DNA from: Lachnospiraceae bacterium
Lineage (GTDB): Bacteria > Bacillota > Clostridia > Lachnospirales > Lachnospiraceae
Assembly: GCA_017467845.1 (NCBI GenBank)
Contig: JAFUKH010000073.1
Coordinates: forward strand, 1-45,985
Reading direction: 5' to 3'
Length of the DNA: 45,985 nucleotides
Shown here: in pieces, positions 1-45,985 of the stretch
Layout: the number at the start of each line of letters is the position of its first letter
How positions within the stretch are numbered: position 1 is the first letter of the stretch
The notes under the pieces: model-generated
The model's database searches: none
Told to the model about the DNA's origin: nothing
Seen by the model: only the letters and a program-made list of their open reading frames with translations
Position numbers and translations under genes: made by a program

Positions 1-833
1 GAATTCTCGTGACATCTCCAATGGTACAGAACTCTGGGAATATGGACAATATGGTCTCCCACATTCTCTGCACCAAACACCGTTTGTATCTCTTCCGCCG
101 TACGAATTACAAAATCAAAGTCCTGTGCTCCATCGTATGTGGATAAAAGCTTCAATTCTTTTGCAATATTGCTTCTCACCGCGGTAAAGTGACATATATA
201 ATTATTTGTTAACAGCAAATCCAAATTAAAATCCTGTTTTAAGTGAGGTTCGTAGTACTTTGAACCATCTCCGTTACATTTATCTTCATCGGAATAGAGA
301 AGAATCTTCTCACATCCTGTTTTTTTCCCTTCTTCCACTGCCTCCGCCATATGATACAGCGCATCTGCTGTTAAGAGATCATCATGATCCAGCAGGGCAA
401 TATAATCCCCTGTGGCATATTCCATTCCCTGATTGGTATTTTCTGCGATTCCGGCGTTGTCCTTAAGCTCCACATAAGTGATACGTTCATCTTTATATTC
501 TTCCGCAATCCTACGCAGATTATCTGACTTTCCGGCATCTGCCAGCACCAGCTGAAAATGGGGATATGTCTGACGAAGCACAGACTCTATCATCTCCCGG
601 TAAAAGCCTTCCGGCGTATGATAAATGGGCACAATAATACTGAAACTCACCGGATGCCTCCACTGCTTCTCTCTCTGTCTGTCCAATTCTTCCATGCAAG
701 GCTCCACATACACGTAATCGTCCTGTGCTCCTTTTCCTAACCGTTCCACTGCCGCATACAAAGTATCCTTTAATCCGTTCTTCTTTAAATAATTTATTGT
801 TTTTCTCAGATTCGCCCGACTAAATTTGCTCAT
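1..833 (-). CDS. Family 2 glycosyltransferase, C-terminus cut by window edge
   Basis: This GT2 (GT-A fold) enzyme probably adds a sugar to a cell-wall or surface polysaccharide in the cytoplasm. I translated it from the minus strand. The start ATG at 833-831 has a GAGG site just upstream. About 277 codons are present and the frame runs off the left edge. After a basic, amphipathic N-terminus of about 60 residues comes the domain start FSIIVPIYHTPEGF, then an LADAG strand, the NAGIAENTNQG loop and the metal-binding LLDHDDLL motif. A later SDEDK and a histidine-rich HWRCHEN segment match the first domain of the tandem GT2 protein at 2693-4657, so the two are paralogues. The start lies only about 16 bases beyond the phosphoglucomutase terminator, so its own promoter is not obvious. 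The acceptor and sugar donor are unknown. Confidence 0.85.
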   Translation of the reverse strand, partial: MSKFSRANLRKTINYLKKNGLKDTLYAAVERLGKGAQDDYVYVEPCMEELDRQREKQWRHPVSFSIIVPIYHTPEGFYREMIESVLRQTYPHFQLVLADAGKSDNLRRIAEEYKDERITYVELKDNAGIAENTNQGMEYATGDYIALLDHDDLLTADALYHMAEAVEEGKKTGCEKILLYSDEDKCNGDGSKYYEPHLKQDFNLDLLLTNNYICHFTAVRSNIAKELKLLSTYDGAQDFDFVIRTAEEIQTVFGAENVGDHIVHIPRVLYHWRCHEN

Positions 834-841
834 ATATTCCT

Positions 842-877
842 CAAAAACAGGGGCCATTACATAAATGCAACAGCCCC
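842..877 (-). terminator. Rho-independent terminator of the phosphoglucomutase gene
   Basis: Read on the minus strand, bases 877-850 form a near-continuous 13-bp stem (GGGGC at the base, several G-T pairs) closed by a very short T-rich loop. TGTTTTT follows at 849-843. It starts 12 bases after the phosphoglucomutase stop. It ends just before the ribosome binding site of the next GT2 gene, so it could also act as an attenuator for that gene. Confidence 0.75.
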
Positions 878-889
878 ACAAAAATTATA

Positions 890-2611
890 TTACAGTTCCT
901 TCTTTAAATCCTCAGTTAACTGAGCAAGCTTTGCGTCTGCATCAGCAAGATCCTTACCTACAACACCCATATAGAACTTAATCTTAGGCTCAGTTCCGGA
1001 AGGTCTTGCACAGCACCATGAGTTATTCGGAAGCTCGAAGTAGAGAACATTAGACTTAGGAAGCCCTGTAGTGGTCTCTGCACCGGTCTCCATATCCACA
1101 ATTCTGTCTTCCTGATAATCTCTGAACTTCAGCACCTTAGCATCGCCGATTGCCTTAGGAGGATTCTGACGAAGCTTATCCATGATTGCTGCAATCTGGC
1201 CTGCACCTTCTACACCCTTCATGGTGATGGTATACTGGCCTTCCTTGAAGTAACCATAGGTTTCATACATATCCAGCATCATATCCCATAAAGTCATGTT
1301 ATTCTTCTTGCAGTAAGCAGCAACCTCACATAAGCACATAACTGCAACAATAGCATCCTTATCTCTTGCGTGAGTTCCTGCAAGACATCCATAGCTTTCC
1401 TCAAGACCAAATACATAGTTGTTTGAACCGGTCTGCTCGAAAAACTTAATCTGCTCACCGATGAACTTGAATCCGGTTAATACCTCGATTAACTTAAGGC
1501 CATATTTCTGGGAAATAGGAAAAGTCATGTTGGTGGTAACGATGGTGGTTACCATTGCAGGATTCTCCGGCATGGTATTTGTCTTAGTCTTCTCACGGAG
1601 TAAGTACTCAGCGATTAACATACCGGACATATTACCGGTAAATGCCACATATTCTCCGGTCTTAGCATCCTTAGCATATACACCGAGTCTATCTGCATCC
1701 GGGTCAGTTGCAAGAACGATGTCTGCATCCTTTTCCTTAGCTAACTTCAGAGCATAGGTAAATGCCTTTGGGTCCTCAGGATTCGGATAGTCAAGTGTGG
1801 TAAACTTAGGATCCGGCTTCTCCTGCTCAGGAACAACATATACGTTCTTAAAGCCAAGCTCCTTTAATACTCTCTGTACAGGCACATTACCGGTACCGCA
1901 CAGAGGAGTGTATACAATCTTAATATCATCCGCAACTTCTTCAATGATTTCCGGATGAATAATCTGCTTTTTAAGCTCTACCATGTATGCATCGTCGATT
2001 TCCTTACCGATTACAACATAGAGACCTGCTGCCTTAGCTGCTTCCTTGTCCATGGATTTGCAATCATGGAAGTCCTTGATTGCCTGAACTTCGCCAATAA
2101 TTTCCTTATCCTTAGGTGCGGTAACCTGTGCTCCGTCATCCCAATATACCTTATATCCGTTGTACTCCGGTGGGTTGTGAGATGCGGTAATAACGATACC
2201 TGCAGTACATCCTAAGGTTCTAAGTGCAAAGGAAAGCTCCGGTGTAGGGCGAAGTGCATCGAACACATATGCCTTGATTCCGTTAGCCGCCATGCAAAGT
2301 GCAGCCTCATCGGCAAACTCAGGAGACATAAAACGAGAATCGTATGCGATTGCAATTCCCTTATCTTTTACGCCCTGCTTTAAAATATAATTTGCAAGCC
2401 CCTGGGAAGCCTTTCTCACAGTATAAAGATTCATACGATTGGTTCCAGCTCCGATAACACCACGAAGACCACCGGTACCAAACTCTAATTCCTTGTAGAA
2501 ACGATCTTCAATCTCAGCCTCGTTATCAGCAATTGCCTTTAACTCGTCCTTGGTTGCCTGATCAAAATAATCGTCGGTAAGCCAAAGCTTATACTCGTCC
2601 ATATAACCCAT
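890..2611 (-). CDS. pgcA: Phosphoglucomutase / phosphomannomutase (PgcA type)
   Basis: This alpha-D-phosphohexomutase interconverts glucose-6-phosphate and glucose-1-phosphate, and possibly the mannose phosphates. It supplies the glucose-1-phosphate used by RfbA in this window. At 573 residues it has the length of the Bacillus PgcA type. The catalytic phosphoserine is S144 in TASHNPPEYNG. The metal loop is DPDADR at about 303-308. The sugar-binding loop is EESYGC near 404-409. The phosphate-binding loop is RPSGTEPK near 536-543. The start at 2611 has GAGG about nine bases upstream. It appears to be its own transcription unit, with a promoter at 2652-2680 and a terminator at 842-877, unlike the operon-borne neighbours. 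Glucose versus mannose preference cannot be read from the sequence. Confidence 0.93.
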   Translation of the reverse strand: MGYMDEYKLWLTDDYFDQATKDELKAIADNEAEIEDRFYKELEFGTGGLRGVIGAGTNRMNLYTVRKASQGLANYILKQGVKDKGIAIAYDSRFMSPEFADEAALCMAANGIKAYVFDALRPTPELSFALRTLGCTAGIVITASHNPPEYNGYKVYWDDGAQVTAPKDKEIIGEVQAIKDFHDCKSMDKEAAKAAGLYVVIGKEIDDAYMVELKKQIIHPEIIEEVADDIKIVYTPLCGTGNVPVQRVLKELGFKNVYVVPEQEKPDPKFTTLDYPNPEDPKAFTYALKLAKEKDADIVLATDPDADRLGVYAKDAKTGEYVAFTGNMSGMLIAEYLLREKTKTNTMPENPAMVTTIVTTNMTFPISQKYGLKLIEVLTGFKFIGEQIKFFEQTGSNNYVFGLEESYGCLAGTHARDKDAIVAVMCLCEVAAYCKKNNMTLWDMMLDMYETYGYFKEGQYTITMKGVEGAGQIAAIMDKLRQNPPKAIGDAKVLKFRDYQEDRIVDMETGAETTTGLPKSNVLYFELPNNSWCCARPSGTEPKIKFYMGVVGKDLADADAKLAQLTEDLKKEL

Positions 2612-2651
2612 AAATTAATCCTCACTTTCCTGACAATAAAATATCATCATG

Positions 2652-2680
2652 ATTATATCATCATTTTTCTTTTGTGTATA
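2652..2680 (-). promoter_or_regulatory. Putative sigma-A promoter for phosphoglucomutase
   Basis: On the minus strand, TATACA (2680-2675) and a perfect TATAAT (2657-2652) are separated by 17 bases. They sit about 40 bases before the ATG at 2611. The -35 matches consensus at four of six positions. This supports independent expression of the mutase. Confidence 0.6.
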
Positions 2681-2692
2681 TCGCAATTTTCA

Positions 2693-4657
2693 CTAGCGCA
2701 ACGCAAAGTCGCTTCTGTCCAGAGAAAAATTGGGATTATAGTAAGGGTCGCCGGCCTCTAATACAGCCGCCCATTTCTCTCTAAACTGCGCAGATTCCCG
2801 GTTGTAACGCTCTGCCTTTTCGCCCTGGTCGTCCAACCCTCTGGAGATTGACTCGTAGTGATATAACTCCGCAAATGGAGTAAATACATTCAAGTATCCT
2901 TTTTCACGAAGCTTTAAGCAAAAGTCCACATCATTCAAAGAAATGGCAAAGCTCTCTTCCAAGCCTCCCACTTCGTTAAACTTATCCTTTTTCACCATCA
3001 GACAGGCTCCGGTTACCGCCGACATATTCTGGGCGTAGCAGAGACGTCCCATGTAGCCCAGATTCTGTACCGGAATCTTGTAATGGCTATGTCCTGCGGT
3101 TCTGTGAGCACCTAAGCCGATTACTACTCCCGCATGCTGAATGGTACGGTCCGCATACAGAAGCTTAGCTCCAACCGCCCCCACATCTTCACGCTGTGCA
3201 TACATCAGAAGCTCTTCCATCCAGCTGGAGGTAATCACCTCAGTATCATTATTTAAAAGTAAAATGTAATCACCGGTGGATTCCTTCACACCAAGATTAT
3301 TCACCGCAGAGTAATTGAAGGTACCTTCAAAAATCACAACCTTAATAAATTCATATCTATCTGTCAGCTGCTTATATAATTCCTTAATCTCAGCGGTGGT
3401 AGAATTATTCTCCACAATAACAATCTCATAATTATCATATGTGGACTTCTCCACAATGGAATTCACGCATCTGCGAAGATCATCAGCATGGTCCTTGTTG
3501 GCAATTACAATGGAAATCTTCGGATTTCCAAGAATCTGATAGCGGATGCGGAAAATGGTCTCACAGGCTCTGGTACTGGTGATCACAAAATGACTCATGC
3601 CCTTTTTCTTAAGATGGTCAGCGATGGCTCCCTTAGCTGCTGCAATGGCATAAGGCTTGGCGCCGATTCCCGCTGCCACACTTCCTTCGTGACTTCGCCA
3701 GTAATAAAGAAGCTTAGGCACATGCACTACCTTTTTCGCATTGGCGGTGAGACGTAAAATCATATCGTGATCCTGACTTCCGTCAAATTCCGTTCTAAAG
3801 GGCTCCGTTCCTTCCAAAAGTTCTCTCGAGAACACACTGAAGTGACAAATGTAATTGTTGGCACACAGGTTGTCCGGTGCGAAGTCCGGCTTAAAATGCA
3901 TGGTCAACATTTTATCTATGGTAGCATCCCCACGGAAGGTGGTTTCATCACAGTAGATATAATCTGCGCCCCGCTCATTAATTACCTTCACATACTCATA
4001 GAGTACGGTAGGATGCAACACGTCATCATGGTCAAAAAGACCGATATATTCCCCTGTAGCCAGCTTATAACACTGGTTGGTATTTCCGGAAATGCCTTCA
4101 TTTTTCAGAAGTTTCTGGTAAACAATCCTACCCTCGCTTCTGCTCTGATATTCTTTACAGATTTCTCCTACATAGGCATGGTCAGCGTCGGAACCGTCTG
4201 CCAGGCAAAGCTCCCAGTTTTCATAGGTCTGGTTCATCACAGAATCCAGCATCTCCGTAAGGAAATTCTTGGGGGTATTCCATAGGGGTACAAGGATACT
4301 GATTTTCACCATTCTCTCAAATTTAGTCTCTCTCTGACGTTTCGCCTCTTCCTCGGTAGGAAAGCTCTCCGTACCATAGGATTTCATCTGAGAAATCTGG
4401 TGTTGCTTATTCTTTATTTTTCTTAAGATATCCTTAGGGCCGCCGCAGCCGGCAAGACGCTGCTTCTGACGGATACCAAAATGGATAATGCTTCTGGCAG
4501 GCTTGGTTGCCTTCCAGAAAGCATTATTCTTAATCTTATCAATTTTGAACTGTAGCTCCTCATTATCAGACTCCAGAGCTACGATTCGGTCTGCAAGGTC
4601 TGCACACTTCTCATGCTCCTTCTCATAAAGCTCCTTGTAGTTAGGTTCTTGATTCAT
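2693..4657 (-). CDS. Tandem-domain family 2 glycosyltransferase
   Basis: This 654-residue protein carries two GT-A domains and probably polymerises or extends a surface polysaccharide at the cytoplasmic face of the membrane. An N-terminal segment (about 5-47) looks like a coiled coil rich in Glu, Lys and Asp. Domain 1 starts near ISILVPLWNTPKNF and carries LFDHDDVLHP. Domain 2 starts near ISIVIANKDHADDL and carries LLNNDTEV plus the acceptor-side LNDVDFCLK. This layout is common in Gram-positive rhamnan or teichoic-like polysaccharide clusters, but the sugar is not determinable. The ribosome binding site is weak: GGAAAG lies about 12 bases before the ATG. A 148-bp palindrome fills the gap on its upstream side. 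Domain 1 resembles the GT2 at 1-833. Confidence 0.88.
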   Translation of the reverse strand: MNQEPNYKELYEKEHEKCADLADRIVALESDNEELQFKIDKIKNNAFWKATKPARSIIHFGIRQKQRLAGCGGPKDILRKIKNKQHQISQMKSYGTESFPTEEEAKRQRETKFERMVKISILVPLWNTPKNFLTEMLDSVMNQTYENWELCLADGSDADHAYVGEICKEYQSRSEGRIVYQKLLKNEGISGNTNQCYKLATGEYIGLFDHDDVLHPTVLYEYVKVINERGADYIYCDETTFRGDATIDKMLTMHFKPDFAPDNLCANNYICHFSVFSRELLEGTEPFRTEFDGSQDHDMILRLTANAKKVVHVPKLLYYWRSHEGSVAAGIGAKPYAIAAAKGAIADHLKKKGMSHFVITSTRACETIFRIRYQILGNPKISIVIANKDHADDLRRCVNSIVEKSTYDNYEIVIVENNSTTAEIKELYKQLTDRYEFIKVVIFEGTFNYSAVNNLGVKESTGDYILLLNNDTEVITSSWMEELLMYAQREDVGAVGAKLLYADRTIQHAGVVIGLGAHRTAGHSHYKIPVQNLGYMGRLCYAQNMSAVTGACLMVKKDKFNEVGGLEESFAISLNDVDFCLKLREKGYLNVFTPFAELYHYESISRGLDDQGEKAERYNRESAQFREKWAAVLEAGDPYYNPNFSLDRSDFALR

Positions 4658-4672
4658 GTTTTTTCACTTTCC

Positions 4673-4820
4673 GCCTTGGCATGACATAGTATTCCTACAG
4701 AAACCCGCTCTCGCTTTGTGAAAAACGTAGCAGTACTAAACTCGTGAAAACAGGTTTCCACTCGTTAAGTGCTGACATTTTTCAAGAGTTTCTTTAAGGA
4801 ACACTATGTCACTTCAAGGC
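4673..4820. repeat. Long imperfect palindrome between two glycosyltransferase genes
   Basis: The 148-bp segment is nearly all self-complementary. The ends GCCTTG...TGACATAGT (4673-4690) match ACTATGTCA...CAAGGC (4803-4820). The pairing continues inward through TGAAAAA/TTTTTCA to a centre near 4752-4753 (GTGAAAAC / GTTTCCAC). The left arm is about 12 bases longer (CCGCTCTCGCTTT region), which would bulge. It fills most of the gap between 4657 and 4846. It could be a MITE-like element or an RNA hairpin that processes or attenuates the operon transcript. No terminal T-tract marks it as a simple terminator. Confidence 0.7.
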
Positions 4821-4845
4821 TAGTTCTTGAAATATAATATCAATA

Positions 4846-6702
4846 TTACTCACTCACCGTAATACTGCGGTTAGTGTAGTTCAGTAATTTACCCTTATTT
4901 AGCTTGTGTACTGCCAGTATCGCAACTTCATAATCACCCTGAGGCAGTCCACCACTTTGACACTCTACCCAGAAGCCGGACAGTGCCACATTTTTCTGGT
5001 CGGGCATGTTCTGTTCCAGATCCTGGCGATACTGCCGGGTTAGTTTCATCTGGTAGGCGTCTGATAGTTTCCCTCCAAAAGGAACAAGTACCAGGTATTT
5101 ATCATAACAAGCATTATCATCGCCAAGAACCACCCCATACCCCCGGATCTGCCCGGGAACACTGGTGTCCGCCGTAGCCATGACACACTTGTCTATACGC
5201 ACCTCTGCCTCCGCAAATGCAAAAGAAGTAGACTCTCCCTTCTGCATTCGGTTCCCCGCCGAAAAGTACAACGGTGCAAATCGGCTATCCAGACCATCCT
5301 TGGACAAGCCCTCCGGATAATAGGGGTCTTTCCCCAGCAAATCCGGGTGCATTTCATACAGCTTCGCCCGCTCTCTGAAAAGTCTCTCCAGCTTTTCCTT
5401 GGAAAGCTCATCATTTCCACGACTTAGGGACTCATGATGATAAGCAAAGTATTTATTTATTACCACATTCTGATAGCCCAGCTCATAGAGAGCAAAGCCC
5501 AGCTCCACATCATTATAGGCTACCGGCAGATGGGTCTTAAGCCCTCCCGCCTCGTGATATTTTTCTTTATCAATCAACAAGCACGCACCGGTTACAGCGA
5601 TACAGTTGTGATTATATTTGTTTCTGCCAAAATAATAATTTTCGCTATCAGAAGCAAACTGACATTTATGCACAGGTCCCACCGGCAAATTCACAATACC
5701 GGCATGCTGAATCTTATCTGAATCCGGATACAAAAGCTTTAATCCCACGGCTCCCACATAGGAAAGAGAAGCTTTCTCCTTCATATATTTAAGCCAACCG
5801 CTCTTTACCATTTCCATATCATCATTTAGAAAGAGAAGATATTTTCCTGTTGCCTGACCTGCTCCCAGATTACACATTGCAGAAAAATCAAATTCCATTG
5901 GCTCATAAATGTATTTATGCCTCTCCAAAAGAACCTGATATTTCTCTCTGTTCTCCGGGCTGCTACCATTATCCACCACAATAATCTCGATGCCCTTTTG
6001 CTCCTCCAAAGATTTCAGACACACCGCCAAAACCTCCGGATTATCCTTGGACGGGATTACCACAGACACCTTACCGGCGTTGCTGGTCTTTGGCAAATTA
6101 CTTCGCATCCTTGCCCCATAAAACTCCCGGACATTCTCTATCTTTTCGCCATGAAATAGCACCGCCTCCAAATGACCGATGCTCTCACACCCTTTTTCAA
6201 AACCGCCCGCGAGAGCAATCACAGGATCAACAAGTGCTCTCAATCCTGCCACACTTTCAATGACAGCCACGGAAATACCATCCCACTTTTCCAACCTCGG
6301 CAGGCGGATACCGGCCTTAGCCAACAGTGGAAGCCGCATTACAACCACGCTTCCCGTGTAGAAAAACTCCTGATACAAATCCGGCGACCATACCGGCTTA
6401 TACCACGGTTCTACCCTTTTTCCGTCTTCAATAAAGTCCTCGTCACCATAAGCAATCTGTACATTCTTCTGACGGCTCATATATTCCCGGATAAGTGCAG
6501 GCGCATCCTTTGCAAGTGTTCCCCTACTATAAGTGAACACCACAAAATCCTCAGAATCTCCGGTAGGTGCCACTATCTGCCGCTCTGCCTCTACGCTCCT
6601 TACCCAGGTATCGTAGCTGAACTTCTTCCCGGACAGCTCCTGCTGATAATCCTTATTTAGTTTTTTTACCAGCATTTGCTTTATAAAGGACTTAATGCTC
6701 AA
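4846..6702 (-). CDS. Family 2 glycosyltransferase with degenerate first domain
   Basis: This 618-residue protein is probably a polysaccharide glycosyltransferase acting in the same assembly as the 2693-4657 protein. Residues about 50-200 look like the second half of a GT2 domain (YGDEDFIEDGKR at 85-96). The nucleotide-binding N-terminal half seems to be missing, so this part is likely structural. A complete GT-A domain follows from about 212 (VSVVIPSKDNPEV), with FDFSAMCNLG, FLNDDMEM and the acceptor-side AYNDVELGF. The last 150 or so residues form an extra, probably beta-rich domain I do not recognise. The start appears to be TTG at 6702 with GAGGG just upstream; the first ATG (6678) has a poorer site. 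It follows the methyltransferase-kinase gene by 15 bases in the same operon. Confidence 0.83.
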   Translation of the reverse strand: MSIKSFIKQMLVKKLNKDYQQELSGKKFSYDTWVRSVEAERQIVAPTGDSEDFVVFTYSRGTLAKDAPALIREYMSRQKNVQIAYGDEDFIEDGKRVEPWYKPVWSPDLYQEFFYTGSVVVMRLPLLAKAGIRLPRLEKWDGISVAVIESVAGLRALVDPVIALAGGFEKGCESIGHLEAVLFHGEKIENVREFYGARMRSNLPKTSNAGKVSVVIPSKDNPEVLAVCLKSLEEQKGIEIIVVDNGSSPENREKYQVLLERHKYIYEPMEFDFSAMCNLGAGQATGKYLLFLNDDMEMVKSGWLKYMKEKASLSYVGAVGLKLLYPDSDKIQHAGIVNLPVGPVHKCQFASDSENYYFGRNKYNHNCIAVTGACLLIDKEKYHEAGGLKTHLPVAYNDVELGFALYELGYQNVVINKYFAYHHESLSRGNDELSKEKLERLFRERAKLYEMHPDLLGKDPYYPEGLSKDGLDSRFAPLYFSAGNRMQKGESTSFAFAEAEVRIDKCVMATADTSVPGQIRGYGVVLGDDNACYDKYLVLVPFGGKLSDAYQMKLTRQYRQDLEQNMPDQKNVALSGFWVECQSGGLPQGDYEVAILAVHKLNKGKLLNYTNRSITVSE

Positions 6703-6717
6703 AATATACCCTCAACC

Positions 6718-8799
6718 TTAGAATATCTTCTTTACTGCTACCGCCATATCATTTGCCATGGAAAGCGGAATACGTACCACTTCCATCTTCACATACAGCT
6801 TATTACTTCCCTTAGGAGAAAGTTCACCGATGCCAATATTAATATTCGGATCCGTAGTAGGGAACACAATACTGGGCACATAACACTTCGTTTCCGAATC
6901 CACCGCCTTTGCCACCTTACCATTGGTGATCATCACTTTACGACTCTGAAGAGGAACACTTTCCCCATTAAAGGTCATCTCCAATATCTTCACCATGCAG
7001 CTATCCATGCAAGGGTCAATACGCAGCATCTTTACATTGCCGCTGACTTCCTGCTCAAACTCAATCAACTGCTCGCTCACATACGCATCTGAAAGGAAAT
7101 AGGAGTTTTCCTCACTGTAACCGCTGCCACTGTCCTCATAAATCTGTACTCTGGACACACTCTGAGCCGATTTAAAGCCATCAATCCACTTCTGCGGCTC
7201 ATGGAGGGCTCCACCGATTACATCCCTGAGCACCGCCATAGACATGCGCTTTCCGGTTACAAACTGCTGAAATTCCATCTCCTGTTCCCGGTAGCTTTCC
7301 GCATCCTTTTCTGTAATTTTCAAAGTATCGAGAACTTTTCCCAGGTCGATGGAATTACGTTTCTCATCCTCTAAAATATAACAATATATAGCGCGAAATG
7401 CTAATTCCTTGGTTGCAACTGCCTTTCCGAAGGTCCACTCATAGTCAATCAGAGTCCACTTGTCCCCATCCACCATGAGATTGGCAAATATCAAATCATA
7501 ATCTGCCACAGGATATTCCTCGTTATATCCCACACGCTCTATATACTCTTCAAAAAGCTTATAAAAGCCTTCATAATCCTGCTTTTCCACACACTCATCC
7601 ATCAGCTCGGATAGTGGTCTTCCTGACACGAACTCAAAAGCAGCATATAGCTCATCGCCATCCTCAACAATTTCGCACTTATTAATCTCTAAGACACTAT
7701 CCTCATAACGCTTACAAAGATTCTCATAGGCAAGTGCCATGCTCTTTACATGTTCTGCAGCCTCCGGCGTTAAAGGATACTTGCGCACCTGCCGGTTACC
7801 GGCTTCATCCTCACAGATAACCGTCTTAATCTGATACTGTGGTGCTCTGTCGTTGGAATACTTGGTAAACTGTACCGGAAATCCACCGCCGATTACTGCC
7901 ACATAAGAATTGGAAAATACAGAAAACAGACCGTCCTCCACAATGCTGTCAAAGGCATTCTTCTCATCAAATAAAAGCATACGGTCTCTGTCATAATTTC
8001 TTAAATTGTTGGAAAGCTCTCCCTTTCCCGGAAGATAACTGTCCGAATACACGCTTGTCATAAATTTATAGTCCGGGTACGGATAATAGAAGGTAGCATC
8101 CTCCACTCCACACCTTGCAAAAATCTGCTCCAGTCCCGGCCTTGAAAAGGTACGTACACCGCCTCCACGGGGATAATTCTCAATTCCGCTGAAGTAATCT
8201 CCCAGATGATCTTCCTTACATCCGGCAAAATATTTCAGTCCCAGCTTATTCTCGATGGCAATAACAATTCGTCCGCCGGGTGCCAAATGCTTCATCAAAA
8301 TCTTTAGAAAATCCTCATAGGGAGTCTCACCGCCGATATATGCCTGTCCATATTCAAAAACACCAATCAAGCAAATGTAACTGAAATCCGCAGGAAGCTC
8401 CGGCTCAATATCCTTAAAGTTCCCTACATGAATGGTTACATTATCACACTCTGTATGGCGATAGGCGTTAATCATGCTGCGCTTCTTGGATAAGTCCACA
8501 CAGGTCACGCTTCCCGCTTTACGGGAAAGTACCCCGGTAATGGCTCCACAGCCGCTTCCTACCTCAAGCACCTTATCCTCTTTAGTAAAAGGAATAAAAT
8601 CCACAATATTCTCACGAAGAGGTGATAGATGGTATAAGATAGGCCAACTTTTTCTTTCCTCAATAATACGCCCGTATTCTACAGTGGAGCAATCCCGCGT
8701 AATCTGTAAAAGCTCATCCTCCACTACGCCATCGCAATAGAAATCCTCACCGGGATATTTACTTAAATCTAAAGTGATTTTACCAATCGTTTCCGTCAT
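6718..8799 (-). CDS. WbdD-like methyltransferase-kinase fusion (candidate glycan chain terminator)
   Basis: This 693-residue fusion joins a class I SAM methyltransferase to a kinase-like domain. The methyltransferase has motif I VLEVGSGCGAITGVL (77-91), VDLSKKR (101-107) and LAPGGRIVIAIEN (172-184). The kinase-like part (about 320-480) has a catalytic-loop pattern D435-x4-N440 (DYDLIFANLMV) and a metal-binding D452 in IDYEW. The last 190 residues look beta-rich and are unassigned. This domain order matches WbdD, which caps the non-reducing end of the E. coli O9a chain by phosphorylation and methylation and so stops growth. Its place directly after wzt supports a capping role, because Wzt C-terminal domains read such caps. 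The activity is inferred. Alternatives are a sugar O-methyltransferase plus an inactive kinase fold. Start 8799 has AGGA seven bases upstream. Confidence 0.75.
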   Translation of the reverse strand: MTETIGKITLDLSKYPGEDFYCDGVVEDELLQITRDCSTVEYGRIIEERKSWPILYHLSPLRENIVDFIPFTKEDKVLEVGSGCGAITGVLSRKAGSVTCVDLSKKRSMINAYRHTECDNVTIHVGNFKDIEPELPADFSYICLIGVFEYGQAYIGGETPYEDFLKILMKHLAPGGRIVIAIENKLGLKYFAGCKEDHLGDYFSGIENYPRGGGVRTFSRPGLEQIFARCGVEDATFYYPYPDYKFMTSVYSDSYLPGKGELSNNLRNYDRDRMLLFDEKNAFDSIVEDGLFSVFSNSYVAVIGGGFPVQFTKYSNDRAPQYQIKTVICEDEAGNRQVRKYPLTPEAAEHVKSMALAYENLCKRYEDSVLEINKCEIVEDGDELYAAFEFVSGRPLSELMDECVEKQDYEGFYKLFEEYIERVGYNEEYPVADYDLIFANLMVDGDKWTLIDYEWTFGKAVATKELAFRAIYCYILEDEKRNSIDLGKVLDTLKITEKDAESYREQEMEFQQFVTGKRMSMAVLRDVIGGALHEPQKWIDGFKSAQSVSRVQIYEDSGSGYSEENSYFLSDAYVSEQLIEFEQEVSGNVKMLRIDPCMDSCMVKILEMTFNGESVPLQSRKVMITNGKVAKAVDSETKCYVPSIVFPTTDPNINIGIGELSPKGSNKLYVKMEVVRIPLSMANDMAVAVKKIF

Positions 8800-8813
8800 A
8801 TCTATATCCTTTA

Positions 8814-10151
8814 CTAGGAAGTCTTTATATAATCCGAAATCTCCACAACCTTACCATCATCGGACTTTGCCCCGTCCGTTACTATGGTTTCGGAGAACAT
8901 ATCGTAGTAACCTACCGTATTTTTATCTGACACAACTGTAATATTCAGCGCATCATACAATCTGTGATACACCTCAAAGGTATCTCCGTTGTATCCGGTT
9001 ACACCAAAGGAAAGCAAGTACTCTCCGCCCTGCAGAGTCATCTTCTGCTTAAAGGTAATGTCCTTCACCATTCCCGGCTTCACACTATCTAAAAACGCTT
9101 TCTCTATCATTGTATTTGTACCGGTAATCTCTACGCCGATTGCATTCTTTACGGAAAAAGCAAAAATAGGTGCGGGCAAAGTATCATTAAAGCGCACACG
9201 CATATGAATGGTAAACTCGCTACCCTTTAAGATTGCATTGGTCTTAACGCCTCTGTCATCGGTTACATATACAGACTCAATAACTCCCTGCTTGGTTCCA
9301 TACTCCAAAAGGTCCGGATTCTTTCCCAGGTCTGCTGCATCCGCATCTGCCACAGCTGCCTTTTTAATTCCCTCATCCTCTAGGAGATTGGTGCTTTCAT
9401 CACTCTCATCCGTTGTATACTGTCCCACCAGTACGCGCTTATAAGTATCAATCATCTCCTTGGGAGAACCCTCTCCCAGAAGAGTTCCCTTATTGAGCAG
9501 ATACACTCTGTCACAATATTTGCTGATACTGCTTAAATCATGACTTACGAAGACAATGGTCTTACCCATCTTCTTAAATTCTTCAAATTTGTGATAGCAC
9601 TTTGCCTGGAAGAACACGTCACCTACCGACAAAGCCTCATCTACAATAAGAATCTCCGGCTCGATATTAATGGCCACAGCAAAAGCCAGTCGCACAAACA
9701 TACCACTGGAATAAGTCTTACAAGGCTGATACACGTAATCTCCGATGTCCGCAAATTCTAAAATTGCAGGGAGCTTTTCATCAATCTCTTTCTCTGAGAA
9801 GCCCATCATGGTTCCGTTCAGGTATACGTTCTCAATACCATTGTACTCCATATTAAAGCCGGCTCCCAGCTCAAGAAGTGCTGAGATACGGCCGTTTACC
9901 TTTACATTTCCCTCAGAAGGATTCACTACACCGGTAATAATCTTAAGAATTGTTGACTTACCGGAGCCATTGGTTCCTATAATACCTACCGTTTCTCCTG
10001 TTTTAATCTGGAGACTGACACCATTTAGCGCATAATGCTTTTTAGCAGGTTTCTTGGATAGTCCAAAGGCCTCCTTCATACGATCCGACGGCTTGTCATA
10101 TAATTTATATACTTTCTTAACGTTATCTACATCTATTGCAACTTTACTCAT
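8814..10151 (-). CDS. wzt: Wzt-type polysaccharide export ABC ATPase with C-terminal glycan-binding extension
   Basis: This 445-residue ATPase powers export of a completed polysaccharide through the Wzm permease. It has Walker A GTNGSGKST (59-67), signature YSSGMFVRLAFA (about 148-158) and Walker B ILIVDEAL (167-174). From about residue 255 a further 190 residues continue past the usual TagH/Wzt core. This extension is beta-rich and fits the Wzt C-terminal carbohydrate-binding type, which recognises a capped chain end. I chose ATG 10151 over an upstream ATG at 10181 because GAGG sits six bases before it. Two perfect hairpins lie in the gap upstream of it. The capping candidate follows 14 bases downstream. 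Confidence 0.92.
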   Translation of the reverse strand: MSKVAIDVDNVKKVYKLYDKPSDRMKEAFGLSKKPAKKHYALNGVSLQIKTGETVGIIGTNGSGKSTILKIITGVVNPSEGNVKVNGRISALLELGAGFNMEYNGIENVYLNGTMMGFSEKEIDEKLPAILEFADIGDYVYQPCKTYSSGMFVRLAFAVAINIEPEILIVDEALSVGDVFFQAKCYHKFEEFKKMGKTIVFVSHDLSSISKYCDRVYLLNKGTLLGEGSPKEMIDTYKRVLVGQYTTDESDESTNLLEDEGIKKAAVADADAADLGKNPDLLEYGTKQGVIESVYVTDDRGVKTNAILKGSEFTIHMRVRFNDTLPAPIFAFSVKNAIGVEITGTNTMIEKAFLDSVKPGMVKDITFKQKMTLQGGEYLLSFGVTGYNGDTFEVYHRLYDALNITVVSDKNTVGYYDMFSETIVTDGAKSDDGKVVEISDYIKTS

Positions 10152-10166
10152 TCCAATCCTCATGCA

Positions 10167-10229
10167 TATCGCAAGTCTCACTTGCGATACTGCCCAAATA
10201 GAAGAGTGAAAAATCTATGATTTTTCACT
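10167..10229. repeat. Two perfect hairpins in the wzm-wzt gap
   Basis: Bases 10167-10189 form a perfect 10-bp stem with a CTC loop (TATCGCAAGT / ACTTGCGATA). Bases 10205-10229 form a perfect 10-bp stem with a five-base loop (AGTGAAAAAT / ATTTTTCACT). Together they occupy most of the 88-base gap. The first stem lies about a dozen bases before the wzt ribosome binding site. Neither is followed by a good T-tract on the minus strand. RNA processing, protection or translational tuning seems more likely than full termination. Confidence 0.7.
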
Positions 10230-10239
10230 TTATAATTCT

Positions 10240-11253
10240 TTACAATACATCTGCGAAATGTACCTTCAATCTCTTAAATATCAAAGCACCGATACCAAAA
10301 AGTACCACGGTAAATATCCAGAAATACATGGTAGAATAAAAGTCTTCAAAGAACCATGTCTGTCCATAAATCGCATCACGGTACCCCTGCACAATATATA
10401 CAAGAGGATTAATCTTCAAAAGATTTACTACATCACCATATTTGCTTACCAAATCATCCATATTCCAAAGAATGGGAGTTGCCCACATTCCAATTTGAAG
10501 AGCAATGTTAATAATCTGCGCCAAGTCCTTGAAAAACACCATAATTGCGCAGGTAGAATAGCACAGTGCCAACACAAAGATAAACAGGCATGCACTATAA
10601 TAGAAAATCTGTAGCGTGTACAAAGTAGGAAAATAACCATAACACATTGCTACAATAATCAGTACACCCACAAAGAACGCATGGATAAAGGTAGCACCGA
10701 TAACCTTTATGATGGGGATAATACTAATCTTAAATACCACCTTCTTTACCAGATAGCTGTATTCAATGAGTGCCATTGTTCCATGGTTTAACGCCTCGCT
10801 GAAATAAAACCATGGCACAAGTCCGGCTGTCAGAAACAGCACAAAAGGAACCTCTACTCCGGCACGAAGTTCCGGCCCTTTGCTGCCAAAGACTTTGTCA
10901 AATACCAGAAAGTACATCAGCACGGTTACTACCGGCTGTGCCATTGCCCATACAGCCCCCAGATAGGATCCGGCATATCTCTTCTTAAAGTCATTCTTGG
11001 ATAATTTCCAAATCAGGTGCCTGCTCTGCCAAAGTTCCACCGGAAGAGTGGTAAACTTCTCATAAAACCGCACAAATATAATGCAGGATACCACAATGAG
11101 TGCGCAGGAAATCACTTTTTTAACAAGCTCTTCCTGAGGATCCGCAAAGGGATTATGATGTACCACAATAATGGTCATCATAAGCACTGCCACAAATATA
11201 AAAATTGCAATAACACCTTTTTTTGAAAAACGTGGTTTCTTTTTCAGCTGCAT
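10240..11253 (-). CDS. wzm: Wzm/TagG-type polysaccharide export ABC permease
   Basis: This ABC-2 membrane permease moves a lipid-linked polysaccharide across the membrane with Wzt. The conserved core starts near LIWKLSKNDFKKRYAGSYLG and runs through about six membrane segments, with WAMAQPVVTVLMYFLVF and a NPLVYIVQGYRD loop typical of the family. At 337 residues it is longer than the usual 260-270. The extra 75 or so N-terminal residues carry two more predicted membrane helices. ATG 11253 overlaps the rfbC stop (TAATG), suggesting translational coupling. A TTG at 11259, two codons upstream, has a better-spaced AGGAG and is an alternative start. Confidence 0.9.
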   Translation of the reverse strand: MQLKKKPRFSKKGVIAIFIFVAVLMMTIIVVHHNPFADPQEELVKKVISCALIVVSCIIFVRFYEKFTTLPVELWQSRHLIWKLSKNDFKKRYAGSYLGAVWAMAQPVVTVLMYFLVFDKVFGSKGPELRAGVEVPFVLFLTAGLVPWFYFSEALNHGTMALIEYSYLVKKVVFKISIIPIIKVIGATFIHAFFVGVLIIVAMCYGYFPTLYTLQIFYYSACLFIFVLALCYSTCAIMVFFKDLAQIINIALQIGMWATPILWNMDDLVSKYGDVVNLLKINPLVYIVQGYRDAIYGQTWFFEDFYSTMYFWIFTVVLFGIGALIFKRLKVHFADVL

Positions 11254-11813
11254 TAACAATACTTCTCCTGATATTTCTCAAATGGTTCATGTACCTTATC
11301 CTTTTCAGAAAGGATGATTTCCATTCCTTCCGGAATCGGCCATTCTACACCGATGGCAGGGTCGTTATACATAAGGCCACCCTCGTCGCCCGGATGATAA
11401 AAATCGGTTACCTTATAGCAGAATTCTGCATAATCAGACAGAACCAAAAAGCCATGTGCAAATCCCTTAGGAACAAAAAACTGCTTCTTATTCTCTTCCG
11501 AAAGAAGTACTCCCTTCCACTGTCCAAAGGTTGGAGAGCCTTTCCTAAGGTCTACTGCCACATCAAAAACTTCACCCTTAATTACACGTACCAACTTATC
11601 CTGAGGATAATTTATCTGGAAATGAAGTCCTCGAAGCACACCTTTCTTCGATGCAGACTGATTATCCTGCACAAATTCCACATCAATACCGGCTTCCTTA
11701 TAGTCGTTATAATTATATGTTTCTACAAAATAACCTCTTTCATCACCGAAAACAGTTGGTGTAATCACCTTTAAGCCTTCGATTTCACATGTTTCAACTG
11801 TAATTTTGCCCAT
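11253..11813 (-). CDS. rfbC: dTDP-4-dehydrorhamnose 3,5-epimerase
   Basis: RmlC/RfbC converts dTDP-4-keto-6-deoxy-D-glucose to dTDP-4-keto-L-rhamnose in the cytoplasm. The cupin protein has 186 residues, the normal length. The signature GDERGYFVETYN is near 23-34. The catalytic base is H64 in RGLHFQ, and the catalytic tyrosine is likely Y133 in EFCYKVTDFYHPGDEGG. It lies in an operon with rfbA and rfbB, separated from rfbA by a GH25 gene. No RfbD reductase is in the window. The product could therefore be rhamnose, if rfbD is elsewhere, or another dTDP-6-deoxy-L-hexose. Confidence 0.93.
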   Translation of the reverse strand: MGKITVETCEIEGLKVITPTVFGDERGYFVETYNYNDYKEAGIDVEFVQDNQSASKKGVLRGLHFQINYPQDKLVRVIKGEVFDVAVDLRKGSPTFGQWKGVLLSEENKKQFFVPKGFAHGFLVLSDYAEFCYKVTDFYHPGDEGGLMYNDPAIGVEWPIPEGMEIILSEKDKVHEPFEKYQEKYC

Positions 11814-11825
11814 AATTTACCTCTT

Positions 11826-13082
11826 CTAATAATCTTCTTTTAGGTAGCTGATATCTAAGTCTACACGACCTTCAATACCGTCCACTTTACCACTGGAAGT
11901 GTACTGCCACATCTCATAATACCCCTCATATTTGGGAACACTTCGATACTCAGCCAACCAGATAACATACTGATCCAGCTGCTCCGTGTGCAGATTGTTA
12001 TTCAGCCAATTGCGGCTGGCATATACACCGGCCGTATATCCGGAATTCTCTACAGTACGGCAGAATGCCTCGCAGACCAGCGTTCTGGTATTCACATCCA
12101 GACCATCCGCTCTACCGTTACCACCTGCACCCTCTGTATCAATATAAATCGGATAGGTCAGCTGATAATCCTCCACCAGTTGAAGAACCATGGATGCTTC
12201 TTCCACCGCTTCAATCTCGTTGATTGCCTGGGTAAAGAAATATACACCTACATCAATTCCGGCATTAATAGCACCTCTGATATTTGCTTCAAAGTAAGGG
12301 TCCACAATAAGGCTTCCCGTAGTAGAACCACGGTATCCGGCTCTGATAATAGCAAACTGCACACCTGCATTTGCCACCTTTTCCCAATCGATTTCCCCCT
12401 GCCACTTGGACACATCGATACCGACCTGGGTATTCTTGCTGCCCGCCTGAAGCTTCTTCATCTCGGTCTTATCCGCATCATCAAGAGCGTCCTTAACACC
12501 GGTATCTTCCAACTCTGCATCAATTTCTTCTTCCGTCTTAATCAAAAGAGAAATATCATCAATGGGTACATATTCCACTTTATCTTTTACATAAATCTTG
12601 GTTGAATTGGTAGGAACCTTGTAGCCCACCATGGGATTTAAGGACACATGATAATCACCGGATACAATATCCCCAATATAGATTACTCCATCCTTGTCCA
12701 AATCCTTGTATTCACCCAGCTCCTCCACTTCAATGAAAAAGCTTTTTCCGGTCACTGGCTGACCGTCCTGTCCTACAATCTGTATACGCAGATCCCTCTC
12801 CACACTGGTTACCATCAGCGACAGGCGATTGGAATCATCCTGCACCATCCCCATAAAGGAATCGGCATCTACATCAAAAAAAGTAGGATCATCTAAAAAC
12901 GCTGACAAATCATTTCCAATCTGGTTGGAGTCCTTACTCTCTTCCACTGCCTCTGAAGGCATAATAAGAGATGTATTCACGTTGGCAGGCTTTTCCTGAT
13001 TCACCAGAACCACTAAAAATACTGCAATGGAAATCACTGCCAGTGCACTAACAATACATAAGCGTTTCAGCTTAGAGTCCAT
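11826..13082 (-). CDS. Membrane-anchored GH25 lysozyme-like protein
   Basis: This GH25 (Chalaropsis-type) muramidase would cleave peptidoglycan outside the membrane. The 418-residue protein has an uncleaved-looking signal anchor (about 8-27). A beta-rich domain follows at about 85-180 ([18 protein letters not shown] onward) and recurs in the large GH25 at 15249-17966. The GH25 domain covers about the last 200 residues. Its active-site residues are visible as GIDVSKWQG, the acidic pair in YIDTEG, and the terminal VDLDIS. The start 13082 has GAGG six bases upstream, and its ATG overlaps the 3' end of rfbA by 11 bases. Its position between rfbA and rfbC suggests it opens or remodels the wall for the polymer made by this operon. 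Confidence 0.9.
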
Positions 13083-13941
13083 TTGCTACCTCAACTAAAT
13101 ATTTACCGTACTCAGTCTTCATTAATGGTTCCGCAAGCTTTAACAGCTGCTCCTTGTCAATGAATCCTCTCTTATATGCGATTTCTTCAATGCAGGATAC
13201 ATAAAGTCCCTGACGCTTTTGGAATGCCTCTACGAAGTTGGCTGCCTCAAGAAGTGCGTCATGATTACCGGTATCCAGCCATGCAAAGCCACGTCCCATG
13301 GTCTCTACGCGGAGAGTTCCTCTGCGTAAATACTCGTTGTTGATAGAGGTGATTTCGATTTCTCCTCTTGCAGATGGCTTTACATTCTTAGCAATCTCTA
13401 CTACATCATTATCGTAGAAGTAAAGTCCCGGAACTGCATAGTTGCTCTTAGGATTTGCAGGCTTCTCCTCGATGGAAAGTGCCTTACCCTCTACATCAAA
13501 TTCAACTACACCATACTCTCTCGGGTCACGTACATAGTAACCGAAGATGGTTGCTCCGCTCTCTCTTGCTGCCACTTCGCGCAGAAGCTTAGAGAAGCTC
13601 TGACCATAGAAAATATTGTCTCCCAGTACAAGTGCCACCCTGTCATCTCCGATGAATTCCTCACCGATGATAAATGCATCAGCAAGTCCTCTGGGAGTCT
13701 CCTGTACAGCATAATGAATATCCATACCCAGCTGGCTGCCGTCACCTAAAAGTTCCTTAAATACAGGTAAATCTCTGGGGGTAGAAATAATAAGCACCTC
13801 TCTGATACCTGCCAGCATCAGGGTTGATAAAGGATAATAAATCATGGGCTTATCATATACCGGCATAATCTGCTTGGAAATTGCCTTGGTTAACGGGTAA
13901 AGACGGGTGCCTGAACCACCTGCTAAAATAATACCTTTCAT
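13072..13941 (-). CDS. rfbA: Glucose-1-phosphate thymidylyltransferase
   Basis: RmlA/RfbA joins glucose-1-phosphate and dTTP to give dTDP-glucose, the first step of dTDP-sugar synthesis. At 289 residues it has the family length. It shows the nucleotide-binding [11 protein letters not shown] (8-18), [25 protein letters not shown] and [20 protein letters not shown]. The ATG at 13941 has AGGAG eight bases upstream. A hairpin with terminator features (13978-14002) separates it from rfbB, so its level may be set by read-through from the rfbB promoter. Its glucose-1-phosphate may come from the mutase at 890-2611. Confidence 0.96.
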
Positions 13942-13965
13942 GTGTTTTCTCCTACTTTCTTCTTA

Positions 13966-14002
13966 AAACGAGCAAAAGGCCAGAGGGGTTTCTCTCTTGG
14001 CC
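13966..14002 (-). terminator. Intra-operon terminator-like hairpin between rfbB and rfbA
   Basis: On the minus strand, GGCCAAGAG...CTCTGGCC (14002-13978) forms a stable stem. TTTTGCTCGTTTT follows directly. It sits 13 bases after the rfbB stop. I see no promoter between it and rfbA, so partial read-through or an attenuation role is more plausible than complete termination. Confidence 0.6.
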
Positions 14003-14015
14003 ATTGCATTCTTAT

Positions 14016-15098
14016 TTATTTCTCATACATATCGTTGTAATACTTCTGATAATCACCACTGGTTACGTTCTTCATCCAGTCCTCGTTCTCAAAGAACCAG
14101 GCGATAGTCTTCTTAATACCATCCTTGAACATGGTCTCCGGATACCAGCCGATTTCTTCCTTAATCTTGTCCGGAGCAATGGCGTATCTTCTGTCATGTC
14201 CCTTACGATCTTCCACGTAGGTAATCAGGTCAGTGCTTACCAATGCCTTTCTCGGATCACCTTCCGGAAGCATCTCCTGAAGAGTCTCAATGATAATATT
14301 GATAATTTCGATGTTCTGCTTCTCATTGTGGCCACCTACATTATAGGTTTCGAACAGTCTTCCCTGCTCCTGTACCATATCGATTGCCTTTGCATGGTCT
14401 TCTACAAATAACCAGTCACGTACATTCTTACCATCGCCGTATACCGGAAGCTTCTTGCCCTGAAGAGCGTTGTTGATGATAAGCGGAATCAGCTTCTCCG
14501 GGAACTGATAAGGTCCGTAGTTGTTAGAACAGTTAGTGATGTTCGCAGGGAACTTATAGGTGTCCATATATGCCTTTACCAGCATATCGGAGCTTGCCTT
14601 ACTTGCAGAATATGGACTGTGTGGATCATAAGGGGTTGTCTCATAGAAGAATGCATTCTCATCATCCGGAAGAGAACCGTATACTTCGTCGGTAGAAACA
14701 TGCAAGAACTTCTTACCCTCTTTAAAGCTACCATCAGGAAGCTCCCACGCTTCCTTTGCACAGTTTAACATTACCGCAGTACCGAGTACGTTGGTCTGAA
14801 CAAATACCTCCGGGTTACGAATGGAACGGTCTACATGACTCTCTGCCGCAAAATGCACAACTCTGTCGATATCGTTCTCCTGGAAAATCTTACGGATAGC
14901 ATCCTTATCGCAGATATTTGCCTTAACGAAGGTATAGTTATCTCTACCCTCTACCTCCTTTAAGTTCTCTAAGTTACCTGCATAGGTAAGAGCATCCACG
15001 TTGATAATGCGGATCTCGTTATCATACTTTTTAAACATATAGTGAATGTAATTAGAACCGATAAATCCGGCTCCTCCGGTTACTAAATAAGTTCTCAT
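14016..15098 (-). CDS. rfbB: dTDP-glucose 4,6-dehydratase
   Basis: RmlB/RfbB is an NAD-dependent extended SDR enzyme that converts dTDP-glucose to dTDP-4-keto-6-deoxyglucose. That product is the branch point for RfbC and for the WecE aminotransferase at 22245-23381. It has the Rossmann motif TGGAGFIGSN (7-16), STDEVYGSL with the catalytic Asp-Glu pair, and the YSASK active-site pair. I chose ATG 15098 over 15122 because AAGGAG is seven bases upstream and the protein then begins MRTYLVTGGAGFIG, as in the family. This gives 360 residues. A promoter with an extended -10 lies directly upstream, making it the likely first gene of the export operon. Confidence 0.95.
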   Translation of the reverse strand: MRTYLVTGGAGFIGSNYIHYMFKKYDNEIRIINVDALTYAGNLENLKEVEGRDNYTFVKANICDKDAIRKIFQENDIDRVVHFAAESHVDRSIRNPEVFVQTNVLGTAVMLNCAKEAWELPDGSFKEGKKFLHVSTDEVYGSLPDDENAFFYETTPYDPHSPYSASKASSDMLVKAYMDTYKFPANITNCSNNYGPYQFPEKLIPLIINNALQGKKLPVYGDGKNVRDWLFVEDHAKAIDMVQEQGRLFETYNVGGHNEKQNIEIINIIIETLQEMLPEGDPRKALVSTDLITYVEDRKGHDRRYAIAPDKIKEEIGWYPETMFKDGIKKTIAWFFENEDWMKNVTSGDYQKYYNDMYEK

Positions 15099-15132
15099 TT
15101 TTATTCTCCTTATAATGGACATATTTTCTTGA

Positions 15133-15141
15133 ATTATAACA
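15133..15141 (-). promoter_or_regulatory. Extended -10 promoter of the rfbB operon
   Basis: On the minus strand TGTTATAAT (15141-15133) is a perfect TATAAT with an extended TG element, about 35 bases before the rfbB ATG. No good -35 is present at the usual distance, which is compatible with an extended -10 promoter. Confidence 0.6.
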
Positions 15142-15188
15142 CATCCTTTGTCCGCAAACTAGCATTTCTTGCCGTAATTAAGATTTTC

Positions 15189-15239
15189 ATAAGAAATTAG
15201 AGGGCGAATCTGCTTCTTTTTTTGCAAATCGCCCTCTAA
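15189..15239 (-). terminator. Terminator of the large GH25 gene
   Basis: An 11-bp perfect stem, TTAGAGGGCGA / TCGCCCTCTAA (15239-15229 with 15207-15197), begins ten bases after the GH25 stop. A TTTCTTAT tract follows on the minus strand. It separates the GH25 transcript from the rfbB promoter. Confidence 0.8.
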
Positions 15240-15248
15240 AACATAGAA

Positions 15249-17966
15249 TTAATATCCTAAGTAACTCATATTCAAGTCAACATTTCCGTCGATACCGCTT
15301 ACCTTACCGGTATCCTTATACTGCCACATATCATATCTTCCGGTATAAGTCGGTGTGGATGCATACTGTGCCAACCAAATCTTATATCCGTTTAAAGCAG
15401 ATACATCAATCTTATTGGTTAACCATGTCCTGTTTGCGTAGATACCGGCTGTATAACCATATTTCTCAATAGTCTCACAGAAGGTTTTGCAAATTGCGGT
15501 TCTCTCCTCCTTGGAAAGTGAATCTGCACGTCCACCACTGGGTTCAACGTCCAGGAAGATTGGGTAAGAGATTCTATATTTCTTCACTAGATCAAGCACC
15601 ATGGATGCCTCCTCCAATGCCTCTGCATTGTCAATGGCCTGTGTAAAGAAATATACGCCAACCTTAAGTCCCGCATCAGTTGCACCTTCAATATTGCTCT
15701 TGAACTTAGAATCCTCGATTAGTGCTCCCTGAGTAGAACCTCTATATCCGCAACGAATAATAACGTAAGATACGCCGGAATTCTTAACTGCATTCCAATC
15801 GATGTTGCCATTCCACTTAGAAACATCAATACCCATGACGCCACTACCGATTACCATACTACCGTCGCTGGCGAAGTTATACTTCACTCCCTGGATAACC
15901 TGTTCCCCGGTAACCTTCTTACCGGACGCATCATAGAAATAAACCTTACCATTTCGCGTCTGCCATCCGGTATATTTCGCATTGCCCAGTACATAGAATT
16001 TAGACGCAGAATAATAATCTGCATAGGTTGCTTCTCTGTAATCTGAACCATCATACACATATACCTGTGCACCGGAATCTGCTGTAACAAGCTTTGATGT
16101 GGTATCCGTCATCGGATGTGTAAGTACAGTCACCTTACATACCTGCGAAATCACATCCTCGCCTTCAATATACTTTACCGTAATGTCCGCAGTACCTGCA
16201 GCCACACCGGTCACGGTTACCTTGGTTCCGGATACCGCAGCAGTTGCCACGTTGGTATCGGAAGAGACTGCCTCAATTTTGTATTCACTTTCAGGTACAC
16301 TTGCATTGGTAATAAATACTGTAATCGTATCCTGCATAGTGGAATACACTGTCATATCCACGGTATGAAGCTGAATCTGCATGTCTGCAACTTTAACATA
16401 TACCTGTGCGGATGCCATTGTAGCATCAGTTCCGCCTTCTGCGTAATTCACCATTACATTAATATTTGCTTCACCATCTGCCACGGCAGTAATTGTTACT
16501 GTACCGTTACTATCAATGGACGCAGTCGCAACTATACCATTGCTGGAAGAAACTGTATATGCCAGCTTCTCATCCTGTAAAAATCCGGTAATACCCGTCA
16601 CCTTCACTGTAGCAGTTTTTCCTTTATGCATCAAAACAGACGACTTGTCCAAGGTAATGGCTCCCTTGGTTAACAGTGGCGTAGGCGAAGGGGACACCGA
16701 TGCATCCGGTGGAGAGACCGTAATTACTCCGTTACCCGTATTTCCGGTAAAGAACTTTCTTAGTGAGAACAATCCTGTACTTGCCACAGGAAGCTGTGGT
16801 GCCTTAATGGCATCCTTACTTACCTCTTCGTAAGAAGCTTCCACTACCGTACTTTCCACCCAAGTCACTGTATCACTTAAATACTCTTCTACTTCCGTAT
16901 CCTTCTGGGCAGTATCTTCCTTTGATACATCAATCTCAGATTCGTCCTTAATCTCATTGGATACGTCCACCTTCTGAATAACAATTTCGCTCTTTACTTC
17001 AGCCTTATTGGTAGCCTGGGGCAAATCATACTTATCGTACTTTCCACCTTCCAGAGCCAAGGCAGTTACTTTGTACTGACCCGGCGTCAGTTTCTTTTTA
17101 TAGATAATACCATCCATATCATCATCGGACCACATGCTGGTATTACCATCCGGATCTGTAACCTCTACACTGAATGGCACATTTCCTACCAATTTACCTG
17201 AATCCTTATTTACAAATTTAATCTTCAAATCCTTCTCAATGGAAGTCAATGTCATACCGACACTAACCTCATTGCTATATTCAGACTCATTGTATTCCGT
17301 ATTAGAATCCTCTGCCTTTAAAGCATCTTCCAAAGCCTGCAGACGTCCCTGTTCCTGTCCTGCCACTGCTAAAAGCCCTGACTCACCAATCACCTCTATA
17401 TCTGACAGTTGGTTTCCAACTGCAAGATAATCTCCGGATACTGCTTCATCCTTTGGATTCAGAATGAATATTCCGGCAATAAGAATTGCCACTAACACAA
17501 GGGCAGCTCCACCAAAGGTAATCAACTTATCAACCCATGTCATGCCACCAAAGAAACCGCCCTCGTCTTCTTCGTCATCCTCTTCATAGTACTCTTCTTC
17601 GTAATAATCTCCCTCGGCCTCTTCAGCGTACACTTCTTCTTCGTAGTACTCCTCCTCAGCCTCTTCAGCGTACACTTCTTCTTCGTAGTACTCCTCCTCA
17701 GCCTCTTCAGCGTACACTTCTTCGTAGCACTCCTCCTCAGCCTCTTCAGCGTACACTTCTTCTTCGTAGTACTCCTCCTCAGCCTCTTCAGCGTACACTT
17801 CTTCGTAGCACTCCTCCTCAACTTCCGAGGCTTCCATTTCTACATCCTCGTCCGCGTATTCCATATCCTCGTCATAAACGGATTCTTCTGCAAACTCCGT
17901 GGCCTCATCCCACTCTTCGTAGAATTCTGTATCTATATCTTTTTTTCGTTTAAAAATATTCGCCAT
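15249..17966 (-). CDS. Large membrane-anchored GH25 lysozyme with acidic repeat and Big_2-like domains
   Basis: This is a probable surface muramidase of 905 residues. The order is: a very acidic cytoplasmic segment (about 12-135) with five 13-14-residue Tyr/Glu repeats; one membrane helix (about 148-169); a beta-rich domain also found in the GH25 at 11826-13082; a Ser/Thr/Pro linker; and two Big_2-like domains (VLMHKGKTATVKVTG and the TVTGVAAGTADITV repeat end). A short cell-wall-binding-like repeat with GWQTRNGKVYFYD follows, then GH25 at the C-terminus. The active residues are GIDVSKWNG, FLDVEPSGG and VDLNMS. I chose ATG 17966 (MANIFKRKK) over 18014 because AAAGG precedes it and a promoter lies at 18001-18029. 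It is transcribed alone, divergent from 18133-19230. Confidence 0.9.
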   Translation of the reverse strand: MANIFKRKKDIDTEFYEEWDEATEFAEESVYDEDMEYADEDVEMEASEVEEECYEEVYAEEAEEEYYEEEVYAEEAEEECYEEVYAEEAEEEYYEEEVYAEEAEEEYYEEEVYAEEAEGDYYEEEYYEEDDEEDEGGFFGGMTWVDKLITFGGAALVLVAILIAGIFILNPKDEAVSGDYLAVGNQLSDIEVIGESGLLAVAGQEQGRLQALEDALKAEDSNTEYNESEYSNEVSVGMTLTSIEKDLKIKFVNKDSGKLVGNVPFSVEVTDPDGNTSMWSDDDMDGIIYKKKLTPGQYKVTALALEGGKYDKYDLPQATNKAEVKSEIVIQKVDVSNEIKDESEIDVSKEDTAQKDTEVEEYLSDTVTWVESTVVEASYEEVSKDAIKAPQLPVASTGLFSLRKFFTGNTGNGVITVSPPDASVSPSPTPLLTKGAITLDKSSVLMHKGKTATVKVTGITGFLQDEKLAYTVSSSNGIVATASIDSNGTVTITAVADGEANINVMVNYAEGGTDATMASAQVYVKVADMQIQLHTVDMTVYSTMQDTITVFITNASVPESEYKIEAVSSDTNVATAAVSGTKVTVTGVAAGTADITVKYIEGEDVISQVCKVTVLTHPMTDTTSKLVTADSGAQVYVYDGSDYREATYADYYSASKFYVLGNAKYTGWQTRNGKVYFYDASGKKVTGEQVIQGVKYNFASDGSMVIGSGVMGIDVSKWNGNIDWNAVKNSGVSYVIIRCGYRGSTQGALIEDSKFKSNIEGATDAGLKVGVYFFTQAIDNAEALEEASMVLDLVKKYRISYPIFLDVEPSGGRADSLSKEERTAICKTFCETIEKYGYTAGIYANRTWLTNKIDVSALNGYKIWLAQYASTPTYTGRYDMWQYKDTGKVSGIDGNVDLNMSYLGY
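17605..17820. repeat. Coding tandem repeat, 39/42-bp units
   Basis: Repeat copies beginning GCCTCTTCAGCGTACAC (plus strand) start at 17659, 17701, 17740 and 17782, with a first copy near 17617. The spacings are 42, 42, 39 and 42 bases. They encode EE(E/C)YYEEEVYAEEA-type units in the cytoplasmic part of the GH25 protein. All unit lengths are multiples of three, so copy-number change would keep the frame. Confidence 0.9.
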
Positions 17967-17989
17967 TTTTATAACCTTTCCCAGAAAAA

Positions 17990-18029
17990 TATACTTGTTA
18001 AGTATAGCATTCATTCATACTTCAATCAA
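17990..18029 (-). promoter_or_regulatory. Promoter of the large GH25 gene with overlapping palindrome
   Basis: On the minus strand TTGATT (18029-18024) and TATACT (18006-18001) are exactly 17 bases apart, upstream of the ATG at 17966. A perfect inverted repeat TATACTT-aac-AAGTATA (18006-17990) covers the -10 and the likely start site. It could be an operator. No regulator is identifiable in the window. Confidence 0.65.
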
Positions 18030-18086
18030 GTGTTACCAAAGTTTTACAATTCTTAAAGTTTTCTTATGTTATGGACATTCCAGGCA

Positions 18087-18092
18087 TATAAT
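18087..18092 (+). promoter_or_regulatory. Putative -10 element for the SGNH-fold gene
   Basis: A perfect TATAAT (18087-18092) lies about 40 bases before the start at 18133. At the -35 distance only a weak match (TTATGT, 18064-18069) is seen, so the call rests on the -10 and on its position in the divergent gap. Confidence 0.45.
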
Positions 18093-18132
18093 AGTAAAAT
18101 AACAAGAAATATCAACTTGATTGAGGTAATGA

Positions 18133-19230
18133 ATGAAGCAGATTAAAGATTTAGAAATAATTGACTTAGATGCTGAAATGCCGGAAGACAAGCCTATACC
18201 GGAGGATGACTCTTGGGAAAAAGAAGAGCCTGACGAAGAAGAATTGGATGATGAAGAGCATCCTGATTTAATGGATATATTGACCGGAAAAGTAGGCCAC
18301 ATTCTTTTTGCACTGATTATTCTGGTTTTCTTAGGACTAATTGTGTACAAATTCTTCACTTGGGGCACCACTGTCAAATCGGACTATGATCCCAATAATA
18401 TCAGTGATGATTACGAAATTGAGGTGTTGGATTACATTCCTCCTCATACGAATGAGACAGGTATTGTAGGTGTAGACGACGGCAAGACAACTATTGTAGC
18501 TTTCGGTAATGCACCGTTTTCTGATGACCGTGATTCTGAAAACAGTTTAGCAAGTCTGATTGAGCAGAAGACCGGTGCCACTGTTATTAATTGTTCCGTT
18601 GCAGACAGCTATCTTGCTACTGTAGGTGAGACTATTCAGAGCACAGATGATCTCATGGATTTATTCAATTTCTATTGGTTAGCCACACTTGCCTGTCTGG
18701 ACAACGAAAAAATATACATTCGTGATGAAAATGAAACGAATACGTTACCGGCAGAAGCGTTTGAAACTGTAGAAAAAATAAAGGCGATTGATTGGAGCAC
18801 TGTCGATGTCATCACCGTTATGTACGATGGTAGCGATTATCTGGACGGTCGTGAGTGTTATGACGCAAGTAACCTTACCAACATCCGGACCACTTACGGT
18901 AACCTTTGTGCAGGAATCGAATTATTCCAGCAGACTTACCCCTATATCCGTATCATTGTAATGTCACCAACATATGCTTATGGTATTAACGAAGAAGGTG
19001 AATACATCAGTAGTGACATCCAGATTTATAACGAGTTCCCTCTTTCCACATATGCAGGAATGATGGAGCGTGGCTCTTATCTGCACAGCGTAACTTATCT
19101 GGACCATATATACGGTACTGTTCACGAGGATAATGCAAGCCAATATCTTATCGATCACATCCATTTAAACGAACAGGGTCGCGACGCTGTTGCGGAACGT
19201 TTTAAATATGCATTGGAATATTATGATTAA
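18133..19230 (+). CDS. Membrane-anchored SGNH-fold protein lacking the usual nucleophile
   Basis: This 365-residue protein has an acidic cytoplasmic N-terminus (about 9-48, rich in Glu/Asp) and one membrane helix (about 55-75). The outside domain has the SGNH/GDSL hydrolase layout. Block V is clear: D341 and H344 in DHIHLNEQGRD. Block I, normally GDS, reads G125-N126-A127 (VAFGNAPFSDD), so the serine nucleophile is missing. Block III, normally GxND, reads DGSD. It may bind glycans without hydrolysing esters, or use another residue. It is the only plus-strand gene in the middle of the window and is divergent from the large GH25, which also has an acidic cytoplasmic tail. GAGG lies six bases before the ATG. 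A terminator follows. Confidence 0.7.
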   Translation: MKQIKDLEIIDLDAEMPEDKPIPEDDSWEKEEPDEEELDDEEHPDLMDILTGKVGHILFALIILVFLGLIVYKFFTWGTTVKSDYDPNNISDDYEIEVLDYIPPHTNETGIVGVDDGKTTIVAFGNAPFSDDRDSENSLASLIEQKTGATVINCSVADSYLATVGETIQSTDDLMDLFNFYWLATLACLDNEKIYIRDENETNTLPAEAFETVEKIKAIDWSTVDVITVMYDGSDYLDGRECYDASNLTNIRTTYGNLCAGIELFQQTYPYIRIIVMSPTYAYGINEEGEYISSDIQIYNEFPLSTYAGMMERGSYLHSVTYLDHIYGTVHEDNASQYLIDHIHLNEQGRDAVAERFKYALEYYD

Positions 19231-19258
19231 GCAAAAGTGACTGTCGCAAATGCAGGAA

Positions 19259-19315
19259 TTGATTGGGGGAGAATGTTGTGCAGAGAACACCTCCCACAAT
19301 CAACTTTTGTATTTT
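19259..19315 (+). terminator. Terminator after the SGNH-fold gene
   Basis: TTGATTG-GGGGAGAATGTT pairs with GAACACCTCCCACAATCAA (19259-19303) in a long stem with few mismatches. CTTTTGTATTTT follows. It lies between convergent genes and may also stop transcription from the right block. Confidence 0.8.
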
Positions 19316-19330
19316 GCAACAACCCCGTTT

Positions 19331-20170
19331 TTATAATCCTATATAAAATGTAGTGTCATGATAAATGTCATATCCATCTATGGTATCGTACAATACAATG
19401 CCATAAGCTTCCAAATCTCCGATAAACTCTATTTCTTCCGGAACAATGATAAAGTTACACGGTCTATCAGATCCGTATTCTTTATCCTTGGTCCAAAAAA
19501 CAAACTCATCTACGTTAATTTCTCCACTTGAAATCATATCCAGAATCGGATGGCCATTTCCCCATCGTGACACAAGCACTTCTCTTCCATAAGGCATACA
19601 GATTGTAGAATCATACTGACGTACATACTGCACCATTTCTCTGGGGAAAGCAGCCGTCACCTCTCTGCCTTCAACAGCTATAGTATCACAAATCTTTACT
19701 ACCGTTTCCGGAATATGATATACATTTTCCGCCACCGAAAAATACTCATTCGAATAAATCCATCTTCCGGATACTGCAATCAGCACAATGCAACATCCTA
19801 CAAATATTCCCCTCGCCGCTCTCTGTAAGGAAGCATAAATACATGTTACCGTGTATGCAATCGTTATTGTCATGGGTACAATCCATAAAAAACGATAATA
19901 TACTTCTTCTCCGATAATCCCATAGACCACATTTACAAACAATGGATTAAAATATAATAACAAAATGAGTATCGGAAAATACAAAAACAAGATTCTTTTA
20001 GAAGAATCCCTCTCCTTTATAAAAAGATACAGAAGCGATATTATGAACCATCCGACAATGATTCCGCTTCCCATATACGTCACAAACAACTCTACCGCAT
20101 CATTCCACATATCAAGTCCTATCCCAAAACAAAATATAACAATGCAAACACCGCTGCCGGAGCGCAACAT
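19331..20170 (-). CDS. C-terminal part of a multi-pass membrane protein, separated by an apparent frameshift
   Basis: This open frame of 279 codons probably continues the protein begun at 20119-21165. It has four or so membrane segments up to about residue 155, then a soluble, mixed C-terminal domain (from about YSNEYFSVAENVYHIPETVV). That is the usual ending of large Lachnospiraceae membrane proteins of the DUF6077 type; I name the family from memory. The nominal ATG at 20170 has no ribosome binding site and its first 15 or so codons overlap the other frame. Its first membrane segment reads on naturally from FALLYFVLG in the other frame. I therefore treat it as part of a broken gene or a sequencing error. 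It is last in the right-hand operon. Confidence 0.6.
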   Translation of the reverse strand: MLRSGSGVCIVIFCFGIGLDMWNDAVELFVTYMGSGIIVGWFIISLLYLFIKERDSSKRILFLYFPILILLLYFNPLFVNVVYGIIGEEVYYRFLWIVPMTITIAYTVTCIYASLQRAARGIFVGCCIVLIAVSGRWIYSNEYFSVAENVYHIPETVVKICDTIAVEGREVTAAFPREMVQYVRQYDSTICMPYGREVLVSRWGNGHPILDMISSGEINVDEFVFWTKDKEYGSDRPCNFIIVPEEIEFIGDLEAYGIVLYDTIDGYDIYHDTTFYIGL

Positions 20171-21165
20171 AACGCCATTTTAATCACCGGTACGATTTTC
20201 TTATATACTAAAAGCACGCAAATTCCCACGCAGCCTACCATTGCACAAGACAAAAAAGTTCCAAGAGTAGTACAAAGACACGCAGCTGTTGTAGTCGCCG
20301 TCAAAAGCAGCCAGATAACTGCACTGTTCTTTTTTCCTTCCTGAATCTGCCTCAAAATGATAAGCAGTAAAAACAGCAACATGGGTATAATAATGGAACC
20401 GATTGCTGCTTTTCCCTGTCTGCTTCTGGCAATCATAAAATTCTCCGGTGTTCTGGAGGAGTAGTCTCCAAATAAAACTAAAAATGCTACAATGTCCAGA
20501 AAAATCGGTATCATCGCGCTTTTCTTAGTAAATAATTGCGTTCCTACAAGATAAAAAACCAAATAACTTAAAGCAATCAGATATGCTGCTATAATCACAT
20601 GGGAAACCGTTGCCGTATGAAAGCCTGATATTCTTGCCAAAAAAGTAATCCATATCGGAAACGGTGCAAGACCATGACGAATATCCAACTCCGTTACGCC
20701 GGTAGAATAGGGACTTTTCTGATACATTGTATTACTATCATTCGTTATTTCCGATACCGCCACATAAAAAGCATCGTCGCCATCTGCATATGCAAGCACT
20801 ACTGCGCATACTAACTGCATTACAAGTAAAACACAGAATCCAATCCAGCCCCTCTTTTCAGCAACGTCCATTGCACGCTTTTCTCCAAATCTCAATGGAT
20901 ATTTCTTAAAAGAAAGCATTCCACACAGAAACAAAACTGCAGAAACAGTCAAATAACCGATTACTACCAGTCCAAAGCTTTCCTGCCTTATCACGCAGGG
21001 AACACAAAGCAATTGGAATACCGCCCACAGAAGCATGGTTCCGCTCATAAAACGGAACACTACAGAATTACTATATTCACTATTCTTTCCGCTAAAAATA
21101 CTCCCCACAAACACCGGTAATATTCCCAACCAAAAAACAAGTATCAAACATCCTAAAAATACCAT
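20119..21165 (-). CDS. N-terminal part of a multi-pass membrane protein (DUF6077-like), frameshifted
   Basis: This frame of 348 codons encodes about nine membrane helices, including the loop AYADGDDAFYVAVSEIT. That acidic loop after an early helix resembles the DxD-type loops of GT-C-like membrane proteins. It stops abruptly after LLYFVLG, where a GGGATAG (20116-20122 region) would be read through if one more G were present. The other frame then continues the protein. AAGGA lies about ten bases before the ATG, inside the end of the upstream gene. Substrate and function are unknown. With the fragment at 19331-20170 it would make a protein of roughly 600 residues. Confidence 0.65.
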   Translation of the reverse strand: MVFLGCLILVFWLGILPVFVGSIFSGKNSEYSNSVVFRFMSGTMLLWAVFQLLCVPCVIRQESFGLVVIGYLTVSAVLFLCGMLSFKKYPLRFGEKRAMDVAEKRGWIGFCVLLVMQLVCAVVLAYADGDDAFYVAVSEITNDSNTMYQKSPYSTGVTELDIRHGLAPFPIWITFLARISGFHTATVSHVIIAAYLIALSYLVFYLVGTQLFTKKSAMIPIFLDIVAFLVLFGDYSSRTPENFMIARSRQGKAAIGSIIIPMLLFLLLIILRQIQEGKKNSAVIWLLLTATTTAACLCTTLGTFLSCAMVGCVGICVLLVYKKIVPVIKMALCCAPAAVFALLYFVLG

Positions 21166-21168
21166 TCG

Positions 21169-22242
21169 TTACTCATCCTTATTTTCTGTTTTCTTCAAAC
21201 ACCTCAAGACATATCCCATCCACAAAAACTGGACAAACGCCAAATTCTTATAATCAAAGAGCCCGGCTCCTTGCAGCACCAAGCACAGAACCGCTGCCTC
21301 CAGCAAAAGAAGTATTCGTATATCTGCCTCTCTATAATCAATTCCATACAATATTGCAGTCAGGATACTCAATACAGATGCCATACAATAAAACACAACA
21401 CTATATCCCCAATAGAAGAATGTATATTCTCCCATATGCTTTGTTAATGTTCCATAATTATGACCTGTCACAGCATCATATCCTAATCCTTGCAATTGAA
21501 GCGTTGATACCAAAAGAGGAAAATTATACCCCGCAACATCCCATATCATATTAGTTACATTAGACTTGGTATAATTCAACAATCCGTATGTTGCCAATTC
21601 ATAGCACACGGAATTTGCAATATCTTTATCTTTATAACGTTCCAATAGCGATGGATACAGGATTGTCTCAATCCCATCAGCAACTCTAACAGCTTCCCTG
21701 GTCTCCAGATAACCGACCTCATCCAGCAGATCCTCCGGTATATTCAATATATCTCCGTTTAGCTGCGGATAACAAAATCGACTAACCATCTGCGTGGCTA
21801 AGGAAGCTTGCTCTCCGCTCAGCCCACAGACTCCAAGCACTGCTAAAAGCGTAATTAAAAAAACGCTTAACTGCATCTTTCCTGAAGAATACCGTTCTTT
21901 CAGCCATAATACACCAATCAAAATAAAGCAAAACAATACTAAGACTCCAGAATGTTTATCCGCACTCAGACATGTATGCAGGACATTCGGCATGGCCAAA
22001 GTTCCCAATGTTCCCCAAATGTACAGACACCTGCTACCTTCTCTGTTCCATAAACGCAGGAATATATAACCAATGCCTCCACACACAACCATACAAGCAA
22101 CTGCTCTTACAATCGTTCCTACCGACTCTGCATTCCTAAGCCACAGAGCTAAGCCGATTGCTCCTAAAACAACCTGTATTCCCAGCCCCAGTAAAAGCAC
22201 ATATTTAATTATTTCTCTCAAATGTACTTTTACATTTGCCAT
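21169..22242 (-). CDS. Multi-pass membrane protein of unknown function
   Basis: I do not recognise this 357-residue protein. It has about eight hydrophobic segments in two groups. Between them is a loop of about 100 residues (from SGEQASLATQMVSR to SNVTNMIWDVAGYNFP) that is likely outside the cell. There is no clear DxD or other catalytic motif. It lies two bases after wecE and three bases before the frameshifted gene, with AAGGA seven bases before its ATG. It is therefore co-transcribed with glycan genes and may belong to the extracytoplasmic glycosylation step. Confidence 0.75.
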   Translation of the reverse strand: MANVKVHLREIIKYVLLLGLGIQVVLGAIGLALWLRNAESVGTIVRAVACMVVCGGIGYIFLRLWNREGSRCLYIWGTLGTLAMPNVLHTCLSADKHSGVLVLFCFILIGVLWLKERYSSGKMQLSVFLITLLAVLGVCGLSGEQASLATQMVSRFCYPQLNGDILNIPEDLLDEVGYLETREAVRVADGIETILYPSLLERYKDKDIANSVCYELATYGLLNYTKSNVTNMIWDVAGYNFPLLVSTLQLQGLGYDAVTGHNYGTLTKHMGEYTFFYWGYSVVFYCMASVLSILTAILYGIDYREADIRILLLLEAAVLCLVLQGAGLFDYKNLAFVQFLWMGYVLRCLKKTENKDE

Positions 22243-22244
22243 TG

Positions 22245-23381
22245 CTAATTCCTTTCTTCGTAGAAGGCCTTCACCTGCTCACAGATATAATCTACCTCAT
22301 CCAAAGTCAACTTATAGGACATGGGAAGTCTGGTCAATCGCTCACTTTCCTTGGTAGTAAACAAATCCTGTCCATGGAAACGGCCAAACTTTTTACCTGC
22401 CGGAGCTGTATGAAGAGGAATATAATGGAACACACTCATGATTCCCTTTTCCTTCATAAAGCTAATGAAAGCAGTTCTTTCCTCAATGTCTGCGGTCTTA
22501 ATATAAAACATATGAGCATTATGTACACATCCTTCCGGAATGTACGGAAGCTCAATACATCCTTTATCTGCAAGGGGCTTTAACAATTCATAATAACGAT
22601 TCCACAACGCCAATCTGTGGTCATTGATTTCCTCTGCCATCTCCAGCTGTGCATACAGATATGCTGCATTCATATCGCTGGGGAGATAAGAAGAACCATA
22701 GTTCACCCAGGTATACTTATCAATCTGTCCGCGATAGAACTTACTGCGATTTGTCCCCTTCTCACGGATAATTTCTGCCTCTTCCACATATTTTTCATCA
22801 CGGATAAGAAGGGCACCGCCTTCACCCATACTATAATTCTTAGTCTCATGAAAGCTGAACGCACCAAAGTCACCGATGGTTCCCAGTGCCTTACCTTTGT
22901 AGGTAGACATAACGCCCTGGGCCGCATCCTCAATTACTACAAGATGATATCGCTCTGCAATATCCATAATAGTATCCATCTCACATGCTACACCGGCATA
23001 GTGAACAGGTACGATGGCTTTGGTCTTTTCCGTGATGGCTGCCTCAATCAACTTCTCATCAATGTTCATGGTATCCGGTCTGATATCCACAAAAACAGGC
23101 ACTGCCCCACGAAGAACAAATGCATCTGCAGTAGAAACGAAGGTATACGCCGGCATAATCACTTCATCTCCCGGCTGAATATCCGCAAGAAGAGCAGCAA
23201 GCTCTGTGGCATGTGTGCAGGAGGTTGTCAAAAGACACTTGGTCGTTCCAGTCTTTTTCTCAATCCACTCATTACATTTCTTCGTGTATGCCCCATCACC
23301 GCAGATTTTCTGATTCTCTACACAATCCTTGATGTATTCCATTTCCTTTCCGGTAAAAGGTGGTATGTTAAAATTAATCAT
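22245..23381 (-). CDS. wecE: dTDP-4-amino-4,6-dideoxygalactose transaminase
   Basis: WecE/RffA is a PLP enzyme of the DegT/DnrJ/EryC1 family. It aminates dTDP-4-keto-6-deoxyglucose to dTDP-4-amino-4,6-dideoxy-D-galactose (dTDP-Fuc4N). At 378 residues it has the E. coli length. Long stretches follow the E. coli sequence as I remember it: GDEVIMPAYTFVSTADAFVLRG, VPVHYAGVACEMDTIM and EKGTNRSKFYRGQ-DKYTW. The PLP lysine is K181 in SFHETKNYS. Its substrate comes from RfbA/RfbB encoded in the left block. No WecD-type acetyltransferase is evident nearby. The amine could stay free or be acylated by another enzyme. Confidence 0.9.
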   Translation of the reverse strand: MINFNIPPFTGKEMEYIKDCVENQKICGDGAYTKKCNEWIEKKTGTTKCLLTTSCTHATELAALLADIQPGDEVIMPAYTFVSTADAFVLRGAVPVFVDIRPDTMNIDEKLIEAAITEKTKAIVPVHYAGVACEMDTIMDIAERYHLVVIEDAAQGVMSTYKGKALGTIGDFGAFSFHETKNYSMGEGGALLIRDEKYVEEAEIIREKGTNRSKFYRGQIDKYTWVNYGSSYLPSDMNAAYLYAQLEMAEEINDHRLALWNRYYELLKPLADKGCIELPYIPEGCVHNAHMFYIKTADIEERTAFISFMKEKGIMSVFHYIPLHTAPAGKKFGRFHGQDLFTTKESERLTRLPMSYKLTLDEVDYICEQVKAFYEERN

Positions 23382-23402
23382 ATTAATCTCTCCTTTTATG
23401 AT

Positions 23403-25163
23403 TTACATCTCTGCCATAAGCAGAAGAAACTTATCATTTCCAAATGCTGCTTTATAGCCATATTTTTCAATCATTTCATTAATCAGAAGTCCTTTTTTAT
23501 CATTGAAATCCGTAATATTTGTCTCACGATTTAAAATAATGACAGGACATTCTCTTCCATTTTCATCAATCTCTCTCTGCAACTGGGTCATAACTTCTTC
23601 CATCACTATATAATTGTAGGAGCGAAGATCCGCCCAAGGACTGAGCACACAGGGCATCTCCAGATAAAATGACAAGGAGGGAATGCTTCCATACAGAAGG
23701 ACTTCCTTTCCCTTCAAATTGGTTTCTTCCACAAATTCCGAAATCTCGCTTAAAATCACTGCTTTTTCTTCATCTGTTTTAATCCACTTTAAAGTATCGT
23801 TATTTTCTACATAGGTAGTATGTTCCTTACCGCCGGTCGCCTCCGTAAAGACATATCTGACACTGAATCGCACACTCTGATATCCCAATACAAGAATCAC
23901 CATGCAGATTACCAGTTTTGCAGGAATACTGCTTAACCTCAGCTTCTTAACCTTAAACTTTGTAGGAAACTGTCTTACAAATCTCCAAAGCAGCCATAAG
24001 GTAACCGGAGCTGCCACATACAGATTGTTCATTGCTGCAAACAGCTGATTATTACTTCCCAGCGGAGTCACCAACACTGTCAAAATATTTAATCCACAAA
24101 GCAGCTTCTCCTGCTCTGTAAACTCTTTACCAAAAATCACTATAATCCCAATGATATGAGTTGCCCACAGGAAAAAAATTGCCCACTGGAACACGCCGTA
24201 TAAGTTATCGTACCACGGCAGCAACACACCAATTTTGTGGAACCACCACACAAGTACCGCTATCACCCCCACGCTCAATGCAACGGAGATTACCTGTAGC
24301 CTTTCGGGAATCACTTTATAAATAACCATCCCCACAACCACTGCGACCACCAGATACAATACCCACTGTAGGTTACCAACGTAACTGTCTATCTGCCCAC
24401 GAATCATGGAAAACACGGTGTAGTCTGACGCTTCGGAAGGCATACTCAGGAGACGGATGATGCCGTGTACATAGTCTCCCACACCGTCTCGTAAGGCCAC
24501 TACTCCAAGTCCTGCTCCCACTCCGACCAAATATCCGACAACACAGGTAAATGTCTGGTTGACAACCCTTCCAATCTTTTCCTTACGAATAATTGCCATG
24601 GCCCAAACAGCCAAAATCAGAGAAACCTGAGCAAGATTTGAAAACCTCACAAACAAATTCAGTCCAAGGCACACTCCTGCAAGAACAAAATACAGTCTTG
24701 AAAATTTCGACTCCTCTCTCAGAGCAAGGTAAAGCAGAATCACTGCCACATCCATCAAAATGTAGGTCAGATAATTGTACAGAAGTGCCGTTGGGCACCA
24801 GGAAAGACACACCGCCAGAAACTCTCCGGCAAAAACAATCCACTTTGGGAGCTTTACTACCTCCACACAAAACCAGAAGCCCAGCACCGCCAATACTGAT
24901 AAGGTCAATCCCGTATACAGATTTAGTCCCAGATAGGTATCCCCTAACGGAAGCTTAGTAAACAGATTCCCTAAGAGACTGGCAAAGTAGGTGCTGAAAT
25001 ACCACATAGAATCCATATTCTCAATGTAGGTAAAATTCGCATAATTATAACCGGTATCCCACAAATCCACACCATGAAAGATATGCCTCAGCGGATATAC
25101 AAACAGTATGGCCTTCATGATAAATTTTATAATCTCATCTTTGATATTAAGCTGTTCTTCCAC
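23403..25163 (-). CDS. GT-C-like multi-pass membrane protein, putative glycosyltransferase
   Basis: This roughly 586-residue protein has about eleven membrane helices and a soluble C-terminal domain (about 430 onward). The first outside loop holds D33 and D36 in HGVDLWDTGYNYANF. An acidic pair there is the pattern of GT-C enzymes that use polyprenyl-phosphate sugars. No specific family match is certain. The start is ambiguous: GTG 25163 with a G-rich site seven bases upstream is my choice. TTG 25178 is possible, and ATG 25118 has no good ribosome binding site. The chosen start overlaps the end of the acyltransferase gene by 37 bases. Confidence 0.7.
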   Translation of the reverse strand: MEEQLNIKDEIIKFIMKAILFVYPLRHIFHGVDLWDTGYNYANFTYIENMDSMWYFSTYFASLLGNLFTKLPLGDTYLGLNLYTGLTLSVLAVLGFWFCVEVVKLPKWIVFAGEFLAVCLSWCPTALLYNYLTYILMDVAVILLYLALREESKFSRLYFVLAGVCLGLNLFVRFSNLAQVSLILAVWAMAIIRKEKIGRVVNQTFTCVVGYLVGVGAGLGVVALRDGVGDYVHGIIRLLSMPSEASDYTVFSMIRGQIDSYVGNLQWVLYLVVAVVVGMVIYKVIPERLQVISVALSVGVIAVLVWWFHKIGVLLPWYDNLYGVFQWAIFFLWATHIIGIIVIFGKEFTEQEKLLCGLNILTVLVTPLGSNNQLFAAMNNLYVAAPVTLWLLWRFVRQFPTKFKVKKLRLSSIPAKLVICMVILVLGYQSVRFSVRYVFTEATGGKEHTTYVENNDTLKWIKTDEEKAVILSEISEFVEETNLKGKEVLLYGSIPSLSFYLEMPCVLSPWADLRSYNYIVMEEVMTQLQREIDENGRECPVIILNRETNITDFNDKKGLLINEMIEKYGYKAAFGNDKFLLLMAEM

Positions 25164-26221
25164 GTTTCTTCCCCCCAAAGCTTTTTCACCGTTTCAAATA
25201 GTAAACCGCGGAACATATCCACTAATACGCCGATTACAAATACCAAAACTACGGAAACTACGGCTCTCATAACCATAAACCACACAGGTTCTCCAAGATC
25301 GGCCCCACACCAGGCAGGCCAGAGCCAGCGAATCTCCACATGCTCATGTAATAAATATACACCAAAGGTATAGGGAGCCACCTTGCAAATCAGCTTCGCA
25401 AACTTTCCCTCACCACTAATATTCCACTTAATAAATCCACAGAAAAGTGCCACTGCAGCAAACAAATTCATAATATGATTGTAGTGGTATGCATTCTGTA
25501 CAAAGCTTTCCAGTGCACCGGTCTTAAGGCACACAATTCTAAGCAGCATTGTCCATCCAAAAATCGCAAGCACTCCCAATACATAACACAGAACGCTCTT
25601 TTTACAGGTACTGAAAAAAGGAATCCCGTAAAGCCTGATATAAGCAGCCACCAAAAACACGCACATAAACCAAAGTGCATCATATCCCAGACTGTCTAAG
25701 GTCAGCTGCACCGGAATAACAGATTTCGGCACTGATATGAACAAAAGCAAAAGCGCAATCGTAATCTGCAGCTTCTTCTTCTCCATGGATTTTGCAGCAC
25801 ACGCCAAAAGCGGTGCAAAAAGATACATAAGCACATAGGCCGTTGCAAACCAATACTGCTCCATATGAATGGGCAAAACATACTGTGCCAGACGATAAAT
25901 CCCCAATTCTCCCAGAGGTATCATTCCTATCGTCACCAACACCACCGAAACTAAAATACTGTAAAATAATACCTGACAAATCAATTCTACCAGACGTCCC
26001 GGCTTAAAAGAAGATTCCACCAGAAAATAACCGCTGATTAACATATATACATTTACAGCCACAATACAAAACGCCTCCATAAACCAGGCAACGTAGCTAT
26101 TAATTCCAAATTCTCCTGTCAAGGGCTGAAGAAAATTCCCTTTCGAAAGGTAATGAAGCATCACTACCATCATCATAGAAATGATTCGCAACAGTTCTAC
26201 GCTCACTATCCTCTTTTTCAT
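25127..26221 (-). CDS. Acyltransferase-3 family membrane O-acyltransferase
   Basis: This integral membrane acyltransferase has 364 residues and about ten helices. Such enzymes typically add O-acetyl groups to surface sugars (OafA/WecH relatives). The N-terminus RIVSVELLRIISMMMVVMLHY is diagnostic, with the likely catalytic H23. A second feature is WFATAYVLMYLFAPLL near the middle. It lies between the GtrB-like transferase and a GT-C-like gene in the long operon, so the acetyl group probably goes on the glycan made here. The acceptor sugar is not determinable. Confidence 0.88.
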   Translation of the reverse strand: MKKRIVSVELLRIISMMMVVMLHYLSKGNFLQPLTGEFGINSYVAWFMEAFCIVAVNVYMLISGYFLVESSFKPGRLVELICQVLFYSILVSVVLVTIGMIPLGELGIYRLAQYVLPIHMEQYWFATAYVLMYLFAPLLACAAKSMEKKKLQITIALLLLFISVPKSVIPVQLTLDSLGYDALWFMCVFLVAAYIRLYGIPFFSTCKKSVLCYVLGVLAIFGWTMLLRIVCLKTGALESFVQNAYHYNHIMNLFAAVALFCGFIKWNISGEGKFAKLICKVAPYTFGVYLLHEHVEIRWLWPAWCGADLGEPVWFMVMRAVVSVVLVFVIGVLVDMFRGLLFETVKKLWGEETWKNSLISKMRL

Positions 26222-26239
26222 GGTAGTGCCCCCCTTCTC

Positions 26240-27196
26240 TTATCGACGCTTCCAGGCGCCAATCACCTCGCCCTGCACATTCTCGGTCACATTGCTGATA
26301 ATATATTTGGGTCTTCCTTTTACCTCTTCATATATTCTGGCTATGTAATGTCCGATAATGCCGAGACTCAGCATGATAAAACCACCAATAATCAAAATCA
26401 GCAGAATCACAGTAGTAAAACCTTCCACCGCAGTTCCCATCAGATATCTGACAAGAGTCTGCACCGCCAGCACAACACTGAATAAAATAGAAAACATTCC
26501 CATCACCGTTACAAGCTGTAGTGGCAAGGTACTAAAGGATGTTGCATTAGTAATAGCATAACGTAGAAGACTGACAAATGACCACTTACTCTCTCCGTAG
26601 ACGCGCTCCTGCACCTCATATTCCACGGTAATGGTATTAAAACCGGCCCAGAAGGATAAAGCACGGAAAAAGGTATTTTTCTCCGGCAGCTCTAAAAGCA
26701 CATCCACAACCTTTCGATCAATCAACTTAAAATCTGAAGAGGAATTCATGTCCATTTTAATCAGATAACTCATAATCTTGTAGAAAAGTCCTGCACTCAA
26801 TTTATATCCAAGACTCTCCTTACCGCGACTGCTCTTGATCCCCTCTACCACTTCATAGCCTTCCTGCCACAGTTTCCACATCTGTGGAATCACCTGCGGT
26901 GGGTGCTGCAAATCACAGTCCATTACGATTACCGCATCACCGGTGGTAATCTGAAGCCCCGCAAAAATCGTGGCTTCCTTTCCAAAATTACGGCTAAAGC
27001 AGGCACCCTTAATGTGAGGATTCTCCTTGGCAACCTTTTCAATTTTTTCATAAGTTTTATCCTTAGAACCATCGCTAATAAATACCAGCTCGTAATCAAT
27101 CTGTTCCTTGGCTAAAAGCTCCGATAATACCTTCGCGGTATTTTCAATATTTTGTTCTTCGTTGTACGATGGTAGTACGATAGATAACACTGCCAT
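26240..27196 (-). CDS. GtrB-like polyprenyl-phosphate glycosyltransferase
   Basis: This GT2 enzyme of the DPM1/GtrB type would transfer a sugar, often glucose, from a nucleotide sugar to undecaprenyl phosphate on the inner face. It has 318 residues. The GT-A domain opens with LSIVLPSYNEEQNI, has FISDGSKDKT, the metal motif DCD (93-95) in VMDCDLQHPP, and the conserved FSRNFGKEATI. Two C-terminal membrane helices (about 229-255 and 265-290) anchor it. The next gene is a Glucos_trans_II protein that would use the lipid-linked sugar. No GtrA flippase is visible. Confidence 0.9.
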   Translation of the reverse strand: MAVLSIVLPSYNEEQNIENTAKVLSELLAKEQIDYELVFISDGSKDKTYEKIEKVAKENPHIKGACFSRNFGKEATIFAGLQITTGDAVIVMDCDLQHPPQVIPQMWKLWQEGYEVVEGIKSSRGKESLGYKLSAGLFYKIMSYLIKMDMNSSSDFKLIDRKVVDVLLELPEKNTFFRALSFWAGFNTITVEYEVQERVYGESKWSFVSLLRYAITNATSFSTLPLQLVTVMGMFSILFSVVLAVQTLVRYLMGTAVEGFTTVILLILIIGGFIMLSLGIIGHYIARIYEEVKGRPKYIISNVTENVQGEVIGAWKRR

Positions 27197-27209
27197 TCCT
27201 TTTCTCCTT

Positions 27210-28754
27210 CTAGCGATTCACATTCTCGGTTTTAATATACATCACACCATCAATAATCTTAATAGAGTTCTCTCCGGGGAAGCTGTCCATTGCCACATAT
27301 TCTTCGCTATAATACATCTCCGCCATGGCCTCAGCCGGCAAAATATTCAAGGTTGCCCCCAAATAAGCCTTCATAAAAAGCTTATAGTTAGTGGAGGTAT
27401 ACAGGAGATTATCTCCCGTCATTCCAATCATGTTAGAGGTAACATGATTCGTTAAATCCGTGATAGGAAACTGCTCATCTCCAACCACACCTACCATTGC
27501 AACGGGAATGCCCGGATAATACCCTTCTGTCTGTTCAATCCGGTCCAGAAGTCTCAGGCAATATGCATAGGTTTTCTCATATTTTTTCTCCAGATTGGAA
27601 TATGCAATCTGATCCGTTACCACAAAGTTAAAAGCAAGAACGCCACTGCAAAGAAGCAACAACCACTCGGAAGCTCCCTTATATTTGTCCGGCGCATATC
27701 TTGCCACAAATGCAACCATACAAATGGGGAACAGTACCCATTGATAACGCATCAGGAGATGATATGTCACATTCGGTGAAATAACAAATATCAGGTTGGT
27801 TGCGACCGGAATTCCTACAACCAGAAGCACCAGTACCGCATAAAACCACAGGCTCTTATACCACTTTTTCTGCACACATAAAGTGAAAACCGTAACTAAT
27901 GTAGCAAACACAAGTAATGCAAGTACAACCGTAGAAAATACATTGTTCATCAGTACATTACCACCAAAGGTAAATCCAAAGAAATCCACATACATGGACT
28001 TAACTGAGGAAAGAATTCCACCGCCAAGTCCGGCACCCATACCATCAATGCCCTGATAATTCGCAAGCTCTTTCCCCTGAAGCTTTAACAGAATTTGCAA
28101 AATAATATAATAACCGGCTACACCGATAATTCCCATATAGAGATACTTCAGTATACCGGAAAACTTCTCTTTCAAAGTCCCTGATGAAATAAAAATCATC
28201 AGGACTCCATATATGGATAACAGTACTGCAAAAGGGAGATAAGACTGGTAAATTCCCATGCTAAAAGCAAGAAAAACTCCTCCAATCACAAAGCCCTTTT
28301 TCCACTTTTTTACACACCAAACAGACAGCACCGCAAAAAGAAGCGCCATCATATATCCATCCAAGGTGAATACATAAGCAAATGTGGATGCCAACGCCGG
28401 AAATGCCACCAGCATTCCACTAATCACTATCACTGCCCAGCTCTGCTCTACTTCCAGAAAATCCACAAGTGCCGCCGCAGCCAATGCCAGAAAGAGCATT
28501 CCCAAAAGACCAATCAGCCAAGGTACGGTAAAATATGAAGAAAACCCACAAGCAATGGTCAGAAACCATCTGCCGGAGGTAATCATATTCTGGTCAAAAT
28601 ATAAGCTATCAAGGCCATCGTGATTGGGAATATCACTGAGCATAATGGGTGCATGCACCAAGACTCCGATGATAAACGCAGCCAAAAACGCCAGCTTACA
28701 ATTCTTTTTGATATGAAGTTTTAACCATTCCCATATCTGTGAAGGATTCTGCAT
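27210..28754 (-). CDS. Glucos_trans_II (GtrII-like) membrane glycosyltransferase
   Basis: This 514-residue protein with about eleven helices looks like the Glucos_trans_II family (Pfam PF14264, named from memory). Members attach glucose from polyprenyl phosphate to a polymer outside the membrane. The opening pattern IPNHDGLDSLYFDQNMITSGRWF after the first helix is typical, with D46 and D49 as the likely active acids. A soluble segment forms the last 100 or so residues. It sits 13 bases before gtrB in the same operon, the usual partner. Confidence 0.82.
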   Translation of the reverse strand: MQNPSQIWEWLKLHIKKNCKLAFLAAFIIGVLVHAPIMLSDIPNHDGLDSLYFDQNMITSGRWFLTIACGFSSYFTVPWLIGLLGMLFLALAAAALVDFLEVEQSWAVIVISGMLVAFPALASTFAYVFTLDGYMMALLFAVLSVWCVKKWKKGFVIGGVFLAFSMGIYQSYLPFAVLLSIYGVLMIFISSGTLKEKFSGILKYLYMGIIGVAGYYIILQILLKLQGKELANYQGIDGMGAGLGGGILSSVKSMYVDFFGFTFGGNVLMNNVFSTVVLALLVFATLVTVFTLCVQKKWYKSLWFYAVLVLLVVGIPVATNLIFVISPNVTYHLLMRYQWVLFPICMVAFVARYAPDKYKGASEWLLLLCSGVLAFNFVVTDQIAYSNLEKKYEKTYAYCLRLLDRIEQTEGYYPGIPVAMVGVVGDEQFPITDLTNHVTSNMIGMTGDNLLYTSTNYKLFMKAYLGATLNILPAEAMAEMYYSEEYVAMDSFPGENSIKIIDGVMYIKTENVNR

Positions 28755-28763
28755 AGAAACTCC

Positions 28764-29609
28764 TTAATTACTCTCAATATATTCTATAATTGCCCGGGCA
28801 ATCTTTTTTCGTCCGTCTTCGTTGGGATGAATTCCATCTTCCGTATAAATCAATGCCTTTTCATGGGCTTTTTCCGGATAAAAATCTGTATACACATCCA
28901 CATAGCCCACACCATATTCCTCTGCAATCTCTGCAACCGCATTCACATATCCCGACATATATCCCCCGCCAAAGTCCTTATTCTCGCAGTTTTCCACAGT
29001 ATTTAGATACCAATTATAGGTAGGACTTATTAAGATAATCTGAAGGTCGGGTAAAGACTTTCTTAAAATCTCCAACGATTGCCGAAGAGTCCCTGCAAAA
29101 GTAAATTCATCATAGGGATTCTCCGGATTTTCAATGGGTACTCCCGCAAAATAGTCATTGGTTCCATACTCAATCAGCAGATATTTCAATCCTTCAAAAT
29201 CAATCTGCTCCATTTCGTCAATCACTGCCGGAAAATGCTCCGTTGAAGCTTCACGAATTGTAATCGTCTGTTGCCTGCCAAAATCTTCATAAGCTATTGC
29301 CCGTGTTAACGCACCTAAGGATAACCCATCCTTAGAATACAACTCATTTCCGGTAACATTCAAATTGGTCATGCTTGTCCCGCCCATTGCGCCATTAAAA
29401 ACGGTCATTCCCAATCCTTCTCCCACTAAATACGGAATCGAGGTCTCATCACGGTACTGTCCAATCAGACTATCTCCCAAGAAAAGGATGTCCACCTGCT
29501 TTTTCGGAACCTCTGTTATTTTAGCATATCCCCACAGACAGGCGCAAATCAGCAGCATAGACACCATAACATATGTAATTTTTCTGCCGCTCAACTTCTT
29601 TCTTTCCAC
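28764..29609 (-). CDS. Membrane-anchored SGNH/GDSL hydrolase
   Basis: This is a probable extracytoplasmic esterase, for example an O-deacetylase for a surface glycan. It has 281 residues. The N-terminal helix (about 12-28) is followed by the catalytic set: S47 in FLGDSLIGQ, G79 and neighbours in GAMGGTSM, N151 in YGTNDYF, and D258/H261 in DGIHPNEDGR. All four blocks are present, unlike the SGNH protein at 18133-19230. It begins with GTG and has GGAG about 11 bases upstream, so the start is a little uncertain. It lies five bases after pseG. Confidence 0.85.
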   Translation of the reverse strand: MERKKLSGRKITYVMVSMLLICACLWGYAKITEVPKKQVDILFLGDSLIGQYRDETSIPYLVGEGLGMTVFNGAMGGTSMTNLNVTGNELYSKDGLSLGALTRAIAYEDFGRQQTITIREASTEHFPAVIDEMEQIDFEGLKYLLIEYGTNDYFAGVPIENPENPYDEFTFAGTLRQSLEILRKSLPDLQIILISPTYNWYLNTVENCENKDFGGGYMSGYVNAVAEIAEEYGVGYVDVYTDFYPEKAHEKALIYTEDGIHPNEDGRKKIARAIIEYIESN

Positions 29610-29614
29610 GAAAT

Positions 29615-30643
29615 CTAATTCTCCAATATTCGAGCTATTCTTTTTGCTCCCTGCCCATCTACAATTCTCTTTTCCTTTTCACTACACTCCTTACGAAGAA
29701 GAAAATCCCCTCGTAATCTCTCAAAACCATTCCTTATCTCAGAAAGGCACTTTGCTGCATCCCAGTGATATTTCCCGGCGGACAGAGCAATCTTCTCACG
29801 CCCCACATACTCTACCAGCTTTTCCTGATTCTCCGCATAGGAAAAACAGATAAAAGGAACACCGATACTACAAAGCTCATACACCGTGGTACCTCCTGCG
29901 GTGATAGCCAGGTCACAGCCCAGCATCAGCCCGGCCATATCCTTCACATCATGCAATATCTCCACTCCGGGATGACTTTCTGCGTATTTCTGCAAAGTTT
30001 TATAATGTGGATTAAATCTGCCCGTCACTACCTGATAGAATATTCCACTCTCATAAATAGTATCCAGAATCTGCCCGGCAATATTATCCCGGTCTCCTCC
30101 ACCGGTGGTAATCAGCACCTTCCTTACCTTCTCCGCTACTGTATAATCCCGAGCCACGAAGTCCGGCCTGATCGGAATATAGGTGCTTCCGGTATAAATA
30201 ATTGTATCCACCGCTCCGGATAAGCCTTCATACATCTCCGGGTATGCGAATGCATTATAATTAATAATGCTATCCGCTGCCTTCACATCCTGTGCCATAT
30301 CATCTAAAATTACTACTTTTCCCATACACTTCAGCGCAAGCAGATACTCATTATTCACATAATAGCTGTCTACCAGAATGGTTACCTCTCCGGTGCCAAG
30401 ACCACCCACATTCTGCTCCTTCATCTGCTGCCAAAGTGGCAGCTCGGACATCATATCCCGGTAGTCTGTATTTAATACAAACCCCTGAAATCCATGGTCC
30501 ATAGCCAATTTTGCCGATTCCTCATCGGCGCAGATAAACAGTACTCTATTCTCGTCTATGTTTTCTGCCACAGTAAGGCAACGCATCAGGTGTCCCGCAC
30601 CGATTTTAGCATTACCGTCGGCTCTGATAATAATCTTTTTCAT
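29615..30643 (-). CDS. pseG: UDP-sugar hydrolase of pseudaminic acid synthesis
   Basis: PseG hydrolyses UDP-2,4-diacylamino-2,4,6-trideoxy-beta-L-altrose to the free sugar and UDP, giving the substrate for PseI. It has 342 residues, a GT-B-like fold related to MurG. The N-terminal signature is RADGNAKIGAGHLMRCL, with the likely catalytic H18. The UDP-binding end is AITAGGTTVYELCSIGVPFI. It is three bases after pseI and has only a weak ribosome binding site, so translation is probably coupled. A non-acetyl acyl group on the substrate is possible given the fkbH/acp pair upstream. Confidence 0.88.
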   Translation of the reverse strand: MKKIIIRADGNAKIGAGHLMRCLTVAENIDENRVLFICADEESAKLAMDHGFQGFVLNTDYRDMMSELPLWQQMKEQNVGGLGTGEVTILVDSYYVNNEYLLALKCMGKVVILDDMAQDVKAADSIINYNAFAYPEMYEGLSGAVDTIIYTGSTYIPIRPDFVARDYTVAEKVRKVLITTGGGDRDNIAGQILDTIYESGIFYQVVTGRFNPHYKTLQKYAESHPGVEILHDVKDMAGLMLGCDLAITAGGTTVYELCSIGVPFICFSYAENQEKLVEYVGREKIALSAGKYHWDAAKCLSEIRNGFERLRGDFLLRKECSEKEKRIVDGQGAKRIARILEN

Positions 30644-30646
30644 AAT

Positions 30647-31705
30647 TTATTCGTAATCTACAAGGTCCCACGACATTGGTGTCCCCAGCTTGGCATCCTT
30701 GGAAATCCTCTTGCCAAGAAGCTCTTCATAGTACTTGGTATGAAGCCCACAGCCGGGTCTTACACTTCGGAGATTCTCCGGTGTAAATACATCTCCTGCC
30801 TTCATATCCTGTGCCACAAAAAGGGATCTGGAATACTTTCGGCTCTTTTCCTGCTTCTCCGTCAGCTCATAGGTTACTTTCCCCAGTGCCTTCTCGATAA
30901 TACGGACATTGTCCACCATTTCCTTAAACTCTTCCGGTTCCATAGAAAAAGCAGAATCCACCCCGCCATCACTTCTTCTGAGGGTAAGGTGCTTTTCAAT
31001 AACTTTAGCTCCCACTGCCACACCGGCTCCTGCCACGGCACTGCCCATGGTATGGTCGGACAGACCTGCAATACAATCAAAGGTCTCTGCCATATTGGGA
31101 ATGGTTTTCAAATTGATTTCCTCATAAGGTGCCGGATATGCAGTAGAGCACTTCAGCAGGATTACATTCTCATTCCCCGCTTCCTTACAGGTTCTGAGCG
31201 CTCTCTCAATATCCTCCATATAGGCAATACCGGTGGAGATGATGATCGGTTTGCCGGTCTTTGCAATCTTTGTAAGGAGGGGAATGTCATTGATTTCTGA
31301 GGATGCCACTTTATATGCCGGAACATCCAACTCCTCCAAAAAGTCTACACTGGTCAGATCAAAAGGAGAGGAAAACAATATGATTCCCAGCTCGTCCGCA
31401 ATTTTCTTAAGCTTCGGCTGCCATTCCCAAGGGGTATACGCTTCCTGATATAATTTGTGCAGAATCATTCCATCCCAGAGCGCATCCTGCTCCAAACGGA
31501 AACAAGGATCATCACAATTTAAGGTAATCGTATCTGCTGTATATGTCTGCAACTTGATTGCGTCCGCTCCGGCCTCTTTCGCAGCCCGAACGATTGCCAC
31601 AGCCCTTTCAAAATCCATATTGTGATTACCGGACATCTCCGCAATAAAGAAAGTGGGACTGTTCTCACTAATTATTCTATTACCGATTCTAATCTCTTTA
31701 TTCAT
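30647..31705 (-). CDS. pseI: Pseudaminic acid synthase
   Basis: PseI condenses the 2,4-diacylamino-2,4,6-trideoxy-altrose with phosphoenolpyruvate to give pseudaminic acid. It is a NeuB-family enzyme with an N-terminal TIM barrel and a C-terminal SAF domain (about 285 onward). Features closer to PseI than NeuB include FIAEMSGNHN, TADTITLNCDD, the LWDGMILHKLYQEAYTPWEW stretch and PIIISTGIA. The SAF region shows RSVRPGCGLHTKYYEELLGK. I chose ATG 31705 over 31735 because GGAGG lies six bases upstream and the protein then begins MNKEIRIGNR. It overlaps pseH by eight bases. Confidence 0.9.
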   Translation of the reverse strand: MNKEIRIGNRIISENSPTFFIAEMSGNHNMDFERAVAIVRAAKEAGADAIKLQTYTADTITLNCDDPCFRLEQDALWDGMILHKLYQEAYTPWEWQPKLKKIADELGIILFSSPFDLTSVDFLEELDVPAYKVASSEINDIPLLTKIAKTGKPIIISTGIAYMEDIERALRTCKEAGNENVILLKCSTAYPAPYEEINLKTIPNMAETFDCIAGLSDHTMGSAVAGAGVAVGAKVIEKHLTLRRSDGGVDSAFSMEPEEFKEMVDNVRIIEKALGKVTYELTEKQEKSRKYSRSLFVAQDMKAGDVFTPENLRSVRPGCGLHTKYYEELLGKRISKDAKLGTPMSWDLVDYE

Positions 31706-32258
31706 TCTTTTCCTCCGGGAATACAATCTTCTCATATTTCTTGGTATGGCGGATGGAATTCCAGATTTCCTTGGTCATCCGAGTAAAGGTCACATCATAA
31801 GAAATCCCTTCCTTGGTAATATGATTCTTCTTCTCTTCCACGATTTCACCGCCACATAACAGGTGCAACTTTATCACTCCCTGGTTTAGGGTGAACACAT
31901 CACTGTAGATTGCATTCTTCCCCAGCTCATCAAATATGTAATCAAACATACTCATCTCCAGCGACAGTGCTGTCATAATACTGCGAAGGCTCTTCTCACC
32001 CACATAATAAGCCCAGCCAAGGTTTCCATCCGGATTGGTAAGCCCGGTTAAATTAATAACTCCGGCCTCTTTTCCGTCTACCAGAATCATCCAATATCGC
32101 ACATCCGAATTCTGTCTAATAGATGCCAGCCACTTTACCTGTCCTTCCATAGTCAGCTTAGGATTCGTATTCATATACTTTGTAATTTCCGGGTCCATGC
32201 GCCAACGCATAATGTTTTCTAAATCAGACTCCCGGATTTCCCGAAGCGTTACTGCCAT
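31698..32258 (-). CDS. pseH: PseH-like GNAT N-acyltransferase
   Basis: This 186-residue GNAT protein sits where PseH is expected. PseH acylates the 4-amino group of UDP-4-amino-4,6-dideoxy-N-acetyl-beta-L-altrosamine, normally with acetyl-CoA. The N-terminus reads LREIRESDLENIMRWRMDPEI. A YWMILVDGKEAGVINLTGL strand and NLGWAYYVGE follow, as in PseH. The gene begins three bases after an acyl carrier protein gene and overlaps pseI. That tight pairing raises the possibility that its donor is an acyl-ACP. The sequence alone cannot say which acyl group is used. Confidence 0.82.
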   Translation of the reverse strand: MAVTLREIRESDLENIMRWRMDPEITKYMNTNPKLTMEGQVKWLASIRQNSDVRYWMILVDGKEAGVINLTGLTNPDGNLGWAYYVGEKSLRSIMTALSLEMSMFDYIFDELGKNAIYSDVFTLNQGVIKLHLLCGGEIVEEKKNHITKEGISYDVTFTRMTKEIWNSIRHTKKYEKIVFPEEKNE

Positions 32259-32261
32259 AAG

Positions 32262-32480
32262 TTAAATCCCCGCTTTTTCAAAGATTTCTGCCACACTGGT
32301 AATCTCTACCGCTTCATCCAAAGGAATCGAAATTCCCAGCTGACTTTCCAGCTCTCCGATTAACATTACATGTGCAAGAGAATCCCACTGCTCCAAATCA
32401 GCAGCCTTGGTCTCTTCTGTCACGGTACCTGCCGGTACCTGAAAAATCTCTTCCATTAATGCAATAATTTTTTCTTTCAT
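32262..32480 (-). CDS. Acyl carrier protein
   Basis: This is a stand-alone ACP of 72 residues. The phosphopantetheine serine is S34 in the EQWDSLAHV motif, at the start of helix II. It has the usual acidic composition and length. It sits between the FkbH-like gene and pseH, so it is specialised rather than the fatty-acid ACP. By analogy with FkbH systems it would carry a glyceryl (three-carbon) thioester made from a glycolytic intermediate. The ribosome binding site GGAG is seven bases before ATG 32480. Three hairpins lie just upstream of the gene. Confidence 0.93.
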   Translation of the reverse strand: MKEKIIALMEEIFQVPAGTVTEETKAADLEQWDSLAHVMLIGELESQLGISIPLDEAVEITSVAEIFEKAGI

Positions 32481-32516
32481 TATATTTCTCCCTTAAATAC
32501 TATTCAGCCCCCATTC

Positions 32517-32627
32517 GCAAAATCGCATCTTCGATGCTTTTCTTTTGCTCATATATGGCTTCTCGCCATATAAATTTATGAAAACCGCCCTCCGTAAGTA
32601 CACTTACTCGGCCTGTTTATCATAAAT
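32517..32627. repeat. Three consecutive hairpins between the fkbH-like and acp genes
   Basis: An imperfect 54-bp palindrome (32574-32627, ATTTATGA ends, centre GTAAGTAC/ACTTAC) begins in the last codons of the fkbH-like gene. An 8-bp perfect stem, TATATGGC / GCCATATA, lies at 32552-32572. A nested hairpin, GCAAAA...GCATC-TTC-GATGC...TTTTGC, lies at 32517-32548. This is the only large gap in the right-hand operon. None has a clean terminator tract. They could set the ACP level relative to the genes upstream. Confidence 0.7.
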
Positions 32628-34266
32628 CTACATGGTTCTGAATAGTCTTCATGTAATATTCTCTCTCAGGATTCGTCGCCAAATCCAATTCATACAAATC
32701 GGCAGCCGCCTGCCTGCCCACAAACATGTATCCGGCCTTTTCATAAAGTTTTTCTACCGGCTTATTCTTTGGTGTAGCACAATACAAGCCTTGCACCTTG
32801 CCATAACCCAGCTTTCGTAATTCCTCTTCCACTATGGTCAGAATACCATATTCCACATTCTTTCCCATGATTCGGCAGCTCATAACAAAATCCGTAATCG
32901 TAGGTACACCGGATAAATCTACAATCAGAGCAGCTACGATTCCATAATCGCCAAAGCAATCCTCTACTCTATAAAGATACACCTTTTTTATAGAATCTTC
33001 CAATACCTTCTGCATCTCTGCAAGGTCATAACGCTTGGTAGTTAAGTTAAACTGATTAGTCTTATTCATCAGCTGTATAAACCTGTCAAGATTTGCTACC
33101 GGCTTCACAGACTCTAACTTTATTTGCAAATCCTTCAGATAATCCGCAAAGCTAAACGCAGAAGCCTGAAGCTGGCTTCGCTTGGCATTCTCCGCATACT
33201 GTCTGGTCTTCTCTGCATCCTCTTTGGTCAGTACCGGCTTCTCAAAATATTTTCTGTAAATCTCGCACATGGCCGGAGCCAGTTCTTCCGGCTTAGCCGG
33301 GAAATCCGGTACTACCACCTGAGGAAGCAACTTTTTAATCAGCTCCCGTTCCGTGTCACTATCATCAAAGAATACAAAGGAATCAAGTCCCAGATTCAGC
33401 TCCTGAGCCATTTCCGCAATGTTATCTGCTTTATTATTCCAATTAATCCTCTTCGCCGCAAAAGCATCGCTACGAAGTACCATATGTGGATGCTTATCTA
33501 TAATTTCCGAAGCATCCGCTTCGTTATTCTTAGAAGCAATGGCAAGTATCACACCTGCTTTCTGCATCTGTAAAATCACGCGCTGCAGGTTCTTATAGGC
33601 AAGCCCACCATGGTCATCAGATAAGGTCACCGGAGTAATATCCGCTTCTCCTGCCAAACCACCCCACAGGGTATTATCCAAATCCAGCACCAGCACCTTC
33701 TTTGGAACACCGGTTTCCAGCTCACATTTATGAAGAATCTCTTCTGCCAAACGCTTCTGTGCATCACCTGTATGCATAATCTTGCCCATATACCACATTT
33801 TTAGGGAAAATGCATTATCAGTTCCCAACCGCTCTATCACACTGCAGTAAGGAAATACTCTTACATTACTGTGCGCTCCCACACACTTTTCCAGCGCCCT
33901 CATCCATATGCTTTCCAAATCACGACGCTGCTGCGGTGAAAGAAGCTCTGCCTCTGTTCCCCAGAGAAAGGCATCCGACACATAATAAATCTTCCCCGGT
34001 TGCAAACAAGTTTCCAGCATCCGAAACCAGCGTGCTACTACTTCCTCCGCTCCTACTGCATCCGTTTCATGTTTTATCGCCTCCAGCAAATCTATGATGA
34101 GGAAGGTTATCTGTGGCTCAAATGCATGATATGAAGAATTTTTATCCATCATCAGCCCCAGCTCATTGCCATAGCCTTCTCCGGCATACATCTCCAAATC
34201 CTTCCCCAGCATACGGGTTACAAAACTTATATTCACATTCGATAACAATGCGACTTTATGCTTCAT
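32620..34266 (-). CDS. FkbH-like HAD-IIIC protein with C-terminal GNAT-like domain
   Basis: Proteins of this family take a glyceryl unit from 1,3-bisphosphoglycerate, lose its phosphate and load it on an ACP. This 548-residue protein has an N-terminal alpha/beta domain of about 180 residues. The HAD motif follows (D195 and D197 in VLVLDLDNTLWGG), then SKNNEADA and FFDDSDTERELI in the C2/motif IV region. A GNAT-like domain ends it (about 390 onward, NQFNLTTKRY, CRIMGKNVEYGIL). All HAD aspartates are present. The adjacent ACP and the Pse genes suggest glyceryl-ACP is made for a Pse derivative. The link to Pse is inference. It overlaps pseF by 11 bases. Confidence 0.85.
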   Translation of the reverse strand: MKHKVALLSNVNISFVTRMLGKDLEMYAGEGYGNELGLMMDKNSSYHAFEPQITFLIIDLLEAIKHETDAVGAEEVVARWFRMLETCLQPGKIYYVSDAFLWGTEAELLSPQQRRDLESIWMRALEKCVGAHSNVRVFPYCSVIERLGTDNAFSLKMWYMGKIMHTGDAQKRLAEEILHKCELETGVPKKVLVLDLDNTLWGGLAGEADITPVTLSDDHGGLAYKNLQRVILQMQKAGVILAIASKNNEADASEIIDKHPHMVLRSDAFAAKRINWNNKADNIAEMAQELNLGLDSFVFFDDSDTERELIKKLLPQVVVPDFPAKPEELAPAMCEIYRKYFEKPVLTKEDAEKTRQYAENAKRSQLQASAFSFADYLKDLQIKLESVKPVANLDRFIQLMNKTNQFNLTTKRYDLAEMQKVLEDSIKKVYLYRVEDCFGDYGIVAALIVDLSGVPTITDFVMSCRIMGKNVEYGILTIVEEELRKLGYGKVQGLYCATPKNKPVEKLYEKAGYMFVGRQAAADLYELDLATNPEREYYMKTIQNHVDL

Positions 34267-34957
34267 CCACTGCTCCTCTTAAAATACGATACTTCATTTC
34301 TGCGATTTCCCAGTCCGTCTGGGTATCAATATCCTGCACTTCCATTTCCGATATTTCATAAGGCAATATATTGCCTAACATTAGCTTCTTATTCACCTTG
34401 AAGGCTTCTGTACGGAACACGTAGAACTGTCCCACATCATGATAATGCTTCTCCAAATCCTGAGAACGACTGTCAATATACTGCGGATACTTAAAGACCA
34501 GTCTCCCCTCTTCAATGACCATAGCTCTCTGAGGCGGATAGGAAAATGACACTACAGGAATCAACGTATCCGCATCCGACTCCATCAGCATCTCTGTGGC
34601 ATCCTTGATTTTCTCTGCAGTAATAAAGGGTGCGGTGGGATAAATGCAACACGCCACCTCAAAGTGCTGTCCCCGCTTTTCGTATTCCTCCAGTACCTCT
34701 AAAAGCACATCATTGGTGGTAGCAAAATCATTGGCAGTCTTTTCACTTCGATAAAATGGCACCTCTGCCCCATACTGTTTCCCGATTTCCGCAATTTCTT
34801 CATCGTCCGTGGATACCATCACCGTATCAAACAAACCGGATTTCAACGCCGCCTCAATGGAATATGCCAGAATGGGCTTTCCGCAAAACTCTTTAATATT
34901 TTTTCTTGGAATTCTCTTACTTCCGCCTCTGGCGGTAATAATCGCAACCGTTTTCAT
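34256..34957 (-). CDS. pseF: CMP-pseudaminic acid synthetase
   Basis: PseF activates pseudaminic acid with CTP to CMP-Pse, the donor used by glycosyltransferases. It has 233 residues, the PseF length. The nucleotide motif ARGGSKRIPRKN is at 9-20. VMVSTDDEEIAEIG and YPTAPFITAEKI are typical of the CMP-nonulosonate synthetases, and QDIDTQTDWEIAEMKYR closes the protein. The start follows an AAAGAGG site. It abuts the preceding membrane-protein gene with no gap and overlaps the fkbH-like gene. Assignment to Pse rather than legionaminic or sialic acid rests mainly on neighbouring pseI, pseG and pseC. Confidence 0.9.
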   Translation of the reverse strand: MKTVAIITARGGSKRIPRKNIKEFCGKPILAYSIEAALKSGLFDTVMVSTDDEEIAEIGKQYGAEVPFYRSEKTANDFATTNDVLLEVLEEYEKRGQHFEVACCIYPTAPFITAEKIKDATEMLMESDADTLIPVVSFSYPPQRAMVIEEGRLVFKYPQYIDSRSQDLEKHYHDVGQFYVFRTEAFKVNKKLMLGNILPYEISEMEVQDIDTQTDWEIAEMKYRILRGAVDEA

Positions 34958-37294
34958 CTAAACCTCTTTTACCTCTAAACCAAGCTTCTTTTTATCTCTT
35001 CTATAACAAATCAAAATACCGATTACCCCAAGCACATTGATAATCTCAGCAACTCTCCAATACCATGGACTGACAAATTCCACGCTGATAATACCGGTGT
35101 ATCCTGCCGGAACCTCTACGAACACCGCATGATTTTCTCCATCGTAGCAGGCCATCTTCTCTCCGGTATCTGCATCCACAGCCCTGTACCCTTTGTAATA
35201 AAGAAGGGGGAGCCTAATATATCCATCCTCCGAAGATTGATTATAACAATTCACATCCCAGGCAAGGGATCCCTTTTCATAGCCTTCGATTTCAATATTC
35301 TCAGAGCCTTCCGGATAGCCATATACAAACTGGGACGGGTCGGTTCCATAGGGAAGATATTCTGCTCCGGAAATGTAACCGTACCCCATACCAGTAGCAT
35401 TATATATTCTCACAATCTGACCTGTATAAAGAGTATCAGTCAACAAATACAAACTAGTGGTCATAGTCAGTAATGCCATTCCCGCAAAGAAGCCATTCTT
35501 CAAGAATGCATTTCCTTTTCGCACCGCACATGTTCCGATAATTCCAGCAAGAGAGACCAGCATTATGGACGCGATGGATAAGAATCTATTAGAAAACTGC
35601 AAGCTGGAAACTAGTGTCGCAAACAACTGATTCATGGACTGTATTCTGTTCCATGGGAATACATTCAGACTCATTAACATTGCCATAATTGCAAATACTG
35701 ACATGATAACTCCTGCAGTGTATTCACTCTTTTCTAAATATGCCTGCTCTAAAATATCCTTTCTTTCTACAAACATCAGATACAACCATATGAAAAGTAC
35801 TACTGTTAAGCAAAACCCAATTCCAATCGGCATACTATCTACCATTCCGGTTTCATCCATAAACAGACCACTGCCATTGGCAGGATATGATACAAATAAA
35901 TGTGACAGTAGAATTCCACGATGCTGTATGGTTCTAGCCGATACATTCTGGATGGTGAAATTTCCAGTAATCATATAATCCAGGAACGGAACAACAAACC
36001 ACAGACTCATCAAGCAGGCAGTAATTACAGTTTTAGCAAGTGCCAAAAAAATTTCCTTTTTAAATACCTTTTTCCACAGAATCACACATAGCAAAATCGT
36101 GAATGCTCCTACAAGCTCACAAGTTAACATATGGGACTGGATGATTCCGGTGAAACCAATACTTAAAGGTAAAAAGCTCCATTTATATTCTTTTGCCTTG
36201 CAATCCTCTGTAAATACACGATAAAAACCATACACTATCAATGGCAGAAACATAATACCGAATGCTTCTCCTAAGGCCCCACTTGTTATCCCCTTAAAAA
36301 TGCGATAAATGGACAAGGTGTGCAGCATACTGCACATTAATCCGATATTCGTATTTTTAAACATCCTGCTGAAGGAATAATATGCAATCCACACCGTCAG
36401 GCCATTAATAAATACCATAAAAAAGCGATAGCTTGTAGTGACTGTAAATCCAATCATTCTAAGCAGTGCAGCCGGCAAAAGCATGGTTTCACAATAGAAA
36501 ATAGCTGAAGCATATCCATTGCCCTCTAACCATTTCGGTGCAATTCGTACCGGGAACTGTCCGGACAAAATGCCATCCTTTAAACCTTCGATTCGCAACA
36601 AATGATAGCCCACATCTCCACTGCTGATTATATAATCTACCATATAGGGTAGGGAAGCCATGATAGTAATAACAAGCCATCCAAAGAATGCCCTTTTCTT
36701 TCCCTTGGAAACAGCGTATGCATGGTCATATTGATAATAAAGATAACCCAAATTAAATACGCAACACGTTAATATCATCACAAACAGATAGATACGGTAA
36801 AGCGCATTAGTTTCGTAGATATTCAGCCCCTTTATTAATAAAGAACCACCTTCATATGCCGCATGTACTACAATCCCTGTAACATCCTCCATCAGCCACA
36901 TTTCGAAATTTGTACACTGCAGTCCCTCGTGCATATGGTCACCATTCGTAAAAAATGACTTATAAGGAGCCTGCTCCGCAGAAACCTTACACATATTTAC
37001 GTAACTGATGTCGGTTTCATATTCCATTTCTACACGATAGACCCCCTTCGGTAGATAAGAGATATTGAAATCCACCAAATTTCCCGTCAAAGCATAGCTC
37101 TCATCTGCATAAACACCAGCACCTTCTTGAAGTGTTCCAAAATTCTTCTGCATATTCTCAATGCCATAGCTATAGACTGCATCATGACCAAACAGGTTGA
37201 CAATACCATAAACGATAAGAACAATCTGAATAGCTATCATCGCCCAAAAGCTCTTTTTTTTCATCAGTTGTAATCCTTTAAGCTTAGCTAACAT
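34958..37294 (-). CDS. Large GT-C-like membrane protein (PTPS-related family), putative glycosyltransferase
   Basis: This 778-residue membrane protein has one helix near the N-terminus. An outside, beta-rich domain of about 110 residues follows (from about YSYGIENMQKNF to LNIYETNAL). After it come a dozen or so helices and a short outside C-terminal domain. The SGDVGYHLLRIEGLKDGILSGQFPVRIAP loop, with an Asp-His pattern, resembles the catalytic loop of large GT-C-like proteins often annotated as PTPS-related membrane proteins. I infer a lipid-sugar-dependent glycosyltransferase. I chose ATG 37294 over 37312 because AAGGAG lies six bases upstream and it then avoids most of the overlap with the GT2 gene. 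Confidence 0.72.
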   Translation of the reverse strand: MLAKLKGLQLMKKKSFWAMIAIQIVLIVYGIVNLFGHDAVYSYGIENMQKNFGTLQEGAGVYADESYALTGNLVDFNISYLPKGVYRVEMEYETDISYVNMCKVSAEQAPYKSFFTNGDHMHEGLQCTNFEMWLMEDVTGIVVHAAYEGGSLLIKGLNIYETNALYRIYLFVMILTCCVFNLGYLYYQYDHAYAVSKGKKRAFFGWLVITIMASLPYMVDYIISSGDVGYHLLRIEGLKDGILSGQFPVRIAPKWLEGNGYASAIFYCETMLLPAALLRMIGFTVTTSYRFFMVFINGLTVWIAYYSFSRMFKNTNIGLMCSMLHTLSIYRIFKGITSGALGEAFGIMFLPLIVYGFYRVFTEDCKAKEYKWSFLPLSIGFTGIIQSHMLTCELVGAFTILLCVILWKKVFKKEIFLALAKTVITACLMSLWFVVPFLDYMITGNFTIQNVSARTIQHRGILLSHLFVSYPANGSGLFMDETGMVDSMPIGIGFCLTVVLFIWLYLMFVERKDILEQAYLEKSEYTAGVIMSVFAIMAMLMSLNVFPWNRIQSMNQLFATLVSSLQFSNRFLSIASIMLVSLAGIIGTCAVRKGNAFLKNGFFAGMALLTMTTSLYLLTDTLYTGQIVRIYNATGMGYGYISGAEYLPYGTDPSQFVYGYPEGSENIEIEGYEKGSLAWDVNCYNQSSEDGYIRLPLLYYKGYRAVDADTGEKMACYDGENHAVFVEVPAGYTGIISVEFVSPWYWRVAEIINVLGVIGILICYRRDKKKLGLEVKEV

Positions 37295-37304
37295 TACACA
37301 CTCC

Positions 37305-38333
37305 TTAAACACCCAATTTCTTACGCACCCCGCGCACCCATACTTTCAAACCGTACACATAATAAAACTTCCGGGTAGACTGCATAAGTAAATCAATCAT
37401 TTCCTTATGCTCCTGCTCAGCGTATTGTTGAAAATATTTATTCTTTCGAAACTCCGGAAAAGCTTTCTGTATGCCGGCCTTCAATTCTTCTACAAAGCCG
37501 ATGCGCTTTTTTCTCGCTCCCAGCATATAGGAGAACAATGTATTCTCAAAATAAAGCTCCGTAAAACGATACTCTATTTCCTGATGATACTGTTCCAAAA
37601 AGCCCCTCTGGTCCATCTCCACCAAAAGCTTTTCTCCCGCAATCATGCGGTCTCTGCACTTCTCTTCTGTCACATAATGCACGGTAGAAGTATCGTGCTG
37701 ATAATAATAATATAACGGTTCATTCACCTTTTCAAAATGCTTAAAGTACACCGACCATACCGGCCCGGCGCAGTTATCCTCATAGAAAATCCCCTCCGGG
37801 AAATCCAAATGATTATCCTTAATCACCTGATGCTTATAAATCTTAATTACCATACTGCCGGAACGCATAATCAGAGCTTTATGCCTTTCTTCATCCAGCA
37901 CTCCTGCCTGATCTGAAGTATTGTTCTGTATGGTCTCCCCTACTTCAAAGGTATGCTCGTGCACCAGATTGTAATCGCACCCCACCATGTCAGCTCCGGT
38001 CTCTTCTGCCTTCTTAAGAAGCTTCTCATAAAAGTCCGGCGCAATCCAATCATCACTGTCAATAAAGCCGACCCACTCACCGGTTGCTGATTTAAGTCCG
38101 GTGTTTTTGGCTCCGCCCTGGCGTTTATTACGCTCATGAACCACGTAGCGCAACTTCTCCGGATATTCCAGACTGTACTGCTCCAGAACCTCCACCGAAT
38201 TGTCCGCGGATGCATCATCCACGCAGATAATCTCATAATCTGAAATTGTCTGATTTATCAGGGAATCCAGACAAAACGCCAGCTTCCCTCCGGCTGCCAT
38301 ATTATAAACCGGCACGATAATACTTAATTTCAT
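37305..38333 (-). CDS. Family 2 glycosyltransferase
   Basis: This 342-residue GT2 enzyme likely adds a sugar to a lipid-linked oligosaccharide on the inner face. It opens with LSIIVPVYNMAAGG, has ICVDDASADNSVEVL, the NTGLKSATGEWVGF strand and the metal motif DSDD (92-95). The C-terminal 130 residues are basic and helical, with no membrane segment. It is two bases after the flippase-like ABC transporter, so the two are co-translated and probably act on one glycan. The sugar is not determinable. Confidence 0.9.
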   Translation of the reverse strand: MKLSIIVPVYNMAAGGKLAFCLDSLINQTISDYEIICVDDASADNSVEVLEQYSLEYPEKLRYVVHERNKRQGGAKNTGLKSATGEWVGFIDSDDWIAPDFYEKLLKKAEETGADMVGCDYNLVHEHTFEVGETIQNNTSDQAGVLDEERHKALIMRSGSMVIKIYKHQVIKDNHLDFPEGIFYEDNCAGPVWSVYFKHFEKVNEPLYYYYQHDTSTVHYVTEEKCRDRMIAGEKLLVEMDQRGFLEQYHQEIEYRFTELYFENTLFSYMLGARKKRIGFVEELKAGIQKAFPEFRKNKYFQQYAEQEHKEMIDLLMQSTRKFYYVYGLKVWVRGVRKKLGV

Positions 38334-38335
38334 TC

Positions 38336-40084
38336 TTAAATCCGACCTCTTTCAATCGTAGCCTTACCATTTTCCACTCTGTAAACCACATCACACTTTT
38401 CAATGGTCTGCAATCTGTGGGCAATAATAATCAATGTCTTCTTACCGTGAAGTCTGTTGATAGACTCCATAATCGCAGCTTCTGTATCATTATCCAACGC
38501 CGAAGTCGCCTCATCCAGAATCAGCACCTCCGGATTATTATATAATGCTCTGGCAATACCGATACGCTGTCTCTGTCCACCGGAAAGTCTGATACCGCGC
38601 TCACCGATACCGGTATCCAGTCCCTCAGGAAGAGTCTTAATAAACTCATCCAGCTGTGCTTCTTTCAGGACTTCCCAGAGACGTTTCTCATCAATCTTAT
38701 CCTCAGGTACACCAAACGCCACATTTTTGCGGATGGTATCATCCAGCATAAAAATCATCTGAGGAATATATCCGATATTTTTAAGCCATGGACGATACTT
38801 TTCCTTCACATCAACACCATCTGCATAGATGGTTCCGTTCTTTGGTTCCAGAAGTCCCAACAAAATATCCACCACCGTACTCTTTCCGGCACCGGAGGTT
38901 CCCACGATCCCCACACTGGCACCAACCGGAATCGTTAAGTCTGCATGGTCAAAGATCAGCTTGTCTGAATTAGGATATGCATACACAATATTCTTCAATT
39001 CAATCTTGTCATTCACCGGAAGTTTCTCATCGCTGTCGATAGCATAGGTCATATCCACACGCTCCCCACTGATTTCATCCTGCAGATTATCGCTGACTCC
39101 CATAAAGAAGGGCTCGAAATAAGAAATGTTATTAATCTGATTATTTACACGATTTACACAGGGAAGAAGCACCAATGCCGCTGCCGCGAACGTGGTCAAA
39201 GTAGAAATCAATCGGTCGCTTTCCATACCACTAAGAAGCATAAAAAGCATGTAGCCAACCATTACCACAACGCAGACTGTTTCAATCAAAAGCTTTGGTA
39301 CCTGATTATATAAGCTATACTTCTGTACCGCATCCACGTAACCCTTACCACACTTTACATACTCGGTTACAAAATACTGCTCCTTGCAGGCAATCTTCAC
39401 TTCCTTCACGCCCTGCACGGTCTGGGAAATCCACTTAAAAAGCCCACTGTAATAGTTCTGATTATCCTCTCCTGCCTTATGTAAAATAGGCTTAAGTATC
39501 ATCTTGATAGCTACCAGAAGTACAAGAAGAACCACTGCAATCAGAATGGTCATTACCACATCCTGCATAAAACAAAATGCCACTAAGAACACAAAAACAA
39601 TACCATCTGACATGAGTGTCAGAAGTGCCAGAATCAAAGCATACATATTATTCACATCTGAGGTAATGTTACGCTGTACCACCGCAGTATCTGCGTTCAA
39701 ATAAAACTCATATCCCCTGCGCAGATAGTTTTTCATCATACGCTCCGAGGTACGAAACTGATTGGTATAAACAAATGCTAACGTGGCCTTCTGCTGAAAA
39801 TACAAAAAACCGTTTTTCAGAATAAATGCACCAATTAACCCCAGCATCACAATCACCGTAAATCTGGTTTCATCTCCGCCACCGATTAATAAAAAGGCCT
39901 GATTCAAAAGGCCCTCTTCATAGATGGCCTCTTTGTCCATTACGATAGTAACCACCGGCAAAATCATACTGACACCCAGTGTCTGCAACGCCGCACCGAT
40001 AATCATTAAGAATACCAGACCAATCATGGTACGCTTTTGCTTTTTATCCAATAATACTTTTAGTTTCTTTAAAATCTGTATCAT
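38336..40084 (-). CDS. PglK/MsbA-like ABC transporter, putative lipid-linked glycan flippase
   Basis: This fused ABC exporter has 582 residues: six helices in the first 320 or so, then an ATPase domain. Walker A is GTSGAGKST, signature LSGGQRQRIGIARAL, Walker B VLILDEATSAL, with the H-loop IIAHRLQT. Size and layout match PglK of Campylobacter, which flips lipid-linked oligosaccharides, and MsbA-like lipid exporters. Neighbouring GT2 and GT-C genes support a glycan flippase. It is a second export route beside Wzm/Wzt. GAGGAG is just before the ATG, which overlaps the upstream gene stop by four bases. Confidence 0.85.
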   Translation of the reverse strand: MIQILKKLKVLLDKKQKRTMIGLVFLMIIGAALQTLGVSMILPVVTIVMDKEAIYEEGLLNQAFLLIGGGDETRFTVIVMLGLIGAFILKNGFLYFQQKATLAFVYTNQFRTSERMMKNYLRRGYEFYLNADTAVVQRNITSDVNNMYALILALLTLMSDGIVFVFLVAFCFMQDVVMTILIAVVLLVLLVAIKMILKPILHKAGEDNQNYYSGLFKWISQTVQGVKEVKIACKEQYFVTEYVKCGKGYVDAVQKYSLYNQVPKLLIETVCVVVMVGYMLFMLLSGMESDRLISTLTTFAAAALVLLPCVNRVNNQINNISYFEPFFMGVSDNLQDEISGERVDMTYAIDSDEKLPVNDKIELKNIVYAYPNSDKLIFDHADLTIPVGASVGIVGTSGAGKSTVVDILLGLLEPKNGTIYADGVDVKEKYRPWLKNIGYIPQMIFMLDDTIRKNVAFGVPEDKIDEKRLWEVLKEAQLDEFIKTLPEGLDTGIGERGIRLSGGQRQRIGIARALYNNPEVLILDEATSALDNDTEAAIMESINRLHGKKTLIIIAHRLQTIEKCDVVYRVENGKATIERGRI

Positions 40085-41607
40085 GCTCTCTCCTCTTTAC
40101 AGAATAGACATTGAATATCTCCTATTCCTTGTCCGGCCACGGGAATTAACATTATAAAATATGGCAGTGCCATTCTTGCACCCGCTTCCCAGATAATGGT
40201 AAAAAGAAATCCTCCGATAAATGTCACCAGCAAAACTTTATTTCCAAAACCCAGATCCTTTTTAGCCACTGAAGTATACACTACAAAAAACAACGCAAAC
40301 ACATACACAACACTCTGATGGATATCCATTATTTCCAAAATGATTCCACGGACCTCTCCGAACAACACACTTTCCGTCCATGCGGCACGTGTCCTTTCCC
40401 TCACCATCATTAATGTATAAAAGCTTGAAAACTCCTGCTCTGCCCATTGAACAATCATTTTGTTCCTATAGAATTCCCAAAAATATGAGGGTTCATTTTT
40501 AAATCTTTCAATGCTCTCTACAATGCTTTCCTGACTAATCCGCAAAGTCTCATCATAGTTATACCCGGTTTCTTCAAACGTTGTTGAGTGAAATCCGTTC
40601 CATCCGCCACATACCCCATTGGATTCCTGCATTCCCATTGCCAAAACCGCAGAGGTAGGAATCCCTGTACCACAGTCTCTTCCGGTCTTATTTTCATAAA
40701 TATAATCCGGCAGCGCAGAACCTACTACAATCGTCATCAACAATAATGCCGCACCGAGCACCTGCTGCCACTGAAAAACATTCATAATGTTCACGCCTAC
40801 ACATAGAACCAATGCCACAACCAGAATCCATGAATTCCCTTTATACATAACAGCCAGCGCACAAGAACAGCAACCGACAACAAAAGCCATTACTTTACCA
40901 GTCGTTTTACTACATTCCTGTGCCAGGCAAAACATCCACAATGCGAAAAGCATTAATGCTACATGTGGAATATCCCCATAGATATTCGGTATATAAAAGT
41001 AGATCGGAATGCACGTTGTTATTAGCACAAAATATGGAAAAATCGTGTATCTGCTGCCTTTTTGACACTTAATGATTCCATACCCCGACAATACAATCAA
41101 AAAGAAATAGCATATATTCATATACTGAAAAAGTATATAGCCTACCTTTCCGGTGACACGCATAATCATCTCCATAACAAAGACAAAGCTTGTCTGGAAA
41201 GGAAACAATGCTAAATAAGAGCCGGTTGAAGTATAAGCACCATAATCATTCTTCGAAAAATTTTTTGCAATATTATATACTGCCAAAGCATCCGACTGAG
41301 GCGACTGATTCATTCCCCTCAAAACCACAAATGCGGTACCACATACCAATATAATCGTCACAAATAAATGCGCATATTCATATGCTGTGTGCTTCTTATA
41401 CAGCTTTACCAATATTATATTGATGAAATAAATAACCGCACATACTACAATCACGCACACAATTGTTAAAAAACTGTTGTCCGACAATATATTTAAATTC
41501 TCCACCGTAAATGTAAACATCAACGACATCAAAGTACATAAACTCAAAAAAAGAATAGAAAAGAAAAATATTATACCGGATGCAATTTTGTCTAACTTTT
41601 CTCCCAT
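40081..41607 (-). CDS. GT-C-like multi-pass membrane glycosyltransferase
   Basis: This 508-residue protein has about twelve helices and resembles GT39-type (PMT/ArnT-like) enzymes that use a polyprenyl-phosphate sugar. After two N-terminal helices comes MNQSPQSDALAVYNIAKNFSKNDYG, where D106 is the likely catalytic-loop acid. A soluble loop of about 60 residues (TGRDCGTGIPTSAVLAMGMQ region) lies between later helices. Function beyond membrane glycosyltransferase is uncertain. It has GAGG six bases before the start. Confidence 0.75.
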   Translation of the reverse strand: MGEKLDKIASGIIFFFSILFLSLCTLMSLMFTFTVENLNILSDNSFLTIVCVIVVCAVIYFINIILVKLYKKHTAYEYAHLFVTIILVCGTAFVVLRGMNQSPQSDALAVYNIAKNFSKNDYGAYTSTGSYLALFPFQTSFVFVMEMIMRVTGKVGYILFQYMNICYFFLIVLSGYGIIKCQKGSRYTIFPYFVLITTCIPIYFYIPNIYGDIPHVALMLFALWMFCLAQECSKTTGKVMAFVVGCCSCALAVMYKGNSWILVVALVLCVGVNIMNVFQWQQVLGAALLLMTIVVGSALPDYIYENKTGRDCGTGIPTSAVLAMGMQESNGVCGGWNGFHSTTFEETGYNYDETLRISQESIVESIERFKNEPSYFWEFYRNKMIVQWAEQEFSSFYTLMMVRERTRAAWTESVLFGEVRGIILEIMDIHQSVVYVFALFFVVYTSVAKKDLGFGNKVLLVTFIGGFLFTIIWEAGARMALPYFIMLIPVAGQGIGDIQCLFCKEERA

Positions 41608-41625
41608 GCTGTACCTCTATCTCGG

Positions 41626-43212
41626 CTATTCCTTCGGAACCGCCACATACCAATCTGCAAAAGCAATCAGTTCAAAATCCTGCTCAAAATACTCTTTGAT
41701 ATTGTAATACAAAACATAATAAGCAGACTTATCTATATTCTCTACATCAATACCATTGAAATAGGTAACTCCCTTTGATACAAATCTGTAAGGCTCTACC
41801 CCATTTTCTTTATATACTACATCTGCCAGATAATCTTTCGCCCTTGTCTTAGTAAAGAGAAGCATTCTGGGCCATTGGGCACCACGGTCAATAATGACAT
41901 CTTTTTCCTCCTCATTAACTTCCATAACGTATTCCAGAGATTCTTTGACACCTTCTGCAAAATATGCATTTAAGGTCTCGGAATAGTCCGTATAATAATC
42001 TTTCTGGAAGGCAATCAGATTCAGAGAATAAACCGTTACCAAGATGCCGGACAATACTGCCACAGCTTTTTCCCATGCTATCTTATCCGCCACAAGTTTA
42101 AGCAAGCACTCCACACCATAGGCTTGAAACATTACAAGCGGTATATATAGGATATTGGTCTGGTGAACTCTGGTATTCACAAACATGCACACGATTCCGG
42201 CACCAATCAGCTGCGTAATAATCAACCATTCATGCCCTATTTCCCGCTTCTTAAGTCCATAGACCGCCTTGCCCAAAAGGCAAAACACTCCCACAAGGAT
42301 AAATATCCTGCCAATATCATAAAACATGCCATAGGGCAACAAAATATCATAAGGATTCCCCTGCTTTTGGAAACGCAATAAATGATAAACACTGTAAAGA
42401 TTATCCCTAATTTGGGCAAGTGAAATCGCAAGCTCACTGCTCCGGTAGCCAACCATTCGGGGAATCGTTAGAAATGGTAATCTTATTTCCTCAATAAGTC
42501 CGGCATTCACAATTACGAACAACATCAACGGAAGCGCCAATAGGAAAAGAATAAGTACACTTCCCATCGTATATCTGCTTACCCTAACTTTCTTTTTTGC
42601 AATTCCATAAATAATCTGAAAAAGTAGCATAAACGGAACTGCAATCCAAATTACTGCATAGCCATATAAACTCAATCCATAAAACAGTGCTGACAAAAGA
42701 AATTTTTTTTCATCTTCCAGCCCCTGCACAAAAAAGTAAAATGCAATGATAAGCATTCCCGGTGCGATGTTTGCATCCAGTCCCCATCTGCACATCATAA
42801 TGTGCCACGGACAAATGGCCAATAAAAAACCGGTCCACAAGCCCATCCGTTCCCCAAATAGCTTTGCACACACCTTCATTGCCAACCATACGGTAATAAT
42901 ACCTACCACAGCCTGTGGAATTCTCCCCACCACAAAGGTCGGTTCTCCTCCTGTCAAAGCCAAAAGAGGAATAATCAGCCAGCTATAAAGGGCACTCTGT
43001 CCATCTCCCCAGGTAGCTAAATATACCGGCCAAATCTTCCCGGTACTATCCGTCCCTTCATTCAGAAGTGACCACGCATTCCATAAGGAAAATGCCTCAT
43101 CCTGCTGTAAGCCATTTGGTAAAGAGCCCAATGCATGCAAGCGTAGCACCGCAGCAAGCAATATGATAATACAAGCCAAAAGCTTCTCTCTCGATATGCT
43201 TATCTTCTTCAT
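41626..43212 (-). CDS. PMT/ArnT-like membrane glycosyltransferase
   Basis: This 528-residue GT-C protein has about eleven helices and a soluble C-terminal domain (about 415-528). The first outside loop carries D38 and E39 in LPNGLQQDEAFSLWNAW. This is the usual acid pair of PMT-family enzymes (GT39/GT83), which take a sugar from polyprenyl phosphate and add it outside the membrane. WPVYLATWGDGQSALY follows, as in that family. The acceptor is unknown; a glycan or protein on the outer face is most likely. The ribosome binding site GGAG is somewhat far (13 bases). Confidence 0.83.
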   Translation of the reverse strand: MKKISISREKLLACIIILLAAVLRLHALGSLPNGLQQDEAFSLWNAWSLLNEGTDSTGKIWPVYLATWGDGQSALYSWLIIPLLALTGGEPTFVVGRIPQAVVGIITVWLAMKVCAKLFGERMGLWTGFLLAICPWHIMMCRWGLDANIAPGMLIIAFYFFVQGLEDEKKFLLSALFYGLSLYGYAVIWIAVPFMLLFQIIYGIAKKKVRVSRYTMGSVLILFLLALPLMLFVIVNAGLIEEIRLPFLTIPRMVGYRSSELAISLAQIRDNLYSVYHLLRFQKQGNPYDILLPYGMFYDIGRIFILVGVFCLLGKAVYGLKKREIGHEWLIITQLIGAGIVCMFVNTRVHQTNILYIPLVMFQAYGVECLLKLVADKIAWEKAVAVLSGILVTVYSLNLIAFQKDYYTDYSETLNAYFAEGVKESLEYVMEVNEEEKDVIIDRGAQWPRMLLFTKTRAKDYLADVVYKENGVEPYRFVSKGVTYFNGIDVENIDKSAYYVLYYNIKEYFEQDFELIAFADWYVAVPKE

Positions 43213-43239
43213 TCTAAAATATAATCTCCATGTCAGCTT

Positions 43240-44310
43240 CTAAATCTGTTCATTCTGTCTATGCACCAGAGGGTCCTCGTATTTATCCATAAAATCCTCT
43301 CCAAGGCGCACCACCTCATCCGCAAACTGAATCAGTTTAATCTCTGTAAGTACTGCAACCACCTTCTTAAACCGAAGTCCCGGAAAGAAATTCAGCATCT
43401 CCATGGGTACCGTTGCATCAAACTGTGGATATTCTGCAAAAAGTTCACGATAATCAAGTTCATCACGGGGATGAGGCTTAATAAATACCGTTCCCTCTTT
43501 TTCATATGTCTCAATAATATCCCGAAAAATTCTCTCTCGAATATCAAGGGTACAAAGAGGCTCCGTCAAAATCAAGATTTTATCATTCACATCGCCACTG
43601 TCTGAAATCTGTGTCTTCAAAGCATCCATATCCCGGATGAACGCCTGCAAAATAATATCCTTGTCATCCTGCGTCAGCTTGTCCACCAGCCCCTGTCTGG
43701 GAACCTCCACATACTTATGGTAAGGATATTTAATTACCGACTTATCGTTGACTTCCATATCAATACAGTACTTACCATAACCATTCTGAATAAAAATAAG
43801 ATTCAGCTTCTCAGACATAAAAGCCTTTAATCCGAAATGTCCCCTGTTATCATATCGTGCCGCATCATAATTCTTCAGACAGTTCAGACCGTCTTCAAGG
43901 GCATGATACTTAATATGATTCATATTCAGATAATATCCGATCGGGTCAGAATCACAATATACATAGACCTCATCGTACTTCTTCAAGTCCACCGGTATGT
44001 ACGATGATAACGCCTTTGCAAACTTTCTGGTAAAAATAATTCTCTGCCAAAGATTCGCGATAATGTTTCCCCTGTCTTGGCGATACTTAGCAAGCTCCGG
44101 AAAAAAGGTATCCCTCTTCTCATCAAACTCATATACCGCTTCAAACAGTCCGGTACTCTCCACCCTTTCCTTCAAATTCTCAAAATCAATAGAAAGACTG
44201 CTAAGTATCAGCGATGCCTGTCCCCTGCGTTCCTTTGGTAAGTTTAATTCTTTTAAAAAAGTCACATACACATGATAATAGGTGTGACATATATAAATTC
44301 TGGAAGACAT
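43240..44310 (-). CDS. GT52/GT38-like glycosyltransferase, putative pseudaminic acid transferase
   Basis: This 356-residue soluble GT-B-type protein lacks membrane segments. Two motifs match bacterial sialyl- and polysialyltransferases: an acidic-acidic-Gly motif (E139-D140-G141 in YHALEDGLN) and the HP motif (H280-P281 in VFIKPHPRDELDY), which bind the CMP part and provide catalysis. In an operon making CMP-Pse it is the best candidate for the enzyme that transfers Pse to its acceptor. It is first in the long operon, with GGAGG six bases before ATG 44310 and a promoter upstream. The third family motif (Ser-Ser/Thr) is not obvious. Confidence 0.72.
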   Translation of the reverse strand: MSSRIYICHTYYHVYVTFLKELNLPKERRGQASLILSSLSIDFENLKERVESTGLFEAVYEFDEKRDTFFPELAKYRQDRGNIIANLWQRIIFTRKFAKALSSYIPVDLKKYDEVYVYCDSDPIGYYLNMNHIKYHALEDGLNCLKNYDAARYDNRGHFGLKAFMSEKLNLIFIQNGYGKYCIDMEVNDKSVIKYPYHKYVEVPRQGLVDKLTQDDKDIILQAFIRDMDALKTQISDSGDVNDKILILTEPLCTLDIRERIFRDIIETYEKEGTVFIKPHPRDELDYRELFAEYPQFDATVPMEMLNFFPGLRFKKVVAVLTEIKLIQFADEVVRLGEDFMDKYEDPLVHRQNEQI

Positions 44311-44345
44311 CAGACTCCTCCCATTTTCATAGCATTATTCATAAT

Positions 44346-44373
44346 ATTTTACCACGTTTTACCTATGTTTAAA
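44346..44373 (-). promoter_or_regulatory. Promoter of the right-hand minus-strand operon
   Basis: On the minus strand TTTAAA (44373-44368) and TAAAAT (44351-44346) are 16 bases apart, with an extended TGG before the -10. They lie about 36 bases before the start at 44310. They face the pseC promoter across the 173-base divergent gap. Confidence 0.55.
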
Positions 44374-44445
44374 AGTAATTTGTTGTTGTTAAGAAATTCC
44401 TAAGAAAATCCGAAGTTTTATGCTCTTTCGGAAAAACTTTACAAG

Positions 44446-44454
44446 TGCTATACT
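44446..44454 (+). promoter_or_regulatory. Extended -10 promoter of pseC
   Basis: TGCTATACT (44446-44454) is an extended -10 element 29 bases before the pseC ATG at 44484. The -35 region is poor (TTTCGG at about the right distance). Confidence 0.5.
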
Positions 44455-44483
44455 ATAGTGGATTAGTCAAGGAGGATATTGAC

Positions 44484-45677
44484 ATGGAAAAATTAGCAAT
44501 TCTGGGAGGGACTCCCGTTCGAACGAAACCTATCAGCTACGGCAGACAATATATAGATAACGCCGACATTCAGGCTGTGGTAGACACCCTGCGCAGTGAT
44601 TATCTCACCGTCGGTCCTAAGACAAAAGAATTGGAGGAAAAGCTTTGTAAGATTACCGGAGCAAAATACTGTGTTGCAGTCAGCAACGGTACCGCTGCCC
44701 TTCATATCGCAGCTATAGCTGCCGGAATCGGCCCCGGCGATGAAGTGATTACCACACCGATTACCTTCGCAGCAAGTGCCAACTGCGTCCTCTATGTAGG
44801 TGCAAAACCTGTTTTCGCAGATATCAATCCGGAGACCTACAATATAGATCCTGCATCTATCCGTGCCTGCATTACCGATAAGACCAAGGCCATTGTTGCC
44901 GTGGATTTTACCGGTCAGGCTACAGAACTGGACGAGATACGCTCCATCTGTAAAGAACATAATTTAGTATTAATCGAAGATGCAGCTCACAGCATCGGAA
45001 CCAAATACAACGGAGTTCCTGTAGGAAATATCGCAGATATGACCACCTTCAGCTTCCATCCGGTGAAGACCGTAACTGCCGGAGAAGGCGGTGCCGTCAC
45101 CACCAACGATGAAGAGCTTTACAAGAAGCTTGTTCTGGCACATACCCATGGCATCACCAGAGATATTGCTCAGATGAAGAATCCAACCGATGACCCTTGG
45201 TACAACGAGCAGGTCGGATTTGGTTATAACTACCGCATCACAGAATTCCAGGCCGCGCTTCTTATGAGCCAGCTGGATAAGCTGGATATGTTCTCAAAAC
45301 GCAGAAAAGAAATTGTGAAGACTTATGATGAAGCATTTGCAGATGTACCTCAGATTCAGGTTCAAAAAGAAATCCCTGAGTCTGATACCACAAGACATCT
45401 TTACATTTTACGTCTTCACTTAGAGATGCTTAATTGTACCAGACGTGAATTTTTCGATGCACTTCGTGCAGAAGGAATCAGCTCACAAGTACACTACCTG
45501 CCGGTTTACTGGCACTCTTATTACGAGGGTCTGGGCTATCCTAAGGGACTTTGCCCGGAAGCAGAGAAATACTATCAGGAATCCATGAGCCTTCCATTGT
45601 TCTACTCCATGACTGACGAAGATGTTGCGGACGTGATTTTTGCAGTCAAAAAAATTATTGTATATTACGCCAAATAA
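44484..45677 (+). CDS. pseC: UDP-4-amino-4,6-dideoxy-N-acetyl-altrosamine transaminase
   Basis: PseC is the PLP aminotransferase of the pseudaminic acid pathway. It aminates the 4-keto sugar made by PseB. The 397-residue protein has the PLP lysine K195 in the diagnostic FSFHPVKTVTAGEGGAVTTN stretch, plus LTVGPKTKELEEKL and LIEDAAHSIGTKYNG. I chose ATG 44484 over 44445 because AAGGAGG lies eight bases upstream. It is divergent from the operon that carries the rest of the Pse genes, with its own promoter and terminator. PseB (the dehydratase/epimerase) is not in the window and must be elsewhere if the pathway is complete. Confidence 0.92.
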   Translation: MEKLAILGGTPVRTKPISYGRQYIDNADIQAVVDTLRSDYLTVGPKTKELEEKLCKITGAKYCVAVSNGTAALHIAAIAAGIGPGDEVITTPITFAASANCVLYVGAKPVFADINPETYNIDPASIRACITDKTKAIVAVDFTGQATELDEIRSICKEHNLVLIEDAAHSIGTKYNGVPVGNIADMTTFSFHPVKTVTAGEGGAVTTNDEELYKKLVLAHTHGITRDIAQMKNPTDDPWYNEQVGFGYNYRITEFQAALLMSQLDKLDMFSKRRKEIVKTYDEAFADVPQIQVQKEIPESDTTRHLYILRLHLEMLNCTRREFFDALRAEGISSQVHYLPVYWHSYYEGLGYPKGLCPEAEKYYQESMSLPLFYSMTDEDVADVIFAVKKIIVYYAK

Positions 45678-45684
45678 GTAGTGA

Positions 45685-45733
45685 AAGGCAACCACTTGAG
45701 TCCTATGACTCCAAGAGGTTGCCTTCTTTTGTA
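45685..45733. terminator. Bidirectional terminator between pseC and the repeat-tailed gene
   Basis: AAGGCAACC pairs with GGTTGCCTT (45685-45725), and the inner CTTGAGTC / GACTCCAAG also pairs with one bulge. CTTCTTTT follows on the plus strand. It lies between convergent genes and the stem would also work on the minus strand, though the T-tract there is weaker. Confidence 0.85.
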
Positions 45734-45775
45734 ATCTGAAAGTTTTGATCACTCCATTCGCTATTCGCCTTTTCG

Positions 45776-45985
45776 TTATTTTCCCATTTCCACTTTTAGG
45801 CGTGCATTTTCCGCAAGAACTTCCCGTAACTGCTCGCCCATCAGTGCTAACTGCTCGTCCTTCTGTAACAACTGCTCGTCCTTCTGTGACAACTGCTCGT
45901 CCTTCTGTGACAACTGCTCGTCCTTCTGTGACAACTGCTCGTCCTTCTGTGACAACTGCTCGTCCTTCTGTGACAACTGCTCGTC
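45776..45985 (-). CDS. C-terminal heptad-repeat tail of a protein cut by the window edge
   Basis: The open frame continues beyond the right edge, so only the last 69 residues are seen. At least six SQKDEQL-type heptads are followed by the tail LREVLAENARLKVEMGK. The pattern predicts a coiled coil. Similar repeat tails occur at the end of Lachnospiraceae Rpn/PD-(D/E)XK nuclease-transposase proteins, but the catalytic part is outside the window. I therefore do not assign a function. Confidence 0.6.
   Translation of the reverse strand, partial: DEQLSQKDEQLSQKDEQLSQKDEQLSQKDEQLSQKDEQLLQKDEQLALMGEQLREVLAENARLKVEMGK
45849..45985. repeat. 21-bp tandem repeat in the truncated coding gene
   Basis: Six full 21-base units (AACTGCTCGTCCTTCTGTGAC, starts 45849, 45870, 45891, 45912, 45933 and 45954) and part of a seventh run to the window edge. 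The first ends TAAC instead of TGAC. Each unit encodes one heptad, so copy-number change would preserve the frame. Confidence 0.93.

Follow-up and report, generated by a model that had tools for sequence, protein, structure and literature searches.

A Lachnospiraceae pseudaminic acid gene cassette in which an FkbH-family protein and an acyl carrier protein are predicted to serve a PseH-like N-acyltransferase

The nearest precedent for a pseudaminic acid (Pse) decorated with an acyl group derived from glyceric acid is the flagellar locus of Campylobacter jejuni, a Pse locus that includes an fkbH-domain gene. Strain 11168 contains dimethylglyceryl-Pse, with both sugar forms together; dimethylglyceryl-Pse is lacking in strain 12664, whose fkbH-domain gene, cj1302, has become a pseudogene, and in strain 12661, which is without cj1301, annotated as an epimerase (PMC7099621). 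In the accessible text of that study the authors draw no link between these two genes and the lost sugar, and the strains differ in further genes (PMC7099621). Cj1295 is also required for the C. jejuni dimethylglyceryl sugar (PMC3068675). For the FkbH family itself, the proposed route in tetronate pathways has FkbH and a stand-alone acyl carrier protein (ACP) producing glyceryl-ACP (PMC7489565); in tetronate and methoxymalonyl pathways the acyl group goes to a polyketide, whereas in the locus described here it presumably goes to the amine of a nucleotide sugar. Flagellar islands of Aeromonas (group II) likewise place an ACP, a 3-oxoacyl-ACP reductase, and an AMP-dependent synthetase near Pse genes, but they carry luxC/luxE-type genes, and the accessible parts of their description mention no FkbH (PMC7874193). 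Neither FkbH nor an acyl carrier appears in the available main text of a survey, dated 2026, that covers Pse loci in Clostridium (PMC13317340), and our literature search, which had most subscription journals outside its coverage, found no FkbH-ACP-PseH route.

The window analysed here is a stretch of 45,985 nucleotides from a Lachnospiraceae draft genome (2,995,431 bases, 85.84% complete). On its minus strand, from 34957 down to 29615, family models identify every member of the gene order pseF-fkbH-acp-pseH-pseI-pseG that the earlier note had read there: the CMP-pseudaminic acid synthetase PseF (34256-34957; TIGR03584, 301.5 bits against a cut-off of 205.7), a 548-aa FkbH-family protein, the predicted glyceryl loader (32620-34266; TIGR01686, 285.7 bits, cut-off 146.65), a stand-alone ACP of 72 aa (32262-32480; PF00550, 30.3 bits, cut-off 20.8), a PseH-like GNAT N-acyltransferase of what we call the ACP-linked clade, PseH' (31698-32258), the pseudaminic acid synthase PseI (30647-31735; TIGR03586, 486.8 bits, cut-off 340.25), and the UDP-sugar hydrolase PseG (29615-30643; TIGR03590, 194.8 bits, cut-off 153.55), which falls outside the interval of 30647 to 34957 that the note had marked. 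The acp gene does end three bases ahead of pseH; the description of the block as tightly packed suits that junction and not the one between fkbH and acp, where the gap is 139 bp. The UDP-4-amino-4,6-dideoxy-N-acetyl-altrosamine transaminase PseC is encoded on the plus strand close to the contig end (44445-45677; TIGR03588, 473.3 bits, cut-off 423.5), and PseB is on another contig (C57) of the same genome, which thus holds PseB, PseC, PseG, PseI, and PseF. Elsewhere in the window are an ABC transporter ATPase with a Wzt_C domain, glycosyltransferases, and a GT52/polysialyltransferase-like protein (43240-44310, minus strand; PF07922, 56.8 bits; PF07388, 26.3 bits) that has homologues in the cassette loci L062 and L069 and is a candidate pseudaminyltransferase. 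Given these genes, the sugar probably enters an exported surface glycan.

The FkbH protein contains the HAD phosphatase domain, whose LDLDNT motif begins at residue 194, and a C-terminal domain with an SCR motif at 463, which supplies Cys464; the form [ML]SCR is found in 61 of 61 high-scoring FkbHs of our wide scan. Its TIGR01686 score, HAD motif, and C-terminal cysteine motif all place it in the FkbH family, and it is the sole TIGR01686 match in this 85.84%-complete draft. The small protein qualifies as an ACP by its PF00550 score and by the phosphopantetheine serine, Ser34, of a DSL motif at 33-35. From what is known of the family, the FkbH of the window is predicted to load glyceryl onto this ACP. 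The earlier note had also offered a GNAT-like tail of FkbH as the enzyme that acylates the sugar. That idea is not needed, and we set it aside: residues 189-514 of 548 are covered by the ordinary FkbH model, to which the C-terminal domain belongs. Pairing with an ACP is a general feature of FkbH, as an ACP match was present in 26 of the 29 FkbH loci examined.

Our main reading, which we hold at a probability of roughly 0.6, is that the operon makes a pseudaminic acid in which acetyl at the 7-amino position has given way to a C3 hydroxyacyl group, with glyceryl as the simplest candidate, by way of an ACP-dependent PseH'. FkbH would take the glyceryl unit of 1,3-bisphosphoglycerate, strip its phosphate, and load the small ACP; PseH' would then draw glyceryl from the phosphopantetheine arm of the ACP and pass it to the 4-amine of the PseC product (N7 of Pse), after which PseG, PseI, and PseF would yield CMP-Pse5Ac7Gr. 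Exchange of acetyl for glyceryl would shift the Pse5Ac7Ac oxonium ion, at m/z 317.13 (PMC7099621), by 46.005, to a predicted m/z of 363.14 for the N-glyceryl sugar. The interpretation of the earlier note is supported in part. Its central idea, that FkbH feeds an ACP-dependent PseH, gains independent support from a changed CoA loop, the linkage of the genes, and swaps of partner genes; these, like the other residue changes and the co-divergence of the genes, are observations described below. The ACP as donor is inferred from them, and for glyceryl as the acyl group and the 4-amine as the acceptor we draw on knowledge of the families.

In Helicobacter pylori PseH, the CoA pyrophosphate is held by the main chain of Gly103 and by Lys133, and Asn131 touches the pantetheine side (PMC4363471). 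Loops of CoA-dependent GNATs follow the pattern R/Q-x-x-G-x-G/A, from which the loop of the window's PseH', R92-S-I-M-T-A97, departs. At fixed alignment positions, all 38 control GNATs have Gly as the fourth loop residue; these controls are a nonrandom sample made up of 37 of 38 GNAT matches chosen among those listed, plus one GNAT of L239. Only 7 of 90 cassette-type rows have this Gly, and the 90 are not independent, since some loci of the ten family cassettes occur again among the 80 relatives from the wide scan. The search that gave the listed matches covered 80 of the 84 PseI genomes, leaving out G094, G060, G146, and G074. Gly at position 4 occurs in L236, L240, and L241, which have no FkbH or ACP nearby (the L240 genome has no FkbH match, and the match in the L236 genome, at 138 bits, is slightly below the cut-off), and, in the form RSxGTA, in L174, L178, L183, and L184, where FkbH and ACP are both present. 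In a tree of 110 rows, from which identical sequences had been removed and in which 5 of 20 PseI-adjacent controls were retained, the 82 rows labelled as having lost the loop lie on one side of one branch (support 97/87), a single change; the label "kept" was given to all controls and to L236, L240, and L241, and "lost" to the remaining cassette-type rows, the four RSxGTA sequences included.

New here is that the PseH' of the window belongs to a clade with an altered GNAT glycine loop for the CoA pyrophosphate. Such a change is expected of an enzyme that meets protein-bound phosphopantetheine and no longer the ADP end of CoA, and it is not proof of one. FdhC, a solved sugar GNAT that uses CoA and acylates an amino sugar with hydroxybutanoyl, is likewise without the loop, so loop loss does not prove ACP use. 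FdhC (5kta) resembles PseH' in being a GNAT that has no clear P-loop and whose general-acid position is occupied by His, and it matches the L068 protein better than does C. jejuni PseH (35.6 versus 21.9 bits); its similarity to the window's PseH' is nevertheless weak (19 bits, or 45.6 bits when the PseH' profile is used). The canonical PseH enzymes of C. jejuni (4xpk) and H. pylori (4ri1) share the pathway step and the pantetheine-side Asn, which is N125 in the window's PseH' and conserved in 80 of 80 scan rows, and 4xpk is the best solved match of the PseH' profile, at 62.3 bits. The differences are the missing central Gly of the loop, a TIGR03585 score under the cut-off, and His132 in place of the general-acid Tyr. 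This His is found in all 80 rows, those with the loop included, and therefore marks a wider group and not loop loss. The equivalent of Lys133 was dropped as a discriminator, being variable among the controls too.

Adjacent genes could offer another outlet for a glyceryl-ACP. PseH' might still be an acetyl-CoA-dependent PseH, with FkbH and the ACP feeding an enzyme that O-acylates the glycan; candidates include an Acyl_transf_3 membrane protein (25127-26221) and a GDSL protein (28764-29609), both of which are encoded near the block. GDSL homologues follow PseG in L061, L062, and L066 and follow PseF in L069, which has an Acyl_transf_3 homologue as well, and most cassette PseHs pass the PseH model (see below). 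Against this, L065, L067, L068, and L070 keep FkbH-ACP adjoining PseH' with neither gene matched in their 20-kb stretches, and the CoA loop of PseH' is altered; we regard O-acylation as improbable, second among the three alternatives that we weighed.

Membership of the PseH equivalog (TIGR03585) divides the cassettes. The window's copy scores 87.7 bits, below the cut-off of 93.1, while matching the model over almost its entire length; among the ten cassette PseHs six are above and four, including the window's, are below, so that the clade straddles the cut-off. A low score was consequently dropped as a mark of the clade. That six of ten pass fits the usual, unchanged sugar acceptor and weakens the notion that PseH' is not a PseH. 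Against replacement of acetyl, another PseH-like GNAT, with Gly at position 4, is present in at least 8 of the 10 cassette genomes among the matches listed: in G000 it lies on contig C70 between glycosyltransferases, in G198 it comes after PseC-PseB, and in L239 a second PseH-like GNAT and PseH' share one gene run. PseH' may accordingly add to acetylation without replacing it, and by analogy with C. jejuni 11168 and its two sugar forms, acetylation may persist alongside. Taken further, the same genes would allow the loop-bearing GNAT (that on C70 in G000) to perform N7 acetylation, with glyceryl placed on N5 or on a hydroxyl of Pse. We consider this the least likely of the three alternatives, since PseH' fits the PseH model at near full length, with most cassette copies over the cut-off, and since the C70 gene is flanked by glycosyltransferases and GNATs of its clade also occur in cassette-free genomes.

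Among 397 genomes drawn from the family, which the record titles of the wide scan indicate to be Lachnospiraceae, 82 have an FkbH and 84 a PseI over the respective cut-offs, and all 85 PseI loci were read, up to 20 kb each. PseH' is present in 10 of the 85, all ten with FkbH and ACP; the other 75, one of which (L063) has an FkbH, reach at most 134 bits with a PseH' profile that was built from the same ten loci it separates. PseC is over its cut-off in all ten cassette genomes and PseB in nine. A wide scan that used the PseH' alignment and covered 84,980 species returned 97 relatives, of which 80 were kept; its seeds include W[GA]YY[VI][GA]E[KD], which ends just ahead of the loop and may favour close relatives. 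By record name, these 80 are mostly Lachnospiraceae or Acetatifactor, among them cassette records of Acetatifactor muris DSM 23669 (L183) and Mobilisporobacter senegalensis DSM 26537 (L228), and single relatives come from records named Treponema, Selenomonadaceae, Synergistaceae, and Eubacterium. The cassette is not special to the strain of the window: many Lachnospiraceae records have it, as do some records named for other phyla.

FkbH is encoded in 66 of the 80 PseH' loci and an ACP in 72 (one of them weak), with both in 66; the ACP calls in L120, L122, and L231, which have no Pfam match, are doubtful. The genome search for conserved synteny that the earlier note had proposed upheld its gene order: fkbH-acp-pseH is unbroken in 63 of the 80 relatives, continues into pseI in 56, and extends to the full six-gene order in 39, counts in which many loci are truncated by contig ends. 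Because the order recurs across so many genomes, it is more than chance. L220 and L230 have the fkbH-acp-pseH trio and no Pse genes within the stretch examined, from which it follows that the association of PseH' with FkbH-ACP is no looser than its association with PseI. Distance matrices for 61 loci were correlated between FkbH and ACP (r = 0.856), FkbH and PseH' (0.843), and ACP and PseH' (0.779), with 0 of 999 permutations as high as the observed values; shared descent alone could explain the matching distances.

Exchange of the partner genes around PseH' may bear on which acyl group the carrier holds. In L231, L233, and L237, which form one clade in a quick tree, no FkbH stands beside PseH' and a FabG-like reductase directly precedes it; FkbH is absent from the L231 genome and present elsewhere in the genomes of L233 and L237. 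A fused VOC domain is part of each of the five long PseH' proteins scanned (L068, L219, L220, L229, and L230). A role for this domain as a proven epimerase was rejected, since the two tested score 53.3 and 51.2 bits against a methylmalonyl-CoA epimerase cut-off of 114.95 and the best solved matches are proteins named lactoylglutathione lyase and glyoxalase-I; methylmalonyl-CoA epimerases and glyoxalases both handle alpha-substituted thioesters. The L064 gene run that includes FkbH-ACP also has PseH' flanked by two methyltransferase genes, which is what a dimethylglyceryl group would need, and in L162 a loop-bearing PseH' relative is fused to a MaoC hydratase, in a genome (G276) outside the set that gave an FkbH match. 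This set of VOC, methyltransferase, FabG, and MaoC partners fits a hydroxyacyl thioester. Five loci (L217, L223, L224, L233, and L237) have the changed loop and, within the sequence examined, neither FkbH nor ACP; their genomes have an FkbH over the cut-off. Of these, L217, L223, and L224, which have no nearby partner, are counted as unexplained.

An alternative is that the ACP carries a different hydroxyacyl group, one that starts as glycerate and is then oxidised, methylated, epimerised, or extended, to give for example a methoxy- or di-O-methylglyceryl-Pse. VOC fusions and methyltransferases in some cassettes, FabG in relatives without FkbH, and the existence of dimethylglyceryl Pse in C. 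jejuni all speak for such a product. The C. jejuni acyl group is, however, di-O-methylated and needs Cj1295, whereas between pseF and pseG the window encodes neither a methyltransferase nor a VOC protein nor a dehydrogenase, and a methyltransferase-domain protein lies far from the block (6718-8799). We judge a modified acyl group unlikely here, if foremost among the alternatives, and keep unmodified glyceryl delivered by PseH' to the 7-amino position as the main reading.

Our combined results allow a broader proposal, advanced tentatively and at somewhat below even odds: that a GNAT acting on nucleotide sugars made a single switch from CoA to a dedicated carrier protein, after which its donor side turned into an exchangeable cartridge (FkbH to give glyceryl, FkbH and a fused VOC domain to give an epimerised acyl group, FkbH and two methyltransferases to give dimethylglyceryl, or FabG to give a 3-hydroxyacyl group) that moved between Lachnospiraceae and other phyla and diversified the N-acylated Pse of gut bacteria. 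The presence of the cassette in the collection strains DSM 26537 (L228) and DSM 23669 (L183), of which the former lacks the central loop Gly and the latter has it, makes the claim accessible without metagenomic material. The N-acyl groups of nonulosonic acids likely affect how such sugars are recognised, and if the ACP and not CoA is the donor, the genes next to it could tell which acyl group is attached, and unseen sugars could be predicted from genomes. If true, the reading would also suggest a role for the fkbH-domain gene in the flagellar locus of C. jejuni.

Two further genes of the window deserve mention here. A GT52/polysialyltransferase-like gene (43240-44310), with homologues close to the fkbH-acp-pseH' cassette at the loci L062 and L069, is a candidate pseudaminyltransferase; a GH25 lysozyme-like protein (15249-18014) carries Big_2 and choline-binding-type domains, and its N-terminal part is very acidic and repetitive.

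The PseH-like GNAT of the ACP-linked clade, PseH', also occurs in records named for groups other than the Lachnospiraceae. In a Synergistaceae metagenome-assembled genome (L239), a single gene run (377-5410) holds a second PseH-like GNAT together with the FkbH-ACP-PseH' trio. The ACP-PseH' pair is present at L221 and L226, in records named proteobacterium and Gammaproteobacteria, and no FkbH match was found anywhere in these two genomes; at L226, genes for a flagellin and an FMN reductase lie just upstream of the pair. At two other loci, L191 and L203, the ACP appears as the C-terminal end of a 292- to 319-aa frame whose N-terminal part is unrelated, and these long frames may be a start-site artefact.

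In the Pse locus L108 (genome G188), a consecutive row of genes (10463-15718) consists of one gene for a PseH-like GNAT, one that is ACP-like (30 bits with the profile built in this analysis), two FabH-like genes, and three FabG-like genes; this row is a predicted small dedicated fatty-acid-type module. The Pse operon at L122 (G079) encodes a hexapeptide acyltransferase and a protein with a VOC domain, along with a possible ACP lacking a Pfam match (9116-10718); FkbH was not found within the stretch read. At L162 (G276), a PseH-like GNAT with an intact CoA pyrophosphate loop is fused to a MaoC hydratase domain (7173-8138). Finally, at L231, L233, and L237, a FabG-like reductase gene immediately precedes a PseH' with the changed loop, suggesting that Pse, or a related sugar, carries a 3-hydroxyacyl group there.
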